This document shows, piece after piece, positions 1 to 64,000 of a DNA stretch of 64,000 nucleotides. Every line of letters begins with the position of its first letter. Position 1 is the first letter of the stretch. A program made the position numbers and the translations under genes. The notes under the pieces were generated by a model. That model was given only the letters and a program-made list of their open reading frames with translations. It made no database searches and was not told the origin of the DNA. The DNA comes from Orobanche coerulescens (Eukaryota > Streptophyta > Magnoliopsida > Lamiales > Orobanchaceae), in the NCBI GenBank assembly GCA_033398695.1, contig CM065814.1, positions 17,666,358-17,730,357 on the forward strand, read 5' to 3'.

Positions 1-149
1 GTGGTTTCGCCCCCGTCCTTGGCAAATTTTCAACTTTGATTATTGACTGTTTGTTTTTCAGGAAAAGACATGTCATCATTTTGAAACAATTTGATGCATG
101 TACTATGAGATGTGTAAGCTAATATCGATACGTATGAGCATAGGCTTAA
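1..149 (+). other. Left flank of element A, interior of element C
   Basis: This short stretch has no coding potential that I can support. It ends at the CGTAT target-site copy (150-154) of element A, and the same CGTAT resumes at 12231, so it should be continuous with the leader of element C that starts at 12236. I did not recognise the sequence itself. The assignment to C rests only on the matching target site. Confidence 0.5.
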
Positions 150-154
150 CGTAT

Positions 155-1120
155 TGTTGTGCGGCGATTAATACACCTCGATAGGCGATCGGCATCACAA
201 TCAGAGAAGCCAACCATGGAAGACTTACTCTGGACAAACGCCCAGAGTTCGGCACAATGCGGCGACCGTCTTTTGGTACCCAGCGATCGTCTTTTGATGT
301 CTGACGATCGTCTTTAATGAGCGAACCAGAGGTGATCATCTCGTGCCACGTATGGATCCGGCATCCGTCAAAGTCGTCGAAGACCGAATCTTGGACGGTG
401 GCCCACGTGCGGATCTTCAAAGGATACCGATAGATAGGACCATTGACCCCAGCCTGTCACCTACCATACCTACCGACAAGGCCGCCGAAAGGTACAAAGT
501 GGGTCCTCCCCGGACAGCGACTCGAGACGCGTGCTGGCTTCCCATTGGTTCGCCCAGCTGGCCTCCAGCAGCAACCTCGGACCTCAAGGGAACAGGCCCA
601 CGTGACGGGACGATCGGGCGTCTTATTTTAATATAGAAAACGGCGGTCGCCCGCGATCGCCTGAGGAATCCCAGCTGCCTTGTCCCCTATAAATAGAGAA
701 CTCACTGCTATGGGAAAGGGGACGCGAATTCTACTACGAATTAAGTGCAAAATACATACCAAAGAGAGAATCAATAGCTCTTTTGGCAACCACTAATACA
801 TTCATAGTGATATTCATACACATTCATCATATATCCCAAGCAAGAACTCACATATTTATCTATCTGGTTCTTCCGGCAATCTACGCGCTCTAAAGCCTAG
901 ATAACTAGAAGTCTTTACACTCCTTGTAATAGATTCTAACATTAATATTTGTACTCGACAGTATATTTATTAATAACATCTCGCGAGAGCATTCAAGCCC
1001 GGGATTAACAACCCCGGCAAATCTTGTGTTATCTATTTTCTCACGGAAGTGTTCTCGCATTTGTTTGTTACTCGATCATTCCAGCAATACTATCTCCGGA
1101 TAATATTTTGGGTAACAACA
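155..1120 (+). repeat. Element A 5' LTR
   Basis: The LTR begins TGTTGTGCGG and ends CAACA; the 966-bp length equals that of the copy at 11265-12230. It holds a TATAAATA box at 688-695 and five CGATCG palindromes (186-191, 284-289, 305-310, 611-616, 654-659), all upstream of the TATA box. Short reading frames on both strands inside it are not genes: they recur in the other LTR with disruptions. Confidence 0.95.
688..695 (+). promoter_or_regulatory. TATA box of element A 5' LTR
   Basis: TATAAATA follows a C-rich run and is kept unchanged in the 3' LTR at 11798-11805. Transcription of the element should start about 30 bases downstream. The nearest CGATCG palindrome ends 29 bases upstream. Confidence 0.8.
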
Positions 1121-1140
1121 ATTGGCGCTAGAGGAGGGCC
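1121..1140 (+). promoter_or_regulatory. Primer binding site of element A
   Basis: Directly after the LTR end the sequence contains TGGCGCTAGAGGAGGG, the usual place and TGG start of a tRNA primer site. It is neither the tRNA-Met (TGGTATCAGAGC) nor the tRNA-Asp type seen in the other elements here. I do not assign the tRNA. Confidence 0.75.
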
Positions 1141-1245
1141 AAGACCTTCATTTTTATTCCTACCGTCTCGAAGAACACTCACTGTTCTCCGGACATATAC
1201 TTGAAGAAACACTCACTGTTCTTCAATAGAAAAGCCTTCAGAAAA

Positions 1246-4200
1246 ATGACATCAGCAACGACCTCCAAGAGAGCCACCCTGAGATCTGCCGGAAATCTCA
1301 TTCCGGCGAGGACCGAATACCAGCCCACGGCGGAAGGCGACCGTGGCGACGCTAGGCTCTCACTCCCGCCCCCGAGGGACAGTTCTAGCCTCTCACTCGA
1401 TCGCCTGCATCACGGAATGCAGTTGAGGAGGCTATAGCCATCTTCAGGGAGCGACGGAAGGCCTACGACTCGCCCACCATCACTCCATCGACCATCCGCC
1501 GGGCAGGCAAGCGGAAGCTTAAGGGGATCTATGTTGAAAAATCGACAGAAAGCCCCGAGCCACAGGAGAAGGCTCTCGTGAGGAGGGACGATTCCGTCTT
1601 CAGCCGCCTGGGGAGCGATCCCTCATGGCGACCCGGGCACTCAGGCCCCAGCCGGGAGACATCGGTATCCGAATCCTTTACTAGGAGTTCGGCATATCCG
1701 ACTCCCAGGAGACAGGCCGGTCAACGAGCCCCTGCTCGCCCAAGAAAGGAACCCACTGGCAGGGAGCTCGTCATTCACCACGGAGCTAGGGGATCAGTAC
1801 ACGATCGCCTTGGTTCACGCTCTGAGAGCCACTCGGCGAGCAGTCAGGCGACGGCGATGGCCGCCATGCAACGCCAGATCGACGAGATGAAGGCGCTCCT
1901 GGAAAATGGGGAAGGCGCCAGGAGATCGATCATTGGATCAAGCGAACCACTCACGACTCAGATCGAGCTCGCCCCAGTCCAACCAACGATCAATCCCCCA
2001 CAAACACCTCTATATGAGGGGAGATCGGATCCGGAAACCCACTTAAGCAAATTCCGGATCTACATGACCGGATGCGGAGCTTCAGATGCGACGAAATGTC
2101 GTATGTTCCCGTTAACTCTGGGCGATCTCGCCCACAGGTGGTACGTCTCACTACCATCTCGCTCAATCAATTGCTTTGAGAAGCTGGCGAACGACTTCAC
2201 GTCGTACTTCGCCGCCAAAGTCGCTCGCCCGGAAGGTCCCCACCGCATGATGAAAATCAGGCAGGGGAAGGAAGAATCGGATGAGGATTACATCGACCGG
2301 GTAGACGAGATAATCCTCACCGGTGAGCCCATCAGCGACGAGATCGCTCTCCACGCAGTCCTGAACGGATTGCACGGACGCTCGCCCATGTTCAGGCACC
2401 TCACAAAAGATTTCCCCCCGACCTATACGGCCTTCCGCGTCAGAGCCGCCGATTTTCTAGCCAGGCAAAGGATGCTCTCACTCCGCTTAGACGAGGGATC
2501 GTCCGAAGAAGGAAAAGCACCTTCGCATGTCCAGAAGAAGGCGGTCGCCAAGCCCAGAAAGGTGGTCGCCAAGCCGCCTGGCGAGTTCAAAGCCTTCGAG
2601 GATGTAGAGGTCCACCTTCTTCACAACCTCAACTTATCTCCGGCCCACATCTTCAACGCGATCAAGGGTCGCGAGTGGCCTTCCAAGCCAAAGCCAATAA
2701 GGGACCACGGTCACCTAGACCGTAGAAAATTCTGTGCCTATCATAAGAGTCCCGGCCACAACACTAGCCAATGCCGCGACCTCCTCAGACAGCTCTGGCG
2801 ACTGTTTGAGGAAGGCAAACTGGACAATTTGATCACCAAGCCAGAACCCAGGACGGAAAGAGCCGGAGGGTGCGAGCGCCGACCAAGTGAAAGAATTCCT
2901 CCCAATCCGATCGCCAGAATCGAGCATGAGCCGGAGTACTCTGATGAGTCGATCCCTCCGATCAACCCTGGCGGTCGGATCAACATGCTTCAAGCAGGAG
3001 GTGGGAGCCTCGGGGGCCATTCCCCGGTTTCCACCCTGTCAAACAGAAAGCGAAAAGCCGAGCTGAGGGCTATCGCCGAAGTCCATGTTGTAGTACCTCC
3101 GGAGCAGACCATCTCTAAAGACGCGCTCATCACCTTTTCCAACAAGGACAGGGAGGGAGTGCAATGTCCCAAGGAGGATGCACTAGTGATCTCCGCTTGT
3201 ATCCTTGGGAAGACGGTCGATCGCGTGCTGGTCGACAATGGGAGTTTCTGCAACATCATATTCAAATCCACCCTAGACCAACTCGGCAATTTAATCAAAT
3301 TCATCAAGCCTTTCGACACCGTGCTCCAAGGGTTCGGCGACAACACAGTCCAAGCCTACGGGAGGATCAAGCTCTCCGTTGAGATAGTATGCTTTTATGA
3401 TCCCAAGGTTAGGATTACTAGGAACCTAATCTTTGTAATCATATATAGGCCCAGCATCTATAATGGGTTCCTAGGTCGCCCCTTTTTGGAAACCTTTGAG
3501 GCGGTCGCCTCATCTTTCTTTTACTGTATCAAATTCCCCATTGCCGATGGGACGGTCGGTACTGTAAAAGGAGATCAGCTAATGGCAAAAAGATGTTTGA
3601 ATTACTCCTATGTTACTTCTTTCAATACTTCCCATACTATATGTAACATTGAAGCGATCGACGATCAACCCATGGAGATCGACGAGCCAAACACATCGTA
3701 CCAACCCGACTCAGGGGACGCCATCTCTCATCAATTGACGGACGACATCGATCCAAGGATCGGTTTCGAGCCAAGTCTCGACATCGATCCAAGGACCGAG
3801 TCCGGAGATCGCACCAAACGAGAGGCGACCGTCCCTGTCGAAGAGTTGGAAAGCATTACGATGGATCCAGTTCATCCAGAACGGGAAGTACAGATTGGCG
3901 CAAGCATCGACCACGAATTAAAGGGAGATCTAATCAACTTGCTACGTAGGAACATCGGAGTCTTTGCCTGGTCGCATCAAGATATGGTTGGCATAAGTCC
4001 CGAACACGCTTGCCATTATCTAAAGATCGACCGAGCAATGAAGCCTGTTCACCAGAAGCGTAGGAAGTTCGGCCCCGAGAAGTACGCGGCGCTCGACATA
4101 GAAGTCCAGAAGTTACTCAACAACAAATTGATCGGAGTAGCCACAGACGAACCACAGTGGGTCGCCAACGCGGTGCTCGTCAAAAAGCCAACTGGCTCCT

Positions 4201-5813
4201 GGAGATTATGCATTGACTTCACCGACCTCAACGCGGCATGTCCAAAAGATCACTTCCCGATGCCTCATATTGATCACTTGGTCGACAGTACGGCAGGTTG
4301 CGAAATGATGTCGTTTATGGATGCCTTCGCCGGGTATCATCAAATCCCAATGGCGGAGGAAGACATAAAACACACATCTTTCCACACAGAAAAAGACATA
4401 TACTTTTGGGTCAGAATGCCGTTCGGCTTGAAAAACACGGGAGCGACCTACCAGCGATTAGTCAACAGAATGTTCGCCGATCAGATCGGCAAGACCATGG
4501 AGGTCTATATTGACGATATCGTAGTCAAAAGCCTCAAGAAGGAAGATCACCTCAACGATCTCGCCGAGACGTTCACCATCCTTGAGAAGTTTAACATGAA
4601 GCTGAACCCTAAGAAATGCAACTTCGGGGTGGGCTCCGGGAAGTTCCTGGGGCACATAGTGAGCCAAAGAGGGATCGAGGCGAACCCCACCAAGGTGCAG
4701 GCGATCCTTGACATGCAAGAACCGCGAAACATCAAGCAGGTGCAACGCCTCACAGGTTGTCTAGCCGCCCTCAACCGTTTCATATCACGGCTCGGCGATA
4801 AAAGCAAGCCTTTCTTCGCAACCATCAAGAACAAGAAGTTCGCATGGACGAAGGAAAGCCAGATAGCGTTCGCCAAGATAAAGGAATATCTATCTAACCC
4901 CCAGATCCTGGCAAAGCCGATCCCCGGTGAAAAATTATTCCTTTACTTAGCGGCCTCGGAGGTCGCGCTAAGTGCCGTTCTGGTGCGAGCAGAGGGGCAA
5001 GCCCACTTGCCGATCTACTATGTTAGCCAGGCGCTCCACGAATCTGAGACACGTTATACGCCATTGGAGAAGATCGCCTACGCCCTTGTCATGAGTGTTC
5101 GTAAGCTGAGGGCTTACTTCTTCGATCACCAAGTGGAAGTCCTAACAACTCTACCTCTAAGACAAGTCCTACACCGACCGGATACCAACGGGCGACTCCT
5201 CAAGTGGTCGCTAGAGATCGCCCAATACGGTATCACTTACGCTCCTCGCACGGCGATCAAGGGCCAAGCTCTGGCGGACTTCGTGGTGGAATTAACTTTC
5301 CCTCACAGTCCAACCCAGGACGGCCGACCTGCCTGGAAGTTATATGTGGATGGCTCAGCGACCAATTCGAGAGCAGGGGCAGGGATTGTCCTCATCAGCC
5401 CCGACGGTCAGAGTTTCACAAACGCTGTGCGTTTCGGTTTTCGTGCGACCAACAATGAAGCTGAATACGAAGCATTGGTAGGCGGGCTCGATCTAGCCCT
5501 CGCCCTAGATGTTCGTCGCCTCCATATCTTCATGGACTCCCTTTTGGTCGTAAACCAAGTCAAGGGAGAATATGAGGCACGCGGCGAACAGATGGTCAAA
5601 TACCAAGAGCTGGTCGCCGAAATGTGCACAAAATTTGAAGGAGTACTAATCGAACAAGTCCCGAGAGAGCACAACTCCCAGGCCGATGCTCTTTCCAAGC
5701 TAGCATCATCGGATGGGGGCGTGACTTCTCCAATATCCAAATCACAAAGTCGGCAAGGCCGCGATCGGCGAAGCACGGTTACCACGGTCTCCATCGCCGA
5801 GAGAACTGGATGA
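1246..5813 (+). pseudogene. Element A gag-protease-RT-RNase H polyprotein
   Basis: A long open frame runs from 1578 to 5813 (1411 codons); a probable gag start lies at 1246 in another frame, joined by a frameshift near 1400-1435, so the Gag N-terminus is broken. Residue numbers from 1578: Gag core about 140-300, a CCHC-like zinc knuckle about 385-400, protease near 551 with DNGS where DTG/DSG or DGGS is usual, reverse transcriptase about 840-1040 with FMDAFAGYHQI and an intact YIDD at about 977, a first RNase H about 1100-1190 that lacks the normal acidic set, and a second, archaeal-type RNase H about 1250-1385 with YVDGS, NNEAEYEA, FMDS and QADAL carrying the D-E-D-D residues. The duplicated RNase H is typical of Tat. 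It makes the capsid and copies element RNA into DNA in virus-like particles. The integrase follows in another frame. Confidence 0.9.
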
Positions 5814-7020
5814 CTCCGTTCATCAAATACTTAAAGGACGGAACGGTCCACGGCAGCCGTGTTAAAGCTCGCCAACTCCCGGCCGTGCGACCAGAAATAC
5901 CCTATTGGACGACCGGCTTTACAAGCGAGCCTTCAGCCTTCCTCCTCAAGTGTATTACACCGGAGGAAGGTCGGCTCGTTTTAGCTGAGATCCATGACGG
6001 AATTTGTGGAAACCATGCGGGCGGGCGAGCCCTCATCCATAAGACAACCAGACAAGGGTTTTTCTGGCCATCACTTCGGAAAGATGCGATCGCCTATGCC
6101 AGATCGTGCCATAGGTGTCAGATAATGGGCCCCAACATTAAACTATCACCCGAACAGCTCACCTCCATGTATAGCCCTTGGCCATTTGCGCAATGGGGCA
6201 TCGACCTTATAGGTCCCTTACCGACGGCTCCAGGTGGCTGTAAGTTCGCCATCGTAGGGGTCGACTATTTCACCAAATGGGCTGAGGCCGAACCGCTCAA
6301 CAAGATCGGCCAAGAGCAAGTGATCAAGTTTATATGGAAAAACGTCGTATGCTGATTCAGTGCCCTTGTGCCATCATCTCCGACAACGGAAAAGCGATTC
6401 GACGGCTTAGAAGTCATGCAATTCAGAAAAGTGGGAATCAAAAGGTTATTCTCGGCACCTATCACCCTCGCATTTAACGGCGGGTAGAGGCAGTGAATAA
6501 GATCCTCAAACACACGATTAAAGCGCGACTCGAATCCAGGCAAGGACGATGGGCGAGCGAGCTCCCAGACGTTTTGTGGTCCTACCGAACGACGACCCGC
6601 AATTCAACCGGCGAAACCCCATTCGCCCTAGCCTTCGAAACAGAAGCGGTGATCCCTTCAGAGATCGCCGTCCTCAGCCATCGAACCGAGCAGGAGATAA
6701 CAACCGACAATGATGTGGCCCGACGAATCGACCTAGACATGCTCGAAGAACGACGGCTGACCTCAGAAATGAAGAACACAATCCACAAAAGGAGAGCCGA
6801 GAAGTTCTTCAATTCAAAGGTCAAAGAAAGAAGGTTTCAAGTGGGCGATCTCGTCCTCAAGAAGATCCAAACCCACACAGGCGTTTTCGGTCCATACTGG
6901 GAAGGACCTTTCAGAATATCCAGATGGATAACTAAAGGAGCCTACGAACTGGAACATCCTGACGGTACTCCGGGTCAATACCCCTGGAACGCCGTGCACC
7001 TGGAAAAATACTACCAGTGA
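5810..7020 (+). pseudogene. Element A integrase, disrupted
   Basis: The first part (5810-6355) overlaps the end of the polyprotein by four bases. It contains an HHCC zinc-binding region (a GNHAGG stretch, then CHRCQ) and the start of the catalytic core with the first aspartate in WGIDLIGPLP. A stop at 6353-6355 ends this frame. The second core aspartate (ISDNG) is readable near 6376, followed by a frameshift and a stop before the glutamate region near 6485. The remainder (6493-7020) holds the rest of the core and a C-terminal domain with GDLVLKK and GPYWEGPF. All three catalytic parts are present but in broken frames, so no full integrase can be made. Integrase joins the cDNA to host DNA. Confidence 0.88.
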
Positions 7021-8078
7021 TAATTTTGTATTCAATTTCAATGATGTACAAGGAATATAATGAGATTTTTTCCTATCCCATCTATTCTGGCGATCGCCCC
7101 ACCAGGCATATCGCATACTGCCGACGATCGTTGATCACGATGATCCTAGGTAAAATCATTGCAGCCATGGTCCTGTAGGTCGATGGAACCGACAGCTTCG
7201 CCCATGCAAGGTACTTTTGGGCTGAGATCGCCCGCCCTTCGTTTAAATACGAGGCCGGCATAGCCGAAGGACCCTCCAAATTATTCAGTAGGCACGATCG
7301 CACGTTCTCAAGGTACATCATTTAACATGGTGAACCCGAACAATGCGACGTACCACTACCCCCGTCTCAACGTACACCGTCGAGGGTCGCCATTTTCATG
7401 GCGGGCCGAGGTGGAAGCAGAACTAACAAGCCGCGGACGTGGAGTCGAATAAGCCGACGACACCCCGCGCAAGGACTCCTCCATACCGAGATCGCCCGCC
7501 TTTCGTTTTAACACAAGGCAGGCGTAGCCTAACAGAGGACCCTCACAAAAAGTGAATCGCGGGATACACAATATCCCTCGCACACAAAGACACGATTGGG
7601 GAGGTCGGTCCATCGAACACCCCAACCATACATGATTCTTCAGGATCGGCAAAATGAAGATAGCTCGCCAGACAAACTAGTTTTTGTTTCCTTACTTACA
7701 ATAAGTGAACAAAAACAATGGGGCAGAGATAGGTCGAGCTAATCTCAAATACGATCGAACAAAAAGGAACCACACACGATCGGCTCCGCTCAAACACAAG
7801 CAGGACGATCGGGGTCGTCCGACAAAAATTACAAGTAAGAATTCCGATTCAAAACATATCAATGCTTTCAACACTCAGACAATCGGCCGGATGAACAAAA
7901 CGTCGAAAGAAATCATACACGTACTTGTAAAAATTGCACGCAAACATTCAAAGGCGATCGCATATAAAGAGACAGTATGAAAAAAAGGAGCATTTTATTC
8001 ATAACACAAGTTTCATACATTACGAGGCCCGAAGGCATTACAAAAAGTACAAGTTACAGAGGAAAACAAAAATGCCTC
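7021..8078 (+). other. Element A non-coding region after pol, with a duplicated segment
   Basis: I see no gene here. A segment of about 57 bp beginning GAGATCGCCCGCC occurs twice, at about 7224-7279 and 7488-7545; both copies carry a GGC(A/C)GGC(A/G)TAGCC stretch and GGACCCTC. GATCGCC and CGATCG words are frequent (for example near 7090 and 7123). The minus-strand antisense gene ends just beyond the right border. Confidence 0.6.
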
Positions 8079-9002
8079 TCAAGGCCCCGCCGGCTGGCCA
8101 TCGCCCTCGGGTTGCGGATCGGCTTGAGCTCCCCCATCGGCCTCGGGATGAATGAGTTTACCGGTATACCAACTCAAGTCGATCCTGAAGTCGACAAAGT
8201 CAAGGATCGGCAAGGAGAATTCTGGATGCAGAGGATGCTCGAGGACATAGGATTTGAAGCTCTCCATCAGAGGACCGATCTCGACCCCTGCCTTTTTAGC
8301 GGCTCGAGCAATCGGCATAGGCCAAGTAATAAGCGAACTCGCCGACGTGCTCGACGTTAAGGTAGGGATCGACCTCGATCGCCTTCAGCTGCCCCTTCAA
8401 ATCCGCGGCCGTCTTCTCGGCCTCCGCCAGCTCGACCGCCTTGGCAGCATTCTCGCCCCTGGCCTTCTCCAGCTCCTTCTTCGCCGCCTCCAGCTCACCG
8501 CTGAGCCGATCCACCATCACCTTCAGCCCGGCCGCCTCCTCCTGCGAAGCCACGAGTTTTTGGCGGGTTTCCTTCTCCTTATCACGAGACCGGTCGGCAG
8601 CCTCCTTAGAGCGGCTCAGCTCCTGCTTCAATCGGTCCACGTCCTGCTTAGCCCTTTTGGCCGTCTCCTCAAACTCCTTCTCCATAGACTGGATCCGGTT
8701 GGAAGCCTCAATATTTTTGTTCCGGGCGGCCTCGAGGTCGCTATGGAGACGAGTAGTGGAGGGTCGCCCCTCAAAATCCCTAGCAGCTTGGACGGCCATC
8801 ATCGCCGTCTGGAGAGCCGAGCGGCACCGCCGCATGGCGTCTCGGATCGCCGACGAGCGATCGCATCAAGATCGGTCGTCAAGCCTTGGGAAGAGAGGTG
8901 ATAGCTTTGTGACGTAGCGGGGACTTCGAGGATCATTGCGGAGCCTTGCTCGACAGAAAGTCCAGCACCATGGGAGCAACGTCCGGGTCGGCGAGACGAA
9001 CC

Positions 9003-9086
9003 CTGCAGCGCAAACCAAGGAAACCAAGGAGTTAGCCCATACCATGCTCAGAATGCCTAACTCAGAAAATTTTGACCCTTTCTTAC
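9003..9086 (-). other. Intron 3 of the antisense gene
   Basis: The minus-strand donor is AATAG|GTAAGAAAGG and the acceptor is GCGCTGCAG. Length 84 bp. Joining gives RDPELVNRVRLADPDV in one frame. This is the strongest donor of the three. Confidence 0.75.
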
Positions 9087-9518
9087 CTATTGACCAGCTC
9101 GGGATCGCGTCCGAAATAAGGCTTGCCCCGGGAGGTTTTCGCCTCGGCGATCGCCACCTTCTTCGCCGAGCTGCCAGATGACCGAGGGCCGGGGACCGTG
9201 GGCCTAGGGCCTGATCGCTCCATCATCGGGACGGCAGAGATAGGAGCCGCAGCAACCGGAGGCTCAAGAATGGATACATCCGCCTCAGAAATCGACGGGG
9301 ACTCCTCCGACCTCCGCCTTTTGCGGAGTCAAGGCATTCCTCTCCACTGAACCACCGGCTCGGCGGCGGCACCTCGGCGAGGCCTCGTCACCGGAGCGGG
9401 CGAGACGTCATCGCAGAACGCGACGACCGGTCACCTTACCCAGTGGGCGGCCAGATGAGTCCCGGGTTTGACATAGCGATCTCTGGCGGTGGTTCGGCAA
9501 ATCGGGGAAAATAAACCT

Positions 9519-9609
9519 CTGTCAAAGAAGAGATACAAACAAGTTAGACAAAACAAAACGACCTCCTGGAGGCGATCGTCCAGCAAGGAAGCACCACTTA
9601 AACTCATAC
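9519..9609 (-). other. Intron 2 of the antisense gene
   Basis: The minus-strand donor is CCAG|GTATGAG and the acceptor is CTTTGACAG. Length 91 bp. Joining gives a continuous frame from HLKVP to EVYFPRFAEPP. Without splicing the frame ends early. Confidence 0.72.
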
Positions 9610-9774
9610 CTGGAACTTTCAAGTGACGGGGGTAGCAGAACAATCGAGCCCCCAACCGATGAGCTTCGGTACCAAGCGAGCGAACGTCGATAAAGGAGTT
9701 CGGCAAGGCACGGATCCGCTCCCAAACGATCAAGAAATCGAATGGAAGGTCACCGATCGCTGGAACGAGAGGTC

Positions 9775-9843
9775 CTGCAAAAAGAAAACAAAATTAGATC
9801 AGTCCAAGACAAGCTCAATCAAGGGGAGAGTTAAAATCCTTAC
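9775..9843 (-). other. Intron 1 of the antisense gene
   Basis: Read on the minus strand the donor is GTAAGG and the acceptor follows a T-rich run ending TTTTTGCAG. Length 69 bp. Removing it keeps the frame open from ...ERNP to RPLVP..., and the upstream exon is in the same frame as the ATG at 10780. Short introns of this size are normal in plants. Confidence 0.75.
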
Positions 9844-10925
9844 TCGGATTCCTCTCCCGGAAAGTGGTGGGGATCTCCAACTCCTCGTTCGGCCTGTCAC
9901 TCGATGCCGATCACCACGCCCCGCCGACCCAGCACCATTTAGAAAGGTCACCCCTGGTCTTATTCGGCATGCCACGGACCACTCTCCCGATTCGGCCTTG
10001 GATATGATTGCCGCCGATCGACCCTTTCTGCGCGGCCAGTTTGAACAGATAATTCATCTCCAGCGCAGTCAGGAGGCGAAACAACCGGTGACCGCCAAAC
10101 AGGGTCAACGTGCAGATGATCTACAGCCAAGCGTTCGGCGTCAGTTGAAGAGGCGCCAAATTCCAGGCGATGAGCAAGTAGGAGACGGCGAATGGCAACG
10201 GGAATCGCAGACCCGCCTCCATAATCATCTCGTTGACGGCAACCATATCCTTAGGCGGTTGGTCGGCGCGCTCATTCTCTGAGGGCACGTGCAAGGAAAC
10301 GACGGAGGGGATGTGATATTTGGCCCTCCAACGGCTCAGGTCTTTCTTGGTCGCCGTACTCCGGATCTTTCCGAAAGTCCACGGAGACGGGACGGCGGCC
10401 TGAAAAACCGTCCGCTTCACATGTTCGTAAGGGTGAGCGGCAGAGTAGGCCTCGAAGTCGAATTCCGGACAGGGTCCGGCGATCGCTTCCATCATCTGAG
10501 CAAAAGCCACATAGGCAGGGCCGAATCTACTCTCTCGTTCCCAGGCCTCCCGCACCAAATCATCCTCATCCACCGGCGAGCCCCCCTGCTCCGCCGTCGC
10601 CGCCATCCTCGCCACTTCGGCCTCGTTGAAAAGTTCTTCGAGCTCTACGGGTGCAATCCCCGCTCGAATAGCTTCAACGGCCGTCTCCATATCCACTCCA
10701 ACGGGAACCTCCTCCCGTTCAGGCGACGCTGCGGCAGCGGAAGAACTTCCAGTCTCGAAGGTTTTGGATCCTCCCGACATATTAGAAAGTAAAGAGAGGG
10801 AGAAGGTTAATTTTTCTTACCTAGAGAAAAGAAGGAGATCGGCACAAGAAGCTCCAGAAATTTTTGCAGAAATTCAGCTAGGGATGCAAGGACGCGTAAA
10901 AAGTGAAGGAGAAGAAGCCCTGACC

Positions 10926-10933
10926 TTTTTATA
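10926..10933 (-). promoter_or_regulatory. Possible TATA box of the antisense gene
   Basis: The minus strand reads TATAAAAA here, about 145 bases upstream of the antisense ATG at 10780. A GTAAG donor-like site also lies in the presumed 5' UTR near 10820. The promoter role is inferred from position only. Confidence 0.4.
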
Positions 10934-11264
10934 GATGGAGACGAGGGTCTAAATGCAAAGAGGAGAAACCTCGGGGGCTGGATCGCAACCGTCACGTGGG
11001 GACGCATTAAATGCTGCCCTCGAATCCCGCATACGCGTCTTTTCGAGGGCATGCCAGCCGACAGGTCCAACAAACCGTCGGATTTCCCCCAACAGCGGCG
11101 CGACGCGTGTCCCTGCCATTTTTGGAAAGCCCGCCTTTTGCTCCCGACGCGAGAGAAGATCGTCCAGATTTGAATTCAGATCGGTTGATCGTTTAAACAT
11201 TGGCGATCGCCAACAGTGCCACCTCACCCCGTGTTTTCAACATCGAGGCGAGCTGGGGGGCAAT
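10934..11264 (+). other. Element A 3' untranslated region and polypurine tract
   Basis: No gene is visible on either strand. The last bases before the 3' LTR hold a run of six G (AGCTGGGGGGCAAT, 11251-11264), the expected polypurine primer for plus-strand DNA synthesis. Confidence 0.65.
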
Positions 11265-12230
11265 TGTTGTGCGGAGATTAATACGCCTCGATAGGCGATC
11301 GGCATCACAATCAGAGAAGCCAACCATGGAAGACTTACTCTGGACAAACTCCCAGAGTTCGGCACAATGTGGCGACCGTCTTTTGGTACCCAGCGATCGT
11401 CTTTTGATGTCTGACGATCGTCTTTAATGAGCGAACCAGAGGCGATCATCTCGTGCCACGTATGGATCCGGCATCCGTCAAAGTCGTCTAAGACCGAATC
11501 TTGGACGGTGGCCCACGTGCGGATCTTCAAAGGATACCGACAGATAGGACCATTGACCCCAGCCTGTCACCTACCATACCTACCGACAAGGCCACCGAAA
11601 GGTACAAAGTGGGTCCTCCCCGGACAGCGACTCGAGACGCGTGCTGGCTTCCCATTGGTTCGCCCAGCTGGCCTCCAGCAGCAACCTCGGACCTCAAGGG
11701 AACAGGCCCACGTGACGGGACGATCGGCCGTCTTATTTTAATATAGAAAACGGCGGTCGCCCGCGATCGCCTGAGGAATCCCAGCTGCCTTGTCCCCTAT
11801 AAATAGAGAACTCACTGTTATGGGAAAGGGGACGCGAATTCTACTACGAATTAAGTGCAAAATACACACCAAAGAGAGAATCAAAGGCTCTTTTGGCAAC
11901 CACTAATACATTCATAGTGATATTCATACACATTCATCATATATCCCAAGCAAGAACTCACAGATTTATCTATCTGGTTCTTCCGGCAATCTACGCGCTC
12001 TAAAGCCTAGATAACTAGAAGTCTTTACACTCCTTGTAATAGATTCTAACATTAATATTTGTACTCGACAGTATATTTATTAATAACATCTCGCGAGAGC
12101 ATTCAAGCCCGGGATTAAAAACCCCGGCAAATCTTGTGTTATCTATTTTCTCACGGAAGTGTTCTCGCATTTGTTTGTTACTCGATCATTCCAGCAATAC
12201 TATCTCCGGATAATATTTTTGGTAACAAGA
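11265..12230 (+). repeat. Element A 3' LTR
   Basis: The same 966 bp as the 5' LTR with about 17 single-base differences and no indels seen. TATAAATA is at 11798-11805 and the CGATCG palindromes are kept at offset 11110, for example 11296-11301. The following CGTAT (12231-12235) is the second target-site copy. Confidence 0.95.
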
Positions 12231-12235
12231 CGTAT

Positions 12236-12993
12236 ACTTTATAACGTGTGAGTTTTTGGGCATTCTGGCCTAATGGATTTTGAAAGTCTTGAGTATCATA
12301 GAGAATAAATTTCGAGATGTACTTTTAAAATGGATTATTTCCTCGCGGTATTTTCAAGGTGCCTACTAGTACAACCGTATATTTCAAAATTATTACACCT
12401 TGAGGACCAAAATATTTTGAGATATTTTCAGTAATTTAGAAACGCAATTGCTTAGACCCAAAGGTCGAATATTTCTGAAAGTTTTTAACTAAAATAAATA
12501 TGTCCTCATTTTTTATCAAATGTAAGACATTTTTTTTTAAGTCTCGATAACCATGTTTGTATTACTTTTTCGAAATGTGATACTTAAGGTCAATTAGTGC
12601 TTCCAATTTTTTTCAAAAGGTCGTCTTCGTTCTCAAAACCTATCATTTCCCGTTTGCGATCAGGGAATGTGTGTATGATGTTACCTTTGTCGTTAGGGTG
12701 TTAGCCCTCTGTGAGAAGGGTGATGTTGGTATTAAATGTTTGTCGCTTCGTGGTGATTTGCGTGTTATCGCACCTGTGCGAGCTCTTAGAGCTTGGGTTT
12801 GTATGATTGTGTACATATGTGATTGTTTCATGATGTTTTGTAATTGTGTGTTGGTTATCGCTCGGGCACTTGAAATCACCGAACGGATGTCGTCGTTGCT
12901 GTGTTTTTGTGTATGTGAGTTGCCTTAGGATGGTAATTGTTGTATCTGATTGTGTTACGATTTTCTCTGGTGTTGAGTGGTTACTTATCCAGT
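12236..12993 (+). other. Element C leader
   Basis: This stretch has no supported gene. It is clearly related, along its length, to the minus strand of 56826-57560 in element H (for example the segment around 12780-12850, with GTGATTGTTTCATGATGTT). That shows C and H are members of one family. Small open frames here are not conserved in frame between the two copies. Confidence 0.65.
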
Positions 12994-14029
12994 ATGCTGA
13001 GGGGCAGGGGTCATGGTCGTGGCGACCAGAGACGTGTGATCAGGATTGTATAGCCGGTGATGGTGTTGGTATCGGCGTTGCCACTATTTTGCAGCAGGTA
13101 GCTGCATAGATGAGTCAGTTGACCCAGCAGTTCAATGAAATACAGATGTGACCCAGAACATTAGCGTAAATCAGTGGCTTCGAGAAGTGGTTCGTATGAA
13201 TCCCCCTCGTTTCACTGGCGTCGCATATACATTTGGCTGAGATGGTTGGATTTTCCAGTTAGGAAAGATATTCAAGGTAGTTGATTGTCCAGAAGAACGT
13301 AAGGTGCCTGTCGCTCAGTATCTTCTTGACAAAGATGCCGTTAATTGGTGGGAGGCTATTAAGCATCGAGATCGTGTGGTCACGTGGGCAGAGTTCCAGA
13401 GATTCATGAGAGATGAGTTTTGTCCGGAACCGATCAGAAATCAGAGGATTAATGAATTCTTTTCGGTGAAACCGCAAGATATACCGCTGTCTCAAGCGAT
13501 TATTGATTATATCAAATAGCTCAGCTATGTGCAGGATAAGGTGAGAACAGAGGAGGATAATATCTGTCATTTTATTAGGCAAATGAAGCTGGAGATTCGT
13601 CAGCACATGGCGGGTTTCACTTGTACTTCATTTAGAGAGTATCATAATAGGGCGTTAGCCTATGAGCTATTTGTATCATCGATTGAGCATATGTCCGAGT
13701 CGAAGAAATTAAAAACTGTTGGGAACTCTTCAGGAAATCAGGGTAGTGGGCCTCCTGGGGCTGGGACTTCGTGTCGTCATCCTAAGAAGGTTCCTCGATC
13801 GCGTGAACATGGGAAGAGTATTACCCCTGCAGTGAGTAATGTTGGCACCACGAAGACGTGTTTTAACTGTAGTCGAGCGGGCCATACCGCGAAGAATTAT
13901 CGTTCACCGTTAGTCCGCTGTTTCGATTGCGGTCAATTGGGACACCGAGCCGTGCATTGCGAGACGATAGCTGAGAGGTTTGAGGATCGAGTTTGCATCT
14001 ATGCTCCTAAAGGACACAGGGATTCCTAG
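12994..14029 (+). pseudogene. Element C gag, with stops and frameshifts
   Basis: The frame opens MLRGRGHGRG, like the Gag of element D (MLRGGRGRG), and soon stops. Two same-frame pieces, 13304-13519 and 13529-14029, are separated by an in-frame TAG; they contain the retrotransposon Gag core (for example DKDAVNWWEAI and TWAEFQRFMRDEF) and two CCHC zinc knuckles, CFNCSRAGHTAKNY (last cysteine replaced) and CFDCGQLGHRAVHC. Gag packages element RNA. The frame ends at 14029 with no protease, reverse transcriptase or integrase after it, so this family depends on enzymes from a relative such as D. Confidence 0.85.
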
Positions 14030-14416
14030 TGTGTTTTTCGAGAATTTCGGCATGGTCGGAGTTCTTCGTGGTTACCCTCGCGGATCATTGTGTGTTTAAT
14101 TTCTATTTTTCGACTGTGCATGTTTACTTGTAATAGATACTTTTTTTGTGATTGTTCGGATGATTAACTTGATTGTGCTATCTATTTGGTGATACTTGAC
14201 ACTTGTTGTTTTATTATGTCTCTACTTGTGACATTGTGATGGTTGTCATCAAGCGTGCTTTCACGCGGTATGTTTCTTTGCATTTCTTGTAACGTTTTGC
14301 TGATGGGCGTGAGTTATTCGGTTCTTATGTATCTTATTGAGATGTTCCTGGTCGGATATTTCTCCTTCCTACTTATTTTAAGTTTCGGTACGAAACTTAT
14401 TTTAAGGAGGGTAGTA
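14030..14416 (+). other. Element C 3' end without pol
   Basis: Only about 390 bp separate the end of gag from the 3' LTR. The stretch matches the minus strand of 55395-55690 in element H, including the last block with TTTCGG.ACGAAACTT and the purine-rich AAGGAGGGTAGTA at 14404-14416. No pol remains, and the same absence in H suggests the family, not just this copy, is pol-less. Confidence 0.7.
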
Positions 14417-15565
14417 TGTAATATCCGCGATTTCATTTTTCGGTAAAAAAAAAAAATTTGTCAAGAGTCTATTTTAACAGCTCACTTGTGACCATTTCGT
14501 CATTGTAAGAATGATTAATTCTGCACTTTTTGTCATCCGAGTTCGTTTCGGTGTCGTTTTATTGAGTTCCATGTTCTTAAGCGACTTTTCCGCGCTTGAG
14601 TTCGATTCTTGCGAATCTTGTTCGAAAATGCTGTTTTGTGCTCCTTAAAAGTCCGTTTAACTTTGTTAGATGTGTTGTGAACTTCAGTCTGGTTATTCGA
14701 TCACGTATCGTGATTTTCGGGCATTTTGGGGCATTTTGTAATTTCCCGAAGTTGTGGGTATCCGCCTTCGTATTTGTTGTTTCGACTCTTTTCATGGTCG
14801 CATGTGAGTTGGATTAGAGCTCAAGCTCTTAGTATGATCATATTCTGGAGCTTTCCGTGCGTATTTTGAACTTGGTATTTCGATAGGAGGAGTTTGTCGT
14901 TATAACCATTTTGAGAGCTCTACTGCTGTAGTTTCTGGGTGCATTAGCGCACCCTAATGGATTCCTTAGTGCACGTTATCGGGCAGCGAATTCAGGAGTC
15001 AGTGCCTGGAATTAGGTCCCGTTAGCGCACACTAAGCATGTCATTAACGCACGCTAATGAAGATCAGATTCAGAAACCAGTAGGTACTGGAGTACCCCGT
15101 TAGCGCACGCTAACCATAGTATTAGCGCACGTTAGTAATGTTTATATATATATATATATAAGTCAACTTTCATTTCTTCATTTGTCATTCGTCGGGTCCG
15201 GTCATTTGGGGCGATTTGAGGTGGTCCCCTTCTTCAAGCCTCATCTTGGGGTGAATTTGTGCAAGTCTAACATCATCGAATCATCTTCTTTGCTCGGATC
15301 TAAGGTATTTTTCACTCAAACCTAATTTCGTTGAATTTGGGAGTTTTCCCTTGATTTCGTGATTTCTGTCCGAATTCATCCAATCGATCCATGTTATTGG
15401 ATGTTGTTGATCATTTTCCATGGTGTGTAATTCCATGTTTCGGTTCTCTTTGATTGCAATCATGATTTCGCTATTGTAGAACCAAACCCTTAGATCCATC
15501 TTGTTCTTAATTCCGAGTTGATTTCCATTTTCTATTGATAATTCGTGTGGTGTTATTCTCGTAGT
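14417..15565 (+). repeat. Element C 3' LTR, cut by element F
   Basis: The LTR starts TGTAATATCCGCG after a purine run. It resembles the H 3' LTR read on the minus strand: both have GATTAATTCTGCACTTTTTG near the start and GTGTGGTGTTATTCTCGTA near 15546-15563. It stops at 15565 where the terminus of F begins, with GTAGT (15561-15565) as the likely target site. Palindromes of the TTAGCGCACGCTAA type occupy 14944-15135, followed by a TATATA run at 15141-15160. Confidence 0.85.
14944..15160 (+). promoter_or_regulatory. Palindrome cluster and TATA box of element C LTR
   Basis: Five TTAGCGCACGCTAA-like sites, some with one or two changes, start at about 14944, 15023, 15044, 15101 and 15122. A (TA) run suited to be a TATA box follows six bases after the last one. 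The cluster-then-TATA order is the same as in the other LTRs of this window. Confidence 0.6.
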
Positions 15566-16629
15566 TGTAACACCCCTAGATCCGACCGGGAATATTACAG
15601 CGCCATGGGCCCCGGAACAGAAACCACAAGGCTGAAGGAAATTTTCGCAAACACTTACAAACGCCTAAGAGACGAACGACGGTACTATCTATTAAAAACA
15701 TTTCGAAGACTTATAAAATTCGTTTATCAAAACCGTCGTAAAATCTCATTTGAAACCACAAGGCCCGAAATGCCAAAACTCAACCGTTTAAAAACATACT
15801 TTAAGTTATCGCTTAAACGTACCGACAAAATAGTTTAGAAAACGGTTGCCAAAGTAACCTAAGTTCCCAGATACCAAAAGGCCATTTAAAAATACTCACA
15901 AGACAAACAATTAAAAATACTCTAGCAGCGGAATACAACCACTGATCAGGAAACTCAATACACAATTACATGCCCTAGCTAGTATCCTCCGGGAAGCTCA
16001 TCTCTTCACGACCGCTACAAGCTTGATATTCCAAGAACCTAAAAAAAAATAAAGCCTACGACGGGGTCAGCCATAATACTCAACAATGATAACTGTCACA
16101 TCACATTAATAATTACATACCAATGAGAATACAAAATAAGAATACGACCAATGTAATCTTATCGTCATAACTTTACCAAAGTTCCCATCTCGCACAGTAC
16201 CCAAGGTTCTCAAAACATCATCATAACTCACTATTAAGAAATCTACTAACTCTGTCCAACCCAAATTCATCGGGTAAAATCATCACATCTCGACATGATA
16301 ATCAATTGTCCATCAAAAGACAATTACCAAAGGGAATACGGAACATACCTCAAGATGCACAATACCACGACAATCATGTCAGTCTAATCCAAGATCAGAT
16401 CAATGCAATATACGGACACAGTCCTAACACAAGACCTATAAATGCATACTCATATGACAACGTCAATATGCTCAAAACAAGAACAACAAGGTATACTCAA
16501 TGGAAATCCCATGATCCAGTGCCCATCAGCATAGATCCCAATATGATCCTACAATATACATATACACAAAACACACATGATAAAACCAATGATGCGAATC
16601 CACATGATTCCATCAACACAATAGGGTAA

Positions 16630-16815
16630 TCCAATGATCCAGTGCCCTCAGCATAGATCCCCATGATGATCCCGTCGGACCAACTCATGGTGGAAAACCC
16701 GTCCAATGATCCAGCGCCCTCAGCATAGATCTCAAGATAATCCCGTCGGACCAACACGAGGTGGACATCTGATCCAGCGCCCTCAGCAAAGATCACACGA
16801 TCCCATCGGATCAAC
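16630..16815 (-). repeat. Three-copy tandem module in element F LTR
   Basis: Three copies of a unit with GATCCAG(C/T)GCCCTCAGCA and GATCCCGTCGGACCAAC occur in a row, spaced about 60-75 bp. The same unit in reverse complement occurs three times in the LTRs of D (44323-44485, 51547-51710), and related units occur in H (53346-53594) and I (59560-59790). Confidence 0.8.
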
Positions 16816-17924
16816 ACAACATATACAATACAATTATGCATACACATATGCAAATCAATATGTTCATCAACATGAACAACATATGAATTAATAACACGAA
16901 CGATACTATGACAAATCACTAGGACAACCTCATGTTCAACAACATGAAAGACAATATGCATGACCAAAATCATTAACACTAAACCACAATCAATATAAAA
17001 TACTTGCCCCGAGTCCTTCGGGAATAATCTCGATGTCAAATCATCACCGACGATTATCCTCAATGCTCGGCGACCAAACGTACCACGGACTATAGATACT
17101 CATATCCACATCTTTATCATAATGTATCCTCGGTACCCAAATATGCTAATACCGAAATAAATCATATACATTATGATTTAACTCCCAAAATCGGAAAACA
17201 ACATATAATCATTGCTATATGTATTATAAACGAAATGAAACTGAAACCATTCATTAAACATTATAAACTGAGCAAGTAATAACTTGCCTCGATACCGATG
17301 AAGTCGTTACCAATTCCTTGCCATTGTCTACAAGCTCCTCGGCTCCCGGCCAAAGTGATTCACGAACGTTCTCGAACACGACCGCAACACTTTCTAGTCG
17401 ACGATTATAACCAACGATCAATGATCCCAACCTATTGAAGTAATCAATTAACACATATTCGATAATAATCAATTCCCGATATAACCAATCAATCAAACTC
17501 AACAGCTCAACAATTCCTCGACCATATACAAAACCAAATAACCCAACTCAACAAATACAAACTCATATCTACAATACAAACTGCAACTTGATGATCATAC
17601 TTAACAATCAATACAATCGATCAATAAACCCAACGGTTCCACAATATCCCGATTAAACATAAATCTGAACAACCCAAATCAATCAATCATGAAATCATAA
17701 CCACGATACATTTCCATAATCCGATAATCATATCAACGATCAACTCATATCGATAACAAGGATTACATAACATACCCTATTCCGAATTCAACGAATTAAC
17801 ACGATTCCTCCATATTTATGATTATAAATTTCATAGTAGGACAATACTATCGGCATAATCGGCAATCCGAACTACCCAAATAGTTCAGTACCATTGAGAA
17901 TCTTGTTATAAGATTAACTATAAT

Positions 17925-19939
17925 TGATCGGTCAAAAACTTATCCAAAAAATAGGAGTTCTTGAGTCGCTCGCAAATATATACGAGGTAGAAGTAGTTTG
18001 TGGTAAGTTCTACCAAGGTCTTTTCTCTCGAGGATTGTCCAACAGGGCTTCGTATAATATTTTGTATAAATTGCAAGAAGTAAATACTAAAATATTCAAA
18101 AAGATATTTTTGGGTTTTTAGATATTAACTAAATTAAATGCACTATATTTTAAACCAAACTATTTTTAATAAGACTATTTAATATAAGACTATTTTTATT
18201 AAGACTATTTATACTAGACTATTTATATTAAGACTATTTTTAACTAGACTATTTATACTAGACTATTTATATTAAGACTATTTTTAACTAGACTATTTAT
18301 ATTAAGACTATTTTTATTAAGACTATTTATACTAGACTATTTATATTAAGACTATTTTTATTAAGACTATTTATACTAGACTTTATATTAAGACTATTTT
18401 TATTACGACTATTTATACTAGACTATTTTTAACTAGACTATTTTTAACTAGTGAAAATGAATAGAATTAAAATGAGTTGGGAATTTATAAAATATAGGGG
18501 ATTACGCGTTCATTAAATTAGGTATTTAATTAAGTATAGGAATTGATTTATATGGATATAAAAGAAAAAACGAATGTTTATCGAGTAATCAACTTTTCAC
18601 CTCCGTACTTTCGTAATCAAAGATGTCTTAATCACTTTTGCTTTTTTAAGATGTTGATAACAAGATTAACACTTGATAGATTGAAAAGATGTGTTTCCAA
18701 TACACTTAACAATCAATCAAGGAGGTTTCACTAGTAGAAATAGGATATGATCAATCTCTATTTAAACCAATTAGTCCTTTCATTTCTCTAACTTGACTAT
18801 TTTTAGGATAAACGATCGTTCATCGAGTAATCAACTTTTTACCTCATAACTTTCGTATTCAAAGGTGTCTTAACCACTTTCGCAATCTTAAGATGTTGAT
18901 AACAAGATTAACATTTGATACATTGAAAATATATGTTTCCAATTCACTCAACAATCAATCAAGAAGGTTTCATTAGTAAAAATAGGATATGATCAATCTC
19001 TATTTAAACCAATTAGTCCTAAAAATAGTTTAAATCAATCAAATACTCAATATATAACCTAATAGAAATCCCCCTTCCCCTAGGAAGAAAGATTAGCTAC
19101 TCATTGGTTTATACATACTAAAATTATAATAGAAATAATTTATATATAATATATATATAGAAACTTTTAATTACTAGAACTTAATGTCAATAGATAAAAC
19201 TTACTTGAATATGATGTATCAAAGTGCAAGAAATATACTTCAAACTTGTTCAAAGGTTACAAGCTTACAAAAATTGAAAGTAAAACACTAAGTAAAATAC
19301 TAAGTGCTTATTGATCAAGCACTTTTCAATTACAAACTAAATGAAAGAAAAACTTCAAACCAAAAATAAAATACAAACTAAAATTGAGAGTTCTAAGAAA
19401 AATATATTGCTAAAAGAAAAGAGTATTTCTTAGCAAGAAGATGATTATTTCTTGGCAAGAAGGTGGGTTATTTTGCAATGGGTAAAGATGTCCTTTTATA
19501 GGTGATTTTCAAGAATACAATTGATTATTTAATTCAAAATATCAATTGTAATATCATTTTTTTAATTCTTTGTTCACACTTCACCCATGTCTTTGAATTT
19601 TTAGATTTTTGACCAAAAAAATATCTTGTGGTTGAGTTCACAAGTTGGTCAAAAGTGGACTAATTTTGCATGGCATCTGCTGAAAAACGGCGATGAAAAA
19701 AAACGGCCCAGTTTGCCCCGTGTTGTGCGCCGTTTTGCCTTGAAAAATTCCCGTCGTTGGATTTGATCTTGTTTTCCGTCCTTTTTGATGCTTCATGTCA
19801 GTAATCTGTAAAATAACCATTTTTAGCTCATGTTTGGATATATCTGTAAAATATATATTTTTAATCACAAATCAGTACAATTATGCCCCGAAAAATGAAT
19901 ATTTTGTATATGAATTTTAGATCAATTATGCACTAATCA
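17925..19939 (-). repeat. Element G 3' LTR
   Basis: The LTR runs from TGATCGGTC (17925) to CACTAATCA (19939) on the plus strand. It has a TATA-like CTATAAAAGG on the minus strand near 19494-19503 (29716-29725 in the other LTR). Upstream of that the minus strand has inverted AAACGGCG and GGCCGTTT words near 19680-19735, a weaker version of the palindrome clusters in other LTRs. Confidence 0.95.
18140..18450. repeat. Tandem GACTATTT array in element G LTR
   Basis: About 20 imperfect units of 13-16 bp alternate between GACTATTTATACTA, GACTATTTATATTAA and GACTATTTTTAACTA. The same array is in the 5' LTR at about 28385-28675 with a 3-base length difference and a few substitutions, so it was in place before insertion. 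It is A+T-rich and non-coding. Confidence 0.85.
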
Positions 19940-20429
19940 AATACCCCACACTTAAATTCTTGCTAGTCCCGAGCAAGACTCTTTATTAATCACACACAAA
20001 ATAAAAATTAAAATAAGACACAAAATAAAAAATAAAAAATAATACACACAAATTTAAGAAAAATAATTATATATAAAGATAAAAAGAGATCAAAATGCCA
20101 TTAATACACAATAACCAACTTTATACAGTAGATAGAAATGAATCAAGATTCAAAATAAATCTACTAACGATTTTGAAGTTAAAACACGGTTTTTATTTTT
20201 GTAATTCCAAAATGCAAGGTTTTCCCCCAAGAAGGTTGATTATTTCTTTCCCACTCGTGACTCACACGACTCCCTTTAATGGTTGCTCTCGATCACTCGT
20301 TTATTTTTCGACTCAATGTGAAGAAGAATTTCATTGGCGTCATCAAATATTGTGATTTTTCACGAAATTGAGTGTATTGAAATTCAGCCGCTAATTAATT
20401 CAAGTCTGTTCATAAACTACATCCCTTTA

Positions 20430-20734
20430 GTGATAGCTTTCACACCGTTATTTGCTAACGTGTAGCTCTTTTCACCAACACAATTTCTATCTTTTTTTTT
20501 TTAAAAGGTGATAGCTTTCACACCGTTATTTGCTAACGTGTAGCTCTTTTCACCAATTTTTCTGTGAGACGGCAGCTACGCACCAACAATGGTTAGTCCT
20601 TTATTTTTCGCAAAATTTTAAGACCCCCAAAATTAGGCAGTTGTTGCTGCTCAACACTTCTCCTTTTTGTCATTTATTTTTTTAGGTGATAGCTTTCACA
20701 CCGTTATTTGCTAACGTGTAGCTCTTTTCGCCAA
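20430..20734. repeat. Three dispersed 49-bp hairpin repeats
   Basis: Near-identical copies at 20430-20478, 20508-20556 and 20686-20734 begin GTGATAGCTTTCACACCG and end CTCTTTTC(A/G)CCAA. Each contains two potential small hairpins: GTGA/TCAC around AGCT, and CGTTA-TTTGC-TAACG. Only one substitution separates the copies, while the DNA between them is unrelated. Role unknown. Confidence 0.85.
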
Positions 20735-21312
20735 TGACTCCTTTTTTTTGGGAATATAATTTTTGCAGAAAATCATTTATTAGTTAAGCATGAAAAATTA
20801 AAAACTCCACAAATTAAGTAAATTTCAGTTCTATTTTTCATCAACCGACTGATTCTTCTTTTCTCAAGGTAACGAATGACTCGATTTTATATGATAACTA
20901 CAAGGCTTGGAAAGAGAGATTAAGGCTCAAAAAATTTTGGAATATACAATTTTTTACCGGTTAAAACAATTTTAGAAGCTTGTATATAGCTAATTTATTG
21001 GTGTTTATGGCCAGATCTAGAAATCTCACAAATAAACAAAATATATATATATATATACATAAAAAAAATCAAAGCCAAATAACAAAAATAATCAAATCAC
21101 ACCACAATAATTAAAACATACCACCCCCAAACTTGAAAATAAAACTGTCCTCAGTTTTTAGAAATGAAAAATAAGTGAGAAAACAGAAAACTCCCTGAAA
21201 TAAAAGTTGATGCTTGAGCTACGCCTTTTTGGATCTGCATGAAAAAAATATACGAGGCAAACAACAACAACAAAAAAAAAATATACTCGGAAGTATAACA
21301 CAATTTTAAAGA

Positions 21313-21467
21313 TGCGCATCAAGAAAGTCCGAAGAGTCGCCTTACGCTGCCATCAATGCTTTTATAAAAAACACACAATAAAAATTACAGCAATAAAATA
21401 ACAATATATAAATCGCGAATAGATGCGCGTCAAGAGATCAAGAAGAAACTCCTTAAGCTGCCATCAT
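21313..21467. repeat. Pair of about 46-bp repeats beside the LOG-like gene
   Basis: Two copies start AGATGCGC(A/G)TCAAGA at about 21313 and 21423 and end GCTGCCATCA, with several differences between them. They lie 60-210 bp downstream of the LOG-like stop codon on the minus strand. No function is visible. Confidence 0.65.
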
Positions 21468-21526
21468 TTAGCACGATTTTTACACACGACATAAAGTAAA
21501 AATAACAAGAGGTCTGATATGGGGTA

Positions 21527-22183
21527 TCAAAGGGAGAGGAATGAATCCACTTTTCGTTTTCTCACGGTGAGATCTTCCATCCAGTCAATATTAGCTAGAG
21601 CTGGATCTGGTTGAGGAACAAATTCAGTGAGTTTTTTGATTAGCTCTTCTGGTGTTGTTGCAACGACTATGATTCGTTTAGCACGCTCGGAAATAAAACT
21701 TTTTTCAGCAGAGTAGTCGATGAAAGATAGTAAACCATCAAAGAAACCATTGACATTAAGCAGACCTATTGGTTTTTGATGAACATTTAGCTGGGCTCTG
21801 GTAACCACATGAAAAAGTTCCTCAAGAGTGCCAAAACCACCGGGAAGGGTGATAAAGGCGCCAGAATTATTTATCATGTGAGTTATGCGATCTTGCATAT
21901 TTACAGATCTAAACTCATCTCCAATAGTTGGCCCGGTGATTTTACTTTCAGCCAGAGGTTTTGGAATTACTCCCAACACTCTTACTCCTTCCATATAGGC
22001 AGAAGCAGCAGCTCGTCCCATTAATCCTAGACTTCCTCCTCCGTAAACTACATGAATGCATTTTTCTCCTAAAGTACGACCCAAGTTGTGGGCTGCTTCA
22101 GTAAAGCATGCATCTTTTCCATTACTAACTCCACCAAAAATGCAGACTGAGTTAAATCTTTTTGTGGAAGATGATGATTCCAT
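21527..22183 (-). CDS. LOG-family (cytokinin-activating phosphoribohydrolase-like) protein captured by element G
   Basis: An intact, intronless frame of 218 residues from the ATG at 22183; an in-frame ATG 26 codons upstream (22261) adds only a Phe/Ser-rich stretch, so I prefer MESSSSTKR. The LOG/lysine-decarboxylase-like family pattern is complete in order: VCIFGGVSNGKD near the start, VVYGGGSLGLMG (about 50-61), GVIPK, the MQDRITHM segment whose arginine matches the catalytic Arg of LOG enzymes, and LPGGFGTLEE with the catalytic Glu, then AQLNVHQKPIGLLNVNGFF. Plant LOG enzymes release the active cytokinin base from its nucleotide in the cytosol. The length is normal for the family. TWAQL is changed to TRAQL and the first CGSS is GGVS. 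Plant LOG genes normally have introns, so this is probably a processed copy. It lies between integrase and the 3' LTR in the sense direction of G, where Athila elements have an env-like gene. Activity is not shown. Confidence 0.9.
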   Translation of the reverse strand: MESSSSTKRFNSVCIFGGVSNGKDACFTEAAHNLGRTLGEKCIHVVYGGGSLGLMGRAAASAYMEGVRVLGVIPKPLAESKITGPTIGDEFRSVNMQDRITHMINNSGAFITLPGGFGTLEELFHVVTRAQLNVHQKPIGLLNVNGFFDGLLSFIDYSAEKSFISERAKRIIVVATTPEELIKKLTEFVPQPDPALANIDWMEDLTVRKRKVDSFLSL

Positions 22184-22267
22184 TTTTGAAAAGAAATTTA
22201 TTTGAGAGAAAAAGGGAAAAAAAAAGTACAAGTTTGAGGGATGAATAAAAGAAACAATCACAATGTT

Positions 22268-22275
22268 TATTTATA
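22268..22275 (-). promoter_or_regulatory. TATA-like box upstream of the LOG-like gene
   Basis: The minus strand reads TATAAATA, with its centre about 88 bases upstream of the preferred ATG at 22183. That spacing would give a 5' UTR of about 50 bases. If real, the captured gene could be transcribed apart from the LTR. Position and sequence are the only evidence. Confidence 0.45.
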
Positions 22276-22689
22276 GAAGAAAAAGAAGGTAAAAATTGTT
22301 TAACAAGTTTGTGATTGTGTTGATTGCGCTTCAACTACTCAATAGAATAATGAATGCATTTATCGCGTATCACATTTTTTTATTCAGAAAATCTCACCAT
22401 ACGACAAAAATAAAAGATACTCATGTGTATGCACAGTAGTTGTGATTGTGGCTCACATCTTCCTCTGATTTTACGTTCAGAAACGGCCTAAACGCCTTCT
22501 ATGAGTCGGGGAGAAGCTTCCCATCCAATTTTCTTACAAATAGGCAAACATGGTCTTTTAACGTCAGATTCCCAAGACGTTGTTTACATTTTTTATTTTT
22601 CATTTTTTTTGATTGTTTTGATTTTTTTGAAAATAAATAATAATAAAAACAATAAATAAATTGGGTTCCCTCCCAGTAAGGGCTCGTTT
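22276..22689 (-). other. Spacer between integrase relic and LOG-like gene
   Basis: About 400 bp of A+T-rich DNA with no supported gene, splice site or repeat. It may include the upstream region that came with the LOG-like copy. Confidence 0.4.
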
Positions 22690-23847
22690 AATGTCATTAG
22701 CTTGACAACTTCCTGTTTTAGTCGTGCGACGGATCTTCAAGGGTTATGCTCTCTCGTGAGGAATTTTACGATTTTCAAAATAAGGCTTTACCTGTGTCCG
22801 TTCACTGAAATGACTCTTTGGTTTGAGGATTTATCAGTCTAATTACTCCGTATGGAAATACTTCCTCAATCTCGAAGGGTCCCGTCCAGCGTGATTTTAG
22901 CTTACCTGGAAATAATCGCAAACGAGAATTAAATAAAAGTACTTTCGTACCTGGTTCAAGGTGCTTGAGGGTAAGTTTCCGGTCATGAAGTCTCTTGACT
23001 TTGTCTTTGTAAATCGAGAGTTCTTGTATGCTTCGTTTCTTAACTCGTCTAGTTCGGATATTTGTAGCAGATCTTTCTGTCCGACTTTTTCAATTCCATT
23101 GAAACGGCCTTAATTGCCCAATAAGCTTTATGTTCGATTTCAACCGGAAGGTGACAAGTTTTTCCATAGACTAGACGGTAAGGGCTCATTCCCAATGGAC
23201 TCTTGTATCTTATTGGTATGCCCAAAGTGCATCGACTAATTTTTCACCCAATCTTTTCGAGTTGGGCGCTTTTTCCAGATCCCTTTTATTTGTCGGTTGC
23301 TTGTTTCATTTGACCGACGTTTGTGGATGGTAGGGAGTTGCAATTTTGTGATTTATGCCATTTTTGGTCATAAGCTTGTCAAATAACTTGTTGCGAAGTG
23401 GGATCCCCATCACCGATTATTGCCTTGGGAAATCCAAGCGGTGATTATGTATTCCTGTACAAACTTAACAACAATATTAGCATCATTAGTCCTTGTGGGG
23501 ATTGCCTCAACCCACTTGGATACATAATCGACTGCTAAAAGAATGTACTCAAAATTTCCAGATTTAGTGAATGGTCCCATAAAATCAATTCCCCATACAT
23601 CAAAAATTTCTACGACCAAATTGATCGTGAGGGGCATCTCATTTCTTTTTCCGATATTACCAGTTCGTTGACACCTATCGCACTGAACACAAAAATGATA
23701 TGCGTCTTTAAATAAGGATGCCCAATACAAACCAGATTGGAGAATTTTGTTAGCGGTCTTTTGTCCGCCAAAATGTCCTCCGCAATGAAGTTCGTGACAG
23801 AAGGTTAGTACACTTTGTTGCTCATCTTCTGGGACACATCGCCTCAT
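22690..23847 (-). pseudogene. Element G integrase, frameshifted
   Basis: The open piece 23847-23410 starts near the HHCC zinc-binding region (HELHCGGHFG, then CVQCDRCQ) and includes the first catalytic aspartate in VWGIDFMGPF and the DYVSKWVEA stretch. It stops at a frameshift before the second aspartate. Further along the minus strand, in other frames, the C-terminal half is recognisable, including PYRLVYGKTCHLPVE and IEHKAYWAIK near 23180-23100. The catalytic core is therefore split and inactive in this copy. Confidence 0.85.
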
Positions 23848-25437
23848 GATTTAATCTTTGCATAATCGAAAAAGGCATGGTTCGTCCCAGAAGTAGTTTT
23901 TGCATGATGATAAAACCTTTTCTTTTCTTGGTAAGAAATGTTAGGTGGGAGCATTTCACAAACCAAATAATTCACAATATCTGCAAACCAAGGTACCGAA
24001 GAAATTTTAAATAGATTTTCATGTGGAAAAGAGTCCACAATTTGTTCATGTTTGTTATCTATTTCTTCTGTTATTTTTAAACGAGACAAATGGTCTGCGA
24101 CCACATTTTCACTTCCTTTCCGATCCTTTATTTCCACATTAAATTCTTGAAGTATTAAAATCCACCGAATCAACCGAGGTTTCGCTTGTTGCTTTTTCAA
24201 CAGATGTCGTAAAGCTGCATGGTCTGAATGTACAATCACTTCAGATCCTACAATATAAGATCTAAATTTATCCAGTGAGAAAACCACAACTAATAATTCT
24301 TTCTCGGTTGTCGTATAATTAACATGCGCATCATTTAATGTTAGACTAGCGTAATAAACCACACGGAGCATTTTATCAATTCTTTGGCCCAAAACTGCAC
24401 CAACAGCTCGGTCAGATGCATCGCACATAATTTCAAAAGGTAAAGACCAATCAGGGGCAATTACGATTGGTGCCGTGGTTAGTTTCTCTTTCAAGGTTTT
24501 AAAAGCATCGAGACAAGCGTCATCGAAAATGAAGGAAACATCTTTGGTAAGCAAAGTGCAGAGAGGTTTACTTATTTTTGAAAAATCTTTGATAAACCTT
24601 CTATAAAAACCGGCATGTCCTAAAAGCTCCGATTGCCTTTACATTGTTTGGTGGCGGTAATTTTTAATGACATTAATTTTTGCTTTGTCGACTTCCATTA
24701 CATGATTTGACACCACATGGCCTAGCACAATTCCACTTTCGTCATAAAATGACTTTTTCCCAGTGAGAGTTAAATGGCTTTCAATACAACGTTCAAGTAC
24801 TTTGGTCAATTTATTTAAGCAATCATCGAAGATGATCCAAATCTTGAAAAGTCATCCATAAATACCTCAATAGAATCGCCGATCATATAAGAAAATTGAC
24901 AACATGCACCTTTGAAAAGTTCTGGTGCATTGCATAATCAAAGGGCATTCTTCGACAAGCAAAAGTTCCAAATGGCATGTGAATGTGGACTTGATTGGTC
25001 CTCGGGTGCAATCGCCACTTGATAATACCCGAAAGGCCATCAAGAAAAGCAGAGAATTTGTGTCCTGCAAGTTTATCAATCATTTGGTCAATAAAAGGTG
25101 GAGGAAAATAATCCTTTTTGGTGGCGGCATTTAATTTTCGATAATCAATGCACATCCGCCACCCGGTTGTTACCCTTGTTGGTACTAGCTCTCCCTTATC
25201 ATTTTCAATCACTGTTATGCCACTTTTCTTTGGCACCACATGTATCGGGCTTACCCATTCACTATCCGCAATCGGATAAATAATTCCCTCAGCTATCAAT
25301 TTTAAAATTTCCTTTTTTACTACCTCTAGCATATTGGGATTTAATCTTCGTTGTGCTTCTCTTCTTGGTTTTTCTCCCTCTTCTAGGATTATTTTGTGCA
25401 TACATGTTGAAGGGCTAATTCCCTTAATATCACTCAA
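23844..25437 (-). pseudogene. Element G reverse transcriptase and RNase H, frameshifted
   Basis: The first piece (25437-24883) holds the palm start of reverse transcriptase: WVSPIHVVPKKSG, WRMCIDYRKLN and the first catalytic aspartate in FLDGLSG, then frameshifts (near 25040 and 24930). A FMDD motif is visible in another frame near 24858. The second piece (24554-23844) is the connection and RNase H with [38 protein letters not shown] and VADHLSRL, which carry its acidic residues. Several lesions in about 1.6 kb make it non-functional unless some are sequence errors. Confidence 0.88.
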
Positions 25438-25440
25438 ACC

Positions 25441-26160
25441 CTATCCTATTGCCTCTTTGCATTTTTTCAAAACTTCTATTAAAAGAAATTCTTCATCTTT
25501 GCTTAATTCTGCATTAATAATTACGGGTTTTTTATTTCCCTCTTCAAGAAAAACATATTTTAAATGTTTAGGCAATTCTTTAAGCTCCGGTATTTCTTTT
25601 TCTTTGCTATCCATTAACGACTCCAGACTATCTATCTTAATCCCCTGTAAGAGATTTTCGCACACTTCTCCTTCAACTTCCGGGTTAAGCTCTGAACATT
25701 CCATTACTTGTTCCTGTATAATGAGAGTTTCTACAGAATTGTCAATAATATCAACAAAAGCACACTCCTCGTATAAATCATAACTAGGAACAGGGGGCGA
25801 ATTAAACACAGAAAATGTCACGGTTTCATTTAACACACTCATGGTTAATTTTCCTCTTTTAACATCAATTATTGTTTCAGCGGTAGCCATGAAAGGTCTT
25901 CCCAATAAAATAGAATGATCTTTTCCATTTTCTAGACATTGTCCCATTTCTAAGACAACAAAATCTGCTGGAATAATAAGCCCCTCTATGTCAACCAAAA
26001 TATCTTCGATAATTCCAACAGGATAACGAAGCGATCTATCGGCCAATTGTAAACATATTTTAGTTGGGCTAAGTTCACCAAGATCAAGTTGCTCAAAAAT
26101 ATATAATGGCATCAAATTTATACTGCTCCAAGATCAAGCATACCGGTGGTCTTCTTACCG
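25441..26160 (-). pseudogene. Element G protease region
   Basis: The aspartic protease active site LDLGA is readable near 26135 on the minus strand, then a frameshift, then an open piece 26115-25441 with MPLYIFEQLDLGE, the flap region and ILLGRPFMATA, the second conserved protease block. The tail is rich in Glu and leads to reverse transcriptase. The protease would cleave the Gag-Pol precursor. Confidence 0.82.
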
Positions 26161-26385
26161 TTTCCCATAGCGATATTTATGATGAAGCTACGGATCACTT
26201 TGCTTGGGAGGTAATCGTTGTTGGAGCAATGCGGACATAACCTCGAGACAATGATTTTTCTCTATATCCAAACTTCTTTTTATCCGTGAGTAATTCTTTG
26301 AAAAATTTTCCGTATCTTTGGGACACTTTTTATTACTTCCAATAAAGGAAGGTTTACATTTACTTTAGATGACATATCAAAAATT

Positions 26386-27987
26386 TTAGAAATTGCTTCT
26401 CAAGTTTTTCATTTTTTGTCGACTTGGAAAAGGTATTGGGGGTTTGTATGGATTTGTAGATTTGTGGAGTGTTGGGATGGGGACTTCTTCTTTAGAATTT
26501 TCATTTGACTCCTTATCTTCGTCCTTGTTTCCTGCAATAATTGAAATATCATCATTAGAAGGGGAATCAACTTGATTGTTATAAATCTTACCAGTTCTCA
26601 GCATGGTGATAGCTTTAGCTTGTTCGGGTTGACTTGGTAAACTCCCTTTCTGGTTATTTTGCAGTTGATTTGCTAGTTGCCCGACTTGAGTTTCGACTCG
26701 TTTTACTGATGCTTCCATTGCTTCAAATCTTCGATCCGAGTTTTGGATGAATGATTGAAGTGTTTCTTCTAATGAGGGTTTTCTGGGTTAGTTTGAGGGC
26801 GACCCTTGGAATTGGTTTGGTCTTTGATATGGTTGTTGCAAATTTTGATGTTGAGGAGGTGGTGGTTGTTGGTGATGATTCCCACCCCAAGAGAAATTAG
26901 GGTGATTTCGCCAACCGGGATTATAGGTTTCAGAAAAAGGGTCATTTCTAGGGCGTTGGTAAAAATTATTTAAAGCATTTACCTCTTCAGGGTTCGTCTG
27001 GGGATTGATGTTGGGTGCATGACTATATTCACCACCGTGAAAAATACTTCTTGAGATGGCATGATTTGTGGGTGGTTGAGAAATTCCTTGAGTTGTAAGT
27101 CGTTGGACTTGTTTGGTTAACTCGGCAATTTGCGCGCAGTGAGATCAGGTGGAATTTACTTCATTAGCTCCGACTCTCCTGCCTCGTGCACTCTTTTGCT
27201 GGGAGGATATAGCAAGTTTTTCAAACAAATCAAAAGCGGCTTGCGCCGTTAGTGTTCCTATATCTCCCCCAGCTGCATTGTCAACAGTAAATTGGCAATT
27301 ATGAGTTAGCCCATCATAAAAAGTTTGACTCAAACAGTGTAAAGGATAATGATGATGGGGGCATGCTAGTAAAAGAGTTTTGAAACGATCCCATGCTTCA
27401 AAAAATTGTTCACCCTCCGATTGCGTAAAAGCCGCAATTTTGGTCCTTAGATCCGCCGTTTTATGATGTGGATAAAATTTAGACATGAATTTGTTGCACA
27501 CATCATCCCAAGTAGCCAATGAATTTGGTGGCAACGTCATAATCTATGTTTTTGCTCGATCTTTTAAAGTGTAAGGAAAACACCTCATTTTTAATTGATC
27601 CTCGGTCAATTGTTGTAATGGAAAGGTATTTACAACCGAGTAAAAATCACGAATAAAACTTAAAGGATCCTCATTTGGCATCCCATAAAAAGATGGGAGT
27701 TGGTTGAAATGAATGGATTTCAATTCATAATTTCGTGCTGTCTGGCCAAGTTGTATGCATGACGTTGTTGTACCGATCACCGGTCTAGCAAAATCTTTCA
27801 AAGTTTGTTGATCTGCCATATGTTCTTCGTTTGACTTTTCTTCTTGATCGGAAGATTCAGTGTTTTCTTCTGTCAAAAATTCTCCTTCACTGCTAATATC
27901 TTCCAGGCTATCTCCAACTCGATAATCGGGATGAACGTTTTCGTTGTATGGTACCAAAGTTCTTGCAAGAGACCTACGGCCCTGCAT
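26386..27987 (-). pseudogene. Element G gag (Athila type)
   Basis: The frame begins MQGRRSLAR at 27987 and has the Athila-type capsid core (FHLNQLP-like FNQLPSFYGMPNEDP, then MRCFPYTLKDRAKT). A TAG at 27541-27543 replaces the expected Trp codon, after which the same frame goes on (27540-27145: LPPNSLATWDDVCNKFM). Further pieces to 26386 are rich in Gln, Asn and Pro with QVGQLANQL. It would form the capsid. I saw no intact zinc knuckle, which is usual for Athila. Confidence 0.88.
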
Positions 27988-28125
27988 AGACTAGAAAACA
28001 GTTAAGCGCACCATATGTGAAAAAAAAAATTAAGAACAAGAGGAATAAAAGATGCAAAAAATAAAGAAAGATTAAATCACAAGATATAAATAAAAGTATA
28101 CAAAAATTATATTTGGCCTAAAACA

Positions 28126-28144
28126 ATCCCCGGCAACGGCGCCA
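28126..28144 (-). promoter_or_regulatory. Primer binding site of element G (tRNA-Asp type)
   Basis: The minus strand reads TGGCGCCGTTGCCGGGGAT, five bases inside the end of the 5' LTR. This is the well-known plant tRNA-Asp primer site, common in Athila elements. Confidence 0.9.
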
Positions 28145-28149
28145 AAATT

Positions 28150-30164
28150 TGATCGGTCAAAAACTTATCCTAAAAATAGGAGTTCTTGAGTCGCTCGCAA
28201 ATATATACGAGGTAGAAGTAGTTTGTGGTAAGTTCTACCAAGGTCTTTTCTCTCGAGGATTGTCAAGTGGCTTCGTATAATATTTTGTATAAATTGCAAG
28301 AAGTAAATACTAAAATATTCAAAAAGATATTTTTGGGTTTTTAAATATTAACTAAATTAAATGCAATATATTTTAAACCAAACTATTTTTAATAAGACTA
28401 TTTAATAAAAGACTATTTTTATTAAGACTATTTATACTAGACTATTTATATTAAGACTATTTTTAACTAGACTATTTATACTAGACTATTTATATTAAGA
28501 CTATTTTTAACTAGACTATTTATATTAAGGCTATTTTTATTAAGACTATTTATACTAGACTATTTATATTAAGACTATTTTTATTAAGACTATTTATACT
28601 AGACTATTTATATTAAGACTATTTTTATTACGACTATTTATACTAGACTATTTTTAACTAGACTATTTTTAACTAGTGAAAATGAATAGAATTAAAATGA
28701 GTTGGGAATTTATAAAATCTAGGGGATTACGGGTTCATTAAATTAGGTATTTAATTAAGTATAGGAATTGATTTATATGGATATAAAAGAAAAAACGAAT
28801 GTTTATCGAGTAATCAACTTTTCACCTCCGTACTTTCGTAATCAAAGATGTCTTAATCACTTTTGCTTTTTTAAGATGTTGATAACAAGATTAACACTTG
28901 ATAGATTAAAAAGATGTGTTTCCAATACACTTAACAATCAATCAAGGAGGTTTCACTAGTAGAAATAGGATATGATCAATCTCTATTTAAACCAATTAGT
29001 CATTTCATTTCTCTAACTTGACTATTTTTAGGATAAACGATCGTTCATCGAGTAATCAACTTTTTACCTCATAACTTTCGTATTGAAAGGTGTCTTAACC
29101 ACTTTCGCAATCTTAAGATGTTGATAACAAGATTAACATTTGATAGATTGAAAAGATATGTTTCCAATTCACTCAACAATCAATCAAGAAGGTTTCATTA
29201 GTAAAAATAGGATATGATCAATCCCTATTTAAACCAATTAGTCTTAAAAATAGTTTAAATCAATCAAATACTCAATATATAACCTAATAGAAATCTTCCT
29301 TCCCCTAGGAAGAAAGATTAACTACTCATTGGTTTATACATACTAAAATTATAATAGAAATAATTTATATATATAATATATATAGAAACTTTTAATTACT
29401 AGAACTTAATGACAATAGATAAAACTTACTTGAATATGATGTATCAAAGTGCAAGAAATATACTTCAAACTTGTTCAAAGGTTACAAGCTTACAAAAATT
29501 GAAAGTAAAACACTAAGTAAAATACTAAGTGCTTATTGATCAAGCACTTTTCAATTACAAACTAAATGAAAGAAAAACTTCAAACCAAAAATAAAATACA
29601 AACTAAAATTGAGAGTTCTAAGGAAAATATATTGCTAAAAGAAAAGAGTATTTCTTAGCAAGAAGATGATTATTTCTTGGCAAGAAGGTGGGTTATTTTG
29701 CAATGGGTAAAGATGTCCTTTTATAGGTGATTTTCAAGAATATAATTGATTATTTAATTCAAAATATCTATTGTAATATCATTTTTTTAATTCTTTGTTC
29801 ACACTTCACCCATGTCTTTGAATTTTCAGATTTTTGACCAAAAAAATATCTTGTGGTTGAGTTCACAAGTTGGTCAAAAGTGGACTAATTTTGCATGGCA
29901 TCTGCTGAAAAACGGCGATGAAAAAAAACGGCCCAGTTTGCCCCGTGTTGTGCGCCGTTTTGCCTTGAAAAATTCCTGTCGTTGGATTTGATCTTGTTTT
30001 CCGTCCTTTTTTATGCTTCATGTCAGTAATCTGTAAAATAACCATTTTTAGCTCATGTTTGGATATATCTGTAAAATATATATTTTTAATCACAAATCAG
30101 TACAATTATGCCCGGAAAAATGAATATTTTGTATATGAATTTTAGATCAATTATGCACTAATCA
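28150..30164 (-). repeat. Element G 5' LTR
   Basis: The same 2015 bp as the 3' LTR, about 1.3% different by eye. One compound difference lies at 28263-28274 against 18038-18051, where a CAG in one copy is replaced in the other. The minus-strand TATA-like CTATAAAAGG lies near 29716-29725. The ATAAT after it (30165-30169) is the target-site copy. Confidence 0.95.
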
Positions 30165-30730
30165 ATAATCTTCCCGGATTCAAAACTATTATCATTATTC
30201 GTATTTCGTCAAGAACATACGAATTCTAGCACTACAATCAACATAGCATTGGTTTCAATCCTCAAATCTATGATTATACTTAATACCATTATGTATCCTA
30301 TCGTATTTTCCTCTTTGATGTGATAAATATACCGAGAACATAAAGAACAGCAACAACACCATGATTCCATAATCATGTTTATAACAGTTAACATAATTGA
30401 AGACATAAACCATCGTATCCTTCAATATATAATTCATATAATCTCAAGAATCATAACAACAACACCATAATCATCTTCATATGAATCATTCATCAACAAT
30501 AACATCAAAATCCGAATTCAAGGTGTAGAGTTCATCAACATACCTCAAGAACATGAATAACACAATCAAACTCTTCAAGAATCATCAATATCTTCATATT
30601 CAAGCCTCAAATCCATGTTTCTAAGATCATAATCAAGATAGAAGAGGTTAAATCTCACTAACATGCTCAGAGGGACGAAGTTTGGAGGAAGGTATTGATT
30701 TTCTCTCGTAAAGAAATGAGGAACCGATCC

Positions 30731-31130
30731 TTATTTTATAAACTGCATCGCTCATTACGTATGTTATCACTCAACATTAACGTACGTAATGCTCCCCAGC
30801 GTACGCTACACTTCCAACATAGCATACATAACATTATTCTAGAACTCACTGACATGTTTCGTTCACTTGCTTACGTACATAATACTTCCTTCATATCGTA
30901 CGTAATACGTACGTTGACTTGCTACAGTAAATCTCCACCTAACGTATGTAATGCACTGAGCCTACGTTGTCTAGGAGTGGACTCGCCCATGCACGTTCTT
31001 TGCCGAATGCTACCGACCACAGGACCCACCTGTCGTCCAAAGCCTGATCTGTCCGATATGAACTTTACGTACGTTAACGTGTCCGCTTAACGTACGTAAT
31101 AGTTGTACACTTTACGTACGTTAACTGTCC
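30731..31130 (-). promoter_or_regulatory. Palindrome cluster and TATA-like site of element F LTR
   Basis: Sites of the type TTAACGTACGTAA occur near 30755, 30777, 30896-30914, 30942, 31066-31078, 31089-31101 and 31113-31126, some degenerate. On the minus strand they precede a TTTATAAAATAA site at 30731-30742. This is the same layout as in C, D, E, H and I, with a different palindrome. Confidence 0.6.
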
Positions 31131-31449
31131 TTTTAACTTATGTACTCCTTACGCATTAGCATATGCTAACTATACATCGTAGCGTGCTCTAATGTGACTG
31201 TACTTAGCCATTTTCAGCTATTCTTGTCCAATGTCTCAACATACTAGATATGAACATACGGCATACCGAATACATATACACAACACACTATATCCTCAAA
31301 TACGATTGTCGACCAAGTACGACAATTGTACCAATACAGATGTCTCAGTCCTTCATTTATTTTACCCATACTGTACAGATTCCATGTTGTACAACATAAC
31401 TTGGATAAAATAATATTAAACAATAGTAGTAGAAATTCTGGATATTACA

Positions 31450-31999
31450 TACTACACCACTTAAAATAAGTTCCGTCCTCGAAACTTGCAATCCGTCATA
31501 GAAAAACAAACAAATCGTTCAAGCAAAATATCCTGAAATCATCACGACAACGATCAATCATCATTATTAACGAATAACCAAAACACTATACTTACATACG
31601 CGCCAAGTCGACGATCTCCTGAGATACTAGCAAGTGACTTCACTGTAAAGCCACAATACGCTTACAGTCACAATTCCATTAGTCCTGATAAAATATATCA
31701 TCTTCGGATGAAATTATCTATCCGTGTCAAATCATGTCTGTCTGATTACACAATCAAGTCCCAATTCCGATAAAAACCAATAATGCACGATACATCTGTG
31801 AAACAACTGCCTAACACAATGACACAAATCCCAAAACATCGACATAAAATCTGAATGCTCATTCGATCACTAACAATGATCAACCAATAAATTAACCGAG
31901 AATATCATCGACATGATAAATTCCAATACGATCAATCCAAAGGTCAAAAGGCAGCCGAGAATATCATCAACATGATAAACTCAAATATGACCAACTAGA
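31450..31999 (-). other. Element F interior, first part, with 59-bp tandem repeats
   Basis: No gene is visible. Next to the LTR on the minus strand is the block with CGAGGACGGAACTT and AAGTGGTGTAGTA, the end of a chromovirus-like interior. Units with GAGAATATCATC(A/G)ACATGATAAA start at 31896 and 31955 and continue beyond element D at about 52211 and 52268, giving a period of about 59 bp. Confidence 0.65.
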
Positions 32000-32293
32000 T
32001 GTAATACCCGAGATTTCTGTTATGTAATTGGAACTTGTGATATTGTAATGATTGTACTTTTGTATGAGTACTATTCTCCGTATTTCTTAATCCGATGTCG
32101 TCGAGCATATAATTTCGTGTATGTGATTTAAAAGGTTGAAATTTCGTGCATGTAGCGCACGCTACAGGCTAAGGGTAGCGTACGCTAGCATGGTTTCATA
32201 GCGCACGCTACAGAGTGTAAATAGCGCACGCTATGCGTGGTCAGATTGATTGAGACATGCGGTAGGTGAGATCTGGCCGGGGGACCCCTGTCG

Positions 32294-35074
32294 TGTAATA
32301 TCCGACTGTAACTTTTCATTTTTTTTCCTGTCGTTGTATTATTCGGATAATCTGATTATCAGAAATGGTTGCATTTAGTATTATGTTGAGGTATTATAGA
32401 TTTGAATATCACCTCATTGTTAGTTCATTTTAAATATGATGATTCGATGTTAATTAGAGAGTTGTATTTTCGGAATTTTTCTATTGATGTAGCGCACGTT
32501 ACACAGTAAGATTAGCGTACGCTAATCCTGTGTATTAGCGTGCGTAAGGTTTCCCTCGGTTGCGTACGCTAAGAAGGAATCTGACAGCAGTTGACTTCAA
32601 CACGTGAGCCTTTTAACCGGTAGCATGCATGCGATCTATGCAGTGTCATGTCGGTGAGAATCTACTTTTTCTAGCGTGCGCTAACCCATTCTTCATTAGC
32701 GTGCGCTAACGGCTGCAATAATTCAAGAAAGTAGCCATCAAAGCCGTTTACGTCGTAATATTGTTCGGATAGCGTACGTAAGGGCCTTAGCGTACGCTAA
32801 AGCGTCACGATAGCGTGCGCTAAGTCTGCACAGTCTTTATATAGGACCATCCTTTTTTTCATTTCTCCACGAACCAAAACGAATTTCTCTCTTCGCATAT
32901 CATCCATCTGCACTCTAAAAACGTTATAAACCTTCACCAACTTATTTCCAAGCCTTAAATCTCGGAGTTGAGCTCATTTTATTTGAGACTTTGAGTTGTT
33001 TTTAATCTTGGGATATATTCTCTCATATCATTGAAGTAATTCTTCATTTCTGGAGGTTTTTGTGTTTTCTTCTGCATTATTTTCTTATATTGATTATTGA
33101 TGACGAAATATACTTCACCTAGAGTACATTAAGCAAGTAAAACATGGTTATAATTAAACTCTTTAAGCATTTTGATGAATATGTTAAATAAGGGTTTGAG
33201 ATGGAGGTGTTCTTGATGATATAGTGATTTTTAATCATGTTGTGGTTGTCATCACTCACCTTACGGACGAATTTAGCTCGAGAAGCGTTGATGGATCGGT
33301 TAGCTTCTTCATAACTGGATTTAATCAAGAACTTAATATCATTAAACACCATTTTAGGTATTTTTTTTTTACTTTGAAAAGAACTTGATGATGTTAAATA
33401 TGAGACTAGGTGATCTAGTTCAGAAACCTTAGAAGCTTTAACAAATCATGATTGTTCAGTTTCACTAGTCTTTGAAGATTGATAAAGGTTTTGATAATTA
33501 CAAAAATAACTTTTCACCAATCTATTGTGTTGATAACTTAGAGTGTAGTTCATCATAATGCTAAGTAGATTGTGTTCTTAAGTAGATGATGCTGGTTATG
33601 AATGATACTATCATGGTAGATTGAGTATCAAATCCTTTATGACTATCCTTTTTGGTAATAAGAGATGTTGAAGAACATGAGAATTTGATTTAAACCAATT
33701 TTATTGGCAAATGGAAGATGTTATTGTTCATGGAATAACAAGAGAATTTCAAGACACTTTTGGTATGATAATCAGATGTTGGAAGATGAATTAGTTGTTT
33801 TGAAACCTTTCATTAATCGTTAAGGTATTCATCACGGGGGGGGAAAATTATTCGAGTAGGTTGCGGGCGTCGTTTCCTACGAATTGATATTAATATTATG
33901 TGAATATATTATTGAATGAATTACGTTTCATTCAAGGTTGCTCGTTCGATTGAGTGTTTAACTGAGGATACCGTCCGTTTGGTCATTTGGAGAAGGACTA
34001 TCTTTCACTTACGGATTTGAGGCAAGTTATCTTGCTTGGTTATAATGATGATTAGATTCTTCTGATGGTTATATTTTTCATATGTATGAATTGTTCATGA
34101 AATGTTTGTCGTGATTTGACACTGTCCTTGACGTTATTCCGTTTTCTTCATGGGGTTGCATTCCCAAGTATGTCGTTTTGAATCATTGATCTCGTTGGCC
34201 TTATTTTCACTTCGGTGAGTTTTTTCTTGATCCTTAATCGGATATGTGATTTGTTGAATTCGTTGTCATGTTGTATCGTGACATATCCGGAATCATATCT
34301 GCGTTCCGATTGGTTATTGTGTAGGATTTTTAGCCAGGCACATATAGTCATCGGCGGATATTATTCCGCGTTGGGTATGCACACGGGACGTAGTTTCGTG
34401 AGGCTAATTAGGTACATTGTCCTACGTATATTCGGATTCCATATACGGGCGGACATGTGCACGGACACATTTCCGGATCGGGCGTACTGTGATGTCCATC
34501 TTTGAGCCATACCGTAAATCGTCCCTAGTCTGGGAGGCGTGTGTCAGTTCGTTTCATACGCCCGAGGGGTATGATTGATAGTCGGAATGATTTCTTTGAA
34601 ATCTATATATGTGAATTGTATATGTCGAAGAATTGATTATCATGTATATCGACCTGTGTTGGGCGAAATACTTGTATTGTATTTTAGGTCGAGGCAAGGG
34701 CAAGGCACGGGAAGAGCATGTCGACGGCGAAGGATTCGGAGGATACTAGTTCGGGGGCCCCTCATCTTTGTTGTCCGGTTATGTTAAACCGTGTTGTATT
34801 ATTTCCTGTTCCGTTTAAATTACTTTTGGTTGTATTTGACATTTGAAGTATTTTCCATCTCCATATGGTTTATACTTTTTTTTTTTTTTTCTTTTCGGAT
34901 CCTGTGTGTTGTAAGGCCGTTGGCCACATTTTAATAAACTCCTAATCGGAGAAATGACTTTTCGTTGTGATTCGGTATCACAAATAATATTTATTTAACC
35001 TGTTTTGGATATCGCCTGGTGGGTCCCAGTGTGGGAATCACGGCACTGTAATAACCGCCATTTGGGGTGTTACA
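32294..35074 (+). repeat. Element E 5' LTR
   Basis: Contains a palindrome cluster of the TAGCGTACGCTA type (32488-32823) followed by TTATATAGG at 32836-32844. The small open frames further on (for example 34215-34787) are not conserved with the 3' LTR. Many of the differences to the 3' LTR involve CAG or CTG triplets (see findings). Confidence 0.93.
32488..32844 (+). promoter_or_regulatory. Palindrome cluster and TATA box of element E 5' LTR
   Basis: Nine sites related to TTAGCG-NN-CGCTAA start near 32488, 32512, 32535, 32560, 32672, 32697, 32768, 32787 and 32809; several are exact palindromes with a GTAC centre. TTATATAGG follows at 32836. The copy in the 3' LTR is at 40316-40680. Confidence 0.7.
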
Positions 35075-35079
35075 GAAGA

Positions 35080-35091
35080 TGGTATCAGAGC
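35080..35091 (+). promoter_or_regulatory. Primer binding site of element E (initiator tRNA-Met type)
   Basis: TGGTATCAGAGC, the standard plant initiator tRNA-Met primer site, five bases after the LTR end. Confidence 0.92.
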
Positions 35092-35493
35092 GTCGTTTTC
35101 TTTCATGAGTCATTGAGAAATGAACTAGTATCAAGAAACCTTCGTGTCACGTGTGACTGTCTGGCGCGACCTGCGAGCCAAATGCGGTATGTACTTTATG
35201 AGCCATGGTTTAATTACTGGCATGATATTGATATCAGTATAGGATCTCTTTGTTGATCATGTTATTTCAAGGAATGGTGACAGGATTTATCTGATTGATA
35301 ATCCGAGGTAAATGCTGAATTTATTGTATAATTGAAATTGTTCGACTTGACACCGATATGATACTCGGTGCGACATTTGTGGTGTCGATAACCATTTTCC
35401 TTTAATATGTGATTCCTTATTACTATTAATTCAGCGTGAATTTTGGTATCTTGAACTGTACTTATAGTTACCATTATGATTGACTCTTTCAGT

Positions 35494-36590
35494 ATGGAAA
35501 GAAACCTGCGAGGTCGTGGCAGAGGGGGACGAGGCCGCGGTAGGGGCCGAATCCCAATACCTCGAGCCAACAGACGCGCGAATGCGGATCAGAGTTCCGC
35601 AGACAGTGGTTCACCTTCTAGGGAACAATCGCACCACAGTGGGCGCGGGGATGCACGTGTCGATCCTTACGTCGTAATGCAGGGCATGATGACACAGATG
35701 ACCCAGATGGGTCAACTAATGGAAGCTATGCAGAGGGCCGCTGCGGCGGCGGCAAGGGCTCATCCTCCTCCTGTGATTGGCGGACCCGTGAGTCGGATTA
35801 TCGGCGACATCTCTCGCGGCGACCACCGACTTTTGAAGGCTCCTCGAGCCTGCGACATTGTGCATTGGATCGAGCATTTTGAGAAACTTTTCCGGATGGT
35901 GGGTGCCGGAAGAGAATCGCGTCTCGGTAGCCGCGTATTATCTTAGCAAAGGCGCTCATACCTGGTGGCTTTCAGTAAGGCCAGCTGATGGTGTTTACAC
36001 TTGGGAGGAATTTAAAAACCTCATGCTAGACCGTTACTATCCAGGGCCACTCCGTGAGGCCAAACTGTCGGAACTTTTGAACCCCGATCCGTCTGAAGAC
36101 GATGATGTATTATCTGTTGCTGAGAAATTCCAGGCACTCCTTCCTTTTGCCACGACAATTATTCGAACAGAGGCCGACAAGAGCAAATACTTTCTCAAGA
36201 GGCTTAAATCCCGAATGAGAATGCAGCTGTTGAATCACCACTGTACTACCTTACCAGAGTTCATCGAAAAGGCTCTGGAATACGAACTCACCGCGAAAGA
36301 AATTTCCAAGAAACAACCACAGTCCAACAACAAAAGGTCCAAGAACCAGAATCAGACTGAGAGTAACCGGGGGACATTCAGAAGCCCCGGTCATTGCCAA
36401 ACCCCTCGATCGTCCACCCATGGCGTCGAAGCCAGTGGATCGCACTCTCGGCGGTCCCCTCATCTGTTGTGTGCTATAAGCGTGGGGGCGGGGCATATCA
36501 ATTTCAATTGCCCAAAGCTGCCATCACATGCCATACTTGTGGGAAGAATGGTCACCGTGCTCGTTTTGCGGGAATGGGCCCGGACATGAT
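35494..36590 (+). pseudogene. Element E gag, frameshifted
   Basis: The likely start is MERNLRGRGRGGRG at 35494, an Arg/Gly-rich N-terminus. A Met/Gln/Ala-rich segment follows, then the capsid core, which changes frame near 35900-35930 (VAAYYLSKGAHTWWLSV and TWEEFKNLMLDRYYPGP lie in the second frame to 36589). A zinc-knuckle region near 36470-36560 is spread over frames (HINFNCPK, CHTCGKNGHRARF). Gag packages the RNA. Confidence 0.85.
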
Positions 36591-36879
36591 CCGATGGCAT
36601 CTCATACTCCTATTCAATCCTCTGTCGAGCCGGACGCCTCCGTCCGCTTCCTATCAGACCACGGGCGAATAAGGGAATGGGCCGTGGGAATCAAAGTGGT
36701 ACACACAGTGCCGTGCTGCGAAACCCGATTTACGAGATGAAGAAAGGCGATGATCCGAGGCCGGCATGATTTCGGTATACTCGAGATCCACTCCCGGCTG
36801 TGTGTGTTCTTTTTGATACGGTGCTTCACACTCCTTTATATCTTCTTCTTGTTTAAGCCGTTTACCTCTAGACCATGTT

Positions 36880-37879
<1,000 letters not shown>

Positions 37880-37880
<1 letters not shown>

Positions 37881-38851
37881 TGGGAAATTTTCTAAGTGTG
37901 AGTTACGGATGCAGAGGTTGTCTTTCTCGGGCATGTGATATCACCGAAGGGGTGAGAGTGGACCCACAAAAGACGGAAGCCATTCGAGATTGGCTACCAC
38001 CGAAGAACGTGAAGGAAGTTCGTAGTTTCCTCGGCCTAGCAGGTTACTACCGACGATTCGTGGAGGGATTCTCTAAAATTTCGCAACCGATGACTAACTT
38101 ACTGCGGAAGGACAAGAAGTATTTGTGGTCAGAAGCATGTCAGAAGAGTTTTGAAGAGCTCAAGAGTCGATTGATTTCGGCACCTGTTTTGGTCTTACCA
38201 AAGGGAACGGAAGGATTTGTGGTGTATAGTGACGCGTCGAGACAGGGTCTGGGATGTGTACTAATGCAGGAAGGGAAAGTAATCGCCTATGCATCGAGAC
38301 AATTGCGACCCTATGAAGTTAACTATCCGACCCACGACTTGGAGTTAGCAGCCGTGGTGTTTGCTTTGAAAATCTGGCGTCACTATCTTTATGGAGTTAC
38401 CTGCCAGATCTTTACGGACCACAAGAGCCTAAAGTACATTTTTACTCAGAAGGAGTTGAACATGAGGCAGAGAAGGTGGCTAGAATTAATCAAGGACTAT
38501 GATATCGAAATCCTTTATCATCCGGGTAAAGCAAATGTGGTTGCCGACGCATTGAGCCGTAAGACAGTACAGGAGCAGATGCTGAGTCGTTTAACAGCAC
38601 AGAGGGAATTGCAGTTGGACCTTATGAGGCCAGAAATTGAAGTTTGGTTACAGCGTGTTCAGGGACAACTTTGCACCCTTGATATTTCTTCGTCTCTTGA
38701 TGATATGATCAAATCGAAGCAAATTACGGACCCATTCTTATCTCGGATTCGGGATGAGGTAACCCAGGGGAAAGCCCCTGGATTCGTGATCCACGAGGAT
38801 GGATTGATACGTTTTAGAAATCGAGTGTGTGTACCCGTGACGAAGAATTGA
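37880..38851 (+). pseudogene. Element E reverse transcriptase end and RNase H, open piece
   Basis: An open frame of about 320 residues with the RT thumb/connection ([18 protein letters not shown]), RNase H residues in [40 protein letters not shown] and VVADALSRK, and the start of the integrase spacer. RNase H removes the RNA strand during replication. It is clean for nearly 1 kb, in contrast with the DNA on both sides. Confidence 0.88.
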
Positions 38852-40080
38852 AGAACTCTATCATGAGAGAAGCCCATGCTACCCGTACTCTATTCACCGG
38901 GCTCTAGCAAGATGTATAAGGATTTGAAGCGAATTATTGGTGGGGAATATGAAGCGTGAGATTGCCGAATTCGTTTGAGGTGTTTGACTGTCGTGAGTTA
39001 AGATTGAGCACCGGCGACCGCGAGAATCTTTGAAACCGCTCCGATTCTGAATGGAAATGGGAAGACATATCTATGGACTTTATCACTAGCTTGCCGACGA
39101 GTCGTCGAGGAATGAATACGATTTGGGTGATTGTGGACCGTCGACCAAATCGGCTCACTTCTTGGAAATTAAGGACACATGGGGCCCCGAGAGATTGGCC
39201 CACTGTTTATTAAGGAAATTGTGAGACTACACGGTACCCCCAAGAGCATTGTATCAGACCGTGACAGGCGATTTGTGTCACATTTACGGAAGGCATTTCA
39301 TCGTGCGATGGGTACGCAGTTGAATTTGATCGGCTTTCCATCCACATCGATGGTCATCGGAGAGAACCATACAGACTCTAGAAGATATGTTGAGAGCATG
39401 TGTTCTTGATTGGAAGGACGATTGGGAAGCCCAGTGCCTTTGGTGGAATTCACTTATAATAATAGTTGGCACGCTTCGATTCGGATGGCACCGTATGAGG
39501 CATTATATGGCCGTCGCTGTAGGTCCCCTTTATGTTGGGACGAACGTCGGAATCTCTGGGAACGGAACCCGATATGTTGTTAGCCGCCCGTGAGAAGATC
39601 ACTTTGATTAGGAGTCGGTTGTTAACGGCTCAAAGTAGACAAGTCTTATCGACCATCGTCGAAGACCGCTTGAGTTCGAGGTTGGTGATCATGTGTTAAT
39701 GAAGGTGTCTCCTACTCGAGGTGTTTTTCGTTTCGGGAAAAGGGGCAAAAGCCCAAGGTATATTGGGCCGTTTGAGGTTGGAGCGTGTAGGTGATCGCTG
39801 TCGACTAGCCTTGCCACCGACCTTGAGTAAGATTCACAACGTGTTTCATGTCTCGGTGAGGAAATATGTTCGATCCGAGCCACGTACTTCAATTCGAAGA
39901 CATTGATTTAGCAGAGGATCATTCGTGCGAGGAGCGTCTGTCTGGATACTCGAGAGGAGAATCAAGCAATTGCGGAACAAGGCGATTCCCTCGAAAGTTC
40001 GGTGGTCAAGACACGGAGTCGAGGAGGCTACGTGGGAGACCGAGGATAGTATGCGAGCAAGATACCCCGAGTTATTTACC
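38852..40080 (+). pseudogene. Element E integrase and chromodomain-like tail, broken
   Basis: Integrase words are visible in scattered frames: [11 protein letters not shown] near 39070, the SDRDRRFVSH stretch near 39255, a region like the GPY/F domain near 39740-39850, and a final frame to about 40081 with KQLRNKA, RWSRHGVEEATWE and YPELF, which resembles the C-terminal chromodomain-type tail of Tekay/Del elements. Aligned by eye with element D, there are many single-base losses. Nothing functional can come from it as read. Confidence 0.8.
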
Positions 40081-40108
40081 CCTTAAGTTTCGGGACGAAA
40101 CTCTTTTT

Positions 40109-40121
40109 AAGGGGGGGAGTA
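40109..40121 (+). promoter_or_regulatory. Polypurine tract of element E
   Basis: AAGGGGGGGAGTA lies directly before the 3' LTR, after the block TTTCGGGACGAAACTC shared by all the chromovirus-like elements here. Confidence 0.85.
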
Positions 40122-42914
40122 TGTAATATCCGACTGTAACTTTTCATTTTTTTTCCTGTCGTTGTATTATTCGGATAATCTGATTATCAGAAATCGTTGC
40201 ATTTAGTATTATGTTGAGGTATTATAGATTTGAATATCACCTCATTGTTAGTTCATTTCAAATATGATGATTCGATGTTAATTAGAGAGTTGTATTTTCG
40301 GAATTTTTCTATTGATGTAGCGCACGTTACACAGTAAGATTAGCGTACGCTAATCCTGTGTATTAGCGTGCGTAAGGTTTCCCTCGGTTGCGTACGCTAA
40401 GAAGGAATCTGACAGCAGTTGACTTCAACACGTGAGCCTTTTAACCGGTAGCATGCATGCGATCTATGTCTGAGCTGTCATGTCGGTGAGAATCTACTTT
40501 TTCTAGCGTGCGCTAACCCATTCTTCATTAGCGTGCGCTAACGGCCTGCAATAATTCAAGACAGTAGCCACTGAAAGCCGTTTACGTACGTAATATTGTT
40601 CGGATAGCGTACGTAAGGGCCTTAGCGTACGCTAAACTGTCCTGATAGCGTGCGCTAAGTCTGCACAGTCTATTTATAGGACCAGCCTGTTTTTCATTTC
40701 TCCACGAACCAAACCGAATTTCTCTCTTCGCATATCATCCCTCTGCACTCTAAAAACGTTATAAACCTTCACCAACTTATTTCCAAGCCTTAAATCTCGG
40801 AGTGGAGCTCATTTTCTTGGAGCCTTGGAGTTGTTTTTAAGCTTGGGATATATTCTCTCATATCATTGAAGTCATTCTTCATTTCTGGAGGTTGGTGTGT
40901 TTTCTTCTCTGCATTATTTTCTTATATTGATTATTGATGACGAAATATACTTCACCTAGAGTACATTAAGCAAGTAAAACATGGTTATAATTAAACTCTT
41001 TAAGCATTTTGATGAATATGTTAAATAAGGGTTTGAGATGGAGGTGTTCTTGATGATATAGTGATTTTTAATCATGTTGTAGTTGTCATCACTCACCTTC
41101 TGGACGAATTTAGCTCAGTAGAACGTTGATGGATCGGTTAGCTTCTTCATAACTGGATTTAATCAAGAACTTAATATCATTAAACACCATTTTAGGTATT
41201 TTTTTTTTACTTTGAAAAGAACTTGATGATGTTAAATATGAGACTAGGTGATCTAGTTCAGAAACCTTAGAAGCTTTAACAAATCATGATTGTTCAGTTT
41301 CACTAGTCTTTGAAGATTGATAAAGGTTTTGATAATTACAAAAATAACTTTTCACCAATCTATTGTGTTGATAACTTAGAGTGTAGTTCATCATAATGCT
41401 AAGTAGATTGTGTTCTTAAGTAGATGATCTTTGGTTATGAATGATACTATCATGGTAGATTGAGTATCAAATCCTTTATGACTATCCTTTTTGGTAATAA
41501 GAGATGTTGAAGAACATGAGAATTTGATTTAAACCAATTTTATTGGCAAATGGAAGATGTTATTGTTCATGGAATAACAAGAGAATTTCAAGACACTTTT
41601 GGTATGATAATCAGATGTTGGAAGATGAATTAGTTGTTTTGAAACCTTTCATTAATCGTTAAGGTATTCATCACGGGGGGGAAATTATTCGAGTAGGTTG
41701 CGGGCGTCGTTTCCTACGAATTGATATTAATATTATGTGAATATATTATTGAATGAATTACGTTTCATTCAAGGTTGCTCGTTCGATTGAGTGTTTAACT
41801 GAGGATACCGTCCGTTTGGTCATTTGGAGAAGGACTATCTTTCACTTACGGATTTGAGGCAAGTTATCTTGCTTGGTTATAATGATGATTAGATTCTTCT
41901 GATGGTTATATTTTTCATATGTATGAATTGTTCATGAAATGTTTGTCGTGATTTGACACTGTCCTTGACGTTATTCCGTTTTCTTCATGGGGTTGCATTC
42001 CCAAGTATGTCGTTTTGAATCATTGATCTCGTTGGCCTTATTTTCACTTCGGTGAGTTTTTCTTGATCCTTAATCGGATATGTGATTTGTTGAATTCGTT
42101 GTCATGTTGTATCGTGACATATCCGAATCATATCTGCGTTAGATTGGTTATTGTGTAGGATTTTTAGCCGAGGCACATATAGTCATCGGCGGATATTATT
42201 CCGCGTTGGGTATGCACACGGGACGTAGTTTCGTGAGGCTAATTAGGTACATTGTCCTACGTATATTGGATTCCATATACGGGCGGACATGTGCACGGAC
42301 ACATTTCGGATCGGGCGTCTTGTGATGTCCATCTTTGAGCCATACCGTAAATCGTCCATAGTATTGGATGCTTGTGACTGTTCGTTTCATACGCCCGAGG
42401 GGTATGATTGATAGTCGGAATGATTTCTTTGAAATCTATATATGTGAATTGTATATGTCAGAAGAATTGATTATCATGTATATCTGACCCTGTGTTGGGC
42501 GAAATACTTGTATTGTATTTTAGGTCGAGGCAAGGGCAAGGCACGGGAAGAGCATGTCGACGGCGAAGGATTCGGAGGATACTAGTTCGGGGGCCCCTCA
42601 TCTTTGTTGTCCGGTTATGTTAAACCGTGTTGTATTATTTCCTGTTCCGTTTAAATTACTTTTGGTTGTATTTGACATTTGAAGTATTTTCCATCTCCAT
42701 ATGGTTTATACTTTTTTTTTTTTTTTTTTTCTTTTCGGATCCTGTGTGTTGTAAGGCCGTTGGCCACATTTTAATAAACTCCTAATCGGAGAAATGACTT
42801 TTCGTTGTGATTCGGTATCACAAATAATATTTATTTAACCTGTTTTGGATATCGCCTGGTGGGTCCCAGTGTGGGAATCACGGCACTGTAATAACCGCCA
42901 TTTGGGGTGTTACA
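40122..42914 (+). repeat. Element E 3' LTR
   Basis: Pairs with 32294-35074. The palindrome cluster is at 40316-40660 and CTATTTATAGG at 40669-40679. It keeps CAG and CTG at sites where the 5' LTR has CG-like strings, so it is probably the more accurate copy. A T run at 42710-42730 is longer than in the 5' LTR. Confidence 0.93.
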
Positions 42915-42919
42915 TGTCG

Positions 42920-44965
42920 GATCGTGTCGGATGTACCTGGACGGCTTTCGGGAAAAGCCGAGTCAACGCCTTAGCGCACGCTACAGGTATATGCGTAGTG
43001 CACGCTAAGTGCCGAGTACAGTTTAGACTGTGAGCCGTTAGCGCACGCTACCAACAGGGTATAGCGCGCGCTAATAGCCATTTATTATAAATAGGACAGC
43101 ATCCTATTCGTGAATTCAGTTCTTTCTTCCCCCATAACCCGAACTCTTGCACTTGAAACATAACTCCATTCGTCCTAAACACTTCGTATCAACCACCTAG
43201 TTCGAGATTGAAGATCATATATCATTGGAGATTGGTGTTCAAGCCTTCGGTGTTGGATTGCTTCATTTTCATCCGTGTTCTTCACTACTTTGAGGTAGGT
43301 GATTCTTCACCAATGATTAGTAAGGTTCCTAAGGAAGTTTGAATCATGTTTGGATAGCAAGTATTTCGTTTTTATCGGTCATCACAGGTTAGAAGGATAC
43401 TTTTGACGTATCGGTACTATATATCGAATGAACCTTTGAACCATCTTATTATAAGGACTCCTAAGCATGTTTAAATCGATTTATGATCAAGTAATCGGAT
43501 ATTACCCAGTTGATACGTTGTATACGTTGGAATCATGTGTTTTGGAACGTAAGACGAGGGAACTTAGATTATTTCTTGAAGATCGTAGAGGAATTATGAT
43601 ATGGAGATAACTATCCGTATATTCGTATCTCATGATCATAGGACTTCCACAAACCTTATTAGCATGATATGCCCGAGGATAACTTGTAATATCACCATAG
43701 GATTCATGAGTTCTTCACCATTCAACCCAGTTTTCGGTTTGCGATTACGCCATGCAAGATTAGCGCACGCTAACATATGTGAGTTAACGTGCGCTATCGA
43801 GGTTGGGTTTTCGCACAAAACGTACGTAGCGTACGTTATGAGACAGCCGAGTCGATCGCGATTCGTGGCTAGCGCACGCTAGTCTTATACGATAGCGTAC
43901 GCTATGATCCGGCTTAGCGCACGTTACGTAGAGTACGTAGCGCGCGCTAAGCAATCCAGGCAGCTTGTTTAGTTTGAGCTTTTCGGCCGTAGGCCGAATT
44001 GTTAGGCCATTGTTCGACTTGAGATGATTTGTATATCGTTCCTTTTGTTAAGGTTCGAGCTTGTTACGTTGATCGGAGGAGGCGGCCTTCGAGTGCGTCG
44101 AGAGCATTGAAGTATATCGTTCTTGCCATCTTCGAGGCAAGTATCGTGATATGTTAAAATCGGTATTTTTGGAGTATGCGTATGATTATGCATGTTGTTG
44201 AACATGATATTTACTTCGTTGATTTGTCATGATATTCGTTATATAGTGTTTATATGTTCATGTTGATGAACATAATAATTTGGCATATGTGTATGCATGA
44301 GTTGTGTTTGTATACGTTGTACGATCTATGCTGAGGGCGCTGGATCGGATGTCCACCTCGTGTTGGTCCGACGGGATCATCTTGGGATCTAGACTGAGGG
44401 CGCTGGATCATTGGACGGGTTATTTCCACATCGTGTTGGTCCGACGGGATCATCTTGGGATCTATGCTGAGGGCGCTGGATCATTGGAATACCCAGGCTG
44501 TGTAATGGAATCTTGTAGAGTCGCATTGTCGGATTCCGGTAGCGGAAGTCCGTGTGATGTATCTTGTTGTGTATTGTTGATGCATATTCGAATTGTTTAA
44601 ATATGATACTTGTACTAGCATCGTTTTGCTAACCCCTTCGGGGGTGGACATTTGTTTTGATGTTCGGGTAGCGAGGAGAGCGGGGAAAGCGACCAGATCT
44701 GACGTGGCGACGAAGGGGTTGATGATGTTTATTGTTATTGGAGATTTGTGGTCTTGGTTTGGTTTACGTACTCGAGTACGCGTGTCCTTTTGATATTAAT
44801 TCGATATGGTTGTATTAATTACCCGTTGAACCCGGTTATGCGTTTTCATAAACTTGAATTTTCGCAGATTGATGTCTTGTATCTACTTTTCTTTTTAATT
44901 AGCCTTGTAAATCCTTATTTAAAGGGTTTACGGCTATAATTATTCCGAATATCTCGGTACATTAC
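42920..44965 (+). repeat. Element D 5' LTR, second part
   Basis: Continues the LTR that starts at 32000-32293. It has palindromes at 42972-43075 followed by TTATAAATAGG at 43083-43093, a second palindrome cluster at 43756-43955, and the three-copy module at 44323-44485. The LTR end reads GGTACATTAC where the 3' LTR has GGGCTGTTACA. Confidence 0.9.
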
Positions 44966-44972
44966 GAGAATA

Positions 44973-44984
44973 TGGTATCGGAGC
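44973..44984 (+). promoter_or_regulatory. Primer binding site of element D (tRNA-Met type, one change)
   Basis: TGGTATCGGAGC differs from the standard TGGTATCAGAGC by one base inside a CAG. Such a change would weaken primer pairing, but it fits the CAG error pattern seen across this element. Confidence 0.85.
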
Positions 44985-45209
44985 TAAGATTTATGGATAT
45001 CTTGGCGATCGGGTTTTATTTGGGTGCATTTACGTTATTTGATTTACGGGTCGTTTGTAACATCAACTTTGTTCACCAAGTCGTCATGTGGACCGTGGTT
45101 GTAAGTCTCTTAATCTCTTATACTACCATTTTACTTAATTCTTGTTTTGAGTATTGACGGACTTTATTTCAAAAAATTTGTTCGTATATTGAGAAATTTC
45201 GTTTACGGT

Positions 45210-46412
45210 ATGTTGAGAGGAGGTCGTGGACGCGGGCCTTGGTCGTGGACGCGACGTGGTAACATGAGACATGAGGATTCCGCAACTACCCGGAAATATC
45301 GGCTAGTCGAACCGATTCCCATTCTCGGAGGGCGGCAAGGATCGGCGAATGATGACGCAAACCCTAACATGCCGGAGTGCTTCAACAGTGGTGGCGCAAA
45401 TAAATCGGTTCGCCTGTGTCGTTGATCGCATGCGACGGCGATGGGACAGCGGCACCACGAGGATAACACGGGAGACAGATGGCTTGCGGAAGTGGTTAAA
45501 TTGCACCCGCCAAAATTTGTGGATCTGCCGAGACACTTACTTGGGATCAGCTCAAGGAGTTGGAAAAGATATTCGCGGGTCTTAAGCTGTCCCGAGGACC
45601 GGAAGGTTCCTATTGCCCAGTATTTTACATTTGGGAGGCCTTTGATTGGTGGGAGGCTATTCGACCCGAGAATCATAATGCGGATTGGGAGAATTCAAAC
45701 AAATGATGGAAGCACAGATTGTCCTCGTCCCGATTAGAGGCGAAGATCCGAGAGTTTTTCTCACCACACGAGTTCGGAGGCATCGCGTGATGATGTAATT
45801 AAAACTTTCAATCATCAGTGACTTTGTGCGACACTTGGTCGAACGGAGGCGTAAAAGATTTTTCATTTTGATATGCGGATGAAGCCGGAGATTCAAAGAT
45901 ACATGTCCGGATTCGAGTGTACTACGTTGCGGCAGTATCAAGACAAAGCGCCGGCCTACGACATGAAAGAGGCGGCGGTGGAGAAATCAGCAGAGGCAAA
46001 GAGGCAGAAGGTGACCGGCAGCTTTGCAGAAAACAAGAGTGGTGGGGCCCGCAAGGGCCAGTCTTCCTTTTATTCGGCTAGGAAACCTCCACTTCCTTCA
46101 AGAGGCGGAAAGAAGTCCCGGACAGCATCAGCAGTCTCGGACGCATCAAAGAAATGCTACAATTGTGGTCGAGCAGGGCATATTCGACGTGATTGCCCCG
46201 CATCTTCTGTGACTTGTTACGATTGTGGGCAAGAAGGGCACCGTGCGGCCTTTTGTGGAGCCGCTACTAGATCTTTTGGTGCTCGCACTCCAGCGCCAGT
46301 TCCGAAGGAAATAAGTGTGAACCAGACGCAGCAGAGTGGATTTCAGCAGCAGAACGTTGGGAAGAGAGAGACATCCGATCTTTGGGTCCGTTCCTCCGCG
46401 CATGCGAAATGA
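45210..46412 (+). pseudogene. Element D gag, frameshifted
   Basis: Begins MLRGGRGRGPW at 45210 and soon leaves frame; the capsid region (45480-45870) is readable only in pieces, for example KLHPPKFVDL. The last 180 codons (45873-46412) are open with MRMKPEIQRYMSGFEC, a Lys/Ser-rich linker and two intact CCHC knuckles, CYNCGRAGHIRRDC and CYDCGQEGHRAAFC. It resembles the Gag of element C. Confidence 0.85.
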
Positions 46413-46439
46413 GGAGATCGGCGGCGAACACTGCCGTTG

Positions 46440-47340
46440 CATCGTGCGATTCGAATCCTTTTGCAACCGATTAGTGTCTTGTTCGATTAGGAGCTACGCA
46501 TTCTTTTATATCTTTGAACCTGTTAAACGTTTGAACATCTCGTGCTTGTATAATTGTGAACCTTATGTTGTGGGATTACCGAGCGGAGAGAAAATTGTGG
46601 GAACACTAGAAGCTAGGGATTTCCCGTATCTATAGAAGGAAGAGATTGGCCATCGAATCTTATTGTAGTTGACATCTCGGTGACGATTTAATTCTCGGAG
46701 ATGATTGGCTCAACTGCTATGGAGTCATCTTTGAATTACCGAGAGAGAGTCATTTCCATCATTGCGATGACGGATCGAACACTTATTCCGAGGATGGAGA
46801 CAGGAAGCTCGGGAAATTGATCAAAGCAATGAAAGCGGTAAAATTATCGAACAGGGATGTCATGGACTTTGGTGTTATGCCATGAGGAAAGAGGAAGGAG
46901 TAGAGCTCGTCTATTCCGATTGTGAATGAGTTCTCGGATATATTTCTGACGAGCTACTGTGGTTACCTCCGCAAAGAGAAGAGGAAATCACCATAGAATT
47001 AGAGAAAGCAGAAGCCCCTATATCCAGGGCACCATACCGCATGGCGCCAACCGAGATTTATGAACTCAAGAAGCAACTGGAGGAATTGTTACAGAAGGGC
47101 TATATTCAACCGAGCGTTTCCCCTTGGGAGCGCCCGTTCTCTTTGTCCGAAAGAAAGACGGATCCCTCCGACTGTGTATTGATTACAGGAGCTTAACAAG
47201 ATGACGATCAAGAATAAGTATCCTATACCTCGGATCGACGACTTGTTTGATCAACTGCAAGGGGCGAGGTATTCTCGAAGATTGACTTGCGATCGTGATA
47301 CCACCAATTGAGAATTAAGGAATCGGACATACGAAATGCG
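46440..47340 (+). pseudogene. Element D protease and N-terminal reverse transcriptase, broken
   Basis: In changing frames one can read the protease block around DLILGDDWL-like sequence near 46690, the linker PISRAPYRMAPTE near 47020-47060, [16 protein letters not shown] and the [18 protein letters not shown] block near 47130-47170, and [16 protein letters not shown] near 47212-47260. Small indels separate them. From 47336 on the frame becomes clean. Confidence 0.8.
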
Positions 47341-48142
47341 CTTTGAGATCCGATGCAGGCATTATGAATTTGTAGTGATGCCATTCGGACTTACCAATGC
47401 TCCTGCGGTATTCATGCAATTGATGAATCGGGTATTCTTGGAATACTTGGATAAATTTGTGGTCGTTTTCATTGACGACATTTTGATATATTCGAGGGAC
47501 GCAGAGGAGCATGCTGATCATTTACGTGTGGTTTTGAGCATCTTGAGAAAGGAACAGCTATATGCAAAATTTTCTAAATGCGAGTTCTGGCTTAAGGAAG
47601 TAACCTTCCTTGGGCATGTGATATCAGCCGATGGAGTTCAGGTGGACCCGAAGAAAGTCGAAGCAATCTTGGGATGGGAAGCTCCTAAGAACGTGAAGGA
47701 AGTCCGAAGCTTCTTAGGACTAGCTGGATATTATCGCCGCTTTGTAGAGGGATTTTCCAAAATTGCTCGTCCGCTCACTCAGCTGTTACAGAAAACTCAA
47801 AAGTTCGCGTGGAATGAGAAATGCCAGGCTGGTTTTGACGAACTTAAAAAGAGACTGACGACAGCACCTATATTAGCGCTTCCAGAAGGAACTGACGGAT
47901 TTATGGTGTACAGCGACGCTTCAAATCAGGGTTTGGGTTGTGTGTTGATGCAAAAGGATAAAGTGATTGCTTATGCTTCTCGGCAATTAAAATCGTACGA
48001 AGTTAATTATCCGACTCATGATCTGGAGCTAGCAGCTGTGGTCTTTGCCTTGAAAATTTGGCGACATTATCTCATGCGGCACTCATTGTCGATCTTTACA
48101 GATCATAAGAGCCTCAAATACATTTTCAATGTAAAGAATTAA
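47336..48142 (+). pseudogene. Element D reverse transcriptase core and RNase H
   Basis: An open frame of 268 residues with [13 protein letters not shown], the catalytic [13 protein letters not shown] (both aspartates present), the thumb ([15 protein letters not shown]) and RNase H residues in [28 protein letters not shown] and [11 protein letters not shown]. It ends where one base is missing near 48131: AATGTAAAG stands where element E has a CAG-containing ACTCAGAAGG. The rest of RNase H continues at once in the next frame, so a single base separates this from a much longer pol. Confidence 0.9.
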
Positions 48143-48144
48143 AC

Positions 48145-49674
48145 ATGAGGCAGAGAAGGTGGCTGGAATTGATCAAGGATTACGACTTGGAGATTCTCTA
48201 TCATCCGGGGAAAGCAAATGTAGTAGCCGATGCTTTGAGCCGTAAACCTGTTTCTCTTCGAGTGTTGGAAGCTCTTACGCCCCAGACCAGCATTCAACGA
48301 GAACTGATCCGCGAAGGGATTGAAGTATGGGCACCAGGAATCCAAGGGCGACTTTATGTGATGGAACTGACTTCATCACTAGTCGAGAAGATCAAGTCCA
48401 AGCAGTTGGACGATTCTCTGATCCTTCGATTATGTGATGAAGTAAAGAAAGGAAAAGCCCCAGGATTCGTGATACAAGATGATGGAGTTCTGAGATTTCA
48501 GAGTCGACTTTGCGTTCCCGAAGATGATGATTTGAGACGGACTATTCTGAAAGAAGCTCATAGCGCGCCCTATTCTATTCACCCGGGCAGCAGTAAGATG
48601 TATAAGGATCTTAAACAAAACTTCTGGTGGGGGAATATGAAGAAGGACGTAGCAGAGTACGTTTCGAAGTGTTTGACTTGTCAGCAAGTCAAGATTGAGC
48701 ATCAGCGACCTGCCGGGATGTTAAAGCCGCTTCCGATCCCTGAATGGAAGTGGGAGGACATTTCGATGGATTTCATCACCAGTATGCCAAGGACTAGAGC
48801 AGGAATGAACATGATTTGGGTCGTAGTTGATCGACTAACCAAGTCGGCTCATTTCCTAGGAATCAAAGATACATGGGGACCCGAGAGATTGGCACGAGTA
48901 TTTGTTGCGGAGATAGTCAGATTGCATGGGACGCCGAAGACCATTATTTCGGATCGAGATGGTCGTTTCGTGTCGCACTTCTGGAAGGCAGTCCACAAGG
49001 CTTTGGGGACTGAGCTCAACTTTAGCACAGCTTATCATCCCCAAACAGACGGTCAGTCCGAAAGGACTATTCAAACTGTAGAAGACATGCTTAGAGCTTG
49101 TGCGTTGGATTGGTCAACTGATTGGGAAGTTCACTTGCCCTTGATCGAATTCACTTACAATAATAGTTGGCATGCTTCTATTAGAATGGCACCATTTGAA
49201 GCTTTGTACGGGAGGAGATGCCGATCACCCCTGTGTTGGGATGATTCTTCGGATTTGATCGGGACGGAACCGGAATTGATTATTCAGACTCAAGAGAAGA
49301 TAGCTGTGATTCGAGAGAGACTGTTGACTGCCCAGAGTCGACAGAAGTCTTATGCATATATACGTCGTCGCCCTCTAGAGTTCGACGCTGGAGACCACGT
49401 ACTATTGAAGGTGTCTCCTACACGAGGGATTTTCCGTTTTGGGAGAAGAGGAAAGCTTAGTCCGAGATATATCGGACCATTTGAGATCCTAGAGAGAGTT
49501 GGGGATTTAGCGTACAGGTTGGCCTTACCGCCATCGCTGAGTCATGTTCACAATGTGTTTCACGTATCCCAACTGTGGAAGTATGTATCGGACCCCAGTC
49601 ACGTCATTGATTTCGACGAGATCGAGATAGCTAATGATGGCACCTTCGAAGAGAGACCAATCAAGATACTTTAG
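48145..49674 (+). CDS. Element D integrase (open, 509 residues) with RNase H end
   Basis: Starts with the end of RNase H ([15 protein letters not shown]). Then an HHCC zinc domain (HSAPYSIHPG and CLTCQQVK, about residues 140-190), and the DDE core: aspartate in [10 protein letters not shown] (about 211), aspartate in ISDRDGRF (about 272), glutamate in GQSERTIQ (about 306). The GPY/F-like C-terminal part is GDHVLLKVSPTRG to RYIGPFEILERVG. All catalytic residues are present. An in-frame TAG at 49672-49674 precedes the chromodomain-like tail. It lacks its own start because it is part of a polyprotein, so the ATG at 48145 is only the first Met after the frameshift. Confidence 0.9.
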   Translation: MRQRRWLELIKDYDLEILYHPGKANVVADALSRKPVSLRVLEALTPQTSIQRELIREGIEVWAPGIQGRLYVMELTSSLVEKIKSKQLDDSLILRLCDEVKKGKAPGFVIQDDGVLRFQSRLCVPEDDDLRRTILKEAHSAPYSIHPGSSKMYKDLKQNFWWGNMKKDVAEYVSKCLTCQQVKIEHQRPAGMLKPLPIPEWKWEDISMDFITSMPRTRAGMNMIWVVVDRLTKSAHFLGIKDTWGPERLARVFVAEIVRLHGTPKTIISDRDGRFVSHFWKAVHKALGTELNFSTAYHPQTDGQSERTIQTVEDMLRACALDWSTDWEVHLPLIEFTYNNSWHASIRMAPFEALYGRRCRSPLCWDDSSDLIGTEPELIIQTQEKIAVIRERLLTAQSRQKSYAYIRRRPLEFDAGDHVLLKVSPTRGIFRFGRRGKLSPRYIGPFEILERVGDLAYRLALPPSLSHVHNVFHVSQLWKYVSDPSHVIDFDEIEIANDGTFEERPIKIL

Positions 49675-49809
49675 AGCCGGATCAAACAATTGAGGAATAA
49701 ACCAATACATTTGGTTAAAGTACAATGGTCACGACATGGAGTCGAAGAGGCCACTTAGGAAACGGAGGACGGTATGAAGGCTAAATATCCGGAGTTGTTT
49801 TCATCCTAA
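49675..49809 (+). pseudogene. Element D chromodomain-like C-terminal tail
   Basis: In the same frame as integrase and just after its TAG stop: RIKQLRNKPIHLVKVQW, RHGVEEAT, then a TAG in place of the Trp codon seen in element E, and KYPELF before the final stop at 49807-49809. Tails of this kind in chromoviruses guide insertion to chromatin marks. Both stops are single-codon changes. Confidence 0.78.
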
Positions 49810-49844
49810 GTTTCGGGACGAAACTTCTTTTTAGGGAGGAAGGA

Positions 49845-52192
49845 TGTAATACCCGAGATTTCTGTTATGTAATTGGAACTTGTGATATTGTAATGATTGT
49901 ACTTTTGTATGAGTACTATTCTCCGTATTTCTTAATCCGATGTCGTCGAGCATATAATTTCGTGTATGTGATTTAAAAGGTTGAAATTTCGTGCATGTAG
50001 CGCACGCTACAGGCTAAGGGTAGCGTACGCTAGCATGGTTTCATAGCGCACGCTACAGAGTGTAAATAGCGCACGCTATGCGTGGTCAGATTGATTGAGA
50101 CATGCGGTAGGTGAGATCTGGCCGGGGGACCCCTGTCGGATCATGTCGGATGTACCTGGACGGCTTTCGGGAAAAGCCGAGTCAACGCCTTAGCGCACGC
50201 TACAGGTATATGCGTAGCGCACGCTAAGTGCCGAGTACAGTTTAGACTGTGAGCCGTTAGCGCACGCTACGAACAGGGTATAGCGCGCGCTAATAGCCAT
50301 TTATTATAAATAGGACAGCATTCTATTCGTGAATTCAGTTCTTTCTTCCCCCATAACCCGAACTCTTGCACTTGAAACATAACTCCATTCGTCCTAAACA
50401 CTTCGTATCAACCACCTAGTTCGAGATTGAAGATCATATATCATTGGAGATTGGTGTTCAAGCCTTCGGTGTTGGATTGCTTCATTTTCATCCGTGTTCT
50501 TCACTACTTTGAGGTAGGTGATTCTTCACCAATGATTAGTAAGGTTCCTAAGGAAGTTTGAATCATGTTTGGATAGCAAGTATTTCGTTTTTATCGGTCA
50601 TCACAGGTTAGAAGGATACTTTTGACGTATCGGTACTATATATCGAATGAACCTTTGAACCATCTTATTATAAGGACTCCTAAGCATGTTCAAATCGATT
50701 TATGATCAAGTAATCGGATATTACCCAGTTGATACGTTGTATACGTTGGAATCATGTGTTTTGGAACGTAAGACGAGGGAACTTAGATTATTTCTTGAAG
50801 ATCGTAGAGGAATTATGATATGGAGATAACTATCCGTATATTCGTATCTCATGATCATAGGACTTCCACAAACCTTATTAGCATGATATGCCCGAGGATA
50901 ACTTGTAATATCACCATAGGATTCATGAGTTCTTCACCATTCAACCCAGTTTTCGGTTTGCAGTATTCTGCCATGCAAGATTAGCGCACGCTAACATATG
51001 TGAGTTAACGTGCGCTATCGAGGTTGGGTTTTCGCACAAAACGTACGTAGCGTACGTTATGAGACAGCCGAGTCAGACTGCCAGTTCGTGGCTAGCGCAC
51101 GCTAGTCTTATACGATAGCGTACGCTAACAGTCCAGCTTAGCGCACGTTACGTAGAGTACGTAGCGCGCGCTAAGCAATCCAGGCAGCTTGTTTAGTTTG
51201 AGCTTTTCGGCCGTAGGCCGAATTGTTAGGCCATTGTTCGACTTGAGATGATTTGTATATCGTTCCTTTTGTTAAGGTTCGAGCTTGTTACGTTGATCGG
51301 AGGAGGCGGCCTTCGAGTGCGTCGAGAGCATTGAAGTATATCGTTCTTGCCATCTTCGAGGCAAGTATCGTGATATGTTAAAATCGGTATTTTTGGAGTA
51401 TGCGTATGATTATGCATGTTGTTGAACATGATATTTACTTCGTTGATTTGTCATGATATTCGTTATATAGTGTTTATATGTTCATGTTGATGAACATAAT
51501 AATTTGGCATATGTGTATGCATGAGTTGTGTTTGTATACGTTGTACGATCTATGCTGAGGGCGCTGGATCGGATGTCCACCTCGTGTTGGTCCGACGGGA
51601 TCATCTTGGGATCTAGGCTGAGGGCGCTGGATCATTGGACGGGTTATTTCCACCTCATGTTGGTCCGACGGGATCATCTTGGGATCTATGCTGAGGGCGC
51701 TGGATCATTGGAATACCCAGGCTGTGTAATGGAATCTTGTAGAGTCGCATTGTCGGATTCCGGTAGCGGAAGTCCGTGTGATGTATCTTGTTGTGTATTG
51801 TTGATGCATATTCGAATTGTTTAAATATGATACTTGTACTAGCATCGTTTTGCTAACCCCTTCGGGGGTGGACATTTGTTTTGATGTTCAGGTAGCCAAG
51901 GAGCAGGAAAGCGACCACGATCTGACGTGACGACGAAGGGGTTCAGTGATGTTTATTGTTATTGGAGATTTGTGGTCTTGGTTTGGTTTCTGTACTCGAG
52001 TACGCGTGTCCTTTTGATATTAATTCGATATGGTTGTATTAATTACCCGTTGAACCAGTTGTACGTTTTCATAAACTTGAATTTTCGCAGTATTGATGTC
52101 TTGTATCTACTTTTCTTTTTAATTAGCCTTGTAAATCCTTATTTAAAGGGTTTACGGCGCTGTAATTATTCCGAATATCTCGGGCTGTTACA
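49845..52192 (+). repeat. Element D 3' LTR
   Basis: An uninterrupted 2348-bp copy, preceded by the block TTTCGGGACGAAACTTC and a purine run (TTAGGGAGGAAGGA, 49831-49844). It carries the first palindrome cluster (49997-50294), TTATAAATAGG at 50305-50315, the second cluster (50981-51177) and the three-copy module (51547-51710). It ends CTCGGGCTGTTACA. Confidence 0.95.
49997..50315 (+). promoter_or_regulatory. Palindrome cluster and TATA box of element D 3' LTR
   Basis: Eight sites of type TAGCG-NN-CGCTA start near 49998, 50021, 50043, 50067, 50190, 50214, 50257 and 50280; the centre is CA, TA or CG. TTATAAATAGG follows about 10 bases after the last site. Confidence 0.72.
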
Positions 52193-52197
52193 CTAGA

Positions 52198-52578
52198 GGT
52201 CAAAACACAATCGAGAATATCATCAACATGATAAACTCCAATATTACCAACGAATGAGCAACAATAACCTAGAATACCCTCACATGGTAAGCTCCAACAC
52301 GACCAACACAGAACCACAGAAACCGATATACGAAAGAACAAAATTCTCAAAATATTAAACAAATCACATACAGTGAATCTCAAGGAAACACAACCGACTG
52401 TTGAATGAACCTCTCAGGCGTACGAACAACCAGTCGCAAATCGGAGAACAAACCAAATCATACATGGAGTGGGAACTACCAATCAGTACGGCTAAAACTT
52501 CAAAAGTAGTAAAATCACGCTACCACCATATCAATAGAGCCACATAGCATATATGCTCCAGTTTCACAAAACCCAAAG
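52198..52578 (-). other. Element F interior, second part
   Basis: Continues the 59-bp units of 31896-31999 (about 52211 and 52268). No gene is visible. It is cut at 52579 by the end of element H, with CAAAG (52574-52578) as the probable target site. Confidence 0.6.
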
Positions 52579-53345
52579 TATAACACCCCCAATCCACTCA
52601 GGGATATTACACGCCGTAGACCCTCTCCTCGAGGATCTACCAGGCTGATAACTAAAATCAAACATCTAAACATCGCCTTTAAGGCTAAAATGGCTCAGTA
52701 ACCGACTTGGTCTTTCAATAATAACATACAACTCAATTCCAAACACATACCCACGCAGGGGTCAAAATACAATAAACTCTCGTACAATGGGGAAAAGATA
52801 CTGCAGCAGAAAAGAAAATACAACTAGACCAATACGACATCAACGGGTCCTCGTGTGATTAGTATCGTTCATCTTTCATCATCTTTCGTGCCGACCCTGT
52901 GCTATGCTCCAAAACCTGAATGCAAAAATAGACATCCACCCCCCGAATACTCGGGGGTTAGCAAAACTCCACTGTTTTGCTACTGCAAGTACAAGTGCAA
53001 AAATACGAGCCATACAATACAAGTTCCAAGAACAATAATAATCAGGAATCCTCAAAGTTCCAAACGTAACGAAAAGCACTTCCCGAGGCATGAGTTTGGT
53101 AAAACATTCCAAAACTGAAAGATCACAAATCAAGGGAAACAATTTATAAAACAGTTTAAAATGCCATCGAGAGTTTTAATAGAAAACAATTTAGGATTTC
53201 CGAATCCTTCTCTTTCCAAAAATCAACAGGGTCACACCCAAAGGTTTTGTTTTCGCAAATAGAAAACCGACAAGAATTCACAGGTTAAAACCCGTCACGT
53301 GTCCTCGACGGACATAAAAATCAATATCAACTCGTGAAGTTTTAC

Positions 53346-53594
53346 TCGTGAATCCGTGGCTCTACCATTGGACTCCGCCGTGGCCCCGTCGAACCAACCC
53401 ACGGTGAGTAAAATACATTCACTAAATATACACCAACTGTGAAGTTTTTACTCGTGAATCCGAGCTCTACCATTGGACTCCGCCGTGGCCCCATCGAACC
53501 AACCCACGGTGAGTAAAATACATTCACCACTCATGAATCCAGGGCTCTACCATTGGATTCCCGCCGTGGCCCCGTCGAACCAACCCACGGTGAG
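53346..53594 (-). repeat. Three-copy tandem module in element H LTR
   Basis: Three copies, at about 53346-53407, 53451-53517 and 53532-53594, each with GCTCTACCATTGGA, CCGCCGTGGCCCC(A/G)TCGAACC and CACGGTGAG. In two copies the CCAGGGCTC of the third reads CCGTGGCTC or CCGAGCTC, again a changed CAG. Confidence 0.82.
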
Positions 53595-54579
53595 CGAAAC
53601 AATCATGCACAAATAACATATCACACCAAGGATATCCAAACAATCCACCCAGAGGCATCAAACACTTAGCAAAACACCACGTCAAACCACAATGCACCGA
53701 AATGAAACAATATACATCCACACGCAACACCAAGTGCATCATCAACACCAAACATATCCATAGGAGTCACATACTCGTTCATGAAACACACCAATCACAA
53801 AACACACGCGGTTTTGAAAGAGGGCCTTTAACAAGGCTAACCAAATCTTTTGAAAACTCATTTCAAACAAACAAACAAACACACCAAGACGATCTCAAAT
53901 CATCATATCCATAAAACAAGAATTGTATGGACAAGGTACTTGCCTCGAAATCACGATCTCAACGAGACGACGGATAGGACGCGGTCGAATAGCCCCGAAC
54001 GCCCGAACACCATCAAGAACGCGATAGCACCACGAGTATTACGAGAATAACACCACACGAATCATCAATCACCAACGAGATTCAACATCGGAATCCTCGA
54101 ACACCTATAAACCTCCGGAAGGAACAATAATACATGGTTACGACGAGAATCAAGGCCAAAACAACAGAAATCCCAACAAACTATCGAAGGGAAACTCATT
54201 GGGACATTTAATCGAACACTAAATGTTCAATAATTCCCAAGAACACTCGAATCGTCAATCGAGTTAAACAAACTCGATATATGGATATACAACCCATAGA
54301 ACACGATTAATAACATCATACTACACCAACCGATGTATCAAAATCGGACTAGAATCGAAATCAAGAACAAATCTCCGAAAAGTCAACTTGAAGGAAAACC
54401 AAGAAATATACCTTGATTCGACGAAACACACGGATTAGATGTTGATATAATCAACAAGGATCTCCCAAAATGCCTTGGAAATGATTAGAATCGGCCAAGA
54501 ACTCCATTTCCCGTCGCACCCGTCGCCAGTCGCCGAAAGAAGGAAAAAATCGAGTAAAAATGAAGTCTGGCCGAGCCCA

Positions 54580-54857
54580 GGCTATATATAGCCGGCAGGG
54601 TTACGGCCGTAACCGGCAGTGCCTTACGGCCGTAACTCGGCCCCTTACGGTCGTACTCGGCAGGCCTTACGGCCGTATGCAGCGTCGTCAAAAATCGCCC
54701 AAAGACTGCCGGACACTTACGGCCGTAACTGGCACACATTACGGTCGTAACCGGCCTTCGTCAAAAATCTGCCCAGCGCTCGTACGGCCGTACCCGATCA
54801 CGCTTACGGCCGTAACTCGCACACATTACGGCCGTAACCGGCACCTTACGGCCGTAA
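54580..54857 (-). promoter_or_regulatory. TTACGGCCGTAA palindrome cluster and palindromic TATA box of element H
   Basis: Ten sites start near 54601, 54623, 54644, 54667, 54717, 54738, 54782, 54801, 54825 and 54844, most with the full 12-bp palindrome. On the minus strand they lie directly upstream of GGCTATATATAGCC (54580-54593), itself a perfect 14-bp palindrome with the TATA box in its middle. Confidence 0.75.
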
Positions 54858-55394
54858 CTCGGCCAGGCCAGGCCCTGCTCCGGCCGTGACTCGGCCGTGG
54901 CCACTCCGACGGCCCGGACGACCCCGAAACCCGAACCTGAGTAAAAATCGAAGATACGGTTACGAAGTACTCGCAAAGACGAATCCAAGCGCTAAGAGAA
55001 CACACGATTCCGACCACCCGAAGTGTCGGAATTCGACAACGGAAGTAATTACCCCAAACTTTGGGAAATTACAAAAATGGCCCAAAATGTCCGAAATACA
55101 CGATACATGATCGAAACACCGAACCAAAGCTCGCAACATGAATAATAACATTAAATGAACTTACTAGAAACTCGAAGCAACAGTTTCGGACGAGATTCGC
55201 AAGAATCGAGCTCAAGTGCGGAAAAGTCGCCAAAAGACACGGAACTCAACAAAACAACACCGAAACGAACTCGGATGACAAAAAGTGCAGAATTAATCAT
55301 TCTCTAAATGACGAAACGATCATGAGCGAGTCATCAAAACGGACTTCCGCCGAAAAAAGAAAATTACCGGAAATCAAAATTTACGGGTATTACA

Positions 55395-58172
55395 TTCTAC
55401 CCTCCTTAAAAGAAGTTTCGTCCCGAAATTTAAAACAGGTAGGGGGAAGCAATATACCCGCCAGGAAAACTCGACGAGATACACAAAACTGAAAACTCGC
55501 GCCCAACGGCGAAACGCTGCAAGAAACGCAAAAAGACATACGGCGTGAAAACACGCTCCACGACGTCCAAAACAACGCCACCGTAGAGACATAATAAAAT
55601 CAATAAGTGACAAACGTCATCGAATAGATAGTACAATCAGGTCGATTATCCGAACAATCACAAAACACAACGAACGAAAATCAATATGATCGACCACCCC
55701 AACGGTACATCAATCAAAACACGAGCCAATCGCTGAAGAAATACGGAATTCCACCGCCCAAGGGTTGGAAGATCGAAAGCGAGACAAATTTCCCGAACTT
55801 AAGGGAATTAGGAAGGAGTCTGAACGCTCAACAATCACGAAACGAGATCAACAAAAACCGAACAATCAAACGATCGAACCACAAAGATCGAGACAACAAA
55901 AATCGAACGATCATGTTCGAATCACGAAGAACAATAAAAATTCAAACAACAACTCCAAGTTCACATCTCGACTCGAGACAATATATGATCCGGTGAAAAC
56001 AACAACATATGCATTCACATAAGATCCACATGAGAGGGAATAGAAATTGAAAAGTCACAACGACAAACGAGTTATTCCGAAACAATACCACGCTCGTTCG
56101 ATCAACAAAAGCAAGGGCGGGACAAGCTCGAGAAAATGTCAACGAACATAAACGAGTCGGCCAGTCGAAAACACAGGAGTTCCAAATCCGATCCACTTCG
56201 AATAAAAGAACTAATAGAACCAAATGATGTCACTTCCGAACAAGGTTCACAAGAATCGAACCGAACTTGAAAAAGTCACAGCGATAACCAGATCGACCCA
56301 CAACAAGATCACAGCTCGTTCGGACGGTGAAACCAAAATACGTAACAAGTTCGGTATCAACGAACACGAGCGAATCGATAGACTGGAGAAAGAGAAAATG
56401 AAGAAGTCCAAAACAATATGGGTATTACATTCGACCTCTTATAAAAGAAGGTCGTCCCGCTACTCACAATAACGAAATCAAGGAGAGGCGACACAATGCA
56501 ATCGACGAAACATCCTTCAAAGGCCTCTCAAAGCCGATTCGATATCTGTCTTTGAGCGCGAACTCCGAAAGTCTCGGTAGCCAATTCGCAAAACGAATTC
56601 GGTGTCCTCGAGTCCACACTCGAAATGTGTTACCGACGAGAAGGACAAATTGCACGTACATTCCCCGGCACATCACGGTTGAAATGCCTCGGCTCGGCAT
56701 ACCGAAAATACAAATGCTAGATACAATGGAACATAACACCGCAAAACAACATACCGGAGATGCCAACTCAAAGACAACGAAGAATCATAATACATACCGT
56801 ATACAACGATTACCATCGTAAAGTAATACACACACACAAACACTACGACAGCAGCGGTATCGTTCGGCGACCTCAAAGGTCCGAACAATAACCAGCACAT
56901 AATTACAAACATCATGAAACAATCACACATGTACACAAACGTACAAACCCAAGCTTTAACAGCTCACACACGTGCGATAACACGCAAGCCACCACGAAAT
57001 GTCAACATTAAAGATCGTCATCACACCTCCCACAAAGGGCTAACAAAACATACGCGTGGCGAACGACTCAACGTTCACACCACCAATTCAATCACAATTC
57101 GGAGGCTAACACCCTAACAACAATACAAACATCATACACACTTTCTCCGACCAAAAGCAGGAAATGATGGGTTTTAAAACGAAAACCACCTTTTGAATAC
57201 AGTTTGGAAACACCAGTTGATCTTGAGTATCATTTTACAAAAAGTTGAACAAACATCATTTTCGAGACTTTGAAAATCATCTTGCGTTTGAACAAAAATG
57301 AGGACACCTTTCTTTTAGTGAAAACTTTCCAAATATTCGACCCTCGGGTCTAAGTAAAAGTGTTTCTAAAACAATGAAAATATCTCAAAACATTTTGGTC
57401 CTCGAGGTAGAAGAATTTTGAAACAGATTGTGGCACCTTAGAAGTACTGCGAGAAACAATTCATTTGAAACGTACGTCTCGAAATTTATTTCTAAGATAC
57501 TCAAGTTTTCGAAAATAATTCAATGCCAAAAAGGACGATGCCAAAAAGGCTAGAATGCCCAAAAATTTCAGGTAATCACACGGAACATCATAGCGCTGTG
57601 GGTCCCGCGTCGGAACCCACCAGGCTAAAAACCATTTACAAAAATGCCAAAAAGGCCGATGACGGTAATATTTCGAAAACTCACAGAAGCCATTTACAAA
57701 ATGCTAAATACCGTCATAAGAATTTCGCCAAAATGATCAAGGCCATAATGCCAAAAACTCGGTTAAGGGAATCGGTTTTCGAAATAAAACTCGGTCGGTA
57801 AAATACCGAAAGTCATTACAAAAGAACTCACGCAATGGATAAAAGAAATACGATTCAACATGCACAATCCATCAACACTACTCCTCATATGAACGAAATA
57901 TGAGAGTCAAATAACCACATATCACGAAATCAAAATCCATAAGAGGATTCCGTCACTTAACAAATAATCATAAAAATAGCTCGTGTCACACGAGGCACAA
58001 CACAAACAAGGGAGACTTACATTCACAGGTCGCACGAAGATGATGATCGCCCCCGATACTAATCACGACCAACAAACTCAGACGACGCGTCGCGACACGA
58101 CTTAGTCAGACAAAATCCGACACGACAAAACTCAACAGACACCATCGACCCGGCTAGGTTTCCACAACCTAA
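55395..58172 (-). other. Element H interior without protein genes
   Basis: I find no Gag, protease, reverse transcriptase or integrase words on either strand. At 56429 the minus strand has a second LTR-start-like junction (GGGACGACCTTCTTTTATAA, then TGTAATACCC), so 55395-56429 may include a degraded partial LTR. At about 57580-57840 the minus strand resembles the inner end of the F LTR (15600-15840). The short reading frames are not conserved with C. Confidence 0.6.
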
Positions 58173-58184
58173 GCTCTGATACCA
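58173..58184 (-). promoter_or_regulatory. Primer binding site of element H (tRNA-Met type)
   Basis: The minus strand reads TGGTATCAGAGC, four bases after the 5' LTR end. It shows that 58189-58998 is the 5' LTR of H. Confidence 0.9.
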
Positions 58185-58188
58185 TTTA

Positions 58189-58998
58189 TGTAACACCCCC
58201 AATCCACTCAGGGATATTACACGCCGTAGACCCTCTCCTCGAGGATCTACCAGGCTGATAACTAAAATCAAACATCTAAACATCGCCTTTAAGGCTAAAA
58301 TGGCTCAGTAGACCGACTTGGTCTTTCAATAATAACATACAACTCAATTCCAAACACATACCCACGCAGGGGTCAAAATACAATAAACTCCCGTACAACG
58401 GGGAAAAGATACTGCAGCGGAAAAGAAAATACAACTAGACCAGTACGACATCAATGGGTCCTCGTGTGATTAGTATCGTTCATCTTTCATCATCCTTCGT
58501 GCCTACCCTGTGCTATGCTCCAAAACCTGAATGCAAAAATAGACATCCACCCCCCGAATACTCGGGGGTTAGCAAAACTCCACTGTTTTGCTAGTGCAAG
58601 TACAAGTGCAAAAATACGAGCCATGCAATACAAGTTCCAAGAACAATAATAATCAGGAATCCTCAAAGTTCCAAACGTAACGAAAAGCACTTCCCGAGGC
58701 ATGAGTTTGGTAAAACATTCCAAAACTGAAAGATCACAAATCAAGGGAAACAATTTATAAAACAGTTTAAAATGCCATCGAGAGTTTTAATAGAAAACAA
58801 TTTAGGATTTCCGAATCCTTCTCTTTCCAAAAATCAACAGGGGTCACAGCCCAAAGGTTTTGTTTTCGCAAATAGAAAACCGACAAGAATTCATAGGGTT
58901 AATACCCACGTCACGTGTCCTCGACGGACATAAAAATCAATATCAACTCGTGAAGTTTTACTCGTGAATCCAGGGCTCTACCATTGGACTCCCGCCGT
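58189..58998 (-). repeat. Element H 5' LTR, part, cut by element I
   Basis: Matches 52579-53389 of the 3' LTR closely. It stops inside the first tandem module at GCCGT (58994-58998), where the end of element I begins. In the 3' LTR the sequence goes on as GCCGTGGCCCC. Confidence 0.9.
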
Positions 58999-59559
58999 TG
59001 TAACATCCCGAGGTATTCGGAATATGTTACAGCGCCGTAGACCCCTACATGGGACCTACCAGGCTACAATAGAAAAACTCCACTCGACTAACCATCTTGG
59101 TTAGCGAGGATACACAATTAAATAATATGACATATAAAGATACGCCCGGAGCAACCGGCAAAATAAGCATCAACCAACAACGTGACAATTTAAAGCAATA
59201 CAATACGGAGTTTGAAACAAAAAGCCTAAGTACTCGCGAGTACAATCTATAAGTTTAAAACTGTGGGAACAACCATATCGAAATGGACAAAGGAAATAAG
59301 TAGACCCAAATGCACATGTCAACGACCCTGGCCAACATCCTCGTACTGTCCTGGTGCTCGCTCGTCCGGATAATCATAACCTGAAATCCATAACAAGAAT
59401 TTCCCCAAAACGGGTCCCCAAAGGGGTTAGCAATTACGCTAGTACAAGTAATCAAGGCAAACCAATCGCTTACACATTTCATAGTACATGCACCAATATC
59501 ATTTCAAAAACCAAAACTAGACATGTCTTTTCCGGAAATAAACAGTCAAACAATTTGCC

Positions 59560-59790
59560 GTGGGAACAGGGCTATACCATTGATCCCGCTCCGTGATCCC
59601 TAAGGACCCTCCCGAGCTGGCCATATTATAAAACAAATTACGCACACGCATCGCCTTGGGAACAGGGCTATACCATTGATCCCGCTCCGTGATCCCTAAG
59701 GACCCTCCCGAGCTGGCTAGCGAAACAAACTCGTGAATCCAGGGCTATACCATTGGATTCCCTCCGTGATCCCGTCGGACCCTCCCGAGG
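59560..59790 (-). repeat. Three-copy tandem module in element I LTR
   Basis: Copies near 59562-59624, 59656-59720 and 59729-59792 share CAGGGCTATACCATTG, CCGTGATCCC and ACCCTCCCGAG. The third copy has CCGTCGGACC, as in D and F; the first two have CTAAGGACC there. Confidence 0.8.
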
Positions 59791-60389
59791 TGAGCAATCA
59801 CACACAATATACATTACTATTTCACGTTAAGCATAAAGGTTTCCAAAAATACTTGCCTTGAATTATTGACGACGCGAAGAACGGAAAGGAAGTCACCGAC
59901 GAACGCTAGGAACCAATGAAACCGAACCTAACGATTCGAAGAATACAATCACAACCGTTTCTAAATGAATACGGAATTGGAATACACCCGAAAACCCGCC
60001 GACGATTCATGTATATTCGTATATAAACAACAACGAGGGCGGACCACAACCAAACCCTCTCGATTCCGTAAAAATCACGAAATATACCATGAATCCGTAG
60101 GGAAACTAAGAATACCAACAAGATTAATCATATTCATCATGAATCCATCAACAAAACGGAACGGATCGGAAGAAAATCCCAAAACCCCCAAATTATCCAA
60201 AAGTAGGGTTCTAAGAGATTACCTTGGATTAGGATGAAAGATTCGTGTTGATGATGTTAATCTACACCAAGAATTCAAGCAAAAGAATCTCTGAATTGAT
60301 TGGAAGAAGAAAATCGCCTCAAATCGCCTCTGGAGTCGCTCGGCCGCGGAAGAAGGAGAGAAATGAGAAATTGTGATTATCTCGGTCAA

Positions 60390-60855
60390 CTCCCTGGTTT
60401 ATATAACCAGGGAGTGTTAGCGTGCGCTAATCCTCAAGGTTAGCGTGCGCTAACGGGGAAAAATTTCAGGCTAAAATAGTTAGCGTCCAGTCCAGTAGCC
60501 AAACTTTTGGCCGTTAGCGTGCGCTACTCGAAACGTAGCGTGCGCTAATAACCTCTCGGTAGCGCGTGCTATCGAGCAATAGCGTGCGCTACCTGGACAT
60601 CAGTCGAGTCCAGTGGCAAACTGCCCAGAACCCACCTGATACGTTAGCGTGCGCTACCATACAAGCGTAGCGTGCGCTAACTGATCCGTTAGCGTGCACT
60701 ACCATACAAGCGTAGCGTGCGCTTCGCGGCACTGACCGAAGTTGATGAGTAAAGCCCAAGATCGACACTCACGCTAGCGCACGCTACCGGGCATCATCAG
60801 CGTGCGCTAGCCCCTCGACATTAGCGTGCGCTAGCATATGTAGCGTACGCTAATA
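60390..60855 (-). promoter_or_regulatory. TATA hairpin and palindrome cluster of element I LTR
   Basis: CTCCCTGGTT (60390-60399) and AACCAGGGAG (60405-60414) form a perfect 10-bp inverted repeat around TATAT. Beyond it lie at least 14 sites such as GTTAGCGTGCGCTAAC (near 60415, 60438, 60513, 60535, 60558, 60578, 60644, 60667, 60687, 60711, 60773, 60799, 60821, 60840). Confidence 0.75.
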
Positions 60856-60904
60856 CGCTAGTCCAGAAGGCTGGAAAAACAGCACTGCCACTCCCAGGGC
60901 TACT

Positions 60905-62352
60905 TGATCGCTTGTTTTCGCGTAGTATGGTTTTCAAATCCGATCAATTTTAAAATTTGTAAAACCTCGGAGTATTTCCAAGGTGTCGAACCCAAGGGAA
61001 TTGATGTGTCGAAAATAAAGGAATTAACTCTACTCAAAATTTGACTGCTATTTAGGAATCCGAAAAATTGTTTTGATTCTAATTATCTAACTTTAAAAAT
61101 CGAAGAACGAAAATTAAATAAAAGATGAAATATCTAAATTAAGCAAATAAAGCAAATTAGCAAGATAAAATCACAAGTCGAAAGGTAATTGATCCTAGGG
61201 TAGTATCATCTAATTGAGTTCACACAATTCATTCATTTAATTCCTTTTCCCCAAATTTTAATTCAATCCTAGAAATAATCACTTAGCCGATCTAGAATTC
61301 CGATCAAGGCAACCTAGAAAGATAGTTAATTTAAACCCTTTTCCCTTGAGGCTCAAAGAATTGAAATCACTTAAAAAGCACCAACTTATTTATCTATGAT
61401 TTATCTTTCTCGCTAGGTCTCAAGATAAAATCATATTGTGCATCAAGTATTTCCACTAATCAATTACTCCTTAGGACAAAATCAATTAGCTAACATGCAT
61501 CGATTAAGGGCCCTTTAATCTAACATGAGATTTAACACAACTTGAACACAAGCCTAGGATGAAAGGTCAAAAGGTAATCAAAAGAACATCATGTGAACAT
61601 CAATTAAAATTACTAACCCTAGAATCAATCAAAGGAATTAGCCAGACATAATTGAAATTAAACAAGAAATTGATGAAGAATGCATATTATTAATATGAGA
61701 AGAGAGATTACAACCCTTATGGATGAACTCCGAGTCTTCAATCTCTGAAAACCAATAATAATTCTCCTCCAAAAAGTTCTTGCATCAAAGAAATAAATCT
61801 TGCTAAAAAGATGAAAAAAATGTAAAAGATGATAAAGGATGAAAAGGGCTGGTGAAAGATTGATAAAAGATCATAAAACTAGGTCTAGCAGGAGGTTTAT
61901 ATAGCCTAAGGGGGTTACAATCCCGATTAGCCCTAATCTAGGAAATAAAATCTATCCAAAAGAGTCAAAATCCGCCAAAATACGAGAGCCATTGAGAAGC
62001 CTGGCTGGCCTATCGGCCGATAAATTTGGCCGATAGTTGGTTCGTCGATCTCTTCACTCGATAGGGCAGGGACTTCTTTCGGACGGGCCTATCGGCCGAT
62101 AGGCTGGGCCGATAGGGTAGTCTGTCTCTCGCAAAATTCCGTCTTTTCCGTCCGTTTGACTCGACTCTCGGTCCTTTGTCTCGTTTTGGGTCCTTTTGGC
62201 TCTAAAAACCTGCAAACACACTAAAACCAACCCAAACGCGTAATACGGCTCGACTAATCATAAATAAGCCAAATGCGAGCACATTAATCACGAAACGAGA
62301 TAAAAACCTAGTATAAAATCCTAGAAATAAGTGGTAAAATTACCACTTATCA
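60905..62352 (-). repeat. Element J LTR (Athila-like)
   Basis: On the minus strand it starts TGATAAGTGG (62352) and ends GCGATCA (60905), 1448 bp. A purine-rich AAGTTTGGGGGGTT lies on the minus strand right before its start, so this is the 3' LTR. TATATAAACC (minus) is at 61893-61904 and CTATCGGCCGATAG-type palindromes at 62010-62118. The five bases before it are CTACT (60900-60904); the partner target site is outside the window. Confidence 0.82.
62010..62118 (-). promoter_or_regulatory. CTATCGGCCGATAG palindromes of element J LTR
   Basis: Full or half palindromes occur at about 62010-62022, 62029-62037, 62089-62103 and 62108-62118. They are upstream (minus strand) of the TATA-like site by about 100 bases. 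Related sites recur at 63851-63889 in the interior. Confidence 0.6.
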
Positions 62353-62819
62353 AACCCCCCCAAACTTAAACCTTGTTCGTCCCGAACAACAAAAAGAAAA
62401 GAAAAAGAAAGTCGTGAATCATCGTGCAACTCATAGTGTTCAACCTAATCAATACTATCTTGTAATTCTCTCTAAATAATCCGAGTGTAAAAAGCGAAAC
62501 TTTTCGAATAATGATTCCGCAAAGTAGTCAAGTTCAGTCCTAATCATTCGTTCATGAAGAAAATCCAGCTCAAAGATTAACAAAACGTGAATCAAATCGA
62601 CCGTCAATATTAAAGGCTAAAATAAACAAGCTAGTTCGTCCCGTTACACAGTCTAGTGGCACAATTTTACGAGTTTCATAACAAATAAACCTCGGTCAGT
62701 ATTCCCTTACATATATGTTCAAGAATTTGATTCGAGTTGACCACTAGGTTAGGATCTCGGGATGTTTCATCGGGGTTATCCTAGGGTGGAACTTCCATTC
62801 TCATGTATTAGGAAACCGT

Positions 62820-63097
62820 TTGACGTAAAAGACACTCATGGGGCACATGGATGCTTCTAGTTACTAAGTTCCCGTCTACAGCGGAGAAACAACTCGAATA
62901 TATAATTTCCGCATGTCCGAATCAAGGTCGCCGTTTTACGCGAGAGTAAACAACGGGTCACGCGAATGCCCCCGGTTACTAGGTTCCCTATCATTGGCAC
63001 ATGTGAAATATCTAAATCACTAGTCTAATCAGAGTCGTCGTTTTACGCGAGGGTAAACAACGGGTCACGTGAATGCCCCCGGTTACAAGACTTCCCT
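62820..63097. repeat. 107-bp tandem repeat in element J
   Basis: Two good copies start GTCG(C/T)CGTTTTACGCGAG at 62927 and GTCGTCGTTTTACGCGAG at 63034 and share AATGCCCCCGGTTAC. A degenerate third copy starts near 62820 (GACGTAAAAGACACTCATGG). Confidence 0.78.
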
Positions 63098-63682
63098 TCA
63101 TAGAACAACACTATCTCAACTTTTGGGAAAAACTGACCAACTCTAAACTCAATGTAAGTGCCAACCCGACTGACGAAACAGTACGACTCACTATCCGGAA
63201 GATGTAACCAAACGTATTGACGGTGATTTTAAAACAAGTATGTATCGTCTCTTATCTGCCAAGACCTCTACAATCACGAAAAATTTTGGACCTAAATGAA
63301 TACTCTGAAAAACAGAAATACTGACTACAACTCGACTAAAACTCGACCGTTTCTTCAGAGAGAAAAACAGTGTCGTAACATCGGTATCACACAAATAGAA
63401 GCACGAAAAATTCACTAATAAAGAAAAACTAAGACAAGCAAGGCTATCTAAAACAAACAACGAAAAGCAAATAAAAGCAAACACGAAATCTAAAAAAAAC
63501 TACTACGACCTAAAAAATAGAAACTAGCAAACTCACCAAACGAAAAAAATAAAAATCTAAAAAACTAAGCAACAAAAAGCTAAATCCACGCAACACCAAA
63601 ATAATAAGCACAAATAAAAACAACGGGCACCAACGCAAACAAATAATGATACAAGGCAAACAAGGTACTCACACGTAAAGAA

Positions 63683-63775
63683 ATTAACAAAGCCGCACTT
63701 CTCCCTCCCCCCAAACTTATTTCGCATCCCAAAGGAGGAATAAGTTTGAAAAGAGAAAGGAGTGGCTTTGTTAAT
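63683..63775. repeat. Long imperfect inverted repeat (hairpin) in element J
   Basis: ATTAACAAAGCC (63683-63694) pairs perfectly with GGCTTTGTTAAT (63764-63775), and AAACTTATT (63714-63722) with AATAAGTTT (63738-63746 or so). The DNA between pairs mostly as pyrimidine with purine runs, leaving a loop of about 15 bases. The minus strand of the left arm contains the AAGTTTGGGGGG run that resembles an internal polypurine tract. Confidence 0.78.
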
Positions 63776-64000
63776 GGAGTACCTGATCACTGTGGCGGAA
63801 ATGGCGGGTTTGTCGGCGAGCTCGTAGTGTATACTGGGCCTGGTATGTCCTATCGGCCAGGCCTATCGGCCGAGAGGCTGGGCCGATAGGAACTTCTGTC
63901 TCTTACCATGCTCATATCGGGCGGGATATCGGTCGATGTGGAATTCCTGTCGACCACTGCTTGCAACAATATAAATTTTTCTAATTTTCCTCAGCCTATC

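Follow-up and report, generated by a model that had tools for sequence, protein, structure and literature searches.

The window that we analyzed, a stretch of 64,000 nucleotides of Orobanche coerulescens DNA, contains a full LTR retrotransposon, element G, which runs on the minus strand and carries, on the same strand, a gene of the LOG family (Table 1). Two LTRs of 2,015 bp bound the element, the target-site duplication ATAAT flanks it on both outer sides, and gag, reverse-transcriptase-like pieces, RNase H, integrase and LOG follow one another in this order. A first-pass annotation of the locus had described an uninterrupted 218-codon frame in the sense direction of the element, located between integrase and the 3' LTR. 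This description was borne out (22183–21527, minus strand), the LOG frame being in sense with both RNase H and integrase.

Table 1. Features of element G and its LOG gene (positions are those of the 64-kb window)
Feature	Positions	Strand	Basis or remark
Target-site duplication ATAAT, left	17920..17924	.	
3' LTR, 2,015 bp	17925..19939	-	
Polypurine-tract-like, purine-rich stretch ahead of 3' LTR	19940..19957	-	
55 bases 3' of the LOG stop	21472..21526	-	O. minor gene model P0070 matches, in another frame
LOG-family (phosphoribohydrolase-like) ORF, 218 aa, no introns	21527..22183	-	Frame from ATG (22183) to stop (21527), zero internal stops; PF03641, TIGR00730 and 2a33 matches
Leader: TATAAATA, then pyrimidine-rich stretch	22184..22275	-	Putative own promoter, not beyond chance
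Integrase-LOG spacer stretch	22517..22582	-	O. hederae LOG gene model P0054 matches
Integrase region, frame changes	22802..23850	-	Integrase_H2C2 in 23410-23850; no Pfam match below 23410
RNase H region	23844..24638	-	Domain match
Reverse-transcriptase-like pieces, broken	24639..25440	-	By eye; no Pfam match
gag region, single frame with in-frame stops	26386..27990	-	Retrotrans_gag in 27145-27543
Primer binding site TGGCGCCGTTGCCGGGG	28128..28144	-	
5' LTR, 2,015 bp	28150..30164	-	
Target-site duplication ATAAT, right	30165..30169	.	

The order of gag, RNase H and integrase between LTRs, together with the 5-bp target-site duplication, identifies element G as a Ty3/Gypsy element. Based on its layout, the length of its LTRs and its primer binding site, which we take to be of the tRNA-Asp type, rather than on a reverse transcriptase tree, we call it Athila-type, assuming that these three features are diagnostic. 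Athila elements have an env-like ORF in the position held here by LOG, and, subject to the Athila assignment, the gene qualifies as a LOG-like ORF located toward the 3' end of such an element. The LTRs, the target-site duplication, the primer binding site and the domain order all support the earlier proposal that the gene occupies the env position of such an element; the LTRs, the duplication and the copy number described below rule out a normal host locus with introns. PF03078 (Athila ORF-1) had no match in element G, and the passages available from PMC6317226 state that only 16% of Athila elements carry it. At rates from the literature, LTR divergence (30 mismatches in 2,013 aligned bases, K 0.015) dates the insertion to approximately 0.6–1.2 My ago. 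Judged on stop-to-stop pieces, the gag-pol region is interrupted by no fewer than five in-frame stops plus four frame changes.

Both LTRs also contain a 15-base tandem array of about 19.5 copies (18159–18443 and 28382–28668) that is rich in TATAAATA and adjoined by a 242-base double repeat. After LOG, the sequence CTGAGGACAGTTTTATTTTCAAGTTTGGGGGTG (21122–21154, minus strand), which resembles a motif located downstream of integrase in many Athila/Tat elements, might be an internal polypurine tract. The window holds further Ty3-type elements: (i) a GC-richer one at 153–12228, with 966-bp repeats at both ends (98.3% identity) and a long uninterrupted frame (1578–5813; 1,411 aa) that spans gag, RT and RNase H; and (ii) two adjacent, related ones at 32294–52183, with terminal repeats of approximately 2.8 and 2.05 kb, the second of which has a Tf2-1-like SH3 domain after its integrase (48145–49674).

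The LOG frame matches PF03641 (E 1.3e-35) and TIGR00730 (E 2.2e-47), its best solved relative is Arabidopsis At2g37210/LOG3 (PDB 2a33, E 2.3e-54), and it is 36–45% identical to the 15 canonical LOG rows of our alignment; these family matches are far above chance level. The PGGxGTxxE motif that, within a PF03641/TIGR00730 domain, marks LOG-type phosphoribohydrolases is present, as are all of the motifs named in the first-pass annotation (LPGGFGTLEE, VVYGGGSLGLMG and MQDRITHM with its arginine). The window protein shares with Arabidopsis LOG3 and LOG8 (PDB 2a33 and 1ydh) the family, the catalytic Arg/Glu pair and PGGxGT, but differs from such canonical LOGs in the prenyl pocket and the C-terminal tail. 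A tblastn search revealed no additional LOG copy within the 64-kb window, and no poly-A remnant was seen in the sequence 3' of the LOG stop.

Outside Orobanche, the C-termini of the non-canonical relatives of LOG, which we refer to as retro-LOGs, comprise a basic stretch and an LxLxL motif (e.g., KRKLDLTLSL) that we liken to the EAR repressor motif. This tail was found in 22 of the 24 rows from Reevesia, 7 of the 10 from Rehmannia, all four from Paulownia and 23 of the 28 metagenomic ones, in none of four Xanthoceras rows and in none of 120 canonical rows. It is degenerate in Orobanche (1/94), where it corresponds to window positions 21560–21527.

It had been pointed out that LOG is intact beside a broken gag-pol and that a TATA-like box precedes it. 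Both observations are correct, but neither is significant as evidence. For a single copy, the neutral probability that a 657-bp frame has stayed lesion-free since insertion is roughly 0.62 when half of the LTR divergence is taken as decay, and roughly 0.32 at the lesion density of gag-pol, and the intactness of LOG therefore carries little weight alone. The five gag-pol stops exceed the expectation since insertion (P ~0.009), from which we infer that element G probably carried defects before it inserted and was mobilized in trans. TATAAATA does lie at 22275–22268, 85–92 bases 5' of the ATG, and occurs only once on the LOG strand between the LTRs (many occurrences lie in the LTR arrays); however, by our own arithmetic on base composition, about one is expected there.

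Two protein searches were made, a first with LOG as query (6,461 relatives) and a second with a Rehmannia relative (3,368); from each, the best 120 matches were listed. Among these, the proteins closest to LOG are annotated as hypothetical and come from Orobanche hederae, O. minor and O. gracilis, with identities of up to 87%. Across the matches listed by both searches, at least 94 Orobanche clusters stand for at least 830 sequences (O. minor 420, O. hederae 390 and O. gracilis 20, cluster members being assigned to species via the representative alone), which amounts to a high copy number in the genus. Other multicopy relatives among the matches listed come from Reevesia pubescens (at least 156 members in 24 clusters), Rehmannia (at least 20 in 10) and Paulownia (at least 5 in 4); Xanthoceras and metagenome contigs are also represented. 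Two Orobanche relatives, P0022 and P0063, bear a cytokinin-activating name, by annotation only. Searches for related DNA in viral contigs with five queries (P0001, P0119, P0159, P0125 and P0135) found no relative, and the single genome contig matching P0119 (L001) proved to be an ordinary bacterial LOG in a rumen MAG.

Three of the Orobanche gene models reach into the flanks of LOG. P0054 (O. hederae) matches element G upstream of LOG, at 22582–22517, with 68% identity across 22 residues (E 0.003; chance matches elsewhere in the window reach E 0.019); P0081 (O. hederae) extends the LOG match by aligning with the leader up to 22216; and P0070 (O. minor) matches 21579–21472 (E 1.3e-6), half of this match being the end of LOG and the remainder the 55 bases past the stop, which have therefore been carried along with the gene. 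In both O. minor and O. hederae, therefore, at least a short stretch of the same element accompanies the gene. Two further gene models stand apart. P0127 (OROMI_034665, 3 members) represents a second, deep retro-LOG type of O. minor, which has Trp129 and the LxLxL tail and may be either an element subfamily of its own or a host gene. In P0110 (OROGR_024430) of O. gracilis, a LOG piece is fused to the copia-type gag domain PF14223, probably as a gene-model artefact or through a nested insertion.

To place these proteins relative to host LOGs, a maximum likelihood tree was computed from 92 of the 285 rows of the alignment, with canonical rows of the LOG1/3 and LOG8 types (LOG5/LOG7 and Lamiales LOG8 being outside the sample). 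The 27 canonical rows separated from the remaining 65 at 100/100. One clade (100/99) unites Orobanche with Rehmannia, Paulownia and some of the metagenome rows; Reevesia adjoins it (97/82), and the window copy falls outside the 13 sampled O. hederae, O. minor and O. gracilis copies (97/87). In AU tests on a 34-row tree, with groups that were chosen after the first tree had been seen, joining the Orobanche rows with LOG1/3 of Sesamum, Salvia and Buddleja was rejected (p 0.00025), as was joining Reevesia with two Malvales LOG1/3 rows (p 3.7e-6). Given the separate clade and these rejections, the LOG protein did not arise by recent copying of the host LOG1/3 or LOG8 genes that were sampled. A recent capture from an ordinary host LOG1/3 gene is ruled out by the tree and the AU tests, for a sample that excludes LOG5/LOG7, and the suggestion that LOG is a fresh processed copy of a host gene was not upheld, its protein lying in a separate clade and AU rejecting its union with the three Lamiales LOG1/3 proteins.

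We considered whether these sequences might instead be a dispersed host LOG family descended from a LOG group outside our sample, from which elements captured copies, perhaps several times, with selection acting on the host genes and not on the element copy. The distinct, deep position of P0127, which keeps Trp129 and the LxLxL tail, would agree with such a history, as would the limits of the data, in which LOG5/LOG7 lie outside the sample and element context comes from Orobanche alone, not from Rehmannia, Paulownia or Reevesia. However, at least 156 Reevesia sequences (24 clusters) and at least 830 Orobanche sequences are large numbers for a family of ordinary host genes, element sequence next to LOG is matched by three Orobanche gene models, and in Citrus and Populus the domain lies inside Gypsy consensus sequences, as reported in the available passages of PMC9289625. 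We consider this history quite improbable.

Amino acid replacements were then mapped by Fitch parsimony onto FastTree trees of protein rows only. The Orobanche tree comprises 57 rows, namely the window copy and 56 Orobanche rows, out of 94, with 205 or more aligned residues (P0127 was left out), and 57 core sites were defined by their conservation in canonical LOGs as well as in the retro-LOGs from plants other than Orobanche. Under neutral single-base change, 25–28% of replacements are expected at these sites. On end branches the observed fraction was 147 of 627 (23.4%; p 0.38 to 0.013 against neutral, depending on the mutation model), and on inner branches 28 of 169 (16.6%; p 0.01 to 0.0008). 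The difference between inner and end branches at core sites was borderline (Fisher 0.06, permutation 0.03), while the mean BLOSUM62 score of replacements was +0.27 on inner and -0.35 on end branches, a difference reached in 0 of 10,000 permutations. As a yardstick, 60 canonical LOGs gave 1.1% and 1.5% at core sites, a comparison that is partly circular.

A contrast was also seen at nine catalytic or nucleotide-binding residues (96, 99, 114–116, 118, 119, 121 and 122), a set fixed before the positions of the events were known. Only 1 of the 169 inner-branch replacements fell on these residues, versus 35 of the 627 on end branches (Fisher p 0.003; neutral expectation 4–6%), and the 24 Reevesia rows gave 2 of 78 versus 27 of 145 (p 0.0003). 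Gene-model errors would inflate the end-branch changes. Only 43 of the 85 Orobanche rows in which all nine residues are aligned keep all nine, and Arg99 itself, encoded in the window by a CpG codon, ranks low in conservation (75/89, percentile 0.16). In a deep tree of 46 retro-LOG rows, 36.1% of 502 inner-branch and 39.4% of 731 end-branch replacements fell on canonical-conserved sites; there, no inner/end contrast was detected, and both values are below the uniform 53%. Neutral decay of the copies, raised in the first-pass annotation as a check on its proposal, thus describes the end-branch replacements, which look near neutral, but not the inner-branch ones on this protein tree. As judged from the sequences, the pattern fits copies that decay after insertion and propagating lineages that keep the active site.

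The same data bear on the possibility that LOG is a passive passenger, an old host gene fragment without effect, the frame of which persists because most of the family stems from a small number of recent source copies. This would account for end-branch replacements at or slightly below the neutral expectation (p 0.38 to 0.013), for the loss of a key residue in about half of the sampled copies, for an intact window copy that is compatible with neutrality, and for a deep tree without an inner/end contrast. It is more difficult to reconcile with the Orobanche inner branches, which avoid the key residues (1/169) and the core sites and carry milder replacements (BLOSUM +0.27 versus -0.35), with the like behavior of Reevesia, or with deep branches that still avoid canonical-conserved sites (36–39% versus 53%), and we therefore regard it as unlikely.

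The likely activity of the product can be addressed by comparison with CgLOG, in which, according to the available passages of PMC4979012, Arg99 and Glu122 are the catalytic residues; Met96, Lys100 and Glu121 form the adenine site; Met96, His97, Lys100, Glu125 and Trp129 form a prenyl site that is also found in AtLOG3 and CpLOG; and alanine in place of AMP-binding or catalytic residues, except Ser19, removes nearly all activity. The window LOG, the residue numbering of which agrees with that of CgLOG, keeps Met96, PGGFGT and Glu121 as well as the catalytic Arg99 and Glu122. In the prenyl pocket, however, four of the five residues are replaced (H97Q, K100I, E125H and W129R) and only Met96 is kept. 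The derived residues recur in nearly all aligned Orobanche rows (Gln97 in 89/90, Ile100 in 86/90, His125 in 82/88 and Arg129 in 81/87), whereas the usual residues are present in 114 of 114 aligned canonical rows (counts that leave out two Orobanche and six canonical rows longer than 262 aa).

All four pocket residues are kept in three metagenomic rows and in Xanthoceras P0154; the remaining retro-LOG rows are without Lys100 and Glu125, Lamiales and some metagenomic rows are additionally without His97, and the main Orobanche family, but not P0127, is additionally without Trp129. Based on this distribution, the pocket changes look stepwise across retro-LOGs. Among Orobanche rows, the changed pocket residues show no extra constraint relative to a typical site: replacements at the four number 0 of 169 on inner and 8 of 627 on end branches (p 0.21), and His125 and Arg129 are only averagely conserved. 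The score against NF058542, an NCBIfam equivalog with a cut-off of 300 bits, was dropped as a test of cytokinin specificity, because five canonical controls (P0166, P0167, P0195, P0221 and P0273; 116–134 bits) fall below the cut-off as does the window protein (102.1 bits).

The earlier view of LOG as a hormone-activating gene accordingly stands with respect to the catalytic pair, but the replacement of His97, Lys100, Glu125 and Trp129 makes hormone release doubtful. A working cytokinin-activating LOG would release active cytokinin in the cell of the element, which could gain if, for example, cells that are passed on to the next generation divided more often. Family membership (PF03641, TIGR00730 and 2a33), the retained Arg99, Glu122 and PGGxGT motif, and the names, by annotation only, of P0022 and P0063 speak for such an enzyme. 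Furthermore, known residues predict LOG activity poorly: in the available passages of PMC11593424, no residues were found that explain differences in LOG activity, a result that weakens any residue-based reading of activity. Nevertheless, four of the five prenyl-pocket residues are replaced in nearly all aligned Orobanche rows and unchanged in all 114 canonical ones, and one of them, Lys100, also lines the adenine site. We consider a cytokinin-activating enzyme about as improbable as a passive passenger, and the LOG protein is, judging by its residues, a doubtful cytokinin enzyme. A kept catalytic core and a replaced pocket lead us to expect, tentatively, a phosphoribohydrolase of changed specificity.

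With moderate confidence, we favor the reading that LOG is an accessory gene of an Athila-type family, of old plant LOG descent, which encodes a probable phosphoribohydrolase with a changed pocket and which is propagated by the lineages that have the active enzyme. A plant LOG gene would have been captured long ago by an Athila-type element and then inherited within elements; its product would be a phosphoribohydrolase acting on nucleotide 5'-monophosphates, in which the catalytic core of LOG is combined with an altered pocket for the base side chain; and the element lineages retaining the active enzyme would be those still making copies, which, once inserted, would decay almost freely. The sequences themselves establish the anatomy of the element, the high copy number of the protein in Orobanche, its separate clade, the difference between branches in where replacements fall, and the residue changes. 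On this accessory-gene reading, the gene presumably rides elements in the other species of the clade as well, its protein would be enzymatically active with the specificity given, and it would help the element rather than being tolerated.

A more specific form of this reading, which we put forward tentatively and consider less probable than not by some way, holds that retro-LOG is a long-lived catalytic accessory gene of Athila-type elements in asterids and rosids that was rebuilt away from cytokinin, losing Lys100 and Glu125 first, then His97 (Lamiales) and then Trp129 (Orobanche). Its activity would be on another nucleotide, possibly an N6-substituted AMP such as the m6A RNA breakdown product, and would be needed for copies to propagate.

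Steinbauerova et al. (2011, Genetica 139:1543) reportedly described two Athila-like elements with LOGL4-like extra ORFs, which they are said to have read as gene transduction. Those elements would resemble element G in that their LOG-like ORF lies toward the 3' end of an Athila element; against those two, we find hundreds of related proteins, and our analysis further includes a branch contrast and an altered pocket. That Gypsy elements can carry LOG domains is already in print: the available passages of PMC9289625, which cites that 2011 study, report a domain of the YgdH (LOG) type in the consensus sequences of Gypsy elements from Citrus sinensis, C. clementina and, with the filter off, Populus trichocarpa. 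As in element G, the domain there lies in Ty3/Gypsy elements; unlike here, no clade, residue or selection analysis appears in those passages, and Orobanche is mentioned nowhere in that paper. The same passages describe Phalaenopsis Gypsy elements, of the Tat family next to Ogre, with an ALKBH5-like m6A demethylase. There, too, a catalytic enzyme of host type is retained by plant Gypsy elements, but it is a different enzyme, with activity shown in vitro, where our case is made from sequence. In the open-licence literature, a weak basis for a negative, we did not find the scale in Orobanche, the clade, the branch contrast or the pocket changes in print, and a search by title and abstract start found no open-licence paper on LOG genes in Orobanche elements as a topic.

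These findings have implications for both parasitic plant genomics and transposon biology. PMC13192451, the available passages of which give 35,001 coding sequences for O. minor and 27,636 for O. hederae, makes no mention of lonely guy, cytokinin, retrotransposon, gypsy or transposable, and the retro-LOG clusters, the representatives of which stand for at least 420 annotated proteins in O. minor and at least 390 in O. hederae, could lead annotators to overcount the cytokinin genes of parasitic plants. Functions are mostly lacking for the accessory genes of plant LTR retrotransposons, whereas here catalytic residues can be traced across many copies. In both Orobanche and Reevesia, the copy-producing branches keep these residues, so that the need of a retrotransposon for a metabolic enzyme becomes testable.
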